Source of the DNA: Sedimenticola hydrogenitrophicus
Lineage (GTDB): Bacteria; Pseudomonadota; Gammaproteobacteria; Chromatiales; Chromatiaceae
NCBI RefSeq assembly: GCF_029017505.1
Contig: NZ_JAQGEI010000008.1
Span: forward strand, 1 to 64,000
Length of the DNA stretch: 64,000 nucleotides
Reading direction: 5' to 3'
The position numbers and the translations under genes were made by a program. This document shows, piece by piece, positions 1 to 64,000 of the stretch (positions are counted from its first letter, which is position 1; each line of letters starts with the position of its first letter). The notes below the pieces were generated by a model that searched no databases, was not told the DNA's origin, and saw nothing but the letters and a program-made list of their open reading frames with translations.

Positions 1-47
1 CGGAATGACGAAAATCCTGCAGTTCGCCTTAAGTAAGTGCCATTCGG
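1..47 (-). repeat. Fragment of palindromic repeat family B
   Basis: Bases 1-47 match, in reverse complement, the outer left arm of the repeat at 19749-19943. The match covers the CTTAAGTAAGTGCC terminus and about 30 bases inward, with one visible mismatch. The window edge cuts the element, so its other arm lies outside. Confidence 0.75.
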
Positions 48-83
48 CGTTGACCCCTCAACACGGGGTAGTGCTCCAAAGCA

Positions 84-120
84 GTTCGGGTTAATACGTA
101 TAACGCGTATTAACCCGAAC
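84..120. terminator. Perfect 15-bp hairpin downstream of gabT
   Basis: GTTCGGGTTAATACG (84-98) pairs perfectly with CGTATTAACCCGAAC (106-120) across a 7-nt loop. It lies about 100 bp past the gabT stop codon, so it could end the minus-strand catabolic operon. There is no clear T-run on either side, so a protein-binding palindrome or mRNA-end stabiliser is equally possible. Confidence 0.4.
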
Positions 121-217
121 CTATGTGTCGGCTGATTTAAGCTGATTCTTCAGCTTGGATCCGCCCCGCCGTGTGATTACTTGGGGTGTGCCACGAATAG
201 ACTGGTTTTGTCGGCGT

Positions 218-1495
218 TCAACTCCCTTCAGCGAGGCACTCGGCGAGGATTTCCATGCCCTTGTCGATCAACTCATCCGAGATGGTCAGGGGTGCCAGCA
301 CCCGGATGACATTGCTGCGTACCCCGCATGAGAGCAGTATCAAGCCTTTCCCTGCGGCCTTGCTGACCAGTGATCGGGTCAATTCAGTGTCCGGTTGCTC
401 CGGGTCACCGTTCCGGACCAACTCGATGGCGACCATGGCGCCGCTGTTTCTGACCTGGCCGATCTGTTCGGTATAGCGTTTTTGCAACTCTGCCAGATGG
501 CTGACCATGCGCTCACCGATGATCCGGGCGCGGTCGACAAGCCGCTCCTCCTCAATGACATCGAGTACCGCCAGGGCGGCGGCGCATCCCAGGGGCGAAC
601 CGCCGTAGGTCCCGCCCAGTCCACCCGGGTTGGGGGCATCCATGATCTCGGCCTTGCCGACCACGGCGGCGATGGGGAAGCCCCCTGCCATGCCCTTGGC
701 CAGGGTGATCAGGTCGGGTTCGATGCCGTGGTGTTCGGTGGCAAACATTTTTCCGGTGCGGGCAAAGCCGGTCTGGATTTCGTCACAGACCAGCAGGATA
801 CCGTGTTGGTCACAGAGCTGGCGCAGATGGTTGAGAAAGCCGGCCGGTGCTGGATAGAATCCCCCTTCGCCCTGTACCGGCTCGATGATGATGGCGGCAA
901 CCCGGCTCGGTTCGATATCACACTTGAACAGGGTGTCCAGTGCCCGCAGTGAATCCGCGGCAGTTATCCCGTGGTATTCGATCGGGAAGGGCGCATGGAA
1001 TATCTCGCCCGGGAAGGGGCCGAACCCCGCCTTGTAGGGTGCGATCTTGCCCGTCAGGCCCATGCATAAATTGGTACGGCCATGAAATCCCCCGGTGAAG
1101 GCGATGACCCCGGGACGCCCGGTATAGGCCCGGGCAATCTTGACGGCATTTTCTACCGCCTCGGCCCCGGTGGTGACGAAGATCGACTTGGCCCGTTTTA
1201 TCGGCACCAGTGCATTCAATCGTTCGGCCAGTTCCACCGCTGACCCATAAGGGCTGACCATGACGCAGGTGTGGCTGAACTTGTCCAGCTGCGCCTGCAC
1301 CGCGGCAGTCACCTTGGGGTGACAGTGACCGGTGTTGACTACGGCGATGCCCGCCGCAAAATCGATATAGGATCTTCCCTCAACATCCCAGATCTCGGCA
1401 TTCTTTGCCCGTTCGACATAGATGGGGGACTGGTTGCCCTGGCCGCGGGCAATTGCATTCTCTTTGCGTTGTTGCAGTTTGCTATTGGTTGTCAT
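218..1495 (-). CDS. gabT: 4-aminobutyrate aminotransferase
   Basis: PLP-dependent class III aminotransferase of 425 aa, the usual length for GabT. It would transfer the amino group of GABA to 2-oxoglutarate, giving succinate semialdehyde and glutamate in the cytosol. The cofactor aspartate (D238 in VCDEIQTGF) and Schiff-base lysine (K267 in LAKGMAGG) are present, as is the TTGAEAVENAVKIAR phosphate-binding region near 108-122. It is the last gene of the minus-strand block, 41 bp after gabD, so product passes to the adjacent dehydrogenase. A related omega-amino acid or putrescine transaminase specificity cannot be excluded. Confidence 0.93.
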   Translation of the reverse strand: MTTNSKLQQRKENAIARGQGNQSPIYVERAKNAEIWDVEGRSYIDFAAGIAVVNTGHCHPKVTAAVQAQLDKFSHTCVMVSPYGSAVELAERLNALVPIKRAKSIFVTTGAEAVENAVKIARAYTGRPGVIAFTGGFHGRTNLCMGLTGKIAPYKAGFGPFPGEIFHAPFPIEYHGITAADSLRALDTLFKCDIEPSRVAAIIIEPVQGEGGFYPAPAGFLNHLRQLCDQHGILLVCDEIQTGFARTGKMFATEHHGIEPDLITLAKGMAGGFPIAAVVGKAEIMDAPNPGGLGGTYGGSPLGCAAALAVLDVIEEERLVDRARIIGERMVSHLAELQKRYTEQIGQVRNSGAMVAIELVRNGDPEQPDTELTRSLVSKAAGKGLILLSCGVRSNVIRVLAPLTISDELIDKGMEILAECLAEGS

Positions 1496-1536
1496 TTATC
1501 GTGCCCTGAAAGGTGTTAATGGTTTTTTGCCGAGTG

Positions 1537-2994
1537 CTATTTGTCGAGTCCGCCCATACACAGGTATTTGATCTCGACAAAGTCATCGATGCCGTATTTG
1601 GAGCCTTCGCGCCCAAGTCCCGACTCCTTCACGCCGCCGAAGGGGGCCACTTCATTGGAGATGATCCCTTCGTTGACGCCGACCATGCCGTACTCCAACG
1701 CTTCGCTGACGCGCCAGATGCGGCCGATATCCCGGCTGTAGAAATAGGCCGCCAGACCGACCTCGGTGTCGTTTGCCAGGCGGATCGCTTCGGCCTCGGT
1801 ATGGAAACGGAATATCGGGGCCAGAGGGCCGAAGGTCTCCTCCCGTGCCACGGTCATGTCGGGTGTGACGTCGGTAATGACGGTGGGCTCGAAGAAGGTC
1901 CCGCCCCGGGCATGCCGTTTACCGCCACAGATCAGACGGGCGCCCTTGGCGAGGGCATCATGAATGTGCTCATCGACCTTCTTGATCGCGGCGTCGTTGA
2001 TCAGCGGACCCTGGGTCACCCCGTCTTCCATGCCGTTACCCACCCGCAGCTTGACCACCGCGGCGGCGAGCTTTTCGGTGAAAGCCTCGTGTACCTCATC
2101 CTGGACCAGAAAACGATTGACGCAGACACAGGTCTGTCCGGCATTGCGGTACTTGGAGGCCATCGCACCGGCGACTGCGGCATCGAGATCGGCATCATCG
2201 AAGACGATAAAGGGTGCATTGCCCCCCAATTCCATCGAGACCTTTTTCATGGTGTCGGCGCAGGCCCGGGTCAGCAGCTTCCCGACCGCGGTGGAGCCGG
2301 TGAAAGAGAGCTTGCGAACGATTGGATTGGCGGTCATCTCCTCGCCAATGGGGGCGCCGGATTCCGCGGTGACTACATTAAAGACCCCTTTGGGAATCCC
2401 CGCGCGTTCGGCCAACTCGGCCAACGCCAGGGCACATAGCGGGGTAAGTGCGGCCGGCTTGACCACCACCGGACAGCCGGCTGCCAGGGCCGGGGCGCAC
2501 TTGCGGGTGATCATGGCGATCGGGAAGTTCCAGGGGGTGATTGCCGCCACGACGCCAATTGGCTGCTTGATCACGACAATGCGGCGATCGCTGAAGGGGG
2601 AGGGGATGACGTCACCGTAGACGCGTTTGGCCTCCTCGCCAAACCACTCGATAAAGGAGGCGCCATAGGCCACTTCACCCTTCGCCTCCGCCAGCGGTTT
2701 GCCCTGTTCAGCGGTCATCAGGCGGGCCAGGTCATCCTGATTGGCCATGATCAGATCGAACCAGTTGCGGAGGATGATTGCCCGTTGCTTGGCGGTCTGT
2801 TGGCGCCAGGCAGGCCAGGCCGTTTCCGCCGCCTCAATGGCTCGCCGGGTCTCCACCGCCGACATGTCCGGTACGCTGCCCACAGTTTCTCCGGTGGCTG
2901 GATTGGTGACCGTAAACACCTTGCCGCTATCGGCGGGACACCAGTCACCGTCGATATAGGCCGCGCTCTTTAGCAGGGTTGGATCTTGCAGCAT
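1537..2994 (-). CDS. gabD: Succinate-semialdehyde dehydrogenase, NAD(P)+-dependent
   Basis: 485-aa aldehyde dehydrogenase with the catalytic pair E255 (MELGGNAPFIVFDDADLD) and C289 (NAGQTCVCVN), and the N-terminal ITPWNFP cofactor motif near 152. It oxidises succinate semialdehyde to succinate, feeding the TCA cycle. A second cysteine lies two residues after the nucleophile, as in E. coli GabD and many SSADHs. It sits between the ABC permease genes and gabT, which makes GABA or putrescine degradation the likely context. Confidence 0.92.
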   Translation of the reverse strand: MLQDPTLLKSAAYIDGDWCPADSGKVFTVTNPATGETVGSVPDMSAVETRRAIEAAETAWPAWRQQTAKQRAIILRNWFDLIMANQDDLARLMTAEQGKPLAEAKGEVAYGASFIEWFGEEAKRVYGDVIPSPFSDRRIVVIKQPIGVVAAITPWNFPIAMITRKCAPALAAGCPVVVKPAALTPLCALALAELAERAGIPKGVFNVVTAESGAPIGEEMTANPIVRKLSFTGSTAVGKLLTRACADTMKKVSMELGGNAPFIVFDDADLDAAVAGAMASKYRNAGQTCVCVNRFLVQDEVHEAFTEKLAAAVVKLRVGNGMEDGVTQGPLINDAAIKKVDEHIHDALAKGARLICGGKRHARGGTFFEPTVITDVTPDMTVAREETFGPLAPIFRFHTEAEAIRLANDTEVGLAAYFYSRDIGRIWRVSEALEYGMVGVNEGIISNEVAPFGGVKESGLGREGSKYGIDDFVEIKYLCMGGLDK

Positions 2995-3105
2995 CTTGTA
3001 CTCCTGTAGTTAGTTGCACCGTTGGACGACCACGGAGAGTGACCCGGAGCGATCGGCTTTGCCGGATCCGAACTGGGTTGCCTGGCCGTCGGCGGCGTAA
3101 AAAAA

Positions 3106-3957
3106 TTATCCGGGTGATTGGCCGCGCAGCCGTTCGCTACGCCGACGTAACAGTTCGATGGTGGTCAACATAAGAATGGACAGCGCAACCAGCAGGGTGG
3201 CGACCGCCAGAATCGTCGGACTGATCTGTTCCCGAATGCCTGACCACATCTGTCGCGGTATGGTGGTCTGCTCCGCGCCGGAGAGAAACAGCACCACCAC
3301 CACTTCATCGAAGGAGGTGCCGAAGGCGAACAGCGCGCCGGAAATCACCCCGGGCAGGATGAGCGGCATGATCACCTTGAAGAAGATGCGGCTGTGAGAG
3401 GCGCCGAGGCTCAGCCCGGCGCGTATCAGGCTGATGTCGAATCCCGACAGGGTGGCGGTGACCGTGATGACCACGAAAGGGGTACCCAGTACCGTATGGG
3501 CAAGTATCAGTCCCCAGAGATTGCCGGCCAATCCCAGTCGGGCATAAAAGAAGTAGATCCCGGCCGCCGTGATGATGAGCGGGACAATCATCGGGGAGAT
3601 GAGGAGGCCCATGATTGTCCCGCGGTAGGGCATGTGCTGGCGGGACAGGCCCAGGGCGGCGAGGGTACCCAGGACGGTGGCCAGACAGGTGGACGCTACG
3701 CCGATGTAGATGCTGTTCTTGACCGCCAGGAGCCACATTTTGTTGGAAAAGAAATCCTCATACCACCTCAGGGAGTAGGCCGCGGAATCGAGCGACAGCA
3801 TCCCCTGTGTAAAACTGAAATAGGGCTCTGCATTGAACGACAGTGGCACGATGACCAGAATGGGGGCCATCAAAAACAGCAGTACCAGGCCGCAAATGAA
3901 CCGGAAGGTATAGTGCCAGGCCCGTTGAAACGGGGTTGCATAGATAGGCAGTGCCAT
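3106..3957 (-). CDS. ABC transporter permease, PotC/PotI type
   Basis: 283-aa inner-membrane permease with six predicted hydrophobic segments and the EAA loop near 180-200 (RAGLSLGASHSRIFFKVIMPLILPG) that docks on the ATPase. It belongs to the polyamine/opine/ferric-type permease family (BPD_transp_1). The gene starts 13 bp after the stop of the partner permease. With the ATPase, binding protein and gab genes it should import a polyamine or GABA-like amine; the exact substrate cannot be read from sequence. Confidence 0.88.
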   Translation of the reverse strand: MALPIYATPFQRAWHYTFRFICGLVLLFLMAPILVIVPLSFNAEPYFSFTQGMLSLDSAAYSLRWYEDFFSNKMWLLAVKNSIYIGVASTCLATVLGTLAALGLSRQHMPYRGTIMGLLISPMIVPLIITAAGIYFFYARLGLAGNLWGLILAHTVLGTPFVVITVTATLSGFDISLIRAGLSLGASHSRIFFKVIMPLILPGVISGALFAFGTSFDEVVVVLFLSGAEQTTIPRQMWSGIREQISPTILAVATLLVALSILMLTTIELLRRRSERLRGQSPG

Positions 3958-3970
3958 GGTGTTGATCCCT

Positions 3971-5260
3971 TTAACCCAGTTTGAGTTTGTCGATGCCGAT
4001 GATGCGGTTAAAAAGCCAATACAGGATCAGGACGATGATCAGTAAGATAACCGCCAGGGCGGCTGCCAGGCCCCAGTTCAGGCTCTGCTGCATATGGTAG
4101 GCAATGAAGTTGCTGATCATCTGACCGGTTCGGCCGCCGACCAGGGCCGGGGTGATGTAGTAACCAATCGCCAGAATAAAAACCAGCAGTGATCCCGCGG
4201 CAATACCCGGCTTGGTTTGCGGCAGGTAGACCCGGATGAAGGCGGTGAATGGCGAGGCGCCCAGCGAGGTGGCGGCACGCATGAAACTGGGGTCGATGGA
4301 CTTCATGACGCTGAACAGCGGCAGTATCATGAAGGGCAACAGGATGTGGGTCATGGCGACGACGGTGCCGAACATGTTGTACATCATGTCGAGCCTGTTT
4401 CCTTCGCTCAATATGCCCAGCCAGACCAGGAGGTCGTTGACGATGCCGTGGGTCTGCAATAGCGCGATCCAACTGGTGGTGCGCACCAGAAGCGAGGTCC
4501 AGAACGGCAACAGGACGCAAATCATCAGCAGATTGGCCTTTGCCGTGGGCAAGACAGAGAGCAGGTAGGCCACGGGAAAACCGAGGATAAAGCAACTCAG
4601 GGTTACGCCAAGGCTGATGGCGAATGTCTTGATGAAATTATCCACATAGATGGCGCGTTCCGGCGGTTTGCGGACTACTTCGCCCTTGGCATCATAGGCA
4701 AGATCCAGTGAACTGAGGTAAAAGGTCGCAGTGACGCTCGGCAGTACCCGCTTGATGGCACTCCAGGTCGCCAGTTCGCCCCACCGCTGATCGATTTGAA
4801 CCAGTCGCTGTTTCCAGGATTCGTCGCTGGACTCCATTTGGGCCAGCTTGCGGGCGGATTTGGTCAGCAGGCTACGGATGCCGCTGAGTTCGAAATTAAG
4901 GCGTGTGGCAATTTTTCCCAGGGTACGCTCTTTTTGGGCCGTCTGGATATCCCTTGCCAGGGCGGCATAGGTGGCCTCGTCCGGGAGGGTGAACTGATCC
5001 CAGTCCAGCAGCCGGGCCGCCGTATCCGGCATAAGTTCCGCCACCGGACCATTGTCCGTACTGCGCAACATCATATCGGCGAGCGGAAAAATGAACATAA
5101 CGCCGATAAACAGCAGCAGGGGGAGAACCAGGAGCAGCGCCTTGGCCTTTTCCAGTCGGGTTGAGCGTGCCAGCTGCGCCCGCAAGGCCTTCCCCTCGAA
5201 TTCCCGGGCATCGGCGGTGAGCGTATTTAGGGTATCGGTCCGGGCCACCATCTCGTTCAC
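3971..5260 (-). CDS. ABC transporter permease, PotB/PotH type with long periplasmic insert
   Basis: 429-aa permease, about 140 residues longer than E. coli PotB. After the first membrane helix (about 43-68) comes a hydrophilic stretch of about 140 residues (70-210), predicted periplasmic, before the remaining helices. The EAA loop (RAATSLGASPFTAFIRVYLPQTKPG) lies near 330-355. This extended form is seen in transporters next to GABA/polyamine catabolic genes in several proteobacteria, and the insert may take part in binding-protein docking (inference). The first gene after the hairpin at 5291-5316. Confidence 0.85.
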   Translation of the reverse strand: MNEMVARTDTLNTLTADAREFEGKALRAQLARSTRLEKAKALLLVLPLLLFIGVMFIFPLADMMLRSTDNGPVAELMPDTAARLLDWDQFTLPDEATYAALARDIQTAQKERTLGKIATRLNFELSGIRSLLTKSARKLAQMESSDESWKQRLVQIDQRWGELATWSAIKRVLPSVTATFYLSSLDLAYDAKGEVVRKPPERAIYVDNFIKTFAISLGVTLSCFILGFPVAYLLSVLPTAKANLLMICVLLPFWTSLLVRTTSWIALLQTHGIVNDLLVWLGILSEGNRLDMMYNMFGTVVAMTHILLPFMILPLFSVMKSIDPSFMRAATSLGASPFTAFIRVYLPQTKPGIAAGSLLVFILAIGYYITPALVGGRTGQMISNFIAYHMQQSLNWGLAAALAVILLIIVLILYWLFNRIIGIDKLKLG

Positions 5261-5290
5261 GGTTCATCTCCAGAGGGATTGTGGTAAAAG

Positions 5291-5316
5291 CCGGCGGTAC
5301 CCGGTGGTACCGCCGG
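5291..5316 (-). terminator. Hairpin between binding-protein and permease genes
   Basis: CCGGCGGTACC and GGTACCGCCGG form a perfect 11-bp stem with a 4-nt loop. On the minus strand it is followed by CTTTTACC. It lies just after the stop of the binding-protein gene and before the permease genes. Such a partial terminator or mRNA-stabilising hairpin would let the binding protein be made in excess over the permeases. Confidence 0.65.
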
Positions 5317-5335
5317 TGATACGGATGAACGCTAC

Positions 5336-6403
5336 TTAATTGGCAAGCCAGGCGGTAAACCGCTCATTCAGCTCGTCTTCGTAGTCGGCCCAGAATTCGG
5401 CATCGGCTGCCAGGGCATTGGTCAGGTTGACGGGGGCCGTTGGGATATGTTTTTTCATTGACTCATCCACCATGGCCGCGGCGGTTTTGCGGGGCGGTCC
5501 ATAGGAGATGAACTTGGACTGTCTGGCCAGCTGTTCCGGTGCGGTGGCAAATACCAGGAACTCTTGGGCTCTCGCCTTGTTCGGCGCACCGGCAGGGATG
5601 GCCCAGTAATCGATATCCATGACCTGGCCGTCCCAGACGATCACAAACGATTTACTTTCATTTTTAACGGCATTGTAAATACGACCATTATAGGCAGTGG
5701 TCATGACCACCTCGCCATCGGCCAGGAGCTGCGGCGCCTGGGCCCCTGATTTCCACCAAACCAGCTGATCCTTGATCTGGGCGAGTTTGTTGAATGCGCG
5801 AGTCTGTCCTTCCGGGGTAGACAACACTTTATAGACATCGGTAGCTGCGACCCCGTCCGCCATCAGTGCCATCTCCAGGTTGACCTTGGGGGAGCGTTTC
5901 ATTCCGCGCTTGCCCGGATATTTATTGGTATCGAAAAAGTCGGCGATCGAGTGGGGCGCCGTAGCTAGTTTGGTTTTGTCATAAGCAAAAACAGTCGACC
6001 AGACGATCGCCCCGATGCCGCATTTTTTTACCGCGGTTGGCATGAAGTCATCCGCCGCGGCGGAGCCGTCGGTGCCGGGCTCCAGATCATTGACATCAAT
6101 GGTATCGATCAATCCTTCATCACAGGCGCGTATGACATCGGAAGTCTCGAGGTCAACCACATCCCAGGTCACGCTTCCGGACTCGACCTGGGCGCGCAGT
6201 TTGCCCAACCCGCCATTGTAGTCCTCGGACAGAATCTGTACCCCGGTCTTCTCCATGAACGGTTCATGGGAGCCCTTCTTCTGGGCGTTGGTGTAGGCGC
6301 CGCCGAAGGAGACGACCGTGATGCGTTCGGCCGCTGAAGCAATCGATATCGTGCAACTGAGGCCGAGGGCCATCACTGAAGTGAAACGGATCAATTTTCG
6401 CAT
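5336..6403 (-). CDS. Periplasmic spermidine/putrescine-type substrate-binding protein
   Basis: 355 aa with a clear signal peptide (about 1-24, ending ASAA) followed by ITVVSFGGAYTNAQ, the usual start of family 1 polyamine-type solute-binding proteins (PotD/PotF/extracellular SBP_bac). It captures the amine substrate in the periplasm and hands it to the two permeases. It is second in the minus-strand operon, 59 bp after the ATPase gene. Ligand residues cannot be assigned with confidence, so putrescine, spermidine or GABA all remain possible. Confidence 0.88.
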   Translation of the reverse strand: MRKLIRFTSVMALGLSCTISIASAAERITVVSFGGAYTNAQKKGSHEPFMEKTGVQILSEDYNGGLGKLRAQVESGSVTWDVVDLETSDVIRACDEGLIDTIDVNDLEPGTDGSAAADDFMPTAVKKCGIGAIVWSTVFAYDKTKLATAPHSIADFFDTNKYPGKRGMKRSPKVNLEMALMADGVAATDVYKVLSTPEGQTRAFNKLAQIKDQLVWWKSGAQAPQLLADGEVVMTTAYNGRIYNAVKNESKSFVIVWDGQVMDIDYWAIPAGAPNKARAQEFLVFATAPEQLARQSKFISYGPPRKTAAAMVDESMKKHIPTAPVNLTNALAADAEFWADYEDELNERFTAWLAN

Positions 6404-6462
6404 TTCTCATCCTCGCTTATTGATATTGTCTGCCGATCAGGCAGGGTTATGCCGTTTATGAC

Positions 6463-7554
6463 TCATGCATTAAATGCACGGCAATCGCGTCCAGCCCATC
6501 CGATCCGAAAATCACTGCCCGGTTTGAGAACCGGATGCTGTTCCGAATTCGGAATCTTGATAATGAATTGATGGCGCTGACCAAAGTTGACGCTGCAGCG
6601 AATATGGTCACCGAGATAGGTGACCCCTTCTGCGCGAACCTTAAAAATATTGGGTAACGAACCCTCTTCCGGATCAATGACCACCCGCTCCGGTCGCAGG
6701 GAGAGAATGGCGCGCGAGCCGTGACCGGTGATATTGATGGGCAGTGCCCGGATGTTGCAGTCGTCGTCATCCAGCGTCACGATGCAACGGTCACTGTCCA
6801 GGGACTTCACGGTGCCGGAAAAACGGTTGTTTTCACCGATAAAGCTGGCGACAAAGGCATTTTCCGGTTCTTCATAGAGTGTGGCGGGCGAGGCCAACTG
6901 CTGCACGATGCCATCATTGAATACGGCGATCCGATCGGACATGGTCAACGCCTCGGACTGGTCATGGGTTACATACACCATGGTGACACCCAGATTTTCG
7001 TGGATGCGTTTGATCTCGTATTGCATCTGCTCGCGCAGATTCTTGTCGAGGGCGCCCAGCGGCTCATCCATGAGTACCAACTTTGGCTCGAACACCAAAG
7101 CCCGGGCCAGCGCAACACGCTGTTTTTGCCCTCCTGAAAGCTGGGCGGGGCGTCGGTTCGCCAGTTCACCAAGCTCCACCATCTCCAGGGCGTTGCCTAT
7201 CTTCTGCTTGATGACGTTCCTGCCCAGCTTGCGCACTTCCAACGGGAAGGCCAGGTTCTCCGCCACCGTCATGTGGGGGAAGAGGGCGTAGTTTTGGAAC
7301 ACCATGCCAATGCCGCGCTTCTGTGGTGGGACCTTATTGATGGGCTGTCCATCCAGCAGAATGTCGCCGTAGGTTGCCGTCTCAAAGCCGGCCAGCATCA
7401 TCAGGCAGGTGGTCTTGCCCGAACCTGACGGTCCCAGCATGGTGACAAATTCCCCCCGGGTAATGGAGAGATTGAAGTCCTTCACCACCAGTGTTTTGCC
7501 GTCATAGCTTTTCTGGACATTACGAAACTCGACGAAAGATGAATTCTGATTCAT
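6463..7554 (-). CDS. ABC transporter ATP-binding protein, PotA/PotG type
   Basis: 363-aa ATPase with Walker A GPSGSGKTT (41-49), Q-loop (VFQNYALFPHMTV), signature LSGGQ (139-143), Walker B LVLMDEP (159-165) and switch His in VTHDQSEA. A C-terminal TOBE/OB region (about 270-360) is typical of the polyamine/maltose importer class. It energises uptake by the two permeases. It is first in the minus-strand operon, so the 360-bp AT-rich gap upstream should hold the operon promoter. Confidence 0.9.
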   Translation of the reverse strand: MNQNSSFVEFRNVQKSYDGKTLVVKDFNLSITRGEFVTMLGPSGSGKTTCLMMLAGFETATYGDILLDGQPINKVPPQKRGIGMVFQNYALFPHMTVAENLAFPLEVRKLGRNVIKQKIGNALEMVELGELANRRPAQLSGGQKQRVALARALVFEPKLVLMDEPLGALDKNLREQMQYEIKRIHENLGVTMVYVTHDQSEALTMSDRIAVFNDGIVQQLASPATLYEEPENAFVASFIGENNRFSGTVKSLDSDRCIVTLDDDDCNIRALPINITGHGSRAILSLRPERVVIDPEEGSLPNIFKVRAEGVTYLGDHIRCSVNFGQRHQFIIKIPNSEQHPVLKPGSDFRIGWAGRDCRAFNA

Positions 7555-7915
7555 GGCATTTCTATTTCGGTCAGTTGGTTAAAGGGGTACCACCGGGCAG
7601 ATTCTCTGCCGTCTTGTATTCCATTTGCCGGCTCAGTTTTAACGATCGCACCGGGGTGAGATCAGTGGCCTGTAAAGTGGAGAGGCGAATACCGCCCCCC
7701 TGATCCGTGTGTTTATTATTATGATCAACTCGTGTAGATAATTACACTACAACCGTTCAAAATATAAATCAAGTGATTAGTATACCGGTACGAAATTCCT
7801 GTAAACAGATCATTATTTAAGGAATGTTTAACATAAGACACTATTTGGTTGATATTCTGATCGCAGTATAGTTAACTATTCTAAACAGTTAGTAAGCAGG
7901 TCAGATGAGCAAGAG
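7555..7915. promoter_or_regulatory. Divergent control region with 12-bp palindrome
   Basis: This 361-bp gap separates the transporter operon (minus) from the HTH-cupin regulator (plus). It is much more AT-rich than its surroundings from about 7720. A perfect palindrome ATAGTTAACTAT lies at 7868-7879, 36 bp before the regulator start. It is a reasonable candidate operator for the regulator, although only one exact copy was found. Confidence 0.5.
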
Positions 7916-8497
7916 ATGAGTATTGACATAGGTAAGCGACTCAAAGAGATCCGAAAATCCCGTGGTCTGTCACAACGCCAGTTGGCCAGCCGAAGCGGTG
8001 TCACCAACGGTTCCATTTCGATGATTGAAATGAACCGCACCAGTCCATCGGTTGCATCCCTGAAAAAGGTGCTTGAAGGGATCCCGATGTCTCTATCGGA
8101 ATTTTTCAGTGTTGAAGAACAGGAAGAGGAGCAGTACTTCTTCACCAAGGGGGAGCTGAAAGAGCTGAGTCCGGCCGTCCTCAGCACCATCGGCGTCACA
8201 GGGAATATCGATCAGGTCTCCCTGAAGCAGGTCGGGGATGCCTCACGGCATTCACTGCAGATTCTCTATGAGTGTTACCCGCCCGGGGCCGATACCGGCA
8301 AGGACATGATCACCCATGAGGCGGAAGAGGGGGGGGTTGTCGTATCCGGCGAAATCGAGGTGACGGTGGATAGTCGGATTCAGATTCTGCGGGCGGGTGA
8401 TTCCTACCTGTTCGACAGCCGCCTGAAGCACCGTTTTCGCAATATCGGCAGTGAGGATTGCATTATCATCAGTGCCTGTACGCCCCCCTCTTTCTAA
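7916..8497 (+). CDS. HTH-XRE / cupin transcriptional regulator (PuuR-like)
   Basis: 193 aa. Residues about 7-61 form an XRE/Cro helix-turn-helix (RLKEIRKSRGLSQRQLASRS, then the recognition helix region). Residues about 115-190 form a small cupin beta-barrel (EAEEGGVVVSGEIEVTVDSR). This architecture is that of E. coli PuuR and relatives, which sense putrescine or related ligands through the cupin. It is transcribed away from the transporter and gab genes and probably represses them and itself (inference from gene order). Confidence 0.85.
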   Translation: MSIDIGKRLKEIRKSRGLSQRQLASRSGVTNGSISMIEMNRTSPSVASLKKVLEGIPMSLSEFFSVEEQEEEQYFFTKGELKELSPAVLSTIGVTGNIDQVSLKQVGDASRHSLQILYECYPPGADTGKDMITHEAEEGGVVVSGEIEVTVDSRIQILRAGDSYLFDSRLKHRFRNIGSEDCIIISACTPPSF

Positions 8498-8498
8498 C

Positions 8499-8543
8499 AG
8501 TGGCGAGGGGCGGATTGGCGAGGCTTCCGGCCCGCCACTTTTT
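8499..8543 (+). terminator. Terminator after the HTH-cupin regulator
   Basis: AGTGGCG (8499-8505) pairs with CGCCACT (8533-8539), followed by a T-run. It begins right at the stop codon of the regulator gene, as expected for an intrinsic terminator on the plus strand. Confidence 0.65.
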
Positions 8544-8666
8544 CTGAAGTAAAAGCCTGCCCTGATCTCGTCGCGCCTGATGAAACCAATGGGTGACCCC
8601 ATTGATTAATTGCATTGATGTTAATTGACCGGAGTCGGCTAATCGGTGACCCCTTAACAAACACGC

Positions 8667-9110
8667 TCATCTCGTCGCTTTATCTTTCCATGCGGCATGG
8701 CAGGAGATGCACGATACATTCAGTTCGCTCATGGCGTGACTGGCTTCTATCCAGTTTTTCTTTGCTGTCTCTTCCGCCGCCCTGCTAGCGTGCTGGTCCA
8801 GAACTTTATCGAATGTAAGAAGACTCTGTTTGAAGCCCTCCTGGTCTGCCGCATCCATGATGGTCCACGGTTTATGATTTGGGGCCGGATGGTGCAATAT
8901 GATGTCGGCACCTTGCCGAACCATCTGCTTGTTTTCCCGGATGATGCCTTCGTGGATCATGTATGAAGCTTCACCCAGGATTTCCATGAGTTGCCTGTAG
9001 GTCATGTCTGCCTGTTGCTTGCTGGCGACCAGTTGCTCGGCACTGTCTTCCTGTGCAAAAGAAACGGTGGTAGATAATCCGATGATCAAAGCGACCACAA
9101 TTATTTTCAC
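8667..9110 (-). CDS. Cytochrome c'-like periplasmic monoheme protein
   Basis: 147 aa with a signal peptide (about 1-19, ending SFA) and a single heme motif CISCH close to the C-terminus (residues about 134-138). The rest is predicted all-helical. C-terminal heme attachment on a four-helix body is the layout of cytochrome c'/c-556 proteins, which bind small gases or act in stress. The GTG start is chosen because AAGGAG lies 9 nt upstream. It lies 71 bp downstream of the CsoR-type gene on the same strand and may share its copper-responsive promoter (inference). Confidence 0.7.
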   Translation of the reverse strand: MKIIVVALIIGLSTTVSFAQEDSAEQLVASKQQADMTYRQLMEILGEASYMIHEGIIRENKQMVRQGADIILHHPAPNHKPWTIMDAADQEGFKQSLLTFDKVLDQHASRAAEETAKKNWIEASHAMSELNVSCISCHAAWKDKATR

Positions 9111-9181
9111 GATTGCTACTCCTTATCTGGAAAACACACTTGAACTGCAGTCAGTTAACAAGCGCCAAGTGCACATACCTT

Positions 9182-9451
9182 TCACAAGTACTTCGATATT
9201 TCACGGATTTCTTTCATCATGCTGCGTAATTCAGACGGCGAGTTAGTGTTGCCGCTCAGGCAGCCCTCGATATGATCCTGGACAAAAACTCCCTTGGCGT
9301 TGCCAATGGCCTTGTAGACCGCCTGCAATTGCTGAGCGACATCCAGGCAAGGTTTGCCCTGATCGATCATTGCGATGATCTTTTGCAGGTGGCCATCGGC
9401 GCGTTTGAGGCGTTTGATGATTTCAGAATGCGATTCATGGGTATATGTCAT
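9182..9451 (-). CDS. csoR: CsoR/RcnR-family metal-sensing repressor, copper type
   Basis: With the internal ATG at 9451 the protein is 89 aa, normal for this family. An upstream in-frame ATG at 9481 would put the start almost inside the operator and is less likely. The metal fingerprint is C35, H60 and C64 (GKPCLD and QDHIEGC), which matches copper-sensing CsoR rather than the His-rich nickel form (RcnR) or formaldehyde form (FrmR). The DUF156 all-helical body is clear (RLKRADGHLQKIIAMID). Probably autoregulated through the G-tract operator just upstream; targets may include the adjacent cytochrome gene. Confidence 0.85.
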   Translation of the reverse strand: MTYTHESHSEIIKRLKRADGHLQKIIAMIDQGKPCLDVAQQLQAVYKAIGNAKGVFVQDHIEGCLSGNTNSPSELRSMMKEIREISKYL

Positions 9452-9483
9452 AGCGGTATACTTGGCTGTAATGATGGACAAAG

Positions 9484-9504
9484 TATCCTATGGGGGGGGA
9501 TAGG
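9484..9504. promoter_or_regulatory. CsoR/FrmR-type operator
   Basis: CCTAT (9487-9491) and ATAGG (9500-9504) form an inverted repeat around a run of eight G. Operators of this repressor family are G-tracts flanked by short inverted AT-containing arms. Its place, 33 bp before the chosen repressor start, fits autoregulation. The rest of the gap to 9794 shows no gene. Confidence 0.75.
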
Positions 9505-9794
9505 TTGTCAATCGCGGGAAATAATTAAAGAGGTCGCCCATCAATCACATTTCACTTGGTGAACTTGATTTCCAGGTGCGCCACTCAAGGTAAAGGGAAT
9601 GATCTATAGCCCTTCCTTGTATCACCCTGCTGGCTTTCGCCTTGGGGCAGGTCACCGGTGCCTTGCCTCTTGATCCGGAAAAAGTGATTGTTTACAACCA
9701 GATAAGTTATCGGAACGGGCCGGGATATGCCGGCCGCGCGAATAGCCTACAATTTGGATATACCGAGCGTTGGCGTCGGCCATGGAGGTTAACG

Positions 9795-10421
9795 ATGAAG
9801 TCCTGTTCTTTGCTTAAGATTGCGACCACCGGACTGGCAGTGTCAGCCTTACTGCTGACTCCGGTTGTCTACGATCCCGTTAGCGGTCATTTTGAGTTCG
9901 TCGATGCAGCAGCCCGGGGTGGCGGCGGTGCCGGCGGGGGTAATGGCGGAGGTAATGGCGGCGGAAATGGTGGCGGAAATGGTGGCGGAAATGGTGGCGG
10001 TCATGGCGGAGGCCAGGGTGCCGAAGCGGCCAATGGACCCGGTAATGGAAATGCCTTTGGTCAGGCGAATGCCTTTGGCCAGGCGAATACCGCCAATCAT
10101 GCGCCCGGTCATCCCAGTACGCTGGGTTCACTGAATGCTGCGCATGTCTCACCTAGCGCCTTGGCCAATGCCTCTCCCAACTCCGTGGTTGGTCATATTG
10201 CCGCCTATCAAGCCGCGACCCTTGCTGCCCAGGAGGCTGCTACAACCGAAGAGATGGAGGCCTTGGAGGCCGAAGCCGCAGAGGCGTTAGCGGCCGCATC
10301 GAACAAGGGCAACTCGACCGACCCTGACGTGGTGGCCGCGGTCAACGAGTTGCTGGGAATCGAAGCCGAGGCTTCCGACGCGGGACAGGCGGATAGCGAG
10401 GGAAGTAGTGATGCGCTGTAA
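9795..10421 (+). CDS. Secreted Gly/Asn-rich and Ala-rich protein, function unknown
   Basis: 208 aa from the ATG at 9795, chosen because GGAGG lies 6 nt upstream and a signal peptide follows (about 1-25). Residues about 41-75 are a low-complexity tract of GGGN/GGGH units encoded by near-identical 9-12 bp DNA repeats. Next comes a QANAFGQAN repeat, and the C-terminal half is Ala- and Glu-rich and probably helical. I do not recognise a family. The tandem DNA repeats should make the tract length variable between strains. Confidence 0.65.
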   Translation: MKSCSLLKIATTGLAVSALLLTPVVYDPVSGHFEFVDAAARGGGGAGGGNGGGNGGGNGGGNGGGNGGGHGGGQGAEAANGPGNGNAFGQANAFGQANTANHAPGHPSTLGSLNAAHVSPSALANASPNSVVGHIAAYQAATLAAQEAATTEEMEALEAEAAEALAAASNKGNSTDPDVVAAVNELLGIEAEASDAGQADSEGSSDAL

Positions 10422-10427
10422 GGCTTA

Positions 10428-10586
10428 GGACCCGCGCAAGAATAAGTTCCTGTATTCGGTCGCCCCCGGACCCCGCTGGCGGCGTTACGCTTTTTGCCAA
10501 GGGAACAGCCATTGCCTGCAAAACGTGCCTTGCCAGCGTGGCCCAGGAACGCCCTCGGTACTACGGAATTATTCTTGCGCGAGCCC
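10428..10586. mobile_element. MITE-like element, copy 1
   Basis: 159-bp non-coding element. Its ends are inverted repeats of about 18 bp (right end, reversed: GGGCTCGCGCAAGAATAA). A second copy in opposite orientation lies at 39606-39763 and is more than 90% identical by eye. Both are flanked by a 3-bp TTA/TAA duplication. It sits 6 bp after the Gly-rich gene stop, between that gene and its terminator. There is no transposase, so it would need one supplied in trans. Confidence 0.85.
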
Positions 10587-10611
10587 TTAGCATAAGCGAC
10601 CCATCAACCGG

Positions 10612-10651
10612 AAAATGCCTCCAGGCGCTGATCTGCCTGGGGGCATTTTTT
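10612..10651. terminator. Bidirectional terminator
   Basis: AAAATGCCTCCAGGC pairs with GCCTGGGGGCATTTT, with A- and T-runs on the two sides. It lies between the convergent Gly-rich and Sel1-repeat genes and can serve both. Confidence 0.85.
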
Positions 10652-10689
10652 CATCCGGCAGGCTGTCCGGACCGTCTGTTGATTCCGGG

Positions 10690-11571
10690 TTACGGATAGA
10701 GATCAGGCGATCGATCCCGTAACAGATCGACACTCCGTTGGTGGGGCAGGTTAGGCCCCAGGCCCTGGTCGGTCTGGAATCTCACGATCGCCCGTTCGGT
10801 CTCCGGACCCCGGATACCATCCACCGCACCGACGGCATAGCCGAGCTGATTGAGTACGTGTTGTACATAGGCAATCGTGGGTGGATTATTAAGTCCGCGC
10901 AGCCGCTGCGCCGGTTGCCATTGTTCCGCTTTGGTGCTCGCTATCCGATACTGGGAGGTGGAGACCTTCTGCCGCATCCGGATAAGTGCCTTGCCGGCCT
11001 GTGGATGTCCACCCCGCGAGGCCAGCTGCAACCAAAAGATTGCCCGGTTATTGGCCTTGGGCAGGCCCAGCCCGGCGGAATAGAGAGCCGCCAGCATGAA
11101 TTGTGCCTCACGGTGCCCCTGGCTGGCCGCCATGCCATACCAGCGCGCCCCCCAGGCAAGGTCTTTTCTCACACCCTGGCCATTGCTGTAGGCATCACCC
11201 AACTGATACTGGGCGCGCATGTGGCCGGCATCCGCCGCTTTGCCAAACCAGCGTAGGGCCTGTTCTCTGTCCGGCGCAATGCCGCGACCCGAGGCGAAGG
11301 CTGCCCCGAGCATGAATTGGGCGTCGGCATGTCCTTGCTCGGCGGCCTGGCTGAACCAGCTGACCGCCTCGATATGGTTTTGCGACACGCCGCGGCCGTT
11401 GGTGTACCGCATGCCCAGTCGGTACTGGCTATCGGCGTCACCCGCGCGGGCGGTCGTCTTTAGATCGCGACCCGCTTGCCAATCCTGGATCAAAGCGGGT
11501 GGGCGGCAACCCGCTATCGTTAGCGAGATGGCAAGGCACATAAGCAGTCGCGGTAACCATTCCTGAGACAT
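10690..11571 (-). CDS. Sel1-repeat lipoprotein with C-terminal peptidoglycan-binding domain
   Basis: 293 aa from the internal ATG at 11571, which gives a proper lipoprotein signal (lipobox LTIAGC). Four to five Sel1/TPR-like repeats of about 36 residues follow, each with the ...A..WF..AA..GH..AQF.LG pattern (roughly 35-190). The last about 60 residues form a PG_binding_1 module (YVQHVLNQLGYAVGAVDGI). Probably an envelope-anchored scaffold or regulator touching the cell wall. Such proteins are common and substrates are rarely known. Confidence 0.82.
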   Translation of the reverse strand: MSQEWLPRLLMCLAISLTIAGCRPPALIQDWQAGRDLKTTARAGDADSQYRLGMRYTNGRGVSQNHIEAVSWFSQAAEQGHADAQFMLGAAFASGRGIAPDREQALRWFGKAADAGHMRAQYQLGDAYSNGQGVRKDLAWGARWYGMAASQGHREAQFMLAALYSAGLGLPKANNRAIFWLQLASRGGHPQAGKALIRMRQKVSTSQYRIASTKAEQWQPAQRLRGLNNPPTIAYVQHVLNQLGYAVGAVDGIRGPETERAIVRFQTDQGLGPNLPHQRSVDLLRDRSPDLYP

Positions 11572-11926
11572 ACGGATTCCCTGAAGCTGTTCTGCTTGAT
11601 AACTTACCACTATGGAGGCGTTGACCTGCGGTGGACGCCATCCCTGTTCCCCATGCGAAGCGTGCCCGAAGAGATGCCAGGAAGGCGCTCAGCTCATACC
11701 TGTTTTTTCCCGGATAGTCTTTAGGTTCAAGTACTTCGATGTGTGCCAAACGCCACCCGACTTGAATCTGTCCGGGCTTTTCTCTACTATAGCCCACCAT
11801 TTGCGCCCAGACCGCTGTCCGGAGCGCTGCCTGTAGACAACTGTTTTCGGATACGCCTCCCTCTTTTGTCCCCGGTTTCGCCGGCCGCTGGCCGCCGAGC
11901 CCCTCTATATATGATCGGAATTTGAT

Positions 11927-13546
11927 GTGATTACCACTGCTAATATCACCATGCAATTCGGCGCCAAGCCGCTGTTTGAGAACATCTCGGTAAAGTTCGG
12001 CAACGGCAACCGCTATGGCCTGATCGGCGCCAATGGCTGCGGCAAATCGACCCTGATGAAGATCCTCGGTGGCGAGCTGGAGCCCTCGGCCGGCCACGTC
12101 AAGGTGGATGTGAACGAGCGGGTGGGCAAGCTGCGCCAGGATCAGTTCGCCTTCGAGGATTATTCGGTGATCGACACGGTGATCATGGGTTATGCCGAGC
12201 TGTGGGCGGTGAAGCAGGAGCGGGACCGGATCTATTCGCTGCCGGAGATGAGTGAGGAGGACGGCATGAAGGTGGCCGAGCTGGAGGTGGAGTTTGCCGA
12301 GCTCGACGGCTACAGCGCCGAGGCGCGCGCCGGTGAACTGCTGCTGGGGCTGGAGATCCCCGAGTCCCAGCACTTCGGCCTGATGCGCGAGGTAGCGCCG
12401 GGCTGGAAGCTGCGCGTGCTGCTGGCCCAGGCGCTGTTCGCCGATCCCGATATCATGCTGCTCGACGAGCCGACCAACAACCTGGATATCAACACCATCC
12501 GCTGGCTGGAGGGGGTGCTTAACCAGCGCAACAGCACCATGGTGATCATCTCCCATGACCGGCACTTCCTGAACAGTGTCTGTACCCACATGGCCGATCT
12601 CGATTATGGCGAGCTGCGTATTTACCCCGGCAGTTACGATGACTACATGACCGCCTCCACCCAGGTGCGCGAACGGCTGCTGGCCGATAACGCCAAGAAG
12701 AAGGCGCAGATCTCCGAACTGCAGACCTTTGTCAGCCGTTTCAGCGCCAACGCCTCCAAGGCCAAGCAGGCCACCTCCCGGGCACGCCAGATCGATAAGA
12801 TCAAACTGGATGAGGTAAAGCCGTCCAGCCGGGTCAGTCCCTATATCCGCTTCGACCAGACCAAGAAGCTCTACCGTCTGGCGCTGGAAGTCGAGGGGCT
12901 GGGCAAGGGCTATGGCGGCGACCCCCTGTTTGACAAACTCGATCTGCAGATCGAGGTGGGTGAGCGGGTGGCCATTATCGGCGCCAGCGGCATCGGCAAG
13001 ACCACCCTGCTGCGTACCCTGGTCGGGGATCTGCAAGCCGACAGCGGCGCCGTGCGCTGGTCGGAAAACGCCAACATCGGCTATTTCGCCCAGGACCACA
13101 CCACCGACTTTGCCGAGGATCTGGACCTGTTCGCCTGGATGGCGCAGTGGGGCCAGAACGGCGATGACGAGCAGGTGATCCGCGGCACCCTGGGGCGCAT
13201 GCTGTTCTCCCAGCACGAGATCAAGAAGTCGGTGAAGGTGATCTCCGGTGGCGAGCAGGGGCGCATGCTGTTCGGCAAGCTGATGCTGCAGCGGCCCAAT
13301 ATCCTGCTCATGGATGAGCCGACCAATCACCTGGATATGGAGTCCATCGAATCCCTCAACCTGGCGCTGGAGAACTACCCCGGCACCCTGTTCTTTGTCA
13401 GCCACGATCGTGAATTCATCTCCTCCCTGGCCACCCGTATTATCGAAATCACCCCGGCTGGGGTGGTCGATTTCAGGGGAAGCTATGACGAGTATCTGCG
13501 CAGCCAGGGCATCGAGGAGCTCAACCGGCAGCGTTCGGTGGGTTGA
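11927..13546 (+). CDS. ybiT: ABC-F family ATPase YbiT
   Basis: 539 aa, soluble, with two ABC cassettes. Walker A motifs are GANGCGKST (about 36-44) and GASGIGKTT (about 354-362); both halves have [22 protein letters not shown] Walker B regions. It lacks membrane segments, so it acts on the ribosome as a translation factor of the ABC-F class. GTG start: the ATG two bases upstream is out of frame and stops at once. It closely follows the E. coli YbiT pattern, including the [20 protein letters not shown] linker. The 350-bp gap upstream holds no recognisable gene. Confidence 0.93.
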
Positions 13547-13585
13547 TCCGGGGCGTCCGCCGGCGACCAGTGTTCTGTTCCGGTT

Positions 13586-13749
13586 CGTAGCCTGGATGAA
13601 GCCCGCCCCGCGAAAGCCCGACAGACTCCCCGCCCCGGACGGGTGAAATCCGGGGCATCGCACGGCGTCTGCTCCACTCCCCGGATTGCGCCGCCGTGAG
13701 CATATACGGTACTTCCCGCTTCGGTGGTGGCGGCTTCATCCAGGCTACG
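13586..13749. repeat. Palindromic repeat family F
   Basis: CGTAGCCTGGATGAAGCC and its exact reverse complement bound a 164-bp element. Its GTAGCCTGGATGAAG end is a common dispersed repeat end in gammaproteobacteria. The remainder of the 425-bp gap (13547-13971) has a short GTAGGAGCGGCTCC stretch near 13807 but no gene. Confidence 0.8.
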
Positions 13750-13971
13750 CCGCTTAAGGTTCGGTCCAAGTTATTTGTTGGTGTTGATGTATTTTGGTGA
13801 TTACCCGTAGGAGCGGCTCCGCCAAGAAGATCGCAACCAAAGTCGCTGCTGCAAAAGCACCGCCCCTCGGGCAATACCTGATTGGTACATAGGCTATTCA
13901 ACCCCGTCCGTGGCCTGACGTCTATATTCGGGCTAGGCTGTTAAGGTGCATGGCGGATCCGGGAACGGCGC

Positions 13972-15234
13972 ATGGGTGAGGATTTCTCCACTTTCTACTT
14001 TCTGGGTGTTGCCCTGGCCATTGGCCTGCTGATCGGCGTCGAGCGCGGCTGGCGGGAACGCAAGGCGGAAGAGGGGGAACGCATCGCGGGGGTGCGCACC
14101 TATGGCCTGATCGGACTGCTGGGCGGCTGTGCGGCGCTGCTCTCCGAGAAGGTCGGCCCCATCTCCCTGGGGCTGATGTTTGTCGCCCTGGCCGGGGTCC
14201 TGACGGCGGTCTACGCGGTCAATCTGCAACGCGAGAACGATGTCGGCATCACCAGCCTGGTGACCGGCCTGCTGACCTTCCTGTTGGGGGCCATGGCGGT
14301 CATGGGCGAGGTGGTGGTCGCCTCCGCCCTGGCCGTGGTCACCGCCCTGCTGCTCAGTTACAAGCCGCAGCTGCACCGCTGGGTGCGTACGCTGGAACAG
14401 AAGGAGCTGCACGCCGGGATCAAGCTGTTGCTGATTTCAGTGGTGCTGCTGCCGGCCTTGCCGAACCGCGGCTTTGGCCCCTGGGAGGCGCTCAATCCCT
14501 ATGCCATCTGGTGGATGGTGGTGTTGATCGCCTCGATCTCCTTCGTGGGTTATTTCGCGGTCAAGATAGGCGGTGCCCGCCACGGCACCCTGTTCACCGG
14601 GCTGTTCGGCGGCCTGGCCTCCTCCACCGCGCTGACCCTGCATTTCTCACGCCTGTCGCGCAGCGACCGGGCCATGGGACCGATACTTTCCATGGGCATA
14701 CTGTTTGCCTGCGGGACCATGTTTCCGCGCATGCTGCTGCTCGCCTCCGCGCTCAATCCGCGCCTGTTCGAACCCCTGCTGTTGCCGACGCTGGTGATGG
14801 CGCTGCTGGTCTATCTGCCGGTGTTGTTCTACTGGCGGCTGCACCGGCGTCAGGATACGGAGATGGTCTCTCCCCTGAAAAATCCCCTGGAGCTGAAAAC
14901 CGCGGTCGTGTTCGGGCTGCTGCTGGCCCTGGTGATGCTGCTGGGCAAGGCACTGAAGGAGTGGTTCGGCGATGCCGGGCTGCTCGCCCTGGCGGCCGCC
15001 TCGGGGGTGGCCGATGTGGATGCCATCACCCTCTCCCTGGCGCGTATGAGGGCCGCCGAGGTGGATCTGCGGGTGGTGGCTATTGGGCTGGTGATCGCGG
15101 CGTCCGCCAACAGCCTGACCAAGGCGGGACTGGCCAGCATCATCGGCGGCGGCCGGGTCGGGCTGTTGGTCGGGATCCCGCTGCTGGTGAGTGCGCTCAG
15201 CGGGGTGGCGCTGGGCTGGTGGCTGATCTGGTGA
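13972..15234 (+). CDS. MgtC/SapB-family membrane protein with DUF4010 domain
   Basis: 420 aa with about 11-12 predicted membrane helices. The N-terminal about 135 residues carry the MgtC motif (GVERGWRERK then AGVRTYGLIGLLGG); the rest matches the DUF4010 architecture, including FGGLASSTALTLHFSRLSR and GVADVDAITLSLARM. The family is linked to magnesium homeostasis or transport regulation, but this fused form has no proven function. It is flanked by unrelated genes and looks monocistronic. Confidence 0.82.
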   Translation: MGEDFSTFYFLGVALAIGLLIGVERGWRERKAEEGERIAGVRTYGLIGLLGGCAALLSEKVGPISLGLMFVALAGVLTAVYAVNLQRENDVGITSLVTGLLTFLLGAMAVMGEVVVASALAVVTALLLSYKPQLHRWVRTLEQKELHAGIKLLLISVVLLPALPNRGFGPWEALNPYAIWWMVVLIASISFVGYFAVKIGGARHGTLFTGLFGGLASSTALTLHFSRLSRSDRAMGPILSMGILFACGTMFPRMLLLASALNPRLFEPLLLPTLVMALLVYLPVLFYWRLHRRQDTEMVSPLKNPLELKTAVVFGLLLALVMLLGKALKEWFGDAGLLALAAASGVADVDAITLSLARMRAAEVDLRVVAIGLVIAASANSLTKAGLASIIGGGRVGLLVGIPLLVSALSGVALGWWLIW

Positions 15235-15389
15235 GCCGCCGCCGAGGGCGATGCTGAAGGCGGAAAGCAGGGCCATCGTCTGTGAGTGGTGAATTCAGAT
15301 CCGCCAGTGGATCAGCTCACACCGGTCCCGTGAATCGAGTCTGTAAATGGTCCCGTGAGTGAAGGGATCGGGGGCACGCCAGGCAGTCC

Positions 15390-15421
15390 AAAAAGAAAAA
15401 GGGCGCCTGGCGGCGCCCTTT
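15390..15421 (-). terminator. Intrinsic terminator of folE2
   Basis: On the minus strand a GGGCGCC/GGCGCCC stem with a 4-nt loop is followed by a T-rich tract (seen as an A-rich stretch at 15390-15400 on plus). It lies 24 bp past the folE2 stop. Confidence 0.85.
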
Positions 15422-15444
15422 GGGTGTCCACTGGATGGAGTCCG

Positions 15445-16242
15445 TTACTCGGCTTCCTTGTCCCGCTCGATCAGCGCGTAGGCCGAATGGTTGTGGATGG
15501 ACTCGAAGTTTTCCGACTCGACGATATAGGCGCAGAAGCGATCGTCCTGGTCCAGCATGCCGGCCACGTCGCGCACCATGTCTTCGACGAACTTGGGGTT
15601 GTCGTAGGCGCGCTCGGTGACGAACTTCTCATCCGGCCGTTTCAGCAGGCCGTAAAGTTCGCAGGAGGCCTGGCCCTCGATCAGGTCGATGATCTCCTCG
15701 ACCCAGACAAAGCCGCAGGTGCGCACCTGAACGGTGACGTGGGAGCGCTGGTTGTGGGCGCCGCGGTCGGAGATCTTCTTGGAGCAGGGGCAGAGGCTGG
15801 TGACCGGTACCTGGACCTTGATGTAGGTGATCGGCTTGCCGTGATGCACCTCGCCGATGAAGGTGACGTCGTAGTCCAGCAGGCTCTGCACGCCGGAGAT
15901 CGGGGCGGTCTTGTTGATGAAATAGGGGAAGTTCATCTCGATGTGGCCCGACTCGGCCTCCAGCTTCTCGGCCATCTCGGACAGCATCACCTTGAAGTTG
16001 TCGATGCTGATCTCCTTCTCGTGGGAGTTGAGGATCTCCACGAAGCGCGACATGTGGGTGCCCTTGAAGTTATGGGGCAGGTTCACATACATGTTGAAGG
16101 TGGCGATGGTGTGCTGTTCCCCATCACTGCGGTCTTTGACCCGCACCGGATGGCGGATGTCTTTGATCCCCACCTTGTTGATGGCGATCTGCCGGGTATC
16201 GGCGCTGCTCTGTACGTCGGCAATTTCAGTGGTGGTCGTCAC
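15445..16242 (-). CDS. folE2: GTP cyclohydrolase I type IB
   Basis: 265 aa, the typical FolE2 (GCYH-IB) length. It converts GTP to 7,8-dihydroneopterin triphosphate, the first step of folate synthesis, and can work with metals other than zinc. Recognisable are the start ([12 protein letters not shown]), [15 protein letters not shown], and the conserved cysteine region [21 protein letters not shown]. In many bacteria folE2 is induced under zinc shortage, but no Zur box was identified here. Monocistronic with its own terminator. The 566-bp gap to the next start contains the hydrogenase control region. Confidence 0.95.
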
Positions 16243-16716
16243 TGTCTCTGTTCCTCGCTACAACGGTGCGCACACGATCCGGCCTACGCATCCAACAATT
16301 ATGCCCTGACTTGCAATTTACCCTGTTTGACGACTGGCGAATACCGGCGGTTTGCCGGGTTTTGCCCCCTCGCCAGCCCAGGCGGTCGTCAGGGAGCCCG
16401 GAATTATGATGGCTGGCATGGTTCTGTGCAACATCAGTATCGGTTAATGTCCCGGATTTAACTTATAAAAACAAATATTATCAATAAGATAGGTGTATTC
16501 GCCGTGAGTATTAAGCCGGCCGGGATAACCCTTTGGATGGTTGCGCCGCGGAATAGTTGCCGATGGCGTCTATTATCGACCTATTACCTTGGTATTGCAG
16601 TGGAATAGTGGTTTTCAGCCGGCTGACCGATTACGCAATCCTACTAACCACTTGTTGCTATTGAGGAAAATATCCATCAACCGACAAGAAACTGATAAAT
16701 ATCAGAAAAATCGGTT

Positions 16717-16733
16717 TGGCATAGGCGTTGCAA
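16717..16733 (+). promoter_or_regulatory. Sigma-54 type promoter of the hydrogenase operon
   Basis: TGGCATAGGCGTTGCAAT fits the -24/-12 consensus TGGCAC-N5-TTGC with exact GG-N10-GC spacing (GG 16718-16719, GC 16730-16731). Predicted transcription would start near 16743, leaving a leader of about 65 nt to the hyaA ATG. Sigma-54 dependence is known for uptake hydrogenases of rhizobia and Ralstonia (HupR/HoxA activators). No activator site was identified in the 16243-16716 stretch, which has no gene. Confidence 0.75.
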
Positions 16734-16808
16734 TCCCGGCTCCCCAGGATGCGGCACAAGTTCCGAATAATGCCGCGCCACCCACCCATGCACTGGAGGA
16801 GTCGGGAA

Positions 16809-17888
16809 ATGAGAGAGACCTTTTACGAAGTGATGCGGCGCCAGGGGATCACCCGCCGCAGTTTTTTGAAATATTGCAGTCTGACCGCCTCGGCGCTGGG
16901 ACTGGGGCCGGCCTTCGCGCCGACCATCGCCGAGGCGATGGAGACCAAGCCGCGGATTCCGGTGCTTTGGCTGCACGGCCTGGAGTGCACCTGCTGCTCC
17001 GAGTCGTTCATCCGTTCGGCCCATCCGCTGGCCAAGGACGTGGTGCTGTCGATGATCTCGCTGGACTACGACGACACCATTATGGCCGCCGCCGGCCACG
17101 AGGCCGAGGCGATCATCGAGGAGATCATCGAGAAGTACGACGGCAACTACATCCTGGCGGTGGAGGGCAACCCGCCGCTGGACGAGGACGGCATGTACTG
17201 CATCATCGGCGGCAAGCCGTTCGTGGAGCAGCTGCGCAAGGCGGCGGAACACTGCAAGGCGATCATCTCCTGGGGCTCCTGCGCCTCCTGGGGCTGCGTG
17301 CAGGCGGCGCGCCCCAATCCGACCCGCGCCACCCCGGTGCACAAGGTGCCGGGGCTGGCGGACAAGCCGATCATCAAGGTGCCGGGCTGTCCGCCCATCG
17401 CCGAGGTGATGACCGCGGTGATCACCTACATCCTCACCTTCGAGCGCTTCCCCGAGCTGGACCGGCAGGGGCGCCCGCTGATGTTCTACAGCCAGCGCAT
17501 CCACGACAAGTGTTACCGGCGTCCCCATTTCGATGCCGGCCAGTTTGTCGAGCAGTGGGATGACGAGGCGGCACGCAAGGGTTACTGCCTCTACAAGATG
17601 GGCTGCAAGGGCCCCACCACCTACAACGCCTGCTCCACCATACGCTGGAACGGCGGCCTGTCGTTCCCGATCCAGGCCGGGCACGGCTGCATCGGCTGTT
17701 CCGAGGACGGTTTCTGGGACAAGGGCAGCTTCTATGACCGGGTGACCGATACCCACCAGTTCGGTATCGAGGCCAACGCCGACAAGGTGGGCTTCGCCGC
17801 CGCCGGCACCGTGGGCGCTGCCGCTGCGGCCCACCTGGCGGTCACCGCCATCAAACAGGCTCAGCACAAAGGGGAGCAGGATCAATGA
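16809..17888 (+). CDS. hyaA: Uptake [NiFe]-hydrogenase small subunit, oxygen-tolerant type
   Basis: 359 aa from ATG 16809 (GGAGGA 9 nt upstream). The N-terminus has a Tat signal (TRRSFLK, R16-R17) and the C-terminus a hydrophobic anchor. It carries three Fe-S clusters moving electrons from the NiFe site to the membrane cytochrome. The proximal-cluster region has ECTCCSES (C60, C62, C63) and GSCASWGC (C158, C163). The extra cysteines C62 and C163 correspond to the two supernumerary ones of E. coli Hyd-1 that build the [4Fe-3S] cluster of oxygen-tolerant enzymes. The stop overlaps the hyaB start by 4 bp. Confidence 0.97.
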
Positions 17889-19681
17889 GCATCAAACAGA
17901 CACCCAACGGTTTTTCCCTGGACGACTCCGGCAGGCGCGTGGTGGTGGACCCGGTCACCCGGATCGAGGGCCACATGCGCTGCGAAGTGAACGTGGACGA
18001 GAACAACGTGATCCGCAACGCCGTCTCCACCGGCACCATGTGGCGCGGTCTGGAGGTGATTCTCAAGGGACGCGATCCGCGCGATGCCTGGGCCTTCACC
18101 CAGCGCATCTGCGGCGTCTGCACCGGCACCCACGCCCTCACCTCGGTGCGGGCGGTGGAGGATGCGCTGAACATCCAGATCCCGGAGAACGCCAACTCGA
18201 TCCGCAACATCATGCAGCTGGCCCTGCAGGCCCACGACCACCTGGTGCACTTCTACCACCTGCACGCCCTGGACTGGGTCAACCCGGTCAATGCCCTGAA
18301 GGCGGACCCCAAGGCGACCTCGGAGCTGCAGCAGAAGATCTCCCCGCGGCACGCGCTCTCCTCGCCGGGTTATTTCCGCGATATCCAGAACCGGCTGAAG
18401 AAGTTTGTCGAGTCCGGCCAGTTGGGGCCGTTCAAGAACGGCTACTGGACCAACCCGGCCTACCTGCTGCCGCCGGAGGTGGACCTGATGGCGGTCACCC
18501 ACTACCTGGAGGCGCTCGACTTCCAGAAGGAGATCGTCAAGATCCGCACCATCTTCGGCGGCAAGGACCCCCACCCCAACTGGCTGGTGGGCGGCGTGCC
18601 CTGTGCCATCAACATGGATGGCATCGGCGCGGTTGGGGCGCTGAACATGGTCAACCTGAACCAGATCTCCTCGATCATCGACCAGGTGCGGGAGTTCGTT
18701 AACAACGTCTACGTGCCGGACCTGCTGGCGATTGCCGGTTTCTACAAGGGCTGGACCTACGGCGGCGGCCTGGCCAGCATGAATGTGCTGGCCTATGGCG
18801 ACATTCCGGATCGCGCCAACGACTACTCGGCGGACAACCTGATGATGCCGCGCGGCGCCATTATCAACGGCAACCTGAAAGAGGTGCACGAGGTGGACCT
18901 GCGCAATCCCGAGGAGATCCAGGAGTTCGTGCCCCACTCCTGGTACAAGTACCCGGACGGGGCCAAGGGCCTGCACCCCTGGGACGGGATCACCGAGGCC
19001 GACTTCCAGCTGGGCGCCAACACCAAGGGCAGCAAGACCGATATCCGCCAGATCGACGAGGCGGCCAAGTACTCCTGGATCAAGGCGCCGCGCTGGCGCG
19101 GACACGCCATGGAGGTGGGGCCGCTGGCCCGCTACATCGTCGGTTACGCCAAGGGCGACAAGGAGATCACCGAGCAGATCAACTTCACCCTCAAGACCCT
19201 GGACCTGCCGGTGACGGCGCTCTTCTCCACCCTGGGGCGCACCGCGGCGCGCGGCCTCGAGGCGCAGTGGGCGGCCGACAAGATGCGCTACTTCATGGAC
19301 AAGATGATGGCCAACATCAAGGCCGGTGACAGCGCCACGGCCAACGTGGAGCGCTGGGACCCGGAGACCTGGCCGGCCAAGGCCAAGGGGGTCGGCTTCT
19401 CCGAGGCGCCGCGCGGGGCGCTGGGTCACTGGCTGCGCATCGAGGATACCCGCATCGCCAACTACCAGTGCGTGGTCCCCACCACCTGGAACGGCTCGCC
19501 GCGGGATCAGCAGGGCAACATCGGCGCCTTCGAGGCCTCGCTGATGAACACCAGGGTGGAACGCCCGGAGGAGCCGGTGGAGATCCTGCGCACCCTGCAC
19601 AGCTTCGATCCCTGCCTCGCCTGCTCCACCCACGTGATGAGCGAGGATGGCCAGGAGCTGGCCGAGGTCAAGGTCCGTTAA
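17885..19681 (+). CDS. hyaB: Uptake [NiFe]-hydrogenase large subunit
   Basis: 598 aa, holding the NiFe(CN)2CO site that splits H2 on the periplasmic face. The four nickel/iron cysteines are C76 and C79 ([11 protein letters not shown]) and C577 and C580 (DPCLACSTH). Maturation should remove the last 15 residues after H583, the job of the HyaD protease encoded downstream. There is no signal peptide, so it is exported with HyaA. The next gene, hyaC, is unusually far away (372 bp) because a repeat element lies between them. Confidence 0.97.
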
Positions 19682-19693
19682 GGATCTGGAGAG

Positions 19694-20017
19694 GTAACTA
19701 CTTACCCGGTCTGTAAGTGATTGGTCTGTCTTGTTGGCCGATCTTGGTGGCACTTACTTAAGGCGAATTGCAGGATTTTCGTCATTCCGGCGCAGGCCGG
19801 ACTAAAGCGCGAAGCGCGTTGAACGACTGAAAGTCGGCCCGAAGGGTGAGCGAAGCGAATAATCCAGGAAAACCGCCACCATTAAGCAGTCTGGATCCCG
19901 GCCTGCGCCGGGATGACGGTGGTTCTTGGCTTAAGTAAGTGCCATTCGGGTCGGATTCGAGGAGACAAGCCATCACGTGAGGCCGGCAAGGCAGGCCAAT
20001 CACCCCGTGAGTAGTTA
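19694..20017. repeat. Palindromic repeat family A, copy 1, carrying nested family B
   Basis: The outer arms GTAACTACTTACCCGGTCTG (left) and CACCCCGTGAGTAGTTA (right) match the element at 33886-34094, including the GGCCTG/AAGGCAGGCCAATCACC inner arms. Here the core is replaced by the 195-bp family B element. It lies between hyaB and hyaC and accounts for almost the whole 372-bp gap. Confidence 0.75.
19749..19943. repeat. Palindromic repeat family B, complete copy
   Basis: Bounded by a perfect 14-bp inverted repeat, GGCACTTACTTAAG and CTTAAGTAAGTGCC. Inside is a second palindrome (GTCATTCCGGCGCAGGCCGG against CCGGCCTGCGCCGGGATGAC) resembling widespread dRS3-like repeats. A partial copy is at bases 1-47. 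Confidence 0.8.
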
Positions 20018-20053
20018 TTGATGAACAAGTCATAATGCCCAGGAGGCACGATT

Positions 20054-20737
20054 ATGCAGACAGAAATCAACTCGGGCGCGGTCTATGTGTACGAGGCCCC
20101 GGTCAGGGTCTGGCACTGGGTCAATGCCCTCTCCATCACCCTGCTGGCGATCACCGGTTACCTGGTGGCGAATCCCCTGCCGAGTATGTCGGGGGAGGCC
20201 AGCGACCATTTCCTCATGGGCTATATCCGCTTCGTCCACTTTGCCGCCGCCTATATCTTCGCGGTCGGTTTCCTGGGACGGATCTACTGGGCCCTGGTGG
20301 GCAATGCGTATTCGCGGCAACTGTTCACCCTGCCGTTGCACCGGCCGCGGTTCTGGAAGGAGCTGCTGCACGAGGTGCGCTGGTACGCCTTTCTGGAAAA
20401 GGAACCGAAGAAGTATGTCGGCCACAACCCGCTGGCCCACCTGTTCATGGTGGCGATTATTACCGTGGGCGGCTTCATCATGCTGCTCACCGGTTTCGCC
20501 CTCTATGCCGAGCAGACCGGGCTGGGCAGCTGGCAGGACAGCCTGTTCGGCTGGCTGATCCCGCTGCTGGGCCAGAGCCAGGACGTGCGCCTGTGGCACC
20601 ATTGGGGCATGTGGGTGATCGTGGTGTTCGTGATGCTGCATGTCTACGTGGCGATCCGCGAGGACATCGTATCGCGCCAGAGCCTGATCAGCACCATGAT
20701 CAGCGGCTGGCGCACCTTCAAGGATGACCGGCCATGA
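20054..20737 (+). CDS. hyaC: Ni/Fe-hydrogenase b-type cytochrome subunit
   Basis: 227-aa inner-membrane diheme cytochrome b of the HupC/HyaC family. It has four hydrophobic segments with heme-ligand histidines in VWHWVNALSI, RFVHFAAAYIF and HHWGMWVIVVFVMLHVYVAIRED. It anchors HyaAB and passes electrons from H2 to the quinone pool. AGGAGG lies about 8 nt before the ATG. The 4-bp overlap with hyaD shows that the operon continues after the repeat. Confidence 0.95.
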   Translation: MQTEINSGAVYVYEAPVRVWHWVNALSITLLAITGYLVANPLPSMSGEASDHFLMGYIRFVHFAAAYIFAVGFLGRIYWALVGNAYSRQLFTLPLHRPRFWKELLHEVRWYAFLEKEPKKYVGHNPLAHLFMVAIITVGGFIMLLTGFALYAEQTGLGSWQDSLFGWLIPLLGQSQDVRLWHHWGMWVIVVFVMLHVYVAIREDIVSRQSLISTMISGWRTFKDDRP

Positions 20738-21471
20738 ACGCGGCAACCAACCGGCCGCCACGGGTCCTGGTGCTGGGCATCGGCAACCTGCTGTGGGCCG
20801 ACGAGGGGTTCGGGGTGCGGGCGGTGGAGGCGTTCCAGCAGCGCTACCACACCCCGGCCCATGTGCGGGTGCTGGATGGCGGCACCCAGGGAGTCTACCT
20901 GGTGCAGGAGGTGCGCGAGGCCGAGCTGCTGGTGGTGTTCGACGCCATCGACTACGGCCTGCCGCCGGGCACACTGAAACTGATCGAGGGCGAGGCGGTG
21001 CCGAAATACCTCGGGGTGAAGAAGGTGAGCCTGCACCAGACCGGTTTTCAGGAGGTGCTGGCGCTGGCCGAGATGCTCGGCGACTACCCGCGTCAGCTGC
21101 TGCTGATCGGCGTGCAGCCGGAAGAGATCGAGGACTACGGCGGCAGCCTGCGACCGGTGGTGAAGGCACAGATCGAACCGGCCCTGCGGGAGGCGGTCGC
21201 CTATCTGCGGCGCCAGGGGGTGGCGGTCCGCCGCCGGGCACGGCCGCCCTCGGTGGACGCCTACAGCGCCGCCATCGGCGACATGGCCCGTTACGAGTCG
21301 GAGCGGCCGGGACCGGAGCAGGCGTGCCGGCTGGGTGACGAACGGGTGCTCCGCTCCGGCGACTACCAGGTGGCCTATCGACCGGCCGACCTGGAAGGGG
21401 TGCCGCTGCGGGTCGGACTGGACCAACACCTGGACCCCTATCGTCGGGCCAGGGCGGAGAGAGAGGAGTAA
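20734..21471 (+). CDS. hyaD: Hydrogenase maturation protease
   Basis: 245 aa, M52-family endopeptidase that checks nickel insertion and clips the C-terminal peptide of HyaB. The N-terminal GIGNLLWADEGFGVRAVE carries the nickel-contacting acidic residue, and the second (VVFDAIDYG) and third (KVSLHQTGFQEVL) family motifs follow. It is about 50 residues longer than E. coli HyaD at the C-terminus, with an Arg-rich tail. It overlaps hyaC by 4 bp. Confidence 0.95.
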   Translation: MNAATNRPPRVLVLGIGNLLWADEGFGVRAVEAFQQRYHTPAHVRVLDGGTQGVYLVQEVREAELLVVFDAIDYGLPPGTLKLIEGEAVPKYLGVKKVSLHQTGFQEVLALAEMLGDYPRQLLLIGVQPEEIEDYGGSLRPVVKAQIEPALREAVAYLRRQGVAVRRRARPPSVDAYSAAIGDMARYESERPGPEQACRLGDERVLRSGDYQVAYRPADLEGVPLRVGLDQHLDPYRRARAEREE

Positions 21472-21475
21472 GCCG

Positions 21476-21901
21476 ATGCCATCAACACTGATCAGACAGA
21501 TGATCCAGCAGCAGGCCTATCCGGTGGTGGACGAGGCCGCCCTGGCACCGTTTCTGGCGGGACAGGAGCATGCGGTGCTGTTCTTTACCGGCGACCCCAA
21601 ACAGTATCCGGAGAGCAATGACGTGGCGGTGATTCTGCCCGAGCTGGCGGCCAGGTTCGCCGGCCGATTTCGGGTGGCGGTGGTGGCGCGGGAGGCGGAG
21701 TTGCCACTGCAAAAACGCTTTCCCTTCAGCAGTTGGCCGGCGCTGGTCTTCCTCCGCGGGGAGCACTACCTGGGGGCGATCACCCGGGTGCAGAACTGGG
21801 GGGAGTACCTGGCCGAGATCGAACGGCTGCTGGGCGCCGAGCCGTTGCATGTCCGCGGCCTCGGTATCCCGGTCATCACCGCCGCGGCCGGTCGGGCGTA
21901 G
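21476..21901 (+). CDS. hyaE: Hydrogenase expression/chaperone protein HyaE/HupG
   Basis: 141 aa with a thioredoxin-like fold (LFFTGDPKQYPESNDVAVILPEL, then FSSWPALVFLRGEHYLGAI) but without a CXXC active site, as in HyaE/HupG proteins. These are chaperones for the Tat-exported small subunit. The start at 21476 follows AGGAG and lies 4 bp after hyaD. Confidence 0.9.
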   Translation: MPSTLIRQMIQQQAYPVVDEAALAPFLAGQEHAVLFFTGDPKQYPESNDVAVILPELAARFAGRFRVAVVAREAELPLQKRFPFSSWPALVFLRGEHYLGAITRVQNWGEYLAEIERLLGAEPLHVRGLGIPVITAAAGRA

Positions 21902-21967
21902 GTGGATGGGGGGCGCGCCTGCCAAGGTTTTCGGTTTGCCCGCCTCTGCATGCCTGATGGCAAATGG

Positions 21968-22048
21968 ACTCTCGCCAAGACGCCAAGAGCGCAAAGATTA
22001 GAGAAAGGGATCGTTTTTCCTTGGCGTGCTTGGCGTCATGGCGAGAGT
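21968..22048. repeat. Palindromic repeat family C, copy 1
   Basis: ACTCTCGCCAAGACGCCAAG on the left and its near-complement TTGGCGTCATGGCGAGAGT on the right form an 81-bp imperfect palindrome. A second copy lies at 30441-30521. It occupies the hyaE-hyaF gap (248 bp), which contains no gene. Confidence 0.85.
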
Positions 22049-22149
22049 GCGTAGGATAGGTGGAGGCGCGCGCCACCGTTGTTGGCGGTCGTCCACGGTA
22101 GTCGGGCGTGCCGTAACCCATCTTTGGTTGCAAATTGAGGAGGTAAATC

Positions 22150-23010
22150 ATGGGTTATTACGAACTGCCGGCGGTGACCGTCGGCATGGGCACACAGCCC
22201 GCGGAGGCGGACGGGGCCGAACTGAATTACCAGGCGATGCCGGAGGGCATGGCCACCTTCGCCATGCCGGAGATACCGGAACCCGAGGTGGTGGCGGATC
22301 TGCTGGCGGCGCGGCAACTGCTGGATGACGTGCAGAGCGCGCTGAGCGACTACCGGGCCGGCGATCCGCCGTCGCTGTTCGAGTTGGGCGGCCTGGATGC
22401 GGCCAACCTGGCGCTGGTGGATCAGTTGCTGGGGGAGGGGGAGGTGAGTATCGTGGTGTCCGGCCAGGCACAGACCCGGATCCAGGAGTCGGTGCTGGCC
22501 GGGCTGTGGCGGGTACGTTACCTGGATGGTGCGGGCACCCTGTTGCGCGACACCCTGGAGGTGGCGGACATCCCCGGGCTGGTGCGCCAGGCCACCTTTT
22601 CCACGGCCGCCGAGCAGCTGGTCCTGCCGGATGCACCGTTGCCGGAGGGGGTGCAGAACGCGCCACCGCTGATTGCCGAACTGGATGAGAAGTCCCTCGC
22701 CTGCCGCCCCGGCAGCCAACCCCATGTGATCAACCTGACCCTGCTGCCCCAGACCGAGCAGGACCTGGCCTTTCTCGACCAGTTGTTGGGGGCCGGTTCG
22801 GTCACCATCCTCTCCCGGGGTTACGGCAACTGCCGCATCACCAGTACCGCGACGCGCTATGTCTGGTGGGTGCAGTATTTCAACTCCCAGGATGCCAATA
22901 TCCTCAACACCCTGGAGGTGACCGACGTGCCCGCGGTGGCCTGTGCCGCGCCGGAGGATATCGTCGACAGCGCCCAGCGGCTGGACGAGATCCTGGAGAT
23001 CTACCGGTGA
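22150..23010 (+). CDS. hyaF: Hydrogenase expression/formation protein HyaF/HupH
   Basis: 286 aa, HupH/HyaF family, needed for making active HyaA-HyaB with correct Fe-S clusters. It contains two related halves, each with a LLGEGEV/LLGAGSV...LAGLWRVRY/ATRYVWWVQY-type core (about 90-145 and 205-260), the known internal duplication of the family. GAGG precedes the ATG by 7 nt. Its stop overlaps the hupI GTG start (GTGA). Confidence 0.93.
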   Translation: MGYYELPAVTVGMGTQPAEADGAELNYQAMPEGMATFAMPEIPEPEVVADLLAARQLLDDVQSALSDYRAGDPPSLFELGGLDAANLALVDQLLGEGEVSIVVSGQAQTRIQESVLAGLWRVRYLDGAGTLLRDTLEVADIPGLVRQATFSTAAEQLVLPDAPLPEGVQNAPPLIAELDEKSLACRPGSQPHVINLTLLPQTEQDLAFLDQLLGAGSVTILSRGYGNCRITSTATRYVWWVQYFNSQDANILNTLEVTDVPAVACAAPEDIVDSAQRLDEILEIYR

Positions 23011-23225
23011 GTGCGGCCTTTTTTGCCGGCTCCTATGGCGGCTGTGCGGACAAGCTGAGTGACACATCGCGGCTGGAGTGCAAGATCTGCTGGTATCTCT
23101 ACGACCCGGCCGAGGGCGATAGCTACTGGCAGATCCCGCCGGGGACCCCTTTCTCCAGGCTGCCCGATGACTGGAGTTGTCCCAACTGCGACGGCCGCAA
23201 GGACGATTTCATGGTGATGCCATGA
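23007..23225 (+). CDS. hupI: Rubredoxin of the hydrogenase operon
   Basis: 72 aa from a GTG that overlaps the hyaF stop. Two CXXC pairs (LECKICWYLYDP and WSCPNCDGRK) hold one iron atom, and the PPGTPFSRLPDDW loop is standard rubredoxin. HupI/HoxR rubredoxins in hydrogenase operons support activity or maturation in the presence of oxygen, which agrees with the six-cysteine HyaA. The stop overlaps the next ATG by 4 bp. Confidence 0.95.
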   Translation: MSAAFFAGSYGGCADKLSDTSRLECKICWYLYDPAEGDSYWQIPPGTPFSRLPDDWSCPNCDGRKDDFMVMP

Positions 23226-23815
23226 GCCGGGCCGAGCGGCCGGTCGAGGTGCTCCGCCTGGAGGGGCTGTTCCGTCACATCGAACAGTCCCGGATGGCCG
23301 GTGTGCCGATCCTCAACCCGGCCCTGCGGGTGCAGGCGGTGGGCTTCAGGCCCTGGAACGGCTACCAGTTGGGGGTGCTGATCACCCCCTGGTTCATGAA
23401 CCTGATCCTGCTGGGTGGTGCGGAAAACGACCGCTTGGCCGAGCAATGGCCGGGGGAAAAGATCAGTCATGCCTTCCCCTCCGGCCTGTACGAATTCATC
23501 GTCGCCGAGGAGCCGGCGCTTGCCCACAATCAGGGCCGCTACCAGGCCTGCTCCCTGTTCTCGCCCATGCAACCGTTCGACTCCCAGGAGCTGGCGGTGG
23601 CGACGGCGCGCGAGATCATGCGCGGCGTGATGCGGGAGGAGAACCGCTCCGAGGTCTCGACCCACAGCCGGGAGATCGCCGAGGCGTGGGCAGGCGGTGA
23701 TGCGCCGGTGACGGAGGCGGTGGCAGAGACCACCCCGCTCGACGAGGGACCGACCCTGTCCGAGCGTCTGGAAGCCCCGCTGACCCGGCGCGAGCTGCTC
23801 ACCGGATTGTCGTAG
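23222..23815 (+). CDS. hupJ: [NiFe]-hydrogenase assembly chaperone HybE/HupJ family
   Basis: 197 aa. The N-terminal 130 residues match HybE/HupJ (MAGVPILNPALRVQAVGF, then LGVLITPWFMNLILL and FPSGLYEFIVAEEP). The C-terminal extension ends in LTRRELLTGLS, seen in HupJ-type proteins. It is thought to bind the Tat-exported subunit during assembly. It is the last gene of the operon, and its TAG stop lies inside the start of a family D repeat. The hyp genes for NiFe centre synthesis are not in this window. Confidence 0.9.
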   Translation: MSRAERPVEVLRLEGLFRHIEQSRMAGVPILNPALRVQAVGFRPWNGYQLGVLITPWFMNLILLGGAENDRLAEQWPGEKISHAFPSGLYEFIVAEEPALAHNQGRYQACSLFSPMQPFDSQELAVATAREIMRGVMREENRSEVSTHSREIAEAWAGGDAPVTEAVAETTPLDEGPTLSERLEAPLTRRELLTGLS

Positions 23816-23887
23816 GGGCCACCCCCGGTGGTTGACCGATTGCTCGAGGTTGGACGATAACAGGGCAGGCACGGGGCCTGCCCCTAT
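23812..23887. repeat. Palindromic repeat family D, copy 1
   Basis: GTAGGGGCCACCCCCGGTGG...GGGCAGGCACGGGGCCTGCCCCTAT, a two-armed repeat also present at 33151-33227 and in part at 24154-24180. It begins at the stop codon of the hupJ gene. Confidence 0.8.
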
Positions 23888-23932
23888 GCCTGGAATATTG
23901 AAGCCTTCTGGTGTTTCTCGTTCCCATGCTCC

Positions 23933-24071
23933 GAGACTGTGAAAGTATTCAGGCTGATCAACGCGGCAAAAAAATTGACCGCCTGAGAAGCCCGTAGAGA
24001 GGCGATCGCCATCTCGGGAAGGGTTTGGGTACCCCCCTTTTCGCGTCATTTGGCAATTCTTTCACAGTCTC
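23933..24071. mobile_element. MITE-like element (family G) inserted in another repeat
   Basis: 139 bp bounded by the inverted repeat GAGACTGTGAAAG / CTTTCACAGTCTC. It splits a common palindrome whose halves TTCCCATGCTCC (before) and TCCGCGTGGGAAT (after) would otherwise join, leaving a TCC duplication at the junctions. It has no coding capacity. Confidence 0.65.
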
Positions 24072-24153
24072 TCCGCGTGGGAATGCATACCGCGCGATAA
24101 CCGCGTGGGCACAAACTACGTGCCCACCCTACGGGACAGCTCTCCGAGTTGTT

Positions 24154-24180
24154 GTAGGGGCAACCCCCCGTGGTTGCCCG
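24154..24180. repeat. Half copy of repeat family D
   Basis: The GTAGGGGCAACCCCCCGTGG arm alone, identical to the left arm at 33151. With the two preceding elements and a CGTGCCCACCCTACGGGA stretch near 24120, it fills the 397-bp gap between hupJ and ispA. Confidence 0.7.
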
Positions 24181-24212
24181 CGGGGTTGATGTTGAAGTGA
24201 ATGTAGGTCGGC

Positions 24213-25115
24213 TCAGACGTCGCGGTTGACGATGTAGTCGGCCAGCCAGCGCAGCGGATCGGCTTGCCCGTCCAGGGCCGCGAGGCTGTCCAGGGCGTCC
24301 TGGCGCAGGCTCCGGGCCAGCTCCTTGGCCCCCTTGAGGCCGATCAGCGAGGGGTAGGTGGGCTTGCCGTTGGCCTGGTCCTTGCCCTGGGTCTTGCCGA
24401 GGGTTTCGGTATCCCCCTCGACATCGAGAATATCGTCCTGCACCTGGAAGGCGAGGCCGATGCAGTTGGCGTAGTGTTCCAGCCGACGGACCTGTTCGGG
24501 ATCGGCGGCGGGTGCGGCCAGGCAGCCCAGGCGCACGCTGGCGTGGATCAACGCACCGGTCTTGTGGATATGCATAATCTCCAACTGGGCCAGGTCGATC
24601 TGCCGACCCACTGCCGCCAGGTCCAGGGCCTGACCGCCGGCCATGCCGCGTGAGCCGCTGGCGTTGGCCAGGGCCTCCAGCATCGCCAGGCGTATATCCG
24701 CGCTGAAGGGGGCGAACTCCTCCCGGCACAATACCTTGAAGGCGAGGGTCTGCAGGGCGTCGCCGGCGAGGATCGCGGTGGCCTCGTCAAACGCCTTGTG
24801 GCAGGTGGGGCGGCCGCGCCGCAAATCGTCGTCATCCATGGCCGGCAGGTCATCGTGGATCAGCGAGTAGGCGTGGATCAGTTCCACCGCGCAGGCCGGC
24901 CCATCGAGCCGTTCCGGCGTCACTCCGAGCGCGGCACCGGCCGCATAGACCAGCATCGGGCGGATCCGTTTGCCGCCGTTCAGGGTGGCGTAGCGCATCG
25001 CCTGGTGTAGCCGCTGCGGCTGGATGCTGTCGGCCGGCAGTTGCTGTTCCAGGGCGGCACCCACCCGCTGCTGGCACTGCTCCAGGTACTGCTTGAGGGC
25101 GGATTCAGTCGTCAC
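24213..25115 (-). CDS. ispA: Farnesyl diphosphate synthase
   Basis: 300 aa, class II trans-prenyltransferase making farnesyl diphosphate from IPP and DMAPP/GPP. Both Asp-rich motifs are present: [10 protein letters not shown] (about 88-97) and DDILD (about 227-231). The GTG at 25115 is preferred over a TTG six bases upstream, because GGAAG then sits 9 nt before it. It overlaps the end of xseB by about 11 bp, the usual xseB-ispA pairing. No dxs follows, since a repeat-rich region and the hydrogenase operon come next. Confidence 0.95.
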
Positions 25116-25359
25116 GGCCAAACGCTTCCGGTTCCGCGTCGATGCGCTGGTCGGTGAGGATCTGGATCTTCTGTTCCGCCTCCTTCAGGGCCTGCTGGCA
25201 GGTGCGGGTGAGGGCGACGCCCCGCTCAAAGGACTTTAGGGACTCCTCCAGGGAGAGGTCGCCCTGTTCCAGGGTCTCCACCAGGGACTCCAGTTCACTC
25301 AGGGCCTGTTCGAACGAAGGCGCGTGGTTTTCAGTTTTTGCGGATTCTTTTTTTGGCAC
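25105..25359 (-). CDS. xseB: Exodeoxyribonuclease VII small subunit
   Basis: 84 aa, normal size for XseB, which coats the large subunit XseA of this single-strand exonuclease. The family core [20 protein letters not shown] followed by [18 protein letters not shown] is intact. The GTG at 25359 is chosen because upstream in-frame codons read through the divergent parE promoter. The C-terminus is acidic and the gene overlaps ispA. Confidence 0.93.
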
Positions 25360-25521
25360 GGTGCGGCTCGTTGTAGCTGTAAATAGGTAAACCTTAACCA
25401 GAGGAGGGGTGGCGGTCAATCGGCACCCGCGACCGGGGGCTCGCCCAGCCCCTCGCATAGCACCGTGGGGGCGTGTAAACTCTGGGCCCATCGTGAGTCA
25501 ATCAGGCAGGTTTTTTTATCC

Positions 25522-27411
25522 ATGAGCAGCAGTTCTTACGACGCTTCCGCCATTGAGGTGCTGAGCGGCCTGGAGCCGGTGCGCAAGCGCCCTGGCATGT
25601 ATACCGATACCACGCGTCCCAATCATCTCGCCCAGGAGGTGATCGACAACAGCGTGGACGAGGCGGTCGCCGGCCACGCCACCACCATCGAGGTGACCCT
25701 GTTCAAGGACGGCTCGCTACAGGTACAGGACGACGGCCGGGGCATGCCGGTGGATATCCACCCGCAGCAGGGGTTGCCCGGGGTCGAGGTGATCCTCACC
25801 AAGCTGCATGCCGGCGGAAAGTTCTCCAACAAGAACTACCAGTTCTCCGGCGGTCTGCACGGCGTCGGAGTGTCGGTGGTCAATGCCCTCTCCAAGCATC
25901 TGGAGATCTGGGTCAAGCGCGGCGGGGCCGAGTACAACATGGCCTTTGCCGACGGTCACAAGGCGTCCGAACTGGAGGAGGTGGGTCGGGTCGGCAAGAA
26001 CAACACCGGCACCCGGCTGCGTTTCTGGCCGGATGCCAAGTATTTCGATTCGGGCAAGTTCTCGGTACGCCAGCTGTTGCATGTACTGCGTGCCAAGGCG
26101 GTGCTCTGTCCCGGTCTCAAGGTGCTGTTCCTGGATGAGCACAGTGGCGACCACTACGAGTGGTACTACGAGGACGGCCTGCAGGACTATCTGCTGGATG
26201 CCCTGCAGGGCCTGGAACTGCTGCCGGAGCCGCCGTTCGTCGGCTCCATGTCGGGCAACACCGAGACTGCCGACTGGGCGGTGGTCTGGCTGCCGGAGGG
26301 CGGCGAGGCGGTGACCGAGAGCTATGTCAACCTGATCCCCACCGCCCTGGGCGGCACCCACGTCAACGGGCTGCGTTCCGGCCTCACCGACGCGGTGCGG
26401 GAGTTCTGTGAATTCCGCAACCTGCTGCCGCGCGGGGTCAAGCTGGCGCCGGAGGATGTGTGGAACCGCTGCTGCTATATCCTCTCGGTGAAACTGTCCG
26501 ATCCCCAGTTCTCCGGCCAGACCAAGGAGCGCCTCTCTTCCCGCGAGTGCGCCGCCTTTGTCTCCGGGGTGGTGAAGGACGCCTTCAGCCTGTGGCTGAA
26601 CCAGCATACCGATGCCGGTGAGCGCATCGCCGACATGGCGATCAATGCCGCCCAGTCGCGGCTGCGGGCGGGCCGCAAGGTGCTGCGCAAGAAGGTCACC
26701 CAGGGGCCGGCGCTGCCGGGCAAGCTGGCAGACTGCAGCACCGTCGATACCACCCGCAGCGAGCTGTTCCTGGTGGAGGGCGACTCCGCCGGCGGTTCCG
26801 CCAAGCAGGCGCGGGACCGGGAGTTCCAGGCGATCATGCCGCTGCGCGGCAAGATCCTCAACACCTGGGAAGTGGACTCCGCCGAGGTGCTGGCCTCCCA
26901 GGAGGTGCATGACATCTCGGTGGCGATCGGCGTGGAACCGGGCTCGGATGACCTCGGCAAGCTGCGCTTCGGCAAGGTCTGTATCCTGGCGGATGCCGAC
27001 TCGGACGGCGCCCATATCGCCACCCTGCTGTGCGCCCTGTTCCTGCGCCATTTCCGCAAGCTGGTGCAGGAGGGACATGTCTACGTGGCGATGCCGCCGC
27101 TCTACCGGATCGACGTGGGCAAGCACATCTTCTACGCCCTGGACGACTCCGAGCGCCAGGGCGTGCTGGACCGGATCGCCGCGGAGAAACTGACCGGCAA
27201 GGTGAGTGTCCAACGCTTCAAGGGTCTGGGCGAGATGAATCCGCTGCAGCTGCGCGAGACCACCATCGACCCGGATACCCGGCGCCTGGTGCAGCTCACC
27301 ATCGATGCCGGAGACGACACCAACGGCATGATGGATATGCTATTGGCGAAGAAGCGGGCCTCGGACCGCAAGGCGTGGTTACAGGAGAAGGGCGATCTGG
27401 CGGAGGTGTGA
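25522..27411 (+). CDS. parE: DNA topoisomerase IV subunit B
   Basis: 629 aa (E. coli ParE is 630). A GHKL ATPase domain comes first (VIDNSVDEAVAGHA, DDGRGMPVD, GGLHGVGVSVVNAL), then the transducer, then the TOPRIM region (LVEGDSAGGSAKQARDREFQ and DADSDGAH). It supplies ATP-driven strand passage for chromosome decatenation with ParC, whose gene is 3.3 kb away with three genes between. The ATG at 25522 gives the standard N-terminus. Confidence 0.97.
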   Translation: MSSSSYDASAIEVLSGLEPVRKRPGMYTDTTRPNHLAQEVIDNSVDEAVAGHATTIEVTLFKDGSLQVQDDGRGMPVDIHPQQGLPGVEVILTKLHAGGKFSNKNYQFSGGLHGVGVSVVNALSKHLEIWVKRGGAEYNMAFADGHKASELEEVGRVGKNNTGTRLRFWPDAKYFDSGKFSVRQLLHVLRAKAVLCPGLKVLFLDEHSGDHYEWYYEDGLQDYLLDALQGLELLPEPPFVGSMSGNTETADWAVVWLPEGGEAVTESYVNLIPTALGGTHVNGLRSGLTDAVREFCEFRNLLPRGVKLAPEDVWNRCCYILSVKLSDPQFSGQTKERLSSRECAAFVSGVVKDAFSLWLNQHTDAGERIADMAINAAQSRLRAGRKVLRKKVTQGPALPGKLADCSTVDTTRSELFLVEGDSAGGSAKQARDREFQAIMPLRGKILNTWEVDSAEVLASQEVHDISVAIGVEPGSDDLGKLRFGKVCILADADSDGAHIATLLCALFLRHFRKLVQEGHVYVAMPPLYRIDVGKHIFYALDDSERQGVLDRIAAEKLTGKVSVQRFKGLGEMNPLQLRETTIDPDTRRLVQLTIDAGDDTNGMMDMLLAKKRASDRKAWLQEKGDLAEV

Positions 27412-27447
27412 GGTGAGCCTCAGCGGATCTCAAGGGGATATATCGAT

Positions 27448-28044
27448 ATGTCTATAAAAAAGCTCGCGTTACTGTTTTTGCTACCGTCACTGGTCGTGCC
27501 GGCGCTTGTCCAGGCGGCGGATAGCGGTGGTCCCTTGACGGCAAGAAAGGGCGACAGCAAATTCTATAGTCCCCATGAGACGGTCAATCCCAATGTGGAG
27601 GAGTATGAGTGGTCCGAGCAGGGTGCCAAGCTGCCCCCCTTCCCGGACGACGACAACCTGATCGAGTTTCAGGTGACCCGTCCGAACGCCTCCTTCAACT
27701 ATTTTATCGACGCCGACTCGGTCAGCTATACCGAGGCGGACGGGATCGTGCGCTATACCGTGGTGATCAAGTCCCGCACCGGGGCGAAGAATGTCGCCTT
27801 CGAGGGGATGCGCTGCACCACCCACGAGTACAAGACCTATGCCTTCGGCAACGGCAAGGGCGAGTTCGTCAAGCCGCGCCGCATCGAATGGAAGGCGATT
27901 GCAGAGAACAACTACACCCGCTATCGCAGCGATCTGGCCGAGTTCTATTTCTGCAATATCCGCATACTGAATCCCAGCACGGAAAAGATCATCAGCGAAC
28001 TGAAATACGGCCGACCGGAGGCCCGGGAGTCGGGTTTCCGTTAA
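27448..28044 (+). CDS. CNP1-like periplasmic protein, function unknown
   Basis: 198 aa with a signal peptide (about 1-23, ending VQA). The body has the CNP1-like pattern: YEWSEQGAKLPPFPDDDNLI, a YFIDADSVSY...GIVRYTVVIKS strand region, and MRCTTHEYKTYAFGNGKG, with two conserved cysteines. It lies 36 bp after parE on the same strand and may be cotranscribed. A GC-rich inverted repeat at 28052-28073 separates it from the convergent gene. Confidence 0.75.
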   Translation: MSIKKLALLFLLPSLVVPALVQAADSGGPLTARKGDSKFYSPHETVNPNVEEYEWSEQGAKLPPFPDDDNLIEFQVTRPNASFNYFIDADSVSYTEADGIVRYTVVIKSRTGAKNVAFEGMRCTTHEYKTYAFGNGKGEFVKPRRIEWKAIAENNYTRYRSDLAEFYFCNIRILNPSTEKIISELKYGRPEARESGFR

Positions 28045-28062
28045 CGGAACGGCGGCGGGCGA

Positions 28063-29358
28063 TCACCCGCCGGCGTAGAGATAGAGGGCCAAAAGCGATA
28101 TCCCCAGCATCACCAGGGCAAAGCCCGCGTTCAAGCGCAGCAGGCTCAAGGCGTTGATGTGATAGCGCCCCTGTATGGTCAGGTGCAGGCCGGAGAAGGG
28201 GGTGGTGCTGACGCCGATCGCCCAGCTCAGCAGGAAGGTGATGCCGAGCAGGTTGGGATCGACCCCCAGCGGGGCGAGGATGCCCCCGGCGGTGGCGATG
28301 CTGATCACCGGATGGATACCGATCACCGAGGCCGCCACCATCGCCAGCAACAGCAGGCCCGCCTCGGCGGCAGCGAAGCGCTGTACATCCACCACCAGCT
28401 GACTGGCCTGAATTGCCGTGGTGATGCCGGTGGCCAGCACGCCCGCCGCGAGAAACAGCAGCAGCTCACCCGACATGCGCGGCAGGCCGACCCGGATGTG
28501 CTGATGATAGGCGCTGAACCCCGCACGCCCATGCCGCAATAGCAGCAGCAACAGGGTGACCGTCAGCGACAGCGCCGAGATCAGGGTCAGGATCGGGATG
28601 GCCGGCCAGGCCTGGTGCAGCAGCATCAGCAGCAGCGCCAGCAGGCCCGGCAGCCACAAGGCACTGAACTGCATCGGGTAGCCGTGGAAGCCGTCGGCGC
28701 GGCCGTTGCGGGTCAGTTCCCAGCCGCTCAGCAACAGCCCCAGCATGGCCACCGGAAAGCCCACCGTGGAGAGCGTGGTCAGCTGCGCGCCGGGGGCGTT
28801 GGAGAGGGCGATACCCATGGCGGCGAAGAAGGGTGACCAGCAGGCCGCCATGGCAAAGCCGCGTGACAGCACGCACGCCTGCTGCGGCGTCAGGGGCCGG
28901 TTGGCGGAGAGCCGGTCACCGATGATCACAATGGACGACATATTGATCACGGCACCGAGGAAATGGACCCCGAACAGGGTGCGCCAGAGCGGCCGCCCGC
29001 CCTGGGGCAGGGCCTCGTCACAGACGGCCGGCTGGGTGATCAGACGCAGAAAGCTGACCGAAGCGAGCATCGCCAGCATCGCCTGGTTGGCGCTGAGCGC
29101 CTTGGTCACCGGTACCGGGGTAGCGGCAAGCAGGCCCCAGAGCAGCCCGCCTCCGCCCACCAGCAGCATGGCGATCACCTGGATACGCTGCACCATGTTG
29201 ATCGCGGTGGCCAGCAGCAGTGCCGCCAGCCAGCCCAGCCCGCCGGCCGCATAGGCCGGGAATCCGGCCTGCAGGCCGTGCAGGATCGAGAACAGCACCA
29301 TCAGGAACAGCAGGGGGCCGGCCAGTCGTTCGGCGGCCCATGTATGGAGTCTGTTCAA
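28063..29358 (-). CDS. Polytopic inner-membrane protein, putative transporter
   Basis: 431 aa with about 11-12 hydrophobic helices. No family was recognised with certainty. The layout resembles ion-transporter-superfamily carriers: two inverted halves, with re-entrant-like segments AACWSPFFAAMGIALSNAPG (about 178-197) and WAIGVSTTPFSGLHLTIQGRYH near 385-405. Single-gene unit, convergent with the CNP1-like gene. A link to anion or oxyanion transport would be a guess. Confidence 0.6.
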   Translation of the reverse strand: MNRLHTWAAERLAGPLLFLMVLFSILHGLQAGFPAYAAGGLGWLAALLLATAINMVQRIQVIAMLLVGGGGLLWGLLAATPVPVTKALSANQAMLAMLASVSFLRLITQPAVCDEALPQGGRPLWRTLFGVHFLGAVINMSSIVIIGDRLSANRPLTPQQACVLSRGFAMAACWSPFFAAMGIALSNAPGAQLTTLSTVGFPVAMLGLLLSGWELTRNGRADGFHGYPMQFSALWLPGLLALLLMLLHQAWPAIPILTLISALSLTVTLLLLLLRHGRAGFSAYHQHIRVGLPRMSGELLLFLAAGVLATGITTAIQASQLVVDVQRFAAAEAGLLLLAMVAASVIGIHPVISIATAGGILAPLGVDPNLLGITFLLSWAIGVSTTPFSGLHLTIQGRYHINALSLLRLNAGFALVMLGISLLALYLYAGG

Positions 29359-29570
29359 GCCGTCGGGCTCCTGCGGGTAACGTGATTGATTCCATCCTCA
29401 GGTCCGTAAACGGTGCATCCCTGCACCACTCCTCGAATGAAACTATTATTCAGCCCGTGGCGTCAAACGGCAACCTTTGTCATCCAGGGGCAGGGGGACT
29501 CCGCGACCCCGCCCGACCTTGACACTCCCAGCGGCGCGGACCATCCTAAAATAAACGTTCGTTCAACACC

Positions 29571-29639
29571 GGGGGCGGAGTCAAGCCGCCTGGCGGTGTC
29601 TATTTTTACCCTGTCGTACCGGGATTGACTCCGAACCCT
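29571..29639. repeat. REP-like palindrome family E, copy 1
   Basis: GGGGGCGGAGTCAAGCCG at the left and ATTGACTCCGAACCC at the right form an imperfect palindrome 31 bp before the trhA gene. A perfect copy lies just after that gene. Ends of the GGGGTC-GAGTC type are typical of REP elements mobilised by Y1 (RAYT) transposases. Confidence 0.65.
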
Positions 29640-29670
29640 GGATAAAGGGATCTGGATCGAGGAGGTCATC

Positions 29671-30348
29671 ATGGCTGCGAAAGCGCTGGCGTCGGAATAC
29701 AGTCCGGGTGAAGAGATCGCCCACGCGGTTACCCACGGTATCGGTGCTGTCCTGAGCATCGCCGGGCTGGCGGTGCTGGTGGCCTTCTCCACGCGCTACG
29801 GCAACGCCTGGCACATCACCAGCAGCAGTATTTATGGCGCCACCCTGATCCTCTGCTATACCGCCTCGACGCTCTACCACAGCATTCCCCATCCCCGGGC
29901 GAAGCGGATTCTTCGCCAGATCGATCATGCCACCATCTTTCTGCTCATTGCCGGCACCTATACCCCATTTGCCCTGGTCAGCATGCGCGAGAGCTGGGGC
30001 TGGTGGCTGTTCGGCACCGTCTGGGGCATCGCCATTGTCGGCATGATCTTCGAGCTGTTTACCGAACAGCGCTACCCGAAGGTCTCCCTGGCAATTTACC
30101 TCGGCTTCGGCTGGCTGGCCCTGGCGGCGATCAAGCCGATGCTGGAGGCCATCGGGCTCGAAGGGCTGACCCTGTTGGTGATCGGTGGTCTGTTCTACTC
30201 CCTGGGGGTGATCTTCTACGCCTGGGAACGGCTGGCCTACCATCACGCGGTGTGGCACCTGTTCGTGCTGGCCGGCAGTATCTTCCACTTCTTCGCCGTG
30301 CTGTTTTATGTCATTCCCGACACTTATTGGCTGACGATCCCCCGTTGA
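29671..30348 (+). CDS. trhA: Hemolysin III / TrhA (PAQR) family membrane protein
   Basis: 225 aa with seven predicted membrane helices. The PAQR metal-site signatures are present: STLYHSIPH (helix 2), IDHATIFLLIAGTYTPF (helix 3), and HHAVWHLFVLAGSIFHFF (C-terminal). TrhA in E. coli is linked to membrane energetics and fluidity homeostasis, and the old name hemolysin III is not evidence of toxicity. GAGGAGG lies close before the ATG. Family E palindromes flank the gene on both sides. Confidence 0.93.
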   Translation: MAAKALASEYSPGEEIAHAVTHGIGAVLSIAGLAVLVAFSTRYGNAWHITSSSIYGATLILCYTASTLYHSIPHPRAKRILRQIDHATIFLLIAGTYTPFALVSMRESWGWWLFGTVWGIAIVGMIFELFTEQRYPKVSLAIYLGFGWLALAAIKPMLEAIGLEGLTLLVIGGLFYSLGVIFYAWERLAYHHAVWHLFVLAGSIFHFFAVLFYVIPDTYWLTIPR

Positions 30349-30360
30349 TTTCGATATCGC

Positions 30361-30430
30361 GGGGGTCGGAGTCAAGCCGCGTATGTCCGGGAATCGGTTG
30401 ATTCATTCCGACCGGCTTGACTCCGACCCC
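30361..30430. repeat. REP-like palindrome family E, copy 2
   Basis: A perfect 18-bp inverted repeat, GGGGTCGGAGTCAAGCCG / CGGCTTGACTCCGACCCC, with a 33-bp spacer, 13 bp after the trhA stop. Confidence 0.8.
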
Positions 30431-30440
30431 TAACAATCAA

Positions 30441-30521
30441 TGCTCGCCAAGGGCGCCAAGCACGCAAAGTTTAAGATAAGGGGTTGGTATTCCTTGGCGT
30501 GCTTTGCGTCTTGGCGAGAGT
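30441..30521. repeat. Palindromic repeat family C, copy 2
   Basis: TGCTCGCCAAGGGCGCCAAG on the left and TTGCGTCTTGGCGAGAGTA on the right form an 81-bp imperfect palindrome equivalent to 21968-22048. It lies directly after the family E element. Confidence 0.85.
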
Positions 30522-30687
30522 ACAAGTCCCCCGCCAATTAGGGGCCGAGAAGTAGCCGTGGCTAGTTAACCTGCGTCGACTCCCTGCGGTCTCCCTGCTC
30601 ACCAACGGAATTGCGCACTCTCCCTGTGACATCTGCCGGCACTTTTCGTATGATCCCCCTCCCCAGTAACCGATTTGACAGGGTGAT

Positions 30688-32940
30688 ATGAGCAGCGGAA
30701 TCGACCAGAGTATCGAGGGCATCGAACGGATGCCGTTGAAGGTGTTTACCGAGAAGGCATACCTGGATTACTCCATGTATGTAATTCTCGACCGGGCGCT
30801 GCCCTTTATCGGCGACGGCCTGAAGCCGGTGCAGCGGCGTATCATCTACGCCATGTCGGAGCTGGGGCTTTCCGCCGGATCCAAGCACAAGAAGTCGGCC
30901 CGCACCGTGGGCGACGTGCTGGGCAAGTTCCATCCGCATGGCGATTCCGCCTGTTACGAGGCGATGGTGCTGATGGCCCAGCCCTTCTCCTACCGCTACA
31001 CCCTGGTGGACGGGCAGGGCAACTGGGGTTCCGCCGACGATCCCAAGTCGTTTGCCGCCATGCGCTATACCGAGGCGCGCCTCACCCCCTACGCCCAGGT
31101 GCTGCTCGCCGAACTGGGCAAGGGCACGGTGGACTGGGTGCCCAACTTCGACGGTACCCTGAAGGAGCCGGCCATGTTGCCGGCGCGCCTGCCCAACCTG
31201 CTGCTCAACGGCACCACCGGCATCGCCGTGGGCATGGCCACCGATGTACCGCCACACAACCTGCGCGAGGTGGCGAGCGCCTGCATCCGCCTGCTGGAGA
31301 GCCCCAAGAGCACCCTGGAGGAGCTGTGCGAGCATATCAAGGGGCCGGATTATCCCACCGAGGCGGAGATCATCACCCCGCGCGAGGAGTTGCTGAAGAT
31401 CTATGAAACGGGCGGTGGCAGCATCCGCATGCGCGCCCGCTATATCCGCGAGCAGGGTGACGTGGTGATCACGTCGCTGCCGCACCAGGTCTCCGGGGCC
31501 AAGGTGCTGGAACAGATCGCCCAGCAGATGCAGGCCAAGAAGCTGCCCATGGTGGAGGACCTGCGGGACGAGTCGGATCACGAGAACCCGACCCGCCTGG
31601 TGATCGTGCCGCGCTCCAACCGGGTCGACGTGGAGCGGCTGATGTCGCACCTGTTCGCCACCACCGATCTGGAACGCACCTACCGGGTCAACATGAATGT
31701 GATCGGTCTCGACGGCAAGCCCCAGGTGAAGAACCTGCTGCGCCTGCTCCGGGAGTGGCTGGAGTTCCGCTACGAGACCGTGCGCCGCCGTCTGGAGCAT
31801 CGCCTGGGCAAGGTGCGCGATCGCCTGCACCTGCTGGATGGCCTGCTGGTCGCCTTTCTCAACCTGGACGAGGTGATTCGCATCATCCGCAGCGAGGACG
31901 AGCCCAGGCCGGTGCTGATGCAGCGCTTCGACCTGTCCGAGCTGCAGGCCGACTACATCCTGGACACCAAGCTGCGCCAGTTGGCGCGCCTGGAGGAGAT
32001 GAAGATCCGCGGCGAGCAGGATGAGCTGGCGAAGGAGCAGGAGTGGCTGGAGAAGACCCTCGGTTCCAAACAGCGCATGACCACCCTGATCCGCAAGGAG
32101 ATCCAGGAGGACGCGGAGAAGTACGGCGATGCGCGGCGCTCGCCCATCGTCGAGCGCCAGGCCGCCGAGGCCCTGGCCGAGACCGATCTGGCGCCGAGCG
32201 AGCCGGTCACCGTGATCCTCTCGGAGAAGGGCTGGGCGCGGGCCGCCAAGGGACATGACATCGACCCCGGCAGCCTGAATTACAAGGCCGGGGACGGTTT
32301 CCTGGATGCGGCCCATCTGCGCAGCAACCAGGCGGTGGTGTTTATCGATTCCAGCGGGCGCAGCTACTCGGTGCCGGCCCACACCCTGCCGTCGGCGCGC
32401 AGCCAGGGCGAACCCCTCACCGGGCGCCTGTCGCCGGTCAGCGGCGCCACCTTCAGCGTGGTGCTGGGCGGCGATCCGGAGCAGTGGTACCTGGTCGCCT
32501 CCGATGCCGGCTACGGCTTCCTGGTGCAACTGAAGGAGCTGTACGCCAAGAACAAGGCGGGCAAGGCGCTGCTGACCCTGCCCAAGGGGGCGAAGGTGCT
32601 GCATCCGGTCCAGGTGAGCGACCGCGAGCGCGACCGGGTGGTGGCCATCACCAACGAGGGGCGGATGCTCAGCTTCCCGGTCTCCGAACTGCCGGCCCTG
32701 AGCCGCGGCAAGGGCAACAAGATCATCGGCATCCCCGCCAAGCGGGTGGAGGATCGGATCGAGTTCGTGGTGGCGGTGGCCTGCGTGCCCGAGGGGGGGC
32801 GCCTCACCGCCCACTCCGGCAAGCGCTTCATCACCCTGAAGCTGAGCGACCTGGAGCATTATCAGGGCGAGCGGGGACGCCGCGGCAACAAGCTGCCGCG
32901 CGGTTTCCAGAAGGTGGAACGGGTCGAGGTGGAGTTGTAG
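30688..32940 (+). CDS. parC: DNA topoisomerase IV subunit A
   Basis: 750 aa, the ParC length. The active-site tyrosine is Y127 in [12 protein letters not shown]. The quinolone-determining region reads [12 protein letters not shown] (S87 and E91, equivalent to E. coli S80/E84), the susceptible form. The C-terminal third has beta-pinwheel repeats (about 490-750) that bind and bend DNA. It works with ParE to unlink replicated chromosomes. Confidence 0.97.
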
Positions 32941-33150
32941 TTTTCCTGTCCGCTTCCACGGATACAGGGCGCCCCGTGGGCGCCGTGAATCAGGGTGTAG
33001 CTGTCGTGGCGGGCACGGCCCGCCCTATGGCCAGGTTCTCGCGGGCATTGGTGAGGAGTGGTACATGGATGTACCGTTTACGGACCTGAGGATGGCATGC
33101 GCCTACCGGCTTATCCACCCTACATCTGGCCTTGATTGATAGAGGCTCCG

Positions 33151-33227
33151 GTAGGGGCAACCCCCCGTGGTTGCCCGGATGGTTGCGGCACTGCCTGAGA
33201 AGGGCAGGCACAGGGGCCTGCCCCTAC
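33151..33227. repeat. Palindromic repeat family D, copy 2
   Basis: GTAGGGGCAACCCCCCGTGG on the left and GGGCAGGCACAGGGGCCTGCCCCTAC on the right. It lies in the 410-bp gap after parC, which also holds a GGCGCCC/GGGCGCC hairpin near 32968 but no gene. Confidence 0.85.
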
Positions 33228-33350
33228 TCCCGGTTTCTGTTTGGCCTGCATTTGGCTGATACACCCACGGAAGGCGCGCTTTGCCGCGATCTTGGCGGGG
33301 GGCGGAGATCCAAGGGGGGCGCTTGATAAGGAGCCGGCAGTTGCCAGCGG

Positions 33351-33743
33351 CTACTCGGGGTCGTTGCAGTGTTCGCGATAGATCGACTGAAGCAGCCGTT
33401 CATCCAGCGTCCGGACCAGCTCTTCCCGTAGCCTGTGCTCCAGGTCGTCGCGGAAGCGTTCTGCCACGGCGGCGGCGGTCTGTTCGATCACTCCCAGCAT
33501 CTCGTTACGCAGCTCCTCGCGCACGGCGTCCAGGTCGACCGCGGTCGGGTCAGCGGATGCGTCTGGAGGGGCATCGAACAGCGGCAGGTCGGGCTGATCC
33601 GGGTTCGTATTGTCTGCTGGCTGCAGCTCGTCCGGTTCCACCACCTCATGCAGGATCGGGATGCCCTCGTGATCGACCGCGAGGGTCGCCTCCGTGGGGG
33701 GAGGTTCCGGGGATGTCCTACTCAATGGCCATTTGAATTTCAT
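33351..33743 (-). CDS. Hypothetical acidic protein downstream of holC
   Basis: 130 aa from the ATG at 33743 (MKFKWPLS...). Upstream in-frame codons would read through a duplicated repeat, so they are discounted. Residues about 15-70 are Pro/Asp/Glu-rich and probably disordered. The C-terminal about 60 residues form a charged helix (VREELRNEMLGVIEQTAAAVAE, then a RLREELVRTLDERLLQSIY segment) that may oligomerise. No family recognised. It follows pepA-holC on the same strand, separated by repeats. Confidence 0.6.
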   Translation of the reverse strand: MKFKWPLSRTSPEPPPTEATLAVDHEGIPILHEVVEPDELQPADNTNPDQPDLPLFDAPPDASADPTAVDLDAVREELRNEMLGVIEQTAAAVAERFRDDLEHRLREELVRTLDERLLQSIYREHCNDPE

Positions 33744-33885
33744 GCGGCACATCCCTGTGCCGCACCCTGACGGGCGGCCTGCGGCCGTGGAAATTGCCTC
33801 TCCTGCCAATTTTTCATGCGACAGGCCCATCCCTGTGCCGCACCCTGGCGGGCGGCCTGCAACCGTGGAAATAGTTTATCCTGAC
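33736..33885. repeat. Tandem duplication of a ~78-bp unit
   Basis: Two copies of a 45-bp block (CATCCCTGTGCCGCACCCTG... to ...CCGTGGAAAT) start at 33750 and 33828 with four visible mismatches. The flanking AATTT(TT)CATGCG and TCCTGMC segments are also shared. The second unit is interrupted at 33885 by the family A element and resumes at 34095 (AATTTTTCAT at 34101). The first unit contains the start codon of the hypothetical gene on the minus strand. Confidence 0.75.
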
Positions 33886-34094
33886 GTAACTACTCACCCG
33901 GTCTGCAAGCGATTGGCCTGCCTTGTTGGCCGATCTTGATGGCGCCTCGAATCCAGCCCCGTTTTCAGATTCAAGCCTGCCCTTGTTTGAGCGAAGCGAG
34001 TTTGGGCCGGCGCTGAAAAGGGGGCTGGATTCGAGGAGATAAGCCATCGTGTGAGGCCGGAAAGGCAGGCCAATCACCCCGTGAGTAGTTACGT
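33886..34094. mobile_element. Palindromic element family A, copy 2, with target duplication
   Basis: 209-bp element whose arms (GTAACTACTCACCCGGTCTG / CACCCCGTGAGTAGTTACGT) form an imperfect inverted repeat. CCTGAC occurs directly before (33880-33885) and directly after it (34095-34100), and the uninterrupted sequence of the neighbouring tandem unit shows the likely empty site. No coding capacity. Confidence 0.8.
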
Positions 34095-34106
34095 CCTGAC
34101 AATTTT

Positions 34107-34532
34107 TCATAAGTTGTGGGTATTGAGGGTGTAGCCGCGGTCGCGATAGGTGCGGAAGCGGTTACGCCCGGCCTCGCGCACCGCCGGGTCCTTGTCGATC
34201 AGCTCGGCCACCCGGGAGAAGCGGCTGAAGAACGGGGGTACCGCGGCCGCCAGGTTGATCAGCACATCGTGCTCGTCGCCCGCCTGTTCACCGTGTCCGA
34301 TCAGTACCGGCGTGAGTGCCCCGTCGCTCTCGTTGATCAGGCCGTGGGGGATGAAGCTCTCCTCCCGCAGGGTCCACAGCAGTTTATCCAGATGGCGCGA
34401 TTCGGCATCCGAGTTGGTGTGCAGGTAGACACGATGTCCCTGCTGCCACGCCTTGTCGACCAGGCGGCAGGCGAGCTGGAAGCGGTCGCCGGCGGCCTGG
34501 TCGCCGAGAATATAAAAATCGACCCGGGTCAC
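34107..34532 (-). CDS. holC: DNA polymerase III chi subunit
   Basis: 141 aa. The family start TRVDFYILGDQAAGDRFQLA is clear, followed by VYLHTNSDAESRHLDKLLWT and FIPHGLI. Chi links the clamp loader to single-strand-binding protein during replication. The GTG start overlaps the pepA stop (GTGA), the common pepA-holC arrangement. The usual next gene, valS, is absent from this window. Confidence 0.93.
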   Translation of the reverse strand: MTRVDFYILGDQAAGDRFQLACRLVDKAWQQGHRVYLHTNSDAESRHLDKLLWTLREESFIPHGLINESDGALTPVLIGHGEQAGDEHDVLINLAAAVPPFFSRFSRVAELIDKDPAVREAGRNRFRTYRDRGYTLNTHNL

Positions 34533-36028
34533 TTTATCTGGCCTGCCCGTTGCAGGAGGAACTGGGCGAGCAGCGACACCGGCCGCCCGGTGGCGCCCTT
34601 CTGGTCGCCGCTTTTCCAGGCGGTGCCGGCGATATCCAGGTGTGCCCATTTGAACTTTTTCGCATAACGCGACAGGAAGCAGGCGGCGGTGATGGTGCCG
34701 GCGCCCTTGCCGCCGATGTTGGCCATGTCGGCGAAGTTGCTCTTCAGCTGCTCCTGATACTCCTCCCATAGCGGCAGCTGCCAGGCGCGGTCGGTGGCCC
34801 GGATACCCGCCGCCAGCAACTCGGCGGCCAGCGGCTCATCGTTGCTCATCAGACCCGAGGCCTGGGCACCCAGGGCCACGATGCAGGCGCCGGTCAGGGT
34901 GGCGACATCCACCACGGCGGCCGGGTTGAAACGCTCGGCGTAGGTGAGGGCATCGCACAGGATGAGCCGGCCCTCGGCATCGGTATTGAGTATCTCGATG
35001 GTCTGTCCCGACATGCTGGTGACGATATCCCCCGGCTTGTTGGCGGCGCCATCCGGCAGGTTTTCCGAGGAGGGAACGATTACCACCAGGTTGATCGGCA
35101 GTTCCAGCCTGACGCAGGCGGCCATGGCGCCCATTACGCTGGCGCCGCCACACATGTCGTATTTCATCTCATCCATGGCGGCTGACGGTTTCAGGGAGAT
35201 ACCGCCGGCGTCAAAGGTGAGACCCTTGCCGATCAGCACCACCGGCTTGGATTTCGGTTTGCCGCCCTGGTACTCCATGACGATCAGCTTGGCCGGCTCG
35301 CGGCTGCCGCGGGAGACCGAGAGCAGCGAGCCCATGCCGAGGGCCTGCATCTGCTTCTCCTCCAGCACCGATACCTTCAGCTTGGACGACTGTTTGCCCA
35401 GTTGCCGGGCCTGATCCGCCAGATAGCTCGGGGTGCAGAGATTGCCCGGCAGGTTGGCCAGGTTTTTGGCCAGGGTGATGCCGCCGGCGATCGCCTCGCC
35501 CTGGGCGATGGCGCGCAGCACCGCCTGGCTCTTTTTCTCCTCGCCGATGAACAGGCCGAGTTTTTTCAGTGGGCGTTTGGGCGGCTTCGCCTCGCTTTTG
35601 CACTGGTCAAACCGGTAGATCTGTTCTTCCGTGGCAATTACCGATTCGCGCAGCAGCTGGGTGGTGTCGGTCTCCTTGATCTCCAGGGAGCAGAGGGCAT
35701 TGGTGGCCTCGATGACACTGCTCTCGTTGAGTCTCTTGACGGCTTCCGCCCAGGCGGTGATGGCCGATTTCAGGGTCAGCTCCTTCTCCACGCCGAGCCC
35801 GATCAGCAGGATGCGCTCGGCCTGGATGTTGGGGATGTCATAGAGCATCAGGGATTGACCGGTCTCACCATCCATGTCGCCCTTCTTCAGAATGGCGCTG
35901 AGATATCCGTTACTGGCCTGGTCGATCTGTTTTGCCGGTCCGGCCAGTTGCCGTCGGGTAAAGACACCCAGCACGAGGCACGCGGTGCGCTGTGCGGATG
36001 GGTCGCCTGATTTCACATGGTATTCCAT
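34529..36028 (-). CDS. pepA: Leucyl aminopeptidase (cytosol aminopeptidase)
   Basis: 499 aa, M17 family, hexameric two-metal aminopeptidase; in E. coli PepA also binds DNA in Xer recombination. Metal and catalytic signatures are in GKGLTFDAGGISLKPS, MKYDMCGGASVMG and the family tag NTDAEGRL. The N-terminal 160 residues form the regulatory domain. It is divergent from lptF with 412 bp between. Confidence 0.96.
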   Translation of the reverse strand: MEYHVKSGDPSAQRTACLVLGVFTRRQLAGPAKQIDQASNGYLSAILKKGDMDGETGQSLMLYDIPNIQAERILLIGLGVEKELTLKSAITAWAEAVKRLNESSVIEATNALCSLEIKETDTTQLLRESVIATEEQIYRFDQCKSEAKPPKRPLKKLGLFIGEEKKSQAVLRAIAQGEAIAGGITLAKNLANLPGNLCTPSYLADQARQLGKQSSKLKVSVLEEKQMQALGMGSLLSVSRGSREPAKLIVMEYQGGKPKSKPVVLIGKGLTFDAGGISLKPSAAMDEMKYDMCGGASVMGAMAACVRLELPINLVVIVPSSENLPDGAANKPGDIVTSMSGQTIEILNTDAEGRLILCDALTYAERFNPAAVVDVATLTGACIVALGAQASGLMSNDEPLAAELLAAGIRATDRAWQLPLWEEYQEQLKSNFADMANIGGKGAGTITAACFLSRYAKKFKWAHLDIAGTAWKSGDQKGATGRPVSLLAQFLLQRAGQIK

Positions 36029-36245
36029 AGCGGTTCCCTGAAAGGTTGTTGTTTGTCTGTCGTTAGCATTGCCGTGGCGTGACGGGCGCGGTTGCCGCCG
36101 GTTTGCCCACGGCCCGGCCAGGATGTACTATCCATCGCGGTTTCTGCCGATCCCGTGAGGGTGCCGGTTGCGTCGTACACAACCCGTCCGGTAAGCCATT
36201 GTGGTAATAGTCTACAAGAATTATGGCCGTTTAGGGCCTGGAAGG

Positions 36246-36378
36246 AAATAACTGCTGCATATTGCGCCGGATTTTCGTTTGCCTTCAAGGCACGGCAAGG
36301 CGCGCATAGTCGTGCTATGTAAGTCTTGCCGTAACGCCGAAGGCGGACGAAAAGACCAGCAGGATGTAGCAGTTGTTT
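36246..36378. repeat. Imperfect 133-bp palindrome between pepA and lptF
   Basis: AAATAACTGCTGCAT...TTTTCGTTTGCCTTC...ACGGCAAG on the left matches the reverse complement of CTTGCCGTAACGCCGAAGGC...ACGAAAA...ATGTAGCAGTTGTTT on the right. It lies in the divergent promoter gap, which has no gene, so promoters for lptFG must lie close to 36380-36440 or within the repeat. Confidence 0.75.
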
Positions 36379-36440
36379 ATTGACAGGTCCTTACCACCGA
36401 TGCGGGACCATGCCGCGGTTTTTTCAACAGAACGCTTTTT

Positions 36441-37550
36441 ATGCTGCCGATTATCGATCGCTACATTCTTCGGGAAGTGACCAGGTCGTTTCTCGCCATC
36501 ATGACCGTGCTGATGCTGATCGTGGTGAGCCAAAGCTATATCAAGATCCTGCAGGACGCGGTCGTCGGTTCCATCAGCAGCGAGGTGATGACCCGGCTGC
36601 TGGGCCTGGAGGTGTTGCAGGTGCTGGGGCCGGTCACCCCGCCCACCTTCTTTTTCGCCATTCTCTACACCCTCGGCCGCATGTATCGCGACAGTGAAAT
36701 GACCGCCCTGGCGGCCGGCGGCGTCGGCCTGGCACGCATCTACCGCGCCTTCGCCCTGGTGGCCGTGCCGGTGGCCCTGGTGGTGGCCTGGTTCACCCTG
36801 GGGCTGGTCCCCTGGGTGAATGCCAACAAGGCGGAGATCATGCAGCAGCAGAAGGCGGAGTCGACCGAACTGGGCATGGCGGTGGCCGGCCGCTTCAACG
36901 AGTTCAGCCAGGGCGAGTTGGTCTTCTATGTGGAGAAGATGAGCGAGGACAAGCGGCGCATGCGCAATGTCTTTGTGCAGAACCGGCAGCACGGCAAGCT
37001 GGGCCTGATCACCGCCACCGAAGGTTACCAGTACACCGATCCGGATACGGGCGACCTCTACCTGGTGCTGACCCGCGGTCACCGCTATGAGGGGACCCCG
37101 GGTCACAACGACTACGCCGTCGGCGATTTCGACAAGTATGCGATCCTCATCGACCGGCGCGACCAGGTCGGCGACAAGCTGCCGAACAAGGCGATCCCCA
37201 CCGATGAACTGTTCAACACGGAAGAGTTGGGCCTGCGCTCGGAACTGGAGTACCGCTTCATGTTCCCGGTCGCGGTGCTGGTGTTCACCATTCTCAGCGT
37301 GCCGCTCAGCAAGTCACTGCCTCGGGAGGGGATCTACGGACGCCTGCTGCTGGCGCTGCTGTGCTATTTTCTGTTCCTCAATCTGCAGGCGGTATCCGGT
37401 AACTGGATGGTTTCCGGCGTCACCCCGGCCTGGATGGGGCGCTGGTGGGTGCATCCGTTCATGCTGCTGCTGGGCGGCGCGGTGATGTTGTACAAATCCC
37501 CGCGCATGTTCCGCGTGTTGCGCCGGCGGCTGTGGGGTCAGCGGGCATGA
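36441..37550 (+). CDS. lptF: LPS export permease LptF
   Basis: 369 aa, YjgP/YjgQ family. It has transmembrane helices at both ends (about 15-35, 60-80, 100-120 and three after 270) around a periplasmic beta-jellyroll domain. With LptG and the LptB ATPase it extracts lipopolysaccharide from the inner membrane. It overlaps lptG by 4 bp. Confidence 0.95.
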   Translation: MLPIIDRYILREVTRSFLAIMTVLMLIVVSQSYIKILQDAVVGSISSEVMTRLLGLEVLQVLGPVTPPTFFFAILYTLGRMYRDSEMTALAAGGVGLARIYRAFALVAVPVALVVAWFTLGLVPWVNANKAEIMQQQKAESTELGMAVAGRFNEFSQGELVFYVEKMSEDKRRMRNVFVQNRQHGKLGLITATEGYQYTDPDTGDLYLVLTRGHRYEGTPGHNDYAVGDFDKYAILIDRRDQVGDKLPNKAIPTDELFNTEELGLRSELEYRFMFPVAVLVFTILSVPLSKSLPREGIYGRLLLALLCYFLFLNLQAVSGNWMVSGVTPAWMGRWWVHPFMLLLGGAVMLYKSPRMFRVLRRRLWGQRA

Positions 37551-38611
37551 GAGTACTGGACAGGTATATCGGTACCAGCGTGCTGCTGAATATCCTGTTC
37601 ACCCTGGTGATCCTGGTGGTGCTGGTCGGCTTCGTCACCCTGATGGATGAGCTGGGCAGTGTCGGCACGGGCGACTACACCACGGCGGATGTGTTCTATT
37701 ATGTGCTGCTGATTCTGCCGCGCCGCGCCTATGAGGTGTTCCCCATGGCGGTACTGCTGGGCAGTCTGGTCGGTCTGGGTGGCCTGGCGAACAACTCCGA
37801 ACTGGTGGCGATGCGCGCGGCCGGTGTCTCCCTGGCCAGGATCATCGCCTCGGTGCTGAAGGCGGGTCTACTGGCCATGCTGGTGGTGCTGGTCATCGGC
37901 GAGGCGATTGCGCCCAATACCGAGCAGTACGCCGAACGGATGCGCGCCAGCAAGATGAGCCAGCAGATCACCCTGAAATCGAAATACGGCTTCTGGGCTC
38001 GTGACGGCAGCTCGTTCGTCAATATCCGCCAGATTCTTCCCGGCTCGCAACTCAGGGATATCTACATCTACGAGTTCTCCGAGCAGCGCGAGTTGCTGGT
38101 CTCCACCCATGCCGACTTTGCCCAGTACCAGGATGGGCACTGGCTGTTGCGTGGCATCAACCAGACCCGTTTCCTGGTCGACCGGGTGGAGAGCCGCACC
38201 CTCGACGAGGCGACCTGGGACTCGATGCTCAATCCCAATATCCTCAATGTGGTGGTGGTCCGTCCCACCATGCTGCCGGTCTGGGGGCTCTATCAATACA
38301 TTGCGTTCATGCGTGAGAACGGCCAGGAGGCGACCACCTACGAGGTGGCCTTCTGGAGCAAGGTGATCATGCCGTTGATCACCCTGGTGATGGTGTTCCT
38401 GGCGGTGCCGTTCGTGTTCGGGGTGTTGCGCTCGGTGGGTATCGGCCAGCGGATCTTTGCCGGTGCCCTGATGGGGCTGGCCTTCTTCCTGCTGAACAAG
38501 GTGCTCGGCCACATGGCGGTGGTCTACTCGCTGAATCCGCTGTTCGCGGCCGCGCTCCCGGGGCTGCTGTTTCTCGGCATCGGCTTCTGGTTTGCACGTC
38601 GCGTGCACTGA
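37547..38611 (+). CDS. lptG: LPS export permease LptG
   Basis: 354 aa from the ATG overlapping the lptF stop (ATGA). It shows the same YjgP/YjgQ layout as LptF. The N-terminal VLDRYIGTSVLLNILFTL and the last three helices (PLITLVMVFLAVPFVFGV onward) are typical. Partner of LptF in the LptB2FG complex. Confidence 0.95.
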   Translation: MRVLDRYIGTSVLLNILFTLVILVVLVGFVTLMDELGSVGTGDYTTADVFYYVLLILPRRAYEVFPMAVLLGSLVGLGGLANNSELVAMRAAGVSLARIIASVLKAGLLAMLVVLVIGEAIAPNTEQYAERMRASKMSQQITLKSKYGFWARDGSSFVNIRQILPGSQLRDIYIYEFSEQRELLVSTHADFAQYQDGHWLLRGINQTRFLVDRVESRTLDEATWDSMLNPNILNVVVVRPTMLPVWGLYQYIAFMRENGQEATTYEVAFWSKVIMPLITLVMVFLAVPFVFGVLRSVGIGQRIFAGALMGLAFFLLNKVLGHMAVVYSLNPLFAAALPGLLFLGIGFWFARRVH

Positions 38612-38619
38612 CGCGGTTC

Positions 38620-39084
38620 TTACCGTTTTGCCAGCAGGATCAGCCGGGTTCCCGACAGGCGGTCGTGCCAGGCCAGCCCGTCCCGATCGACCAGGATCCA
38701 CAGATAACCCAGCCCCAACGGCAGCCAGGAGAGCAGGGCGCAGAGCAGCCGTTTCGCGGCGTCGGGCCACTGCAGCGGCGAGCCGTCATCGCGCACCACC
38801 CGCAGGCGCCAGGAGCGCATACCGAGGGTCTGCCCCCCCTTCAGCCAGAACAGCAGGAAGAACGCCGGCGGCACCAGTGCCAGCCAGATCCTGAACAGCA
38901 GTTTCTCCGCCAGCGCCTGCGAGGCCGCCTCGCCGGCCAGCATCCCCACCGGCAGGGTAACCACCATCGAGGCCAGCAGCAACAGGCCGAAGACCAACAG
39001 GGCGTCATACAGCATGGCCGCCAGGCGGCGCGGCAATCCAGGGGTTACTGACTGATTTATATCAATTTTTATGTTCTTTTTCAT
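38620..39084 (-). CDS. RDD family membrane protein
   Basis: 154 aa with three hydrophobic helices. The RDD signature residues lie in PRRLAAMLYDALLVFGLLLL at the start, and in GGQTLGMRSWRLRVVRDDG and SWLPLGLGYLWILVDRDGLAWHDRLSGT later. Function unproven; some members take part in cation exchange. It is convergent with lptG, 8 bp away. Confidence 0.88.
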   Translation of the reverse strand: MKKNIKIDINQSVTPGLPRRLAAMLYDALLVFGLLLLASMVVTLPVGMLAGEAASQALAEKLLFRIWLALVPPAFFLLFWLKGGQTLGMRSWRLRVVRDDGSPLQWPDAAKRLLCALLSWLPLGLGYLWILVDRDGLAWHDRLSGTRLILLAKR

Positions 39085-39181
39085 GGGGTGATTTAAACGG
39101 TGTCGCTGCGGGCGGCGAATCCGCCGGAATTAGTCCTGCGTCACATTGGCGTAGGATAATTGGTCTATATTAAGAGAAAGT

Positions 39182-39226
39182 CACCAGGTTGCCTATCGGA
39201 GTAGGAGTAGGCGCCCTGGTGTTTTT
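39182..39226 (+). terminator. Terminator-like leader hairpin upstream of the PilZ gene
   Basis: CACCAGG (39182-39188) pairs with CCTGGTG (39215-39221), with an inner GCCTA/TAGGC stem, followed by TTTTT. The PilZ gene begins 26 bp later with CTGGAGG in between. The neighbouring gene on the left runs the other way, so the hairpin is in the leader of the PilZ transcript and could attenuate it. Confidence 0.6.
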
Positions 39227-39251
39227 CAACTCTCTGGAGGCATAGCAAGCA

Positions 39252-39605
39252 GTGGAACATCGCAATTCACCGCGCCGACCGGTCACCCTCTATACCATGT
39301 TGAATTATCCCAGCCTCGGGCTGGTGCGGGGCTGCATCCGCGACATCGGTATGGGCGGTATGTTCGTCGATATCGGGCGCATTCAACTGCCGGTAAATGC
39401 TACCCTCGAGGCCTCCCTGATGCTCGGAACGTCCGGTCCCCAGTGCCACATGCAGATCGAGGCGATCGTGGTGCGCTGCGCCGAACAGGGCGTCGGCCTG
39501 ATGTTTGACGAACTGGATGGCGAATGTCGACTCGCCCTCAATCGCCTGATCTTCGGCCATTCAGGTGGCCTGGATGAGGGTGGTCTGTCCGATTTCCTGC
39601 ACTAA
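39252..39605 (+). CDS. PilZ-domain protein
   Basis: 117 aa, single PilZ domain. The c-di-GMP motifs are recognisable: RRPV (residues 8-11, for RxxxR) and DIGMGGMFVD (for D/NxSxxG, here with G for S). The rest is a six-strand barrel plus terminal helix. The S-to-G change may weaken binding. It looks monocistronic. Its TAA stop is exactly the target triplet of a MITE-like element. Confidence 0.85.
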   Translation: MEHRNSPRRPVTLYTMLNYPSLGLVRGCIRDIGMGGMFVDIGRIQLPVNATLEASLMLGTSGPQCHMQIEAIVVRCAEQGVGLMFDELDGECRLALNRLIFGHSGGLDEGGLSDFLH

Positions 39606-39763
39606 GGGCTCGCGCAAGAATAATTTCGCAGTACCGAGGGCGTAACTGGGCCACGCTGGCAAGGCACGCTTTGCAGGCAATGGCTGTTCCCTTGGCAAAA
39701 AGCGTAACGCCGCCAGCGGGGTCCAGTGGCGACCGAATACCGAAACTTATTTTTGCGCGAGCC
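39606..39763. mobile_element. MITE-like element, copy 2, abutting a stop codon
   Basis: 158-bp inverted-orientation copy of 10428-10586. TAA precedes it (39603-39605, the PilZ stop codon) and TAA follows it (39764-39766), a 3-bp duplication. The rest of the gap to 39981 contains a CGGGTTCC-like inverted repeat near 39930-39960 and no gene. Confidence 0.88.
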
Positions 39764-39981
39764 TAAATACCACGGGCATCCCAGCCGGCACCTTGTCCAA
39801 CCGGGAGATCAGGCACTTTTATCCCTGTATGTCAGGATTGTCGGGGTTGGCGCCAGGGTTGTCCGGCGCCGGCTGCTAAGCGACCACAGGCGTCGAAGAA
39901 AGGGGGTGAGTTTGGGTAAGATTCCCGGAAATGGGAAGGTCCGCTTCCCGTTTCCTGGAAGCGGGCCCACCGGGGGCGCCC

Positions 39982-40653
39982 TTAGCCGGTGCTTTTCAGC
40001 TTTTCGGCAGAGCTGATGAACCAGATGGCATCGAAGGTTTTGTCCAGGGTCTTGCTGTGGAAGTTCTGCATTTCCGCCCCGCCAATCCAGCGAATCCGGT
40101 CACCGTTCTCGATACGCATGGCGGGCAGGGCCAGCCAGACGGTCCCGCTGTCCGTTTCCACTTCCAGGTAGCTGTAGCCTGCGCTCTGGCTCGATGAAAT
40201 CACCTTACCCTGGACTCCATCACCGCTCTCGGTGATGAAGGAGGAGATGAAGATGATCTCAGGGAAAGAGCGATCCAGCGCCTTGCTGTGGAAATTGCGC
40301 ATGACCGCACCGTCCCGCCAGCTGACCTGCTGCCCAACCTCGACGGCGCTGCGATTGGCGGCGACCCAAACCGGGCCCAGGTCAGTCGTTACCTCCGCAT
40401 AGGTATAGCCTCCGGCCTGCTGGACAAACTTGACCTGCCCCTGGTTGCCGACCAGGATCTGTGGTTGTGCGCTGTCACCAGTCGCCTTGTAGCCGGGGAT
40501 CCCGGCATGCGGGTTCGCAGTGGGGGAGGCTGCCTGTGTCTGCTGGGCGATAACCTGCTCCACAAGATCCGCCTGGTTTGCTGTTTCTGTTGACTGATTG
40601 CCGCAACCGGCGGCCGACAGTGCCATGATCATGACGAGATATCCGGCTTTCAC
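39982..40653 (-). CDS. Lipoprotein with two tandem NrfJ-like domains
   Basis: 223 aa from the GTG at 40653 (AGGAG 8 nt upstream), giving a lipoprotein signal with lipobox LSAAGC. Two copies of one about 75-residue domain follow. The first includes AGGYTYAEVTTDLGPVWVAA and MRNFHSKALDRSF; the second includes AGYSYLEVETDSGTVWLAL and MQNFHSKTLDKTF. This pattern resembles NrfJ-type proteins found beside multiheme cytochrome genes, with a GYTY-V-W core and an NFHSKTLDRTF tail. Role unknown, possibly cytochrome assembly. Divergent from the diheme cytochrome gene. Confidence 0.7.
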   Translation of the reverse strand: MKAGYLVMIMALSAAGCGNQSTETANQADLVEQVIAQQTQAASPTANPHAGIPGYKATGDSAQPQILVGNQGQVKFVQQAGGYTYAEVTTDLGPVWVAANRSAVEVGQQVSWRDGAVMRNFHSKALDRSFPEIIFISSFITESGDGVQGKVISSSQSAGYSYLEVETDSGTVWLALPAMRIENGDRIRWIGGAEMQNFHSKTLDKTFDAIWFISSAEKLKSTG

Positions 40654-40703
40654 CCTAAATACTCCTGAATTATTACGCTGGCCAGCCACGAGTGACCCTT
40701 CGA

Positions 40704-40720
40704 TGGAATGGTAATTGCAA
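40704..40720 (+). promoter_or_regulatory. Sigma-54 type promoter, rightward
   Basis: TGGAATGGTAATTGCAAT, with GG (40705-40706) and GC (40717-40718) separated by exactly 10 nt. It would start transcription near 40730, about 53 nt before the diheme cytochrome ATG. The -24 box has A instead of the consensus C. Confidence 0.6.
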
Positions 40721-40731
40721 TATCCAGGCCA
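40715..40731 (-). promoter_or_regulatory. Sigma-54 type promoter, leftward, overlapping
   Basis: Read on the minus strand: TGGCCTGGATATTGCAAT, with GG-N10-GC spacing. It uses the same GC (40717-40718) as the rightward site, so both -12 boxes lie in one TTGCAA core. It would drive the NrfJ-like lipoprotein gene at 40653. Confidence 0.55.
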
Positions 40732-40782
40732 GTGATGATTTTAGTTGGCGCCCCAGGCGCGGATCGAGGATCGACAGAAATT

Positions 40783-41619
40783 ATGAAACGCAAAACATTC
40801 GGCCTGCTGCTGACAGCGCTCCTGCTGCACATGGGCGGGGCTGCGCGGGCGGCTCAAACAGCGGGCGAGGGTACCGGACAGTCGCCCAATGGGGCCCGGA
40901 TCTACCATGACTACTGCTCGGTTTGTCACGGCGACCGCGGAGATGCCCGCTCCCGGGCGCGTGACAGCTTCCTGCCGCCACCGCGCGATTTCACCACGCC
41001 ACAGTCGGCGCGGGAGTTGAGCCGGAACCGGATGATTTTTTCGGTGACCTACGGACGGCCGAATACCGCCATGGCCGGTTGGGGCACGCAGCTGAAGCCG
41101 CAGGAGGTCATCGCCGTGGTGGACTATATGCGTGAGGCGTTCATGCGACTGCCGGATTCCGCCAGTGCCGAATCCGCCGCACCGGCCGAGGAGGACAAAA
41201 TGATCCGAGACGGCCGCTTCGATCCCGCCTATATGGCACAGCCCATGCCCCACGGTCTGGTGGGGGAGGCGGCCTGGGGCAAGCTTTTCTATGAGTCCAG
41301 CTGCGCGGTCTGTCATGGCGTCACGGGGGATGGCAACGGGCCCCGGGCCTATTTCATCCTGCCGCGTCCCCGCGACTACCGCCACCCGGCCGCACGCCAC
41401 AAGCTCAATCGCGAACGCCTGTTCAATGAGATCGCCAGCGGCAGTCACGGCAGCGAGATGCCGGCCTGGGACAAGGTGTTGACCTACCAGGAGATCGCCC
41501 ACGTATCGGAGTATATTTTCAACGCCTTTATCCAGCCCGAGGTTGAAGCGGAAGCCGGCAGCGCAGAGACAGATCACCCGCACGCCGATGGGGAAGAGCA
41601 CGCACACCCCTCACATTGA
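40783..41619 (+). CDS. Periplasmic diheme cytochrome c with His-rich tail
   Basis: 278 aa with a signal peptide (about 1-23). Two class I cytochrome c domains carry CSVCH and CAVCH, each followed by a conserved PPPRDF/PRPRDY motif and a distal Met (PNTAMAGW, SEMPAWD). The last about 18 residues are rich in His and acidic residues (TDHPHADGEEHAHPSH) and could bind a metal. The ATG at 40783 is used; the upstream ORF extension crosses the promoter. Related in sequence to the triheme protein at 44524-45525. Likely an electron shuttle. Confidence 0.85.
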   Translation: MKRKTFGLLLTALLLHMGGAARAAQTAGEGTGQSPNGARIYHDYCSVCHGDRGDARSRARDSFLPPPRDFTTPQSARELSRNRMIFSVTYGRPNTAMAGWGTQLKPQEVIAVVDYMREAFMRLPDSASAESAAPAEEDKMIRDGRFDPAYMAQPMPHGLVGEAAWGKLFYESSCAVCHGVTGDGNGPRAYFILPRPRDYRHPAARHKLNRERLFNEIASGSHGSEMPAWDKVLTYQEIAHVSEYIFNAFIQPEVEAEAGSAETDHPHADGEEHAHPSH

Positions 41620-41666
41620 TGACAACGGCAGCGGACATCCGAAGCGATATCCGCTGCCGTTATCGA

Positions 41667-43208
41667 TTAATGCCGGTCGGGTGTGTACTGTAGCTGCAGC
41701 CAGCTGGCGATATCCTCGATCTCCTGGGGGGTCAGGGTGACGAAGGGCATCAGGTCCTCGGGTGGCTGTCCGTCCTGCTGCTGCAGCGAGTGTGCCAGGT
41801 ACTGCAGGCGGCGTGGCCGCAAGGGCGAGACGGTCTTGCGGATCGCCGGCGCCGATGCGCGCTGGTTTCTCGGGGCGTGCCAGCCACCCTCGCCACTCTC
41901 CGCAGCCCCGCCATCCGCGTGTGTATGCTCCGTGTGGCGCAAACCTTCGCCCTGTTCTCCATGGCAGGCGGCACAGGCCTTCTCGTGAAACAGTTTTTCT
42001 CCCCTGCCCGGGTCTCCGGCGGCCACCGGCCGGTCGGTCGGCGCCGGGAGGTCCTCTCCGGCGACAAACTGCCGGTCATGCTGGTCGCCGGTCACACGCT
42101 TGCGACGTAGTTCCAGCTGCCAGCGAAAACTCGCTTCATCAAACAGGGCGACCACTTGAACGTCGGCAATGCCGCCACTGGGTGCCGTCGGGATATAGAA
42201 GGGTAGTGAAACCCCTTCGGCGAATTGCATATCGGGGGTGATCTCCAGCAGGTCATCGGCCCGCAACTGGCGGGTTTCGAATCCGGGTAATTGATAGCGG
42301 CCGGCCTGGTAGTCGCTACGCGAGACGTAGCGGGGCCGCAGCGGCTGCAACAGCGCGTTGTTCTCGAACGGATAATCCCCGTCATCGGCCTTGCGCCCGT
42401 TGTAGCTCTCGGTTCCATAATCCAGATGGGCGTCCTTGAGGGTATTCATCGGCCGGCTTCGGGTGGCGGTCCAGTGCCAGAGATCGGCCAGGTCACCCGG
42501 GAGCGCGGTGTGCATCGCCGCCACCCCCTCACCTGTCAGACCCTTCCCGGCATCGGGCGTCAGGCGCAGATTGGTATGGCAATATCCGGCGCATCCGAGA
42601 CCGCCGTCGACAAAATTTTTCTGCTTGTCCTGGATCGGGAACATCATCAGCAGTCGATCTTCATCCTCATTACCGGCCAGCGGCGCATCACGATTGACGC
42701 TGGCCGATGCCGCCGTGCCGGGTGTCGGCCGGGCATGGGGCAGTGGTCGCCAGCCGCCTTCGTGATACTGCCACTGGTTACGGCGGATGGAGGCGTCCCG
42801 GTTGGCGTCTTCATAGCTCAAGGCGAAATAGATGTACTCATCATCAAACGCGGAGGCGATTTGGATCTCGGTCGGCGTGGCATCATGGTGCAACCCGAGT
42901 GGGTAGTTGTTCATCACCCGGCCGCGGATGCGGGTGAAGCGCTGTGCCGGCCATTCATCGAGTTTGCCATCGAGTTGGATCTGCTGGGCTTCCGTACGCA
43001 CCGAGTGCACGGTCCGGGAGTTGTCTGCTGCAACCTGGGGTGTATCCGAGAAGGCCAGATACATCAGGTTCTCACCGTAGTGGTTATGGGAGTTTTCCGT
43101 TACCGCCACGGAAAAATAGGTGTTGGCCGGTCGCGGGGTCTGTGCCAGTGCCCCGGTACAGGTGGCCGCGATGATCAGGCTGGTGATACAAGTCAGGATA
43201 GGCTTCAT
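41667..43208 (-). CDS. Ethylbenzene-dehydrogenase-related heme protein with C-terminal cytochrome c
   Basis: 513 aa with a signal peptide (about 1-22). Residues about 65-375 resemble the heme-b-binding gamma-subunit-like domain of the DMSO reductase relatives (LDGKLDEWPA, then the ADLWHWTATRSRP motif). C206 to H211 forms CAGYCH, a rare CX3CH arrangement. A short class I cytochrome c domain follows with CAACH (412-416), and the far C-terminus contains PFVTLTPQEIEDIASWL. Likely a periplasmic electron carrier or redox hub. It lies 164 bp after the beta-propeller lipoprotein gene on the same strand. Confidence 0.75.
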   Translation of the reverse strand: MKPILTCITSLIIAATCTGALAQTPRPANTYFSVAVTENSHNHYGENLMYLAFSDTPQVAADNSRTVHSVRTEAQQIQLDGKLDEWPAQRFTRIRGRVMNNYPLGLHHDATPTEIQIASAFDDEYIYFALSYEDANRDASIRRNQWQYHEGGWRPLPHARPTPGTAASASVNRDAPLAGNEDEDRLLMMFPIQDKQKNFVDGGLGCAGYCHTNLRLTPDAGKGLTGEGVAAMHTALPGDLADLWHWTATRSRPMNTLKDAHLDYGTESYNGRKADDGDYPFENNALLQPLRPRYVSRSDYQAGRYQLPGFETRQLRADDLLEITPDMQFAEGVSLPFYIPTAPSGGIADVQVVALFDEASFRWQLELRRKRVTGDQHDRQFVAGEDLPAPTDRPVAAGDPGRGEKLFHEKACAACHGEQGEGLRHTEHTHADGGAAESGEGGWHAPRNQRASAPAIRKTVSPLRPRRLQYLAHSLQQQDGQPPEDLMPFVTLTPQEIEDIASWLQLQYTPDRH

Positions 43209-43372
43209 CTTGGTCGGGTCCAGTCGGTATTTCGGTTGTTCAAGAGATTCGGAATGAAAGCGAAGGCTGTAAGATGCTGGCCATTGCTGGTTATGTTTCG
43301 CGGTGTCCGGGTGATTGACGGGCGTTGTCGCCTGGTGCGACCAGGCGGCCCCGGAAAGGTATCCACCCTGCC

Positions 43373-44473
43373 TCATTCCGCCGCATTCCCCAGAAATCCC
43401 TTGTCCGGAGGAAGCGTGGCCGGCCGGTAGATATCCACCTTGCGAAAGAACTGCCCCACCAGATAGACCCGGCCATCCTCGTCGACGTCGATGCCGGCGG
43501 GCAGCATGTATTTGGCCGGTCCTGGGGTGGTGGAGCGGGCGCCGACGAACAGCAGCAGTTGGCCTTGTGGATTGAATATCTGGAAGTTGCCGAACGCGGC
43601 ATCCACCGCATAGACATTACCCTGCTTGTCGATGCTGATGCCCTTGGGGCGGGAGAACTGGCCGAGCCGTGCGCCGGGTTTACCCCAGGCGCGCACGAAT
43701 TCTCCTTCCTGGGTCAACACCTGTATGCGGAAGTTGCCGCCATCGGTGACATAGAGCAGGCCATCCGGGCCGAGTTTCACATCCCGGGGCAGATTGAACT
43801 CTCCCTCGCCCGTTCCGCGCCCGCCGATAGTCCGTACCAGCTCGCCACTGCGGGCATCGAACACCTGAATGACATGTCGCTGGCTCTGCACACCCCCGAC
43901 ATCCACGACAAACAGGCGATTCCCCTCCGGGTCGACATCCACTCCCGCGGGACGCTGCAGCAGCTCCCGATTGCCGATGCTGCGCTGGTAATTACCATCA
44001 CGGTCATAGACCTTGACGATTTTTGCACCGTTGTCCGCGACATAGACGGTACCGGAACGATCGACGGCGATACCCAGGGGTTTGGTGAGATCACCCTCGT
44101 CACCAGCGGTGCCGATATTGAAGGTTTTACCCGTTACAAAATCCATTACAATCACCTGGCGCGTCACGGTGTCGGTGATGAACACCCGGCCCTGGTGGAC
44201 GGCCACGTCGAAGGGTTTGGCAAAACCTTCCCCCTGGTCGCTGCCCTCGCCAGTCAGGAAGGCGCGTAACTTGTCCTCTTTATCGGCCTGCTTGACGGCA
44301 CTGGTACTCAACAGCGTACGTTCATGGTAGAACCGTGCCGGTTCCGGTGGACTGGGGAAGGCCATCGGCGGCTGTTTTTCCGGCGCCTTCTCCGGTAGCG
44401 TCTGGCAGCCGGCAACCAGCAGCATTGCCAGGAGGGTCAGGCTGTGGTTTATCATGTATCGGGTTTTCGACAT
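43373..44473 (-). CDS. Lipoprotein with six-bladed NHL beta-propeller, copy 1
   Basis: 366 aa from the ATG at 44473; ATGs at 44479 and 44488 are also possible. Lipobox LLVAGC, then about six NHL blades from residue 65 (FAKPFDVAVHQGRVFITDTV, LTKPLGIAVDRSGTVYVADN, LQRPAGVDVDPEGNRLFVVD, and so on). A paralog lies at 53779-54852, next to the largest cytochrome gene. NHL propellers are protein-interaction platforms and are often found beside multiheme cytochrome genes. It is divergent from the triheme cytochrome gene, with only 50 bp between. Confidence 0.82.
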   Translation of the reverse strand: MSKTRYMINHSLTLLAMLLVAGCQTLPEKAPEKQPPMAFPSPPEPARFYHERTLLSTSAVKQADKEDKLRAFLTGEGSDQGEGFAKPFDVAVHQGRVFITDTVTRQVIVMDFVTGKTFNIGTAGDEGDLTKPLGIAVDRSGTVYVADNGAKIVKVYDRDGNYQRSIGNRELLQRPAGVDVDPEGNRLFVVDVGGVQSQRHVIQVFDARSGELVRTIGGRGTGEGEFNLPRDVKLGPDGLLYVTDGGNFRIQVLTQEGEFVRAWGKPGARLGQFSRPKGISIDKQGNVYAVDAAFGNFQIFNPQGQLLLFVGARSTTPGPAKYMLPAGIDVDEDGRVYLVGQFFRKVDIYRPATLPPDKGFLGNAAE

Positions 44474-44523
44474 GCGCATGTTCATCATCTGGTTACGAAA
44501 AAATAGCGAGATTTCCAATTTCC

Positions 44524-45525
44524 ATGAATCCGGGTCCACGTAACTACACGGCCACTGTCTCCGCCCTGCTCGGGCTGCTGCTGGCACTCTTTGCCTCCGT
44601 TTCCCTGGCGACCGGGATTACTCCGGATCGCCACCAGGCAGGAAGAGAGATCTACAACTTTCGCTGTTACTTCTGTCATGGCTACTCGGGTGATGCCAAT
44701 ACCCTGGCCACCACTTACCTGCAACCGCCACCGCGTGATTTTACCGCCCTCGCGCCGGGCGATCTGAGCCGGGATCAGATGCTGCAGGCGATCCGCGAAG
44801 GTCGGCCGGGCACGGCGATGAAACCCTTCTCGCGCCTGCTCAGTGAAGCGGAGATGGAACTGGTCGCCGACTTCATTCGCGAGGAATTTATCCTCCAACG
44901 TCTGCCAAACACCCATTACCATTCCCGCGAAAATGGCTGGGCGAATCACCAGCGCTACCAGCCGGCGTTCCCGTTTGCCGATGGCCGGATCCCCCTGGAC
45001 CGCCCCTGGGAACAGCTGACCCCCGGGCAGCGGCAGGGCAAGCGGCTGTTTCTCGGCAGCTGCATCAGTTGTCACGACCGGGCCCGGGTCAGCGACGAAG
45101 GAGAGCCATGGGCGCCTGACGCCGTCTCCTATCCCCGCACCTCATTCGCCACCGGGGATTTTCTGCTGCCTCCGGATGCGCTCACCGGCGCTTCTCCCTT
45201 CGCCCGCCACGATATCGCCCGTTCCCTCGATCTACTTCCCGAGCCCGCCCGCCAGGGCGGCGAACTCTTCCTCGCCAATTGCGCCTTCTGTCACGGCGCG
45301 GACGGATCCGGCCGCAACTGGATCGGGACCTTTCTCGAGCCCCATGCGCGGGATCTGACCGACGACCGCTTCATGGCCGGCATGACCCCGCAGCGCTTGC
45401 GTCAGGTCATTCTGCACGGACTTGAGGGGACCTCGATGCCCGCCTGGCGTTCCGTGCTGAGTGATTCCCAGGTCGAGAGCCTCATACTGTATATCGATCA
45501 GGCGATACATCCGCTGGCTGACTGA
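44524..45525 (+). CDS. Periplasmic triheme cytochrome c (three class I domains)
   Basis: 333 aa with a signal peptide (about 1-29, ending SLATG). Heme motifs CYFCH, CISCH and CAFCH. The first and third domains keep the distal Met signature (GTAMKPF, GTSMPAW) and the PPPRDF motif of the diheme paralog at 40783. The middle one is shorter and may be divergent. The ATG at 44524 is chosen for the signal peptide. Likely a soluble electron shuttle of the locus. Confidence 0.85.
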   Translation: MNPGPRNYTATVSALLGLLLALFASVSLATGITPDRHQAGREIYNFRCYFCHGYSGDANTLATTYLQPPPRDFTALAPGDLSRDQMLQAIREGRPGTAMKPFSRLLSEAEMELVADFIREEFILQRLPNTHYHSRENGWANHQRYQPAFPFADGRIPLDRPWEQLTPGQRQGKRLFLGSCISCHDRARVSDEGEPWAPDAVSYPRTSFATGDFLLPPDALTGASPFARHDIARSLDLLPEPARQGGELFLANCAFCHGADGSGRNWIGTFLEPHARDLTDDRFMAGMTPQRLRQVILHGLEGTSMPAWRSVLSDSQVESLILYIDQAIHPLAD

Positions 45526-45800
45526 ATCTGATAACAAGCAAATAACATACCGAACCGGCTCCTTTTCTCGCCGTCACCCGGCAACCCCGCGAATGGCCTG
45601 CTCCAGCCTATGCCTGGCGGGATAGGCCCGGTCGGTCCTGCCGCCGGATATACCTGAATTCGGCCAATCCCGCCCCCTGCCTCCCGCTATTGGGAAAATT
45701 CCAAAATCCGCCCTCCCGGATTCGGGAAGTTTTCCGGAAAAAACCGTGTAACACACCGAAACGAGAAGGTAAGTTACTGATTAGTAATAAATTATAAAAG

Positions 45801-45817
45801 TGGCATCGGTATTGCAA
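45801..45817 (+). promoter_or_regulatory. Sigma-54 type promoter of the tetraheme cytochrome gene
   Basis: TGGCATCGGTATTGCAAT, with GG (45802-45803) and GC (45814-45815) spaced by exactly 10 nt. It is very close in sequence to the hydrogenase site. Start would fall near 45827, 45 nt before the ATG. The upstream half of the 346-bp gap shows no other feature except several TTCC/GGAA-rich inverted stretches near 45690-45740. Confidence 0.75.
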
Positions 45818-45871
45818 TTCACTTGTTGAGCATAGGTGAATAGCCACTCTAAACATAGTGAGGGTGCGACA

Positions 45872-46693
45872 ATGAAAACAGGGAATTCCTACATGAACAA
45901 GTATATCGTCCTAATCGCGGGCACACTGCTTGCGTACGGCAGCGCCTGGGCCGGGATCAAGGGTAGCCAGCATGACCTTGGCAGCGGCGGTGCCGGCCAG
46001 GGTACCTCGACCGCGACCACAGAAGTCTGCGTCTTCTGCCATACGCCCCACGGGTCCAATACCGGTGTCGCGGCGCCGTTGTGGAACAAGACCTTGCCCA
46101 GCACCACCTACACCCGTTACTCCTCGCTGGGTACCGCCAGCCTGGATGGCTCGGAGGTGACCGTCGGTTCGGTCTCGCTGGCCTGCCTCTCCTGTCATGA
46201 CGGCAGTCAGGCGATGGACGTGGTGCTCAACGGCCCGGGCAGCGGCAACTACAATGCCGCCGGCAGCGAGATCGATGCCGGCGCCATTGGCACCATGGTG
46301 GGCGATCCGATCCCCAAGATCGGCGCCGATCTGCGTAACGACCATCCGATCAGTATTGCCTATGCGGGCGGCGCCTGTACCGGTACCACCGCGGACTGCG
46401 ATCCGGCTTCCGCCAGCAGCGGTGACCCGGACTTCGCGGTGGCGCAGTACGCTTCCATCAATACCCAGGACCAGTGGTGGGTGGACGTCACCAACACCGC
46501 CGTGACCGGCACCGCAAACGTGCGGGAGAAGACCGACATGATCCTCTACACCCGTGACTTCAGCGGTACCAACGGGCCTTCGGTAGAGTGCGCCAGCTGT
46601 CACGATCCGCATGAAGATACCAAGAGACCGGTCAGCTTCCTGCGCATCGCCAACAACAACAGCGACGTCTGCCTCTCCTGTCATATTAAATAG
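45872..46693 (+). CDS. Tetraheme cytochrome c with doubled-CXXCH domain
   Basis: 273 aa with a signal peptide (about 1-27). Four CXXCH motifs: CVFCH, CLSCH, CASCH and CLSCH, with HTPHG and HDPHED distal-ligand patterns of the doubled-CXXCH (cytochrome c3-like) family. The N-terminal half is paralogous to the start of the 11-heme cytochrome at 54849 (TEVCVFCHTPHGS...APLWN...). Preceded by the sigma-54 site and followed by a strong hairpin, so it may be expressed both alone and as the head of the long operon. Confidence 0.85.
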   Translation: MKTGNSYMNKYIVLIAGTLLAYGSAWAGIKGSQHDLGSGGAGQGTSTATTEVCVFCHTPHGSNTGVAAPLWNKTLPSTTYTRYSSLGTASLDGSEVTVGSVSLACLSCHDGSQAMDVVLNGPGSGNYNAAGSEIDAGAIGTMVGDPIPKIGADLRNDHPISIAYAGGACTGTTADCDPASASSGDPDFAVAQYASINTQDQWWVDVTNTAVTGTANVREKTDMILYTRDFSGTNGPSVECASCHDPHEDTKRPVSFLRIANNNSDVCLSCHIK

Positions 46694-46718
46694 AGAGTCG
46701 TACCTTCGCTGTGTTTAT

Positions 46719-46748
46719 GGGGTGCCAGGGAAATAATCCTGGCACCCC
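46719..46748 (+). terminator. Perfect 11-bp hairpin after the tetraheme gene
   Basis: GGGGTGCCAGG pairs exactly with CCTGGCACCCC around an 8-nt loop, followed by AACTTACGTTT. It lies 26 bp after the stop. The downstream T-run is weak, so partial termination is likely, giving more tetraheme message than downstream message. Confidence 0.65.
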
Positions 46749-46832
46749 AACTTACGTTTCGAGATTACAAAACCATTAAGGACGCATGGTAATTGTTGGC
46801 CGGGTGTGGATGCGGTTCCGAGGAAGATTGCT

Positions 46833-47882
46833 ATGCGGAAAATGAGATACAGGATTGCCGGACTCATCGTCTCCTGGGCCCTGTTCTGGGTAATGGCACC
46901 GGCTATTCCAGCCGATGAGGCCGAACCGTTGTTTGCCCGGGTCAACGGCCAACCCATCAGTATGGAAAGCTATGCCCAGGGACTTCGGAATGCGGGGCGC
47001 AACCGCTTCTACCACGGCACCCCTCCCGAGGACGAAGTCAGGCAGTTTCGCTGGCAGGTGGGGCAGGAACTGATCGACACGGAGCTAAAGCTTCAGGAGG
47101 CAGGGCGACTGGGTCTGGTCCCCGATCCGCAGTGGACCGGGCCGGAGTTTGATCGGCTGGTGAAGCGTTTCAGCAAGGACCCCCGCTGGGAGGAGAACCA
47201 GCAGATCGTCAGTGACGATCTGCGGCTGCGGCTGCGGCGCAAGAGCCTCCTGAGTCAACTTGCCCAGCGCTGGAAGGACGCGGTGGTCGCGCCGGATGAT
47301 GCACAGCTGCTCGGTTACTACCGTGCCAATCCCGATAAGTTCACCTCACCGGGTCGTGATCATGTGCAATCGATCCTGCTCAAGGTGGATCCTTCGTCCG
47401 GCCAAGAGGTGTGGCAGCAGACCCGGCTGCTGGCGGAGACGCTGAAACTGCGCCTGGATGAAGGTGGGGATTTTGCCGAGCTGGCCAGGGAGTTTTCCCA
47501 GGACCCGTCGGCGGAGTCGGGTGGCGACATGGGCTACCTGCATCAGGGCATGTTGGGCGAGACGGCGCAGCAGGCGATCGACGCCCTGCAGCCGGGAGAG
47601 CTCACCCCGGTCGTGCAGCTGCTGGAAGGCTATGCGCTGTTCCGCCTGATCGATCGCGAGTTACCCCGGGTCAATCCCCTGGATAGGGTTCGCCAACGGG
47701 CCACCGAACTGTGGCTTCGACAGGCCAGGGAATCGGTTCAGGCCGAGCAGGTCAAGCAGTTGAGAGAGCATGCACGGATCGAAATCCTGGACCCGCAATA
47801 CCGTGCGCTGGAGCAGGAACTGGAACAGGGACAGAAACTGGCCGAGGTCGAACCCGGTCAAGGCCTGAACTCGGCGAACTGA
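46833..47882 (+). CDS. Periplasmic parvulin-type peptidyl-prolyl isomerase (SurA/PpiC-like)
   Basis: 349 aa with a signal/anchor (about 1-26). An N-terminal SurA-like chaperone region is followed by a parvulin domain at about 168-270 (VQSILLKVDP, DFAELAREFSQDPSAESGGDMGYL, PGELTPVV). It should help the outer-membrane barrel encoded 20 bp downstream to fold, or fold the cytochromes. AGGAAG precedes the ATG at 46833. PPIase genes next to barrel genes are a feature of several porin-cytochrome loci. Confidence 0.85.
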   Translation: MRKMRYRIAGLIVSWALFWVMAPAIPADEAEPLFARVNGQPISMESYAQGLRNAGRNRFYHGTPPEDEVRQFRWQVGQELIDTELKLQEAGRLGLVPDPQWTGPEFDRLVKRFSKDPRWEENQQIVSDDLRLRLRRKSLLSQLAQRWKDAVVAPDDAQLLGYYRANPDKFTSPGRDHVQSILLKVDPSSGQEVWQQTRLLAETLKLRLDEGGDFAELAREFSQDPSAESGGDMGYLHQGMLGETAQQAIDALQPGELTPVVQLLEGYALFRLIDRELPRVNPLDRVRQRATELWLRQARESVQAEQVKQLREHARIEILDPQYRALEQELEQGQKLAEVEPGQGLNSAN

Positions 47883-47902
47883 CTGGGGGCCGGTGCGGTT
47901 CG

Positions 47903-49627
47903 GTGGCGCAGTCGACGGCTCCCTATGCGGTATTGATCGCCTGCTGCTTCAGCCTGTCAATGGGGCTCAATGCTGCCGAATCAATACTGCCGCCGATTGA
48001 CTATTCCGGACTTCTGCGTAGTACCTACCGGTTGAACCATCCATCAGACGGAAACAACAGCAGTCAAATGACCAATACCGCGGAGATCACAGCCAACAGT
48101 TATATCTGGCGTCCCTGGCTGGCCAACTGGAACGGGCGGCTGGCCGTGTCGCGGGCCAGCAGTGAGAGCGACGACCTGGAACAGACCGGTAGCGTATTTT
48201 CCGGCATGGGGCAGCTCAACCTGTTTCCCCGTAGCCGTTTCCCGCTACAGGCCTATGCCGATGTGACCGACAGCCGTATCGACAGTTCAGGCTTGAGTAT
48301 CGAATCAAGCGGCAGCCGCAACACCCGGCTGGGACTGTTTCAGAGTTATCGCCCGGTGGCAGGCAACCAGCGCTATACCGCCCGGGTCGAACGCAATGTT
48401 CAGGAACAGTTGTCGGACGGCCAGAGCAGCACCCGGGACTATATGCAGGCCGACATGATCACCCGGGGCAAGCAGCATGACTTTACGGCCAACATGTTGT
48501 GGTTGGATTTCCAGCAGGCCAATCCTGACAGCCAGCAGTCCAGTCTGCTGTTGAGTGGTACCCACCGCTACCATCCGCAAGAGCAGTTGTCGATTGACAG
48601 CAATGCCAGCTTCAGTCTGACCGATCAGCAATCCGCCTCCTCCGCGGCGAGCACCAACACGGAATTCCAGGCCAATAGCCACCTGGTGTGGCGCGATCTC
48701 AATCGCCCACTGACGGCGCGCGCGCGGGCCAACCTGCAGTTGCGTCAGGATGGCACCGGATCCGCGGCCAGCGAGAGCCAGGAAGCCAGCCTCAGTGGTG
48801 GCGTTGAGTACCGATTCACCGATGCATTGCGGCTCAATGCCGATGCCGGGGCGACCGTGCGTAACAGCGACAACGCGGTGAGCAGCTTTCAGACGGCATC
48901 CCTGAGCTATACGCCGGATGCGCGTCAGCTACTGGGGTTTACCTACAACTGGTCGGCCAGCGGGGCGGTACGAAACGAATTCCAGACCGATGGCAGCGGC
49001 GGGCAGGGGGTCAGTTCCGCATTGTCCCACCAGATAGGTCGTTCACTGGCGCTTGGATTTGCTGACTGGATGCTCTCCATCAATGCCAGCCAGGGGGTGA
49101 CCGGTGACTTACGTTCACCCGAGGGTAGCCTGATGACCTTGACCCATGCCGGGTCGGCCGGTCTGACCCGTGCCGGGGCGGGCAACAGCTCCAGCTTGCG
49201 ACTGTCGGCGACGGACAGCTTGATACGGGGTGAAACGGATACCCATATCCAGTTGCTGAACCTGGGTGGAGGGCACAATCAGTCACTCTCGCGTAATTCC
49301 GGGTGGAGCGCCGATTTCAATATCGGCACCTCATCGGTTACCAGCAGCGGTGAACTCAGCCAGAACAGTTTTTCCAGCGCCAATGCAAGCTATTTTCACC
49401 GGCGTTTTCTGGACTATCGGAACCTGCGTTTTCAGTCCAATCTGGAACTGCGCTCCGAGAGCGAGCAGCTATTCAACTTTTTCATGGACGCCAACAGATT
49501 GCACTGGCGCAACGAATTCAATTACAGCGTCGGCCGTCTGGATTTGCGACTAACCACAAATGTCCATCAGCGTGCCGATGGTGAACAAGACAAAAGTATT
49601 TTTCTCAGTACCAGCCGTTCCTTCTGA
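47903..49627 (+). CDS. Outer-membrane beta-barrel protein (porin-like, about 570 aa)
   Basis: 574 aa from a GTG at 47903, giving a signal peptide MAQSTAPYAVLIACCFSL... ending near LNAAES. The mature part is rich in alternating polar and hydrophobic short strands (ARVERNVQEQL, ANMLWLDFQQA, SLLLSGTHRY, LNLGGGHNQSL) with Ser/Asn/Gln-rich loops. It ends in Phe (STSRSF), the outer-membrane insertion signal. No MtrB-type N-terminal CXXC is visible, so it is at best functionally similar to MtrB/PioB/OmbB. Inferred to be the barrel of a trans-outer-membrane cytochrome conduit. Strand count needs a predictor. Confidence 0.75.
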   Translation: MAQSTAPYAVLIACCFSLSMGLNAAESILPPIDYSGLLRSTYRLNHPSDGNNSSQMTNTAEITANSYIWRPWLANWNGRLAVSRASSESDDLEQTGSVFSGMGQLNLFPRSRFPLQAYADVTDSRIDSSGLSIESSGSRNTRLGLFQSYRPVAGNQRYTARVERNVQEQLSDGQSSTRDYMQADMITRGKQHDFTANMLWLDFQQANPDSQQSSLLLSGTHRYHPQEQLSIDSNASFSLTDQQSASSAASTNTEFQANSHLVWRDLNRPLTARARANLQLRQDGTGSAASESQEASLSGGVEYRFTDALRLNADAGATVRNSDNAVSSFQTASLSYTPDARQLLGFTYNWSASGAVRNEFQTDGSGGQGVSSALSHQIGRSLALGFADWMLSINASQGVTGDLRSPEGSLMTLTHAGSAGLTRAGAGNSSSLRLSATDSLIRGETDTHIQLLNLGGGHNQSLSRNSGWSADFNIGTSSVTSSGELSQNSFSSANASYFHRRFLDYRNLRFQSNLELRSESEQLFNFFMDANRLHWRNEFNYSVGRLDLRLTTNVHQRADGEQDKSIFLSTSRSF

Positions 49628-49665
49628 GCCTTTGCGGACGGTGTTTTAGCTAACAGGAGCAATCG

Positions 49666-50088
49666 ATGATCAATAGCAGAAAGGGGCGTTGTCCGGGGTG
49701 GATACCAGGCTTGGCGGTTATGCTGGTGATTCTTCTGCTGGGTCCCGCCCCGGCGACGGCGGAGTATGGCGATGTCGTCATCAACAACTATTCCGACCAG
49801 GCGGGTATGCGGCCGGCGATCTTTCCGCATTGGTTTCATCGCATCCGTTTCCGTTGCAAGGTGTGCCACGCCGACCTGGGGTTCCAGTTCAAGGCGGGCG
49901 GCAATGACATCACCATGTTGAAGATTATCGATGGTGAGTTTTGTGGCGCCTGCCACAACGGCGACATCGCCTGGTCGGTGGAGAACTGTAATCTGTGCCA
50001 CTCCGGCAAGCCGAATACCTCCACGCAAGTCCATCAGAGCACCCTGCAGAAACTGCTGGCTCCGGCAAAACCGAAGGCTAAGGAGTAA
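49666..50088 (+). CDS. Triheme cytochrome c, 'EYGDV' type, copy 1
   Basis: 140 aa with a signal peptide (about 1-32). Three CXXCH motifs (CKVCH, CGACH, CNLCH) in about 60 residues, plus separate ligand histidines (FPHWFHRIRFR), as in small c7-like cytochromes. A paralog of the same design lies at 53387-53785. CAGGAGC lies 5 nt before the ATG. The stop overlaps the next ATG (TAATG). Confidence 0.88.
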   Translation: MINSRKGRCPGWIPGLAVMLVILLLGPAPATAEYGDVVINNYSDQAGMRPAIFPHWFHRIRFRCKVCHADLGFQFKAGGNDITMLKIIDGEFCGACHNGDIAWSVENCNLCHSGKPNTSTQVHQSTLQKLLAPAKPKAKE

Positions 50089-51110
50089 TGGCGATGACTG
50101 AATACATGAGGAATGTACTCTGGGTCGCCCTGCTCGGTCTGGCGGGATTCCAGGCTTCGGCTGCTGAAGAGAAAGGCAAACAGATCGTCGATACGGTCTG
50201 TGCCGCATGCCATGTCGCGGGTGTGCTGAATGCGCCGAAACTGGGCGACATACAGGACTGGATGCCGCGCCTGCAGCAGGGTGAAGAGGCCCTGATCAAA
50301 CATGCCGATGAGGGTTTCAACGCGATGCCGCCGAAAGGTGGGAACGCGTCACTCTCCACGGAGGATATCAAGCTGGCGGTGCACCACATGATGGGGCTGG
50401 TGGGCGAGAGTATCGTCAGCAGCAAATCCGCAACACCAACACCCCCCGGCAAGCCCGCGGCAGCGGAGAAGGCGCCCGGCAAACCTGCGCCGGCTAGTGA
50501 TAAGGTTGCCGCCGGGAAGAGCCCCGTGGACAGTGCACGCAGCGTGGTGGTTGAAAAGCCGGCGGCCAGGCCGGCACCCAAGCCGGCGGTTATCGCCAAG
50601 GCCAGTCCCGAATCGCGCCGGGTAAACTCCTTCAACCGGCTGCTGCGGCCCGCCGAGCAGCGCAACCTGCCACCGGCGAAAGATGGTATTCACGATGCGG
50701 AAAATGATGGTACCGAGGTTTTGCAGCACCCCAAAGAGGCCTTTTCCAGCCTCGACAAGGCCAATTCCGGCAACCGGGTGGACTGGGTTAAATCCCTTGG
50801 GGGTGACAAGATCACACCAAGGTATGACCTGCTTGATCCGGACAAGCGGCCCATGGTGCTGGATCTGAATATCGTGCGCGAGGTGAAGGGCTCGATGCCC
50901 GATGTGGTCTACCCCCACAAGCAGCACACCGAGTGGCTGGACTGCTCCAACTGCCACCCGGCCATTTTTATTCCCAAGAAGGGTGCGAACAACATCAGCA
51001 TGGCATCCATTCTGATGGGTGAGCAGTGTGGTGTCTGCCATGGCAAGGTGGCGTTTCCGGTAGCGGAGTGCAGAAAATGCCATTCCAAGAACAAACCGAT
51101 GAAAAAATAA
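50088..51110 (+). CDS. Tetraheme cytochrome: c5-like domain fused to a triheme c7-like domain
   Basis: 340 aa with a signal peptide (about 1-26). Residues about 28-105 form a monoheme class I domain (CAACH; distal Met in FNAMPPKGG). A Pro/Ala/Lys-rich flexible linker follows (about 110-180). The C-terminal 140 residues hold CSNCH, CGVCH and CRKCH and are paralogous to the protein at 52833-53390 (shared DG-HDxxN and PHKxHTEWLDCSNCH). The long tether suggests a mobile electron arm between complexes. Confidence 0.86.
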   Translation: MAMTEYMRNVLWVALLGLAGFQASAAEEKGKQIVDTVCAACHVAGVLNAPKLGDIQDWMPRLQQGEEALIKHADEGFNAMPPKGGNASLSTEDIKLAVHHMMGLVGESIVSSKSATPTPPGKPAAAEKAPGKPAPASDKVAAGKSPVDSARSVVVEKPAARPAPKPAVIAKASPESRRVNSFNRLLRPAEQRNLPPAKDGIHDAENDGTEVLQHPKEAFSSLDKANSGNRVDWVKSLGGDKITPRYDLLDPDKRPMVLDLNIVREVKGSMPDVVYPHKQHTEWLDCSNCHPAIFIPKKGANNISMASILMGEQCGVCHGKVAFPVAECRKCHSKNKPMKK

Positions 51111-51916
51111 GGGGTTCGTTGCTGCCGGTGCTGCTGTTGGTGATGAGCATCGGCAGCGCTGGCCCGGCGAATGCCGCAATGCTGGAGCAGAAGCTGCACC
51201 TGGTGGAGCGGCTGCATCAGCGGTTGCAACTCGATCCGAAGAACGATCCCTACCGGGCTTCCCTGGCAGAAGCCCGGGCCTTGATCGAGCAGGGCCAGTC
51301 GGAGCAGGCCAAGGCGCGGTTGGATGAGATGATTCGGCAACTGGCCAGGACCTACCGGACGCGCGGTAGCGGAGACCAGGCTGAGCGGCAACGGACGAAA
51401 TACCAGCGGCGGCGGGTTGAGGTTCGGTCACTGCTCTCGTCCCTGGAACAGTGGATAGCGCAACAGGGGGCCGCACAGGTCCAGCTGGATGTGGCGCGGC
51501 TACACGCAACGCTGGCAACCGCCGACAAGGCGGCCGGGACTGACGGGATCGCCAGGGCGATCGCGCTGATGGATGTGACCTATCAGGAACTGGTGACGGA
51601 ACTGACCCGCTTGCGGGACAAGGAGACGGTCAACTACCGACTGGAGTTCAAGGGCCCGGAGGACGAGTATCGTTACGAGGTCAGGCGCTATCAGACCTAC
51701 CGGCTATTGTTGCGCATGAAACTGGATGGGCAGGTCTTCGGTGATGCGCGAATGGGTCGGGTTCAGGCGTTGCGGCGTCAGGCGCTGGAACTCAACAGTG
51801 AAGCTGAAAAACAGGCGCGGAGCGGAGAGTTTAACGCGGCAATCGCTACCCAGTCCGGGGCGACCGAGACATTGATCAAGGCGTTGGCGGTGGTTGGCGT
51901 CTATCTTTCCAAATAA
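51077..51916 (+). CDS. Helical periplasmic protein of unknown function, copy 1
   Basis: 279 aa from the ATG at 51077, overlapping the previous gene by 34 bp. A TTG at 51119, with AAGGGG before it, would give a more regular signal peptide. After a signal (ending PANA) the protein is predicted almost entirely helical, with charged heptad-like stretches. It is paralogous to the next gene: both end with a DEYxYE-R---T---L core and a C-terminal IR/LAV-GVYxxK/G tail. No family recognised; it has no heme motif and no cysteine in the mature part. Confidence 0.7.
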   Translation: MPFQEQTDEKIRGSLLPVLLLVMSIGSAGPANAAMLEQKLHLVERLHQRLQLDPKNDPYRASLAEARALIEQGQSEQAKARLDEMIRQLARTYRTRGSGDQAERQRTKYQRRRVEVRSLLSSLEQWIAQQGAAQVQLDVARLHATLATADKAAGTDGIARAIALMDVTYQELVTELTRLRDKETVNYRLEFKGPEDEYRYEVRRYQTYRLLLRMKLDGQVFGDARMGRVQALRRQALELNSEAEKQARSGEFNAAIATQSGATETLIKALAVVGVYLSK

Positions 51917-51935
51917 GGTTTTACGGGAGTGGATT

Positions 51936-52823
51936 ATGAAGAGACAGAGTCTGATAGCGGGAGTATTGGCAGCGCTCCTGATCCTGCCGCTGGTGTGGGC
52001 GGAGGAGACTAAGAAACCGCCGCAACCGACGGTCAGCGAAGAGTCTGTCAGCAGCCGCCTGGAGAATCTGCAGCGCCTGGTGCGCACCTCCTCCGGTGCC
52101 CGGCGTGTGGCAGCCAGTGACAATAGCAAGGCACAGGGGTACCAGAAACAGGCGGATCAGAAGCTGATCGAGGCGGAAAAACTCTTGCGCAAGGGCGATT
52201 ACGCAGCGGCAAACCGACAGCTGGGCGAGGCCACGGCCCTGATGTTTGGTGCCATCCGCGAGGTGGGGGCTGACAAGGAGATCGATCAGAAAAAGCGCAA
52301 GGACTTTGATGCCAAGGCCGCCAGTGTGGATGTGCTGCTGAAGGCGCTGAAGCGGATCGCCGCTGAAAAAGGGGCGGGCAGTGAAAGCAGCCAGACAATC
52401 GCCAGCGTGGAGCAGGGTCTGCAGCAGGCCCAGCAGTTGGCATCCGAGGGAAAACTGGATGCTGCGCGCCAGCAGCTGGATGATGTCTACTACCAGTCCA
52501 AGGTGGCGATCGAAGGGCTGCGGCGGGGTGATACCCTGGTTCGGTCGCTTAACTTCGCAACCAAGAAGGATGAGTACACCTACGAACTGGATCGCAACGA
52601 TACCCACAAGATGCTGGTATCGGTGTTGCTGGAAGAGAAGATGAAGACCGCCAACACGCGGAAAATGGTGGACGACTTCCTGGCCAAGGCGGCGGAGTTT
52701 CGTGCCCAGGCCGAGCGGAAGGCGGCGGGTGGCGATTATAAACAGGCAGTCGAGTTGCTTGAGTCGTCGACCAAAGAGCTGGTGCGTGCGATTCGCGGAG
52801 CCGGCGTCTATATCCCGGGATAA
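51936..52823 (+). CDS. Helical periplasmic protein of unknown function, copy 2
   Basis: 295 aa from ATG 51936 (GGGAG upstream), signal peptide about 1-22 (LPLVWAEE). Predicted long helices with Lys/Glu/Ala-rich repeats containing (L)xAxRQLxEA and LxAARQQLDD elements. The last about 95 residues (KKDEYTYELDRNDTHKML... to GAGVYIPG) align with the preceding gene. Such a pair could form a heterodimeric periplasmic rod or scaffold for the cytochromes around it; this is inference. Confidence 0.7.
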   Translation: MKRQSLIAGVLAALLILPLVWAEETKKPPQPTVSEESVSSRLENLQRLVRTSSGARRVAASDNSKAQGYQKQADQKLIEAEKLLRKGDYAAANRQLGEATALMFGAIREVGADKEIDQKKRKDFDAKAASVDVLLKALKRIAAEKGAGSESSQTIASVEQGLQQAQQLASEGKLDAARQQLDDVYYQSKVAIEGLRRGDTLVRSLNFATKKDEYTYELDRNDTHKMLVSVLLEEKMKTANTRKMVDDFLAKAAEFRAQAERKAAGGDYKQAVELLESSTKELVRAIRGAGVYIPG

Positions 52824-52832
52824 GGGGGCAAA

Positions 52833-53390
52833 ATGGGACAGCACGGAAAAGCGCGATGGTATTCACTGGCACTGTTTTTTACCGGGCTGTGGTTGCCCGG
52901 CCCGCTGTTCGCGGAGTGGACCCCGTTGGCCGAGGACGGGTTGCATGATCCGGATAATCCGGCCCTTGAAGTGATGCAGAATCCGGGCGATGCCCTCTCC
53001 CGGTTGCCGCGGGATGACGCGGGGGATGTCGGCAACAAGGTGCGTTGGGTGCAGGCGCTGGAGCAGGGTTACATCGAACCGCGCACCAACATCTTCCCGG
53101 AGACCAAGATCGAGGTGCTGGATCTTGATATCATCATGAAACACACCGGCAGTACCGCTTATGTGCGCTTTCCCCACAAGCCCCATACCGAGTGGCTCGA
53201 CTGCAGCAATTGTCACGATAAGATCTTCAAGATGAAGGCGGGTGAGACCCCGCTCAGTATGCTTGCTATCCTTTCCGGCGAGTATTGCGGCCGCTGCCAC
53301 GGCGCGGTGGCCTTCCCCCTGGTCCTGTGCAACCGCTGTCACAGCGTGCCACCGGACACATTGGAGAATAAGGTTAATCAGCGACAATGA
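52833..53390 (+). CDS. Triheme cytochrome c, 'DGLHDP' type
   Basis: 185 aa with a signal peptide (about 1-27). CSNCH, CGRCH and CNRCH plus histidines in FPHKPHTEWLD. It is the stand-alone version of the C-terminal triheme domain of the gene at 50088. AAGGGGG before the ATG. It overlaps the following gene by 4 bp (ATGA). Confidence 0.88.
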   Translation: MGQHGKARWYSLALFFTGLWLPGPLFAEWTPLAEDGLHDPDNPALEVMQNPGDALSRLPRDDAGDVGNKVRWVQALEQGYIEPRTNIFPETKIEVLDLDIIMKHTGSTAYVRFPHKPHTEWLDCSNCHDKIFKMKAGETPLSMLAILSGEYCGRCHGAVAFPLVLCNRCHSVPPDTLENKVNQRQ

Positions 53391-53785
53391 GCGAGCGTCA
53401 CGCCATACCCAAGCGAATCCGCGCCACCGCGCTTGCCATGCTGCTGCTGGGGTTTTTCGCATTGCCGGTTTTTGCCGAGTATGGCGATGTCATCCTCAAC
53501 CACCGTGCGGAACAAGAGGGGATGCGGCCGGTGATTTATCCCCACTGGTTTCACCGCATCCGTTTCCGCTGTAAGGTCTGTCATAACGAACTGGGGTTTG
53601 AAATGCGCGCCGGGGCCAACGACATCACCATGGCGGATATTATCGATGGCAAGTTTTGCGGCATGTGCCACAACGGGCAGGTGGCCTGGTCGGTCGAAAA
53701 CTGCGACATCTGCCATTCCGGGCGCAAGGGGCTCAAGACCCGCATCATGGGTGGTCATGAGACGGGAGGTCCGGGACGATGGTGA
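53387..53785 (+). CDS. Triheme cytochrome c, 'EYGDV' type, copy 2
   Basis: 132 aa, signal peptide about 1-30 (ending PVFA). CKVCH, CGMCH and CDICH, with the same PHWFHRIRFRCKVCH block as the copy at 49666 (about 60% identical by eye). It overlaps the next gene by 7 bp. Confidence 0.88.
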   Translation: MSERHAIPKRIRATALAMLLLGFFALPVFAEYGDVILNHRAEQEGMRPVIYPHWFHRIRFRCKVCHNELGFEMRAGANDITMADIIDGKFCGMCHNGQVAWSVENCDICHSGRKGLKTRIMGGHETGGPGRW

Positions 53786-54852
53786 AGCGGCTGGGGGGCC
53801 ACGGGTTGCTGCTGCTCGGGTTTGCGCTGCTGGCGGGCTGCGCCAGTGTAGACGAGCCGCGCCACTATGACCCGTTCGCCGGGGTGAGCCGGGATCAGTG
53901 GCCGGTCTGGCCGAGTGCACCGGAGGTGCCGCGGTATATATTTTCCGGACAATTGAGCGGTGAAGAGAACTTTGTCACCGAGCGGCCGGAGGGGCAGGGC
54001 AGGGGGCTGTTCGCCCTGCTGGTGGGGCTGGGTCAGGAGGAGCGGATCCCCCGGGTACTGCAGCGACCCCAGGGCGGGCTGGTGGATTCGGCCGGGCGTA
54101 TTCTGGTCACCGACGTGAGTCGCCAGGCGGTCTATGTGTTTGACCCGCTCCAGGCCCGGCTTCTGGTGTGGGAGATGGCGACAGACCGGCAGCGTTTTGT
54201 TGCGCCCATCGGTATTGTCGAAAGCGCAACCGGGGACTATCTGGTCACCGATGCGGAACTTGGATTGGTGGCCCGGCTGGACCGAAACGGTGAGCCGCTG
54301 CGCCCATTGGGTTCCGGCATATTAACGCGGCCGACAGGCATCGCCCGCGATCCGCGGAGCGGTGAGCTGTTTATCGCCGACACCCGGGATGGTTCCATCA
54401 AGGTGTTTGATGCCGAGGGTTTGCTGTTGCGGCGCATCGGCGCGCCGGGGGATGGTCCGGGTGAGCTGAATGCACCCACCTACATTGCCTGGCATGAAGG
54501 GCGGCTCTATGTTACCGATACCCTCAACTCACGCATCCAGATCTTTGATCGCCAGGGCAGACTGCGGGGTCGGTTCGGCGAACGCGGCCTGTATATCGGC
54601 AACTTCTCGCGTCCCAAGGGGATAACCGTTGATTTAAACGGTTTTATCTACGTGGTGGAGTCCTACTTCGATCACTTGCTGATCTTTGATCCCCAGGGGC
54701 AATTCCTGATGGCGATCGGTGGCAGCGGCCAGCAACCGGGACAATTTTTTCTGCCGGCCGGGGTGTGGCATGACAATCAAGATCAGATCTATGTGGCCGA
54801 TATGTTCAACGGTCGGGTCGCAATCTTCCAGTTTCTCGGAGGAACGCCGTGA
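53779..54852 (+). CDS. Lipoprotein with NHL beta-propeller, copy 2
   Basis: 357 aa, lipobox ALLAGC. About six NHL blades start near residue 90 (LQRPQGGLVDSAGRILVTDV, LTRPTGIARDPRSGELFIAD, FSRPKGITVDLNGFIYVVES and others). It is a paralog of the lipoprotein at 43373. It lies between the small cytochromes and the 11-heme cytochrome, and its stop overlaps that gene's GTG. A docking platform for cytochromes is a reasonable guess. Confidence 0.85.
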   Translation: MVKRLGGHGLLLLGFALLAGCASVDEPRHYDPFAGVSRDQWPVWPSAPEVPRYIFSGQLSGEENFVTERPEGQGRGLFALLVGLGQEERIPRVLQRPQGGLVDSAGRILVTDVSRQAVYVFDPLQARLLVWEMATDRQRFVAPIGIVESATGDYLVTDAELGLVARLDRNGEPLRPLGSGILTRPTGIARDPRSGELFIADTRDGSIKVFDAEGLLLRRIGAPGDGPGELNAPTYIAWHEGRLYVTDTLNSRIQIFDRQGRLRGRFGERGLYIGNFSRPKGITVDLNGFIYVVESYFDHLLIFDPQGQFLMAIGGSGQQPGQFFLPAGVWHDNQDQIYVADMFNGRVAIFQFLGGTP

Positions 54853-57254
54853 ACGGGCATAGGTTAATGCTGGGGTTGCTGTTGCTGGGGCTGTTTTCAA
54901 CGGCCCAGGCGGCCCGGGTGTCGGACATCCGCAGCACCAAGCACAATCTGTCGGTGACCGGTCCCGGCACGGTGAAGGCGGTCAGTGAGACCCAGGTCTG
55001 TGTGTTTTGTCATACACCCCACGGCTCTACCGCCTCGGTCGGTGCACCGCTGTGGAATCGCGAGCTTTCCGGCGCCACCTATACCCCCTACACCTCGAAT
55101 TCGATCAATGCCACCGATATCGCCGCTGAGCCGGGCGGCAGTTCCAAGCTCTGCCTCTCCTGCCACGACGGGACCCTGGCGATCGGCTCGGTCAATGTCT
55201 CCAGCGGCCAGACCGGGGTGAGTATCGATATGAGCGGGACCGGCGCCGCGGGTACCATGGCAACCGGGCAGGGCGAGAGCAGCGGCTTCACCCGCAGGCT
55301 CGGTGTCGACCTGACCAACGATCACCCGATCTCGTTCACCTATAACAGCACCCTGGCCCTGGCGGATGGTGAACTGCGCGACCCCGGCAGCGCCCCCCAT
55401 ATCGGCACCCGGGCTCCCGGAATCAGGCATCAGGTCCCGCTGGAGGACGGCAAGGTCGAGTGCGTGAGCTGTCACGATCCCCATATCCGGGACAGTGATC
55501 CGAGCAAAAATATCAAGTTCCTGCGCCTCAACCGCTTTCAAAGCAGCACGCCCGGCGGCGGGAGTTTCAACGAGAGTGGCGATATCGTCTGTCTCGCCTG
55601 TCATGACAAACTGGGTCAGGCCTGGGCGGATTCGGCGCACGCCAATCCGTCGGTAGCGGATGAAACCTACAAAAGCGCTTCAGCGGCCCTGCGCGAATTT
55701 CCCGACGGCACCCGGGTGTGGGAGGCGGCCTGCCTCAACTGCCACGATACCCACACGGTGCAGGGCTCCCGTCGCCTGCTGCGCGAGGGAACCGATGCCG
55801 CCGGTGGACCCACCACCCCGCGACTGGGTGGCAGCGCCGCCATCGAAAGCACCTGCTACCAGTGCCACAGCAATGCGGCGGAGAGCATCCTCTCCACGGT
55901 GACCGATGTGCCGGATATCAAGACCGACTTCCAGCTCCCCCGCCGCATGCCCATCAGCAGCAATGATCAGCCGGCGGGCGCGGAGCAACACAATATCAAT
56001 GATGCGGATTTTATCGAGACCCAGGATAACCTCGGTAGAAATCAGACCACCAACAACCGCCATGCCGAGTGCACCGACTGCCATAATCCCCACCGGCTGA
56101 TGAAAAACCGGCTGTTCAACGGCTCCGGCAGCTCCGCGGATTCGACCCACGATCCGGACAGCCCCTCCAACATCGCCTCGGGGGCGTTGCGCGGCACCTG
56201 GGGCGTGGAGCCGGTCTACAGCTCCACCAGCTTTCAGGACAAGCCGTCCGGCTACACCGTGAAGAAAGGGGATGGCGGCAGCGGCGCCAGCACCGCCGTG
56301 ACCAGCGCCCACCTGACCCGCGAGTACCAGATCTGTCTCAAGTGTCACTCGGACTACGGCTACCAGGATGACAATGTCTACCCGGTGGGGACCCGCCCCG
56401 ACCTGGGAGACTCGGGAGGAGGCACCCCCGCGGGGACCAACGGCATGACCCAATACACCAACCAGGCCAAGGAGTTCCAGGCCCCGTTCAGTCACCAGGG
56501 TGAGGGGAGCGCCGCCAATACCGGCGCCGGCAGCGGTTATGCCACCAATAACCACCGCTCCTGGCACCCGGTGATGGATAGCACCGGCCGTACCGCCACG
56601 GTGCGCGCTATGAACGCCAACGCCTTCCTGCTGCCCTGGCGCAACAACATCGGCAACCAGACCATGTACTGTACCGACTGTCACGGCTCGGCCACCGCCA
56701 ACGCCACCCGGGTGCCGACCGGCAGCAACCCCTGGGGACCCCACGGCTCCAGCAAGAATTTCATCCTCAAGGGCGACTGGGATAGCAACACTGGGTCGGG
56801 CCAGTCCGATGACCTCTGCTTCAAGTGCCACGACTACAACACCTATCCGGCGGATGGCGGCAGTCGTACCGGGTTCTACAGTTCCGACCGGGGCGATCTG
56901 CACTCCTATCACCGCAAAAAGATTGGCGCCATGAAGTGCAGCTGGTGTCATGTGGCGGTGCCCCATGGCTGGAAGAACAAGGCGCTGCTGGTCAATCTGA
57001 ACGATGTCGGGCCGGAGGCGGGCAAGGCGGCCGGCGGCGAGGAGATCTGCACCGGCAGCGGCGGCTGGGGCAGCACCAACGGGGGCTGCAGCAAGGACAA
57101 CGGCTATACCAATGCCCCCTACTACCTGAACGCCTTCCTCAAGGTGATCAACTTCCGCCCCAGCGGGCAGTGGCGGGAGAACGACTGCGGCTCCAAATCG
57201 GGTAACACCGGCCGGGACTGGATGCGCGACGAGGCCTGCGAGAGTCCCAACTGA
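54849..57254 (+). CDS. Eleven-heme cytochrome c
   Basis: 801 aa from a GTG overlapping the NHL stop, with a signal peptide (about 1-21, ending AQAA). Eleven CXXCH motifs spread along the chain: CVFCH, CLSCH, CVSCH, CLACH, CLNCH, CYQCH, CTDCH, CLKCH, CTDCH, CFKCH, CSWCH. No lipobox is seen, so it is soluble or secreted through the barrel system. The N-terminal 100 residues are paralogous to the tetraheme protein at 45872. Size and heme count fit the wire-forming or surface-exposed cytochrome of an electron conduit. Confidence 0.88.
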   Translation: MNGHRLMLGLLLLGLFSTAQAARVSDIRSTKHNLSVTGPGTVKAVSETQVCVFCHTPHGSTASVGAPLWNRELSGATYTPYTSNSINATDIAAEPGGSSKLCLSCHDGTLAIGSVNVSSGQTGVSIDMSGTGAAGTMATGQGESSGFTRRLGVDLTNDHPISFTYNSTLALADGELRDPGSAPHIGTRAPGIRHQVPLEDGKVECVSCHDPHIRDSDPSKNIKFLRLNRFQSSTPGGGSFNESGDIVCLACHDKLGQAWADSAHANPSVADETYKSASAALREFPDGTRVWEAACLNCHDTHTVQGSRRLLREGTDAAGGPTTPRLGGSAAIESTCYQCHSNAAESILSTVTDVPDIKTDFQLPRRMPISSNDQPAGAEQHNINDADFIETQDNLGRNQTTNNRHAECTDCHNPHRLMKNRLFNGSGSSADSTHDPDSPSNIASGALRGTWGVEPVYSSTSFQDKPSGYTVKKGDGGSGASTAVTSAHLTREYQICLKCHSDYGYQDDNVYPVGTRPDLGDSGGGTPAGTNGMTQYTNQAKEFQAPFSHQGEGSAANTGAGSGYATNNHRSWHPVMDSTGRTATVRAMNANAFLLPWRNNIGNQTMYCTDCHGSATANATRVPTGSNPWGPHGSSKNFILKGDWDSNTGSGQSDDLCFKCHDYNTYPADGGSRTGFYSSDRGDLHSYHRKKIGAMKCSWCHVAVPHGWKNKALLVNLNDVGPEAGKAAGGEEICTGSGGWGSTNGGCSKDNGYTNAPYYLNAFLKVINFRPSGQWRENDCGSKSGNTGRDWMRDEACESPN

Positions 57255-57261
57255 GAGCGCG

Positions 57262-58296
57262 ATGGCGACGATTGAACAACAGCGAGTGGGCAGTAATGGG
57301 GCGCCGGTCTGGCAGCTTCTGGTCTGGCTCGGCTCGCTGAAGTTCACCCTGGTGGCACTGCTGCTGCTGTTGGCGGTGGTGGTGCGCGCCCTCACCCTGG
57401 CGGACGGTTTTACCTGGTGGGTGGCGCCGCCCCTGGGTGTATTGGCCCTCAATCTGCTGGCCGCCATCCTGGTCAACCCGCTGTTTCGCCGGCAGTTGCC
57501 GCTGCTGCTGTTCCATCTTTCCCTGCTGGCACTCATCGTGCTGGTGGGTGTGGGGCGGATGATCTATCTCAAGGGTTGGGCCGAGGTATCGGAAGGGGCG
57601 GCCTTTGACGGGCAACTGGTGAAATACGAGGCCGGGCCCTGGCATAGCTGGGCGTTGGACCGGGTCCGTTTCGTCAATGAACGGTTTACCATCAACTATG
57701 CGCCGGGGCCGCGCCGCACCACCACCCTGAACCGGGTCCGGCTGTTTGATGAGGCGGGCGGGTCACGGGTCCAGGTGATCGGCGACGACCGCCCGCTGAT
57801 CATGCGGGGTTACCGTTTTTATACCACCTTCAACAAGGGGTATGCCCCGGTGTTCCAGTGGCGGCCGGACGCGGCGTCCAGCCCGGTAACGGGTGATGTG
57901 CGGTTGCCGCCCTTCCCGGGCGAGGCGCTACGGCAGCATACCAGCTGGAACCTGCCGGGGCTGGCCGAGCCTGTTTGGGTGCAACTGGAGTTCGATGAGG
58001 CGATCCTGGCCGAAGAGCGGGCGTCGGTATTTCGACCACCGGCGCGACACCACCTGATTCTGCGCTCGGGTGAGCGGCGTTTTGAGATGAAGCCCGGAGA
58101 TCAGGTGCGCCTGGGTGAGGCGGGGTTGCTCAGTTATCAGGGGCTGCGCACCTGGATGGGCTACAACGTGGCCTACGACTGGACCCAGCCCTGGCTGGTG
58201 GCGGCGGTGCTGCTGGCCGTGTGCTCCCTGGCTTGGCACATGTGGCGCAAATACCGCCAGCGCAGTTGGCTGAGCAGTGCGGATAACCGAGGGTAA
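57262..58296 (+). CDS. ccsB: Cytochrome c synthesis protein ResB/CcsB (System II)
   Basis: 344 aa with three N-terminal helices (about 20-40, 55-75, 78-98), a large periplasmic domain (100-310) and a last helix (about 315-332). This is the ResB layout. With CcsA it forms the System II synthase that moves heme out and attaches it to CXXCH. It lies 7 bp after the 11-heme gene and 1 bp before ccsA. Gammaproteobacteria usually use System I (Ccm), so a System II set inside the cytochrome operon suggests dedicated maturation. Confidence 0.82.
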   Translation: MATIEQQRVGSNGAPVWQLLVWLGSLKFTLVALLLLLAVVVRALTLADGFTWWVAPPLGVLALNLLAAILVNPLFRRQLPLLLFHLSLLALIVLVGVGRMIYLKGWAEVSEGAAFDGQLVKYEAGPWHSWALDRVRFVNERFTINYAPGPRRTTTLNRVRLFDEAGGSRVQVIGDDRPLIMRGYRFYTTFNKGYAPVFQWRPDAASSPVTGDVRLPPFPGEALRQHTSWNLPGLAEPVWVQLEFDEAILAEERASVFRPPARHHLILRSGERRFEMKPGDQVRLGEAGLLSYQGLRTWMGYNVAYDWTQPWLVAAVLLAVCSLAWHMWRKYRQRSWLSSADNRG

Positions 58297-58297
58297 T

Positions 58298-59107
58298 ATG
58301 GAACAGGAACAGCTGATACTTTGGATTGCACTGGTCGCCTATGTCGGGGCCGGCTGCGTTGCGATCTTCGCCCAGGTGATGAAGCGGCGCCCGGAGCGGA
58401 GCGTTCTGGCATTGCTGATACTCGGGCTGCTGCTGCATACCCTGGCACTGGCATTGCGCTGGGAGCGACTGGGTCACGGCCCCTTTGTCACCATGTACGA
58501 AATCCTCTCCAGCAACATCTGGAGCCTGGCCCTGATCTACACCCTGGCCAGTCTGTGGATTCGGCAGATCCGTCCTGCCGCGGCGCTGGTGATGCCGGTA
58601 CTGTTTCTGATGATGGGCTGGATGATGATGACCAATCCGGGCGGGGGGTTGCTGCCGTCGACCTACAATACCGTCTGGCTCTATATCCACATCGGCTTCG
58701 GCAAGATCTTTTTCGGCAGTGTGCTGGTGGCCCTGGGTCTGGCCGGGGTGATCCTGAGCCGCGCCCTGGCGGGGAGTACCCGGTTTGCCCGCATGCCGGA
58801 CAATGTCAGCCTGGAGGAGTTGGCCTACCGCTTCCTGATGCTGGGTCTCATTTTCGATACCCTGATGCTGATGGCCGGCGCCATCTGGGCTCGCGATGCC
58901 TGGGGTCGCTACTGGAGTTGGGCCCCGCTGGAGAGCTGGTCGCTGATGACCTGGATCTTTCTCGCCCTGGCCATCCACCTGCGGCTAACCCTGAAGCCGC
59001 GGCATACCGTCTCGGCACTGCTGGTGGTCGGCGTGTTTGCACTGGGGTTTCTCACCTTTTTCGGTATTCCCTTTATCACCCAGGCGCCGCATAAGGGGAT
59101 GGTCTGA
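58298..59107 (+). CDS. ccsA: Cytochrome c synthesis / heme handling protein CcsA (ResC)
   Basis: 269 aa with about eight helices. The tryptophan-rich motif is present but altered: RYWSWAPLESWSLMTW, where the standard form is WGWDPKE. External histidines lie in YIHIGFGKIFFG and LAIHLRLTLKP. GGTAAT precedes the ATG at 58298. The changed D-P-K residues of the WWD loop are a notable divergence but the fold is clear. Confidence 0.82.
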   Translation: MEQEQLILWIALVAYVGAGCVAIFAQVMKRRPERSVLALLILGLLLHTLALALRWERLGHGPFVTMYEILSSNIWSLALIYTLASLWIRQIRPAAALVMPVLFLMMGWMMMTNPGGGLLPSTYNTVWLYIHIGFGKIFFGSVLVALGLAGVILSRALAGSTRFARMPDNVSLEELAYRFLMLGLIFDTLMLMAGAIWARDAWGRYWSWAPLESWSLMTWIFLALAIHLRLTLKPRHTVSALLVVGVFALGFLTFFGIPFITQAPHKGMV

Positions 59108-60435
59108 TGGTCCGCAACAGACTGCCAGAAGCTGACTGCAAGCGCATTCCGCAGGCCTGGATCGCCCTCGCGGTAACGGCATTTCTGGTCTCGGTCGGTT
59201 ATGCCCTGCTGCTGGTGCTGGCCAGGAGCGGCATGGTGACGCTTTTCGGCGACAACGAACGCGGTTTTCACAGCGCCCTGGTGCTGCATGTGAATTTCTC
59301 GCTGCTGGTCTGGTTCCTGTCAATGGGCGGCTTTTTCTGGAGCCGAAACCGTCAGTGGGCGAGCCGCTGGGTCAACTATGTTGCCGTCGCCGCGGCCTTG
59401 GCGGGTGTCCTGCTGATGGCGGCCGCCCCCCTCGCGGGGGCGGTGACACCGATCATGAGCGATTATCTGCCGGTACTCGATCAGGGCGTTTTTCTGGCAG
59501 GGATCGGGTTGTTTGTGCTGGCGGTGAGTGTCGTGTCACTGCTCTCCCTGAGCCGTTTGCCGCGGGCTTTGGCCGGTCGGTCCGACAGCGCAAGCCTGCT
59601 TTGCGGCGCCGCCGCCCTGGTGCTGCTGCTGGCCGCCGTGCAATTGGGAGTGGCCGCGGCCTCCGCCCTGCCGGAAACGGCGCTGGGCCGCTATCAACGG
59701 CTTTTTTGGGGACCTGGGCACCTGCTGCAGACGGTCAATCTGCTGCTGCTGATGCAGGCCTGGCTGTGGTTGTCGGGCGGAGCGCAAGCGCCTGGTTGGC
59801 TGGCGCGCCTGATCAGGATTCAGGTGCCGCTGATCCTGTTGCCGGTCCTGGTTTCCCCCCTGTTCCCACACCTGCCGGCGCCGTACGACACGCTGCTTTT
59901 TACCTGGCAGATGGAGTGGAACGGTTTGTTGGTGATGCCGCTGCTGCTTGGCCTGCTGCTGGACAGGGGCAGCGCCGGTGCCGGTTCCGCGCTTCAGTTT
60001 TTCCTCCGTTTGCCGCTATGGCTTCTGCTGCTGGGGTTTATCCTGGGGTGGCTGATCGAGGAAAATAATGCCTGGGTTCCGGCCCATTATCATGGGGTGA
60101 TTGGCGCCATCACCCTCAGCTACATGGGGGTTTGCTATCGCCATCTGGGGATCCCCGGGCATACGCCTATTGCGCAGCGTCTGCTCAACTGGCAGGCCGG
60201 TCTCTATAGCGGAGGCATATTGCTGCTGATGGCCGGGCTGATTGTCTCGGATATCCCGCGCAAGGGTCTGGTCGCGGCTGGCGACCTGTTGCCGCTGGGA
60301 CGGCTGTTGATGGCGACGGGCGGTGGTGGCGCACTGATCGCCAGCCTGCTGTTCGTCGCCCTGGTGGCTCAGCAGCGGGTTCGCCGCGCCCACGACAAGC
60401 TCGCGCAGCTGGCACCGGAGGCGGGCGATGTCTGA
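59107..60435 (+). CDS. Divergent heme-copper-oxidase subunit I-like membrane protein
   Basis: 442 aa with about 12 helices. Three features recall subunit I of cbb3/NOR-type enzymes: H61 in LVLHVNFSLLVWFLSMGGFFW (helix II), H205 in LFWGPGHLLQTVNLLL (helix VI) and H327/H329 in WVPAHYHGVIGAITLSYMG (helix X). The His-His pair expected in helix VII is absent (YDTLLFTWQMEWNGL), so a normal CuB site cannot form. It lies directly between the CcsBA genes and the TPR/thioredoxin genes. Heme transfer, a quinol-linked reductase or a sensor role are all possible. Confidence 0.6.
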   Translation: MVRNRLPEADCKRIPQAWIALAVTAFLVSVGYALLLVLARSGMVTLFGDNERGFHSALVLHVNFSLLVWFLSMGGFFWSRNRQWASRWVNYVAVAAALAGVLLMAAAPLAGAVTPIMSDYLPVLDQGVFLAGIGLFVLAVSVVSLLSLSRLPRALAGRSDSASLLCGAAALVLLLAAVQLGVAAASALPETALGRYQRLFWGPGHLLQTVNLLLLMQAWLWLSGGAQAPGWLARLIRIQVPLILLPVLVSPLFPHLPAPYDTLLFTWQMEWNGLLVMPLLLGLLLDRGSAGAGSALQFFLRLPLWLLLLGFILGWLIEENNAWVPAHYHGVIGAITLSYMGVCYRHLGIPGHTPIAQRLLNWQAGLYSGGILLLMAGLIVSDIPRKGLVAAGDLLPLGRLLMATGGGGALIASLLFVALVAQQRVRRAHDKLAQLAPEAGDV

Positions 60436-61054
60436 AGGCATTGACCGACCCACCCGCAGAGACCGGCGGCCAGTGGCGCTCTTGCTCACGCTGTTGATGG
60501 TGGCGGGGCTGGGTGTGTTGATCACCTGGCTGCCGGATTATCGCCAGCCGTTGACCCTCTCCGGGGAGCCGGTCGGGACCGAGCAGGCCGGGCTGAATGA
60601 GCCACCCAAACTGGCGCTGAAGCGACAACTTGATCAGGCCTTTGCCGAGGGGGCCGCCCTGCTCCATGCGCGGGCCTATGAGGGCGCGCTGATCGCCTTT
60701 AACCGGGTGGTGCACATCGCCCCCAGGCTGCCGGAGGCCTACGTCAACATGGGCTACGCCCTGCTCGGGTTGGAGCGATATGCCCAGGCGGAGCGGGCCT
60801 TCAGTTACGCTACGGAACTGCGACCGGACCTGCCCAACGCCTATTACGGGTTGGCGCTGGTGTTTGAACGGCAAGGTGATCTGCAGGGGGCGATGGGCGC
60901 CATGCGCACCTATATACACCGAACCCATCAGGATGACCCCTATCTGTCCAAGGCACGGGCGGCGTTATGGGAGTGGGAGCAACATCGCGCCGCGATCAAC
61001 AACGAACCCGCCGCAGGGACAATGCCTGGTTCCACGGTCAATGATGAGGGTTGA
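60428..61054 (+). CDS. Membrane-anchored TPR protein (CcmI-like)
   Basis: 208 aa with one N-terminal helix (about 17-36). About three TPR repeats follow at 70-175 (GALIAFNRVVHIAPRLPEAY, YAQAERAFSYATELRPDLPN, GDLQGAMGAMRTYIHRTHQD). In cytochrome maturation systems TPR proteins of this shape hold apocytochromes. It overlaps the HCO-like gene by 8 bp and ends 1 bp before the thioredoxin gene. Confidence 0.8.
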   Translation: MSEGIDRPTRRDRRPVALLLTLLMVAGLGVLITWLPDYRQPLTLSGEPVGTEQAGLNEPPKLALKRQLDQAFAEGAALLHARAYEGALIAFNRVVHIAPRLPEAYVNMGYALLGLERYAQAERAFSYATELRPDLPNAYYGLALVFERQGDLQGAMGAMRTYIHRTHQDDPYLSKARAALWEWEQHRAAINNEPAAGTMPGSTVNDEG

Positions 61055-61055
61055 A

Positions 61056-61592
61056 ATGAGGCCTATTCGCTGGAACAGCCGCCTGTTGCTGCTGTATCTG
61101 TTGCTGCTGCCGGTACTGGCCGGGTGCCGGCAAGAAGTTGCTTACCAGGTCGGAGAACCGATTGGCGATCTCAAACTCCAGGGATTGTTCGGCGGTGAGT
61201 TGGATCTGGTCCAGCTGAAAGGTAACTACGTCCTGTTGAATATCTGGGCGCCCTGGTGCGGCCCCTGTCGTGCCGAGATGCCGAGTCTGGACCGGTTGGT
61301 CACCCACATGGCGGATAGCCGGCTGAAGGTGATAGGCCTGGTCCTGGAGGATCGCTTTGCGGCAGAGGAGTTTCTACGCAAATACGCGGTGAAATTTCCC
61401 AATTACTTTGATGCCGGTGGCATGCTGGCGGAGTTGCGCAATTCCGTCAACGCCTATCCACAGACTTTTCTGATCGACCCCGACGGCATCCTGCGTGCCC
61501 GAATCGTCGGCGCCCGGGAGTGGGACAGCCCGGACAACCTGAGGGATCTCAGACAGTTGATGCGCCCCACCGGCGCCGGCGAGAGAGGCTGA
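61056..61592 (+). CDS. Thioredoxin-like lipoprotein (TlpA/ResA/CcmG type)
   Basis: 178 aa from ATG 61056 (GAGG 7 nt upstream). Lipobox LPVLAGC, then an AhpC/TSA-type thioredoxin fold with active-site WCGPC (IWAPWCGPCRAEM) and the cis-Pro in AYPQTFLI. It reduces the disulfide of apocytochrome CXXCH so heme can be attached. This completes the System II set with CcsBA and the TPR protein. Confidence 0.88.
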   Translation: MRPIRWNSRLLLLYLLLLPVLAGCRQEVAYQVGEPIGDLKLQGLFGGELDLVQLKGNYVLLNIWAPWCGPCRAEMPSLDRLVTHMADSRLKVIGLVLEDRFAAEEFLRKYAVKFPNYFDAGGMLAELRNSVNAYPQTFLIDPDGILRARIVGAREWDSPDNLRDLRQLMRPTGAGERG

Positions 61593-61595
61593 TCC

Positions 61596-63869
61596 ATGTC
61601 CACGCGTCTCAAACGTTTTGCCCTGGTAAGTCTGCTTGGCGCATTGGCGCTGACCGTTTTGTTTATCGGTTTTTTTCGCTATCTCTCGGAAGATGCGCTG
61701 TTCCGACACAATACGCAGCACAACCAGATATTGGCCAGCATATTCACCAATTCACTCGACCATCACGGATTGATGCGGCTTCTGCAGGACGGAGCCAATC
61801 CGCAGGAGGGGCGGTTTCCCGCTTATGCACATGAGTTCGACGCGACGATCAGCGAGCACATCCAGGGCCTGCCGATCGCCAAGGTCAAGGTCTACAACCG
61901 GCAGATGCAGACCGTCTACTCCACCGAGCGCGGGGAGATCGGACAGGATGCCCATTTCAACACGTCACTGAATCTGGCGCTGGCGGGTAAGACTTCCGCA
62001 AAGCTGATCTATCGGGACAGCTTCAACAGCTCGGACCGGGTGATCGTCAACGCCAATCTGTTTGAAAGCTATGTGCCGATTTACAACAGTGTTGGCCGCG
62101 TACTTGGCGCCTTCGAACTCTATACCGATGTAAACAGCGCGCTGGCGGAACTGGATCGGCAGAGTATCCGAATGATCTTCGGCGTGGTGCTGTTGCTTGG
62201 TGCCTCCTATGCGGTGCTGTTCGGGCTCTTCTATAACACCGACAAGGCGTTGAAAATAGAAGAGGCCAACCGCGAAAGACACCTGGCAATGGTCCAGGAG
62301 GTCAAGGACCAGCTGGAAGTCAGGGTGCGGGAACGCACCCGCGAACTGGAGAATGCACGGACCTTTCTACAGTCGATCATCGATGGCATTGCCGATCCGG
62401 TGATGGTGATCGGTCGTGACCTGCGGGTGACGGAGATGAACCGGGCCGCCAGGGCGCTGGTCCCCGAAGACAATACGGAGGAGTATGTCCACTGTTACCA
62501 GATCAGCCATCGGCGTAGCACCCCCTGCGAGGGCGAGGACCACCCCTGTTCCTTTGTCCAGGTACTGGATAAGGGGGATACCGTCAAACTGATGCACATC
62601 CACTACAACAGTGAAAATGAAGCGCGTTACGTCGAGGTGGTTTCAACCCCGTTGCGCGACTCGGAACATCAGATTGTCGGGGTCATCGAAGTGAGTCACG
62701 ATGTCTCCGAAGTGGTGATAGCCCGGGACCACCTGAAAGAGAGTGAGGCGCGTATCCGCGCGGTCATGGATACGGTCGAGGATGCCATACTGACCATCGA
62801 CCAGCAGGGCATCATCTGCGACAGCAACCGGTCTGCCGAAAAGATGTTTGATTACACCAGGGATCAATTGATCTCGATGGACGCGATACAGCTATTCACG
62901 CCGCCCGGCAAGGCGGGCCCGCCGGCGGCCAGCGTTCAGTGCATCATCGGACCGCTGGTCTCCCACGGGGTACGCGAGAGCAGTGTATGGAGTGCCAAGG
63001 GAGACGAGCTTCCGGTTGATCTCTGGGTAGGCACGCTCTCATTCCAGGGCAGCAAACGCTATATCGCCGTATTTCACGACATCAGGGAGCGAAAACAGGC
63101 CGAGCACGAGCTGGAGGCCACCCGCCAGCAATATTTCCACCAGGAGAAGATGGCCGCCATCGGCCAGCTGGCGGCGGGTATCCTCCATGAGGTGGGAAAT
63201 CCAATCGCGGCGATCTCCGGTTCCCTGCAGACGATTCAGTCGGTCTACCACGAAGTGCCGTGCAGTGGGGAGCACTGCCCGGTGGGCAAGGATGTGATAT
63301 TGCATCTGGGGCTGATCGAGGAGCAGGTCAATCGGCTGGCCGGCATCACCCGGGAGATTGCCGATTTTGCCTCGCCTCGTCCCGGCGAACGGGAATTGCT
63401 GGATTTCAACAGCCTGATCAAGGGTACGGCGAATCTGTTGCGCTACGACAATCGGTTCCGTCATGTCGACCTGCAGCTGGATCTCGACGGCGGGTTGCCG
63501 GCCATGGAGGGAGTGGCGGACCAGTTGATCCAGGTGATAATGAATCTGCTGATCAATGCCGTGGATGCCTGTGAGATGGGCGAGGTCAAGGAGCCGGTCA
63601 TCCGCATACAGACGGCTTTCGAAGAGGGGCGGATTCACCTGCAGGTGATGGACAATGGCTGTGGCATGGACGAAGGGACCCTGGCGCGGGCCATGGACGC
63701 CTTCTACACCACCAAGCCAGCCGGCAAGGGGACTGGGCTGGGGTTGTCACTGTGCAGTGCCATCGTGAGTAAACATCAGGGTTTTATCACCCTGGAGAGC
63801 CACCTTGGCCAGGGCACCTGCATCCATCTCTATCTGCCGGTAGAGCCGATTGAATCCGCTGTGGAGTAG
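61596..63869 (+). CDS. Membrane sensor histidine kinase with two PAS domains
   Basis: 757 aa. TM1 about 10-28, periplasmic sensor about 29-190, TM2 about 191-212, then a coiled segment. PAS1 (about 265-375) contains C300, H305, C311, H316 and C318, a metal- or redox-site-like cluster. PAS2 is about 385-500. The HisKA phosphoacceptor is H531 (GILHEVGNPIAAISGSLQ), and HATPase_c motifs are NAVDACE, DNGCGMDEGT and GKGTGLGLSLC. The HEVGNP form is typical of NtrB-like kinases that pair with sigma-54 activators. It follows the operon by 3 bp and precedes the response regulator by 2 bp. Confidence 0.9.
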   Translation: MSTRLKRFALVSLLGALALTVLFIGFFRYLSEDALFRHNTQHNQILASIFTNSLDHHGLMRLLQDGANPQEGRFPAYAHEFDATISEHIQGLPIAKVKVYNRQMQTVYSTERGEIGQDAHFNTSLNLALAGKTSAKLIYRDSFNSSDRVIVNANLFESYVPIYNSVGRVLGAFELYTDVNSALAELDRQSIRMIFGVVLLLGASYAVLFGLFYNTDKALKIEEANRERHLAMVQEVKDQLEVRVRERTRELENARTFLQSIIDGIADPVMVIGRDLRVTEMNRAARALVPEDNTEEYVHCYQISHRRSTPCEGEDHPCSFVQVLDKGDTVKLMHIHYNSENEARYVEVVSTPLRDSEHQIVGVIEVSHDVSEVVIARDHLKESEARIRAVMDTVEDAILTIDQQGIICDSNRSAEKMFDYTRDQLISMDAIQLFTPPGKAGPPAASVQCIIGPLVSHGVRESSVWSAKGDELPVDLWVGTLSFQGSKRYIAVFHDIRERKQAEHELEATRQQYFHQEKMAAIGQLAAGILHEVGNPIAAISGSLQTIQSVYHEVPCSGEHCPVGKDVILHLGLIEEQVNRLAGITREIADFASPRPGERELLDFNSLIKGTANLLRYDNRFRHVDLQLDLDGGLPAMEGVADQLIQVIMNLLINAVDACEMGEVKEPVIRIQTAFEEGRIHLQVMDNGCGMDEGTLARAMDAFYTTKPAGKGTGLGLSLCSAIVSKHQGFITLESHLGQGTCIHLYLPVEPIESAVE

Positions 63870-63871
63870 GT

Positions 63872-64000
63872 ATGGCAAATCTGAATGTACTGGTTGTCGA
63901 TGACGAGACCGCTATCCGGCAGGTGCTGGCTTCCCAGATCAAGAAGGCTGGGCACCAGGTCTCCCATGTGGGTGATGGTAATGCCGCGCTGGAACGGCTC
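63872..64000 (+). CDS. Response regulator, 5' end only
   Basis: Only the first 43 residues are in the window: LNVLVVDDETAIRQVLASQI..., a CheY-like receiver with the acidic pair DD. The rest runs off the edge, so the output domain is unknown. Given the NtrB-like kinase and the sigma-54 promoters, an NtrC-family sigma-54 activator is expected. Confidence 0.8.
   Translation, partial: MANLNVLVVDDETAIRQVLASQIKKAGHQVSHVGDGNAALERL

Follow-up and report, generated by a model that had tools for sequence, protein, structure and literature searches.

The window, a stretch of 64,000 nucleotides, carries the Uet (undecaheme electron transfer) gene cluster in complete form. The cluster probably encodes an outer-membrane porin-cytochrome conduit and lies on an island of ~42 kb. 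The preliminary description had proposed such a conduit without recognizing a named system, a view that we revise since the cluster corresponds to Uet (PMC10734462, PMC12575090; the literature is cited here from excerpts of the papers). The uetABCDEFGHIJ cluster was described for Tenderiales and Gallionella (PMC10734462, PMC12575090) and comprises a tetraheme cytochrome (UetA), a peptidyl-prolyl isomerase (PPIase; UetB), a barrel (UetC), trihemes (UetD, UetE, and UetG), NHL proteins (UetH and UetI), and an undecaheme cytochrome (UetJ) (PMC10734462). Given that Uet is already in print, a wholly new system was rejected. Matched gene by gene to the published list, Tenderia proteins aside, the locus is by its sequence the full Uet cluster, with an undecaheme UetJ, a tetraheme UetA and a PPIase UetB upstream of the barrel UetC, UetF between UetE and UetG, and four proteins above the TIGR04257 cut-off where the trihemes D, E, and G are expected. 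The features are:

uetA, 45893..46693, + strand: exported tetraheme cytochrome, OmcE-like (4 CXXCH; alternative start GTG 45836)
Hairpin between uetA and uetB, 46718..46749, + strand: 13 bp, terminator/attenuator-like
uetB, 46833..47882, + strand: parvulin-type peptidyl-prolyl isomerase (PF00639, E 1.4e-16)
uetC, 47903..49627, + strand: outer-membrane beta-barrel, 574 aa (AlphaFold2 and Foldseek)
uetD, 49666..50088, + strand: triheme c7-type cytochrome (TIGR04257, 63.3 bits, cut-off 40)
uetE, 50088..51110, + strand: monoheme cytochrome c domain fused with a triheme c7 domain (PF13442 and TIGR04257)
uetF1, ~51107..51916, + strand: exported helical protein (UetF profile, E 2.6e-32)
uetF2, ~51936..52823, + strand: exported helical protein (UetF profile, E 4.1e-45)
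uetG1, 52833..53390, + strand: triheme c7-type cytochrome (TIGR04257, 63.1 bits)
uetG2, 53387..53785, + strand: additional triheme c7-type cytochrome (TIGR04257, 69.6 bits)
uetH/I, 53779..54852, + strand: NHL beta-propeller lipoprotein (PF01436, E 3.3e-20; lipobox by pattern)
uetJ, 54849..57254, + strand: undecaheme cytochrome, 801 aa, 11 CXXCH (OmcE-like head and seven more hemes)
ResB-like cytochrome c maturation protein (System II), 57262..58296, + strand (PF05140, E 2.3e-9)
CcsA/CcsB-like cytochrome c maturation protein (System II), 58277..59107, + strand (TIGR03144, E 5.8e-35, under its cut-off)
Second NHL beta-propeller lipoprotein, wider module, 43373..44587, - strand (PF01436, E 5.9e-26)
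Triheme class-I cytochrome c, wider module, 44335..45525, + strand (PF13442, E 3.6e-28; start uncertain)
Diheme class-I cytochrome c, wider module, 40708..41619, + strand (two CXXCH)

The reading frame of the triheme class-I cytochrome overlaps the minus-strand NHL gene. Parvulin isomerase, barrel, four small cytochromes, helical pair, NHL lipoprotein, and 11-heme cytochrome, as listed in the preliminary description, were all confirmed on the plus strand, the small cytochromes having 3, 1+3, 3, and 3 hemes and each scoring above the TIGR04257 cut-off. The span given there, 46833-57254, leaves out uetA just upstream and ResB/CcsA just downstream. The "4-8 bp overlaps" apply to G1-G2 (-4 nt; minus denotes overlap), G2-NHL (-7), and NHL-J (-4) and not to the remaining junctions (A-B, 139; B-C, 20; C-D, 38; D-E, -1; F1-F2, 19; F2-G1, 9; J-ResB, 7; ResB-CcsA, -20). 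Translation of uetF1 could begin either at GTG 51026 or at a non-standard codon close to 51107. A promoter scan of the region found none (4.6 expected). The names LptG, hemerythrin, and response regulator for genes are our assumption, assigned by reading alone.

The conduit reading draws support from the barrel model of UetC, from MtrB as its top match by TM-score among the Foldseek matches listed, and from the joint conservation of cytochromes and barrel across relatives. Neither finding that had been named as speaking against it was made: 47903-49627 was modelled as a barrel (28 strands by our count; AlphaFold2, pLDDT 89.2) and not as a soluble protein, and the neighbouring genes define no soluble enzyme. 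Among the 50 Foldseek matches listed for UetC, MtrB (6r2q_B) had the top TM-score (0.49/0.45), the 0.49 being likeness at fold level only, and siderophore receptors came first when the matches listed were ordered by E-value. The suggested profile comparison of the barrel with the MtrB/PioB families failed to connect them, as the Pfam and NCBIfam models matched 0/19 UetC members at E up to 1, and we rejected membership of UetC in these families. As first described, UetC has no MtrB-like CXXC, since its only two Cys are adjacent (residues 14-15), and the terminal Phe is present in this 574-aa protein; this residue is not fixed, with 33 of 63 complete relatives ending in Phe. A lipobox pattern was flagged inside the UetC signal region. 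The sole PDB sequence match for UetC was a kinase (E 1.4), which we judged to be chance. The N-terminal part of UetB is weakly SurA-like, with SurA_N models slightly under cut-off.

The helical pair proved homologous by hhalign (probability 99.9), and profile matches identify the two proteins as tandem UetF paralogues, UetF1 and UetF2. Class loci encode a long UetF, to whose C-terminal half both correspond, and TPR_19 was found in UetF1 only, under cut-off. One NHL gene is in the operon and a second is upstream on the minus strand; one-NHL operons were also present in 12/46 relatives. Among the best 80 of 484 relative loci, the second NHL lipoprotein had a tblastn match in 69, to which other NHL genes may contribute, and the triheme and the diheme class-I cytochromes c had matches in 43 each, counts in which the two may cross-match each other. 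Trihemes of the c7 type are the kind that serve as periplasmic shuttles in Geobacter.

The conserved synteny that had been proposed as support was found, with the genes recurring in the same order across many genomes; the counts refer to loci and do not stand for independent lineages, and L026/L052, L027/L047, and L032/L099 seem to be the same genomes in the named and class sets. In 46 named loci selected for a complete uetJ, uetA was present in 45, uetB in 45, a complete uetC adjoining uetD in 43, ResB in 39, and CcsA in 36, and the layout seen here (two UetF, two UetG, one NHL) was repeated in 6. Each locus extends 10 kb from uetD, and UetF counts may miss divergent copies. The 80 named loci, the best 80 of 484 ranked by likeness to UetD, include neither Ca. 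Tenderia nor any Geobacter genome. Relatives include Aromatoleum and Dechloromonas, and the cluster is split in Aromatoleum, Thalassotalea, and Motiliproteus. Aromatoleum clusters lacking uetA and uetJ were considered and dropped, as UetJ matches were obtained in 10/10 genomes searched, those in G408 and G409 (2 of the 10) being only partial. A second, divergent cluster type consists of a tetraheme A, an NHL protein, a distant barrel, another NHL protein, and a shorter 11-heme J, repeating the pairing of tetraheme A with 11-heme J.

The Uet cluster is within a ~42 kb block that two sibling genomes lack at the corresponding position and that looks like an acquired island. Base composition gives the island no mark (GC 0.58-0.62 inside, 0.61 before), no words of at least 11 nt, direct or inverted, were shared when one 600-bp edge of the island was compared with the other (shuffles gave up to 10-12), and a scan of 95.8 kb of the contig revealed no tRNA gene.

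UetA is, as judged by alignment, a homologue of OmcE, the tetraheme filament cytochrome of Geobacter (PDB 7tfs, E 5e-25, in two stretches; PDB 9yuq, E 1.8e-26), the match spanning all four hemes and four further His. The N-terminal part of UetJ is by the same measure homologous to OmcE (residues 6-217 with 7tfs, E 8.4e-25), in an alignment that covers three hemes, the fourth being assigned by position. Eight candidate heme-ligand His columns were kept in 57/57 UetA adjoining UetB and the candidate heme-ligand His in 59/59 UetJ, in alignment sets selected for exactly 4 and 11 CXXCH, respectively. UetJ matches at E 1e-15 or better were present in 52/369 class genomes (its own included, and shorter relatives too); the AlphaFold model of UetJ was poor (pLDDT 50), insufficient for a fold search. 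With OmcE from Geobacter sulfurreducens, which forms a filament (PDB 7TFS), UetA thus has in common all four hemes as well as the additional four His, and the UetJ head has those His too, whereas UetJ is much longer (11 hemes) and a barrel and trihemes are encoded alongside. The OmcE filament polymerizes with a heme ligated by the His of a neighbouring subunit (PMC12954529, PMC9473688).

The hairpin following uetA is the strongest among 14 terminator-like sites in the region, a number that overall is at chance (12.5 expected). Where the A-B gap measured 60 nt or more, 32/47 had a stem of at least 9 bp, compared with 37/470 shuffles (66 adjacent A-B pairs, of which 19 with gaps <60 nt were left out; gap edges rest on machine-chosen gene starts). 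This recurrence suggests separate, higher expression of uetA and, together with the homology to OmcE, that UetA may be overproduced and polymerize, with UetJ joining the filament to the conduit. We tentatively propose, as a possibility with the odds against it, that UetA is an OmcE-type nanowire and UetJ its adaptor, the head capping or seeding the filament and the other hemes entering UetC. The Uet system is already known, and this nanowire-adaptor reading is the novel part. The OmcE link of UetA and the UetJ head is new here and may already stand in the Uet naming paper; it was not found in the literature searched, outside of which the naming paper falls. Among the papers listed, only PMC12575090 has both Tenderia and OmcE, the latter within a reference title, and only PMC12203936 mentions both OmcE and undecaheme; none of those listed for PDB 9yuq mentions that entry.

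The Uet clusters of Tenderiales and Gallionella have the same parts in the same order (A, B, C, D/E/G, helical F, NHL, J), whereas the present one has two UetF paralogues, a fourth triheme (G2), a UetE fused to a monoheme domain, and one NHL gene inside the operon with another upstream on the opposite strand. MtrCAB, PioAB, and MtoAB likewise pair multiheme cytochromes with an outer-membrane barrel of very large size; in contrast to them, UetC lacks both an MtrB/PioB model match and a CXXC, and Uet has c7 trihemes and an 11-heme protein, with no DmsE/MtrA-type decaheme above cut-off at the locus. The osc (omcS companion) operon and OetABI, like Uet, encode a barrel together with filament-type or surface cytochromes (PMC13194489, PMC10553843), OetABI being conduits of syntrophic sulfate reducers (PMC10553843); compared by description only, they differ in that the filament-type cytochrome of Uet is OmcE-like, not OmcS-like. 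On a Ca. Tenderia biocathode, the trihemes Tel_16515, 16520, and 16530 were among the most highly expressed genes, seem to be cotranscribed with the TPR gene Tel_16525, and clustered in expression with the undecaheme Tel_16545, and electrode potential had no significant effect on either the undecaheme or the trihemes (PMC5371394); going by their numbering, Tel_16515-16545 would be Uet genes. No experiments on transport by any Uet protein were found in the literature searched, as far as its excerpts extend.

We infer the outer-membrane location, the threading of UetC by UetJ, and the passage of electrons, as well as what UetB, UetF, and the NHL proteins do. ResB/CcsA would attach heme in the periplasm, UetB would chaperone the barrel and/or the cytochromes, and UetC would form a very wide barrel. 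UetD, E, G1, and G2 would carry electrons through the periplasm, aligned by the helical UetF1/F2, and UetJ, passing through UetC, would connect these trihemes with the exterior; there, at the cell surface, its OmcE-like head would meet the OmcE-like UetA. The analogy with the Tenderiales makes uptake, with electrons flowing inward, the most likely direction, as does the presence of RuBisCO, cbb3 oxidase (CcoN), and dsrA in the host genome. Use of the conduit in the outward direction, with electrons discharged to minerals, humics, or partners, appears to us possible if doubtful. Some of the relatives, Aromatoleum and Dechloromonas among them, are not known as cathode oxidizers, and the trihemes are c7-type by TIGR04257, comparable to the Geobacter shuttles. 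Conduits may moreover work in both directions, as said of Mto/Mtr (PMC10734462); against this, the published Uet cases, as excerpted, are electron-uptake or iron-oxidation hosts, and RuBisCO and cbb3 oxidase in the present host argue for uptake.

Uet could instead be mainly an export and assembly machine for nanowires, like osc beside omcS in Geobacter, with UetB folding, UetC as secretion pore, and NHL propellers shaping a filament whose cargo, UetA and perhaps UetJ, would polymerize outside and receive electrons from the trihemes. We consider this unlikely. It would account for the homology of UetA to OmcE, for the recurrence of PPIase, barrel, and propellers with UetA, and for the recurring hairpin with the higher uetA expression it suggests, and the osc operon has been given folding, secretion, and morphology roles (as summarized in PMC13194489). 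UetE and at least one UetG, however, were found in 46/46 loci chosen for UetD and complete UetJ, and UetJ is 54-66% identical among near-full-length class matches, which together make a larger set of electron carriers than export by itself would call for. The likeness of UetB and UetC to Osc proteins is by description only, with OscH (a prolyl isomerase) and OscD (a propeller) identified from general knowledge. A soluble respiratory enzyme of the periplasm that would include the cytochromes and be unrelated to the barrel is highly improbable: UetE does hold a cytochrome c domain of class I, and further class-I cytochromes are encoded next door, but complete uetC adjoins uetD in 63/80 loci (best 80 of 484), no catalytic subunit was recognized in the operon, and UetC was modelled as a barrel.

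To our knowledge, how cytochrome nanowires connect to the cell is an open question, and physiological current through such wires is itself disputed (PMC11077965, PMC11936953). In many Pseudomonadota, an OmcE-like cytochrome is encoded together with a barrel, periplasmic trihemes, and a larger cytochrome whose head is OmcE-like, and Uet is now seen in a further lineage, on an apparently acquired island. If the adaptor reading is true, a nanowire would be wired straight into an outer-membrane conduit. Several Uet carriers appear to be isolates (Dechloromonas and, with the split cluster, Aromatoleum, Thalassotalea, and Motiliproteus), so that the joint between wire and membrane would be accessible to genetics and cryo-EM in hosts that can be cultured.

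The preliminary description had proposed a candidate porin-cytochrome conduit at 46833-57254, and all members of its gene set (a parvulin-type isomerase, a helical pair, an NHL propeller lipoprotein and cytochromes) were confirmed to be present: the span encodes four small cytochromes of c type, a 574-aa protein with a C-terminal Phe, a pair of exported helical proteins (F1 and F2; the start position of F1 is uncertain) and a protein of 801 aa that carries 11 CXXCH motifs. Measured gene gaps bore out the tight spacing described there but not uniform overlaps of 4-8 bp. We found that the unit extends beyond this span in both directions:

45893-46693, + strand: tetraheme cytochrome (uetA), upstream of the span
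57262-59107: ResB-like and CcsA-like heme-attachment genes, downstream of the undecaheme gene

A 442-aa hydrophobic protein (59107-60435), whose gene overlaps ccsA by 1 nt, looks by eye like an oxidase subunit I; it had no Pfam or NCBIfam match, and just 4 of the 80 relative loci gave matches to it, which were weak.

Gene for gene, the cluster fits the list published for the Uet (undecaheme electron transfer) complex: UetA tetraheme, UetB isomerase, UetC barrel, UetDEG trihemes, UetHI NHL and UetJ undecaheme (PMC10734462). This complex has been described for cathode-oxidising Tenderiales and some Gallionella (PMC10734462; PMC12575090), and UetJ is also mentioned in PMC13386937. In Ca. Tenderia, the triheme genes Tel_16515, 16520 and 16530 are among the top-expressed genes on the cathode, the TPR gene Tel_16525 is seemingly cotranscribed with them, and expression of the undecaheme gene Tel_16545 clusters with that of the trihemes, with no significant change of triheme or undecaheme expression with potential (PMC5371394). 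Judging from locus numbers, we infer that these are Uet genes, a name that PMC5371394 does not use.

Of 369 class genomes, 52 (the window's own among them) have a UetJ match with an E-value of 1e-15 or better, a count that also takes in shorter UetJ relatives. Among 21 class loci fetched (20 via a UetJ match, one via UetC), J is present without A to I in L028 and L030, and most of the other 19, some of which are truncated at the end of a contig or region or lack one call, have the order A-B-C-D-E-F-G-H-I-J-ResB-CcsA; L033 and L041 carry two J genes each. A UetD profile scan of named genomes yielded 484 relatives; the best 80 were retained and come from Rhodocyclaceae, Aromatoleum, Magnetococcales, Rubrivivax, many Gammaproteobacteria and others. 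Among these best 80 of 484, a complete 11-heme J occurs in 46 loci, accompanied by A in 45/46, B in 45/46, a complete C adjoining D in 43/46, ResB in 39/46 and CcsA in 36/46; UetE has an extra monoheme domain (4 hemes) in 28/46. The window layout of two F, two G and one NHL recurs in 6 of the 46, alongside two F/two G/two NHL (11), one F/two G/two NHL (20), one F/two G/one NHL (6) and one F/one G/two NHL (3). One-piece UetF measures 442-546 aa in class loci, and the single F is short in many named loci, often about 300-400 aa. Since the window's F1 and F2 each align to the last ~220-270 positions of the class UetF profile and match each other, the helical pair represents tandem UetF paralogues. 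We conclude that the Uet cluster of the window, as judged from sequence and models, is real and complete, belongs to a widespread kind and has a variant layout. Split clusters were seen in Aromatoleum and Azoarcus (L050, L053, L054, L056), with ResB immediately adjoining NHL, D-E-F farther along and matches to UetJ at other sites of the genome.

An AlphaFold2 model of UetC, built with 19 UetC sequences 20-25% identical to that of the window, reached pLDDT 89.2 and pTM 0.68 and has 28 long strands by our count. Foldseek placed siderophore receptors first by E-value and MtrB (6r2q_B) fourth (E 9.6e-9); among the 50 matches listed, MtrB had the top TM-score (0.49/0.45), and LptD chains reached 0.37 at most. 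Judged by its modelled shape, UetC would work as a conduit barrel does. MtrB/PioB family models matched none of the 19 UetC members, and membership in these families as modelled was rejected on this ground. The C-terminal Phe occurs in 33 of 63 complete UetC.

A smaller gene set is common to four fetched loci whose UetJ relatives are shorter. It consists of a tetraheme of 219-235 aa resembling the Geobacter filament cytochrome OmcE, an NHL protein, a 632-717 aa protein, a second NHL protein and a protein of 571-597 aa with 11 hemes. L135 differs in that its first NHL gene precedes the tetraheme and two trihemes come after it. The loci are:

L135, 5464-13780: sister cluster
L136, 6694-13730: sister cluster
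L137, 6569-13528: sister cluster
L138, 6771-13716: sister cluster

Octaheme and heptaheme proteins follow in L136 and L138. The 632-717 aa proteins, two of which were scanned against Pfam and had no match, aligned with the UetC profile (probability 94.6, E 7e-8, 301 columns) and are candidate distant UetC-like barrels. A and J are thus found paired a second time, in a divergent gene context.

One element lies between uetA and uetB:

46718-46749: 13-bp GC-rich hairpin

Of the 14 terminator-like sites between 45500 and 63000, this one is the strongest; their total is at the chance level (12.5 in shuffles). A stem of at least 9 bp occurred within the first 200 nt in 32 of 47 A-B gaps (window and 80 loci, each gap at least 60 nt, 19 shorter ones left out) vs 37 of 470 dinucleotide-shuffled gaps, in 5/19 B-C gaps (shuffles 18/190) and in 1/12 C-D gaps (shuffles 5/120); scanning up to 400 nt instead gave 6/19 for B-C and 2/12 for C-D. 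The difference between A-B and the other two (Fisher p 2.7e-5) does not reflect independent events because the gaps come from related genomes. A T-rich tail follows 23 of the 32 A-B stems. The recurring hairpin would be consistent with, and is not proof of, excess uetA production.

The cluster lies in a ~42 kb block absent at the same site in two sibling genomes, G001 and G003, which match the window to about 39,606 and resume at about 81,491-81,572 of its contig (G000:C8), with flanking identities of 92-96% and 78-85%; a single piece of 379 nt with 76% identity falls within the block. The LptG-like gene beside the island is found in 9/9 genus genomes and the island histidine kinase in 1/9, the window's own (E 1e-50 or better). 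Among 57 family genomes only the window's own has a full-length UetJ match, six others giving at best 5e-65 and 41% identity; a UetC search had no match in the 33 other family genomes covered, which is weak evidence given how variable UetC is. No repeat (word of at least 11 nt) was shared by the two island edges, compared over 600 bp each. As we read them, further genes of the island encode a response regulator, propeller proteins, hemerythrin-like proteins and one protein with seven hemes. Listed genes are:

61596-63869 (window) and L154 7873-12180: histidine kinase, response regulator and two propeller proteins, adjoining the cluster
41667-43376, - strand: ethylbenzene-dehydrogenase-like heme domain fused to cytochrome c (PF09459)

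The response regulator, of the NtrC kind by eye, has matches in 10 of 80 loci, the best in Motiliproteus and Thalassotalea; the heme-domain fusion had no match in the 80 relative loci.

Electrons could pass through Uet in either direction. The host genome encodes a RuBisCO large chain and CcoN, and has two DsrA matches over cut-off:

G000:C17:72604-73803: dsrA-family match
G000:C8:126612-127817: dsrA-family match

This gene set is fitting for a sulfur-linked chemoautotroph, which makes electron uptake the likelier direction and outward flow less likely.

UetA matched the OmcE filament structure 7TFS (PMC12954529) at E 5e-25 and 9yuq (one entry of 16 chains, "Putative multiheme cytochrome c") at E 1.8e-26, in two stretches jointly spanning all four hemes. 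UetJ residues 6-217 likewise matched 7tfs (E 8.4e-25), covering its first three hemes; the fourth (residue 248) matches the fourth OmcE heme by position only. The four non-CXXCH His of these alignments are kept in 57/57 UetA adjoining UetB and 59/59 UetJ, sets chosen for 4 and 11 CXXCH, respectively. In OmcE, a His of the next subunit ligates a heme (PMC12954529; PMC9473688); UetJ has at least 15 invariant non-CXXCH His for 11 hemes, so that counting cannot pinpoint a heme taking a neighbour's ligand. The 27 UetA-like proteins away from UetB lack the CHxxH histidine column and have the other seven His columns in 27/27. A second UetA-like tetraheme was seen upstream of uetA in L049, L061, L066, L068 and others.

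With Uet already in print, what is new here is that UetA and UetJ are related to OmcE. By homology to OmcE, UetA may form filaments, and the relation of both proteins to OmcE turns a joint between nanowire and conduit into a concrete hypothesis that can be tested.
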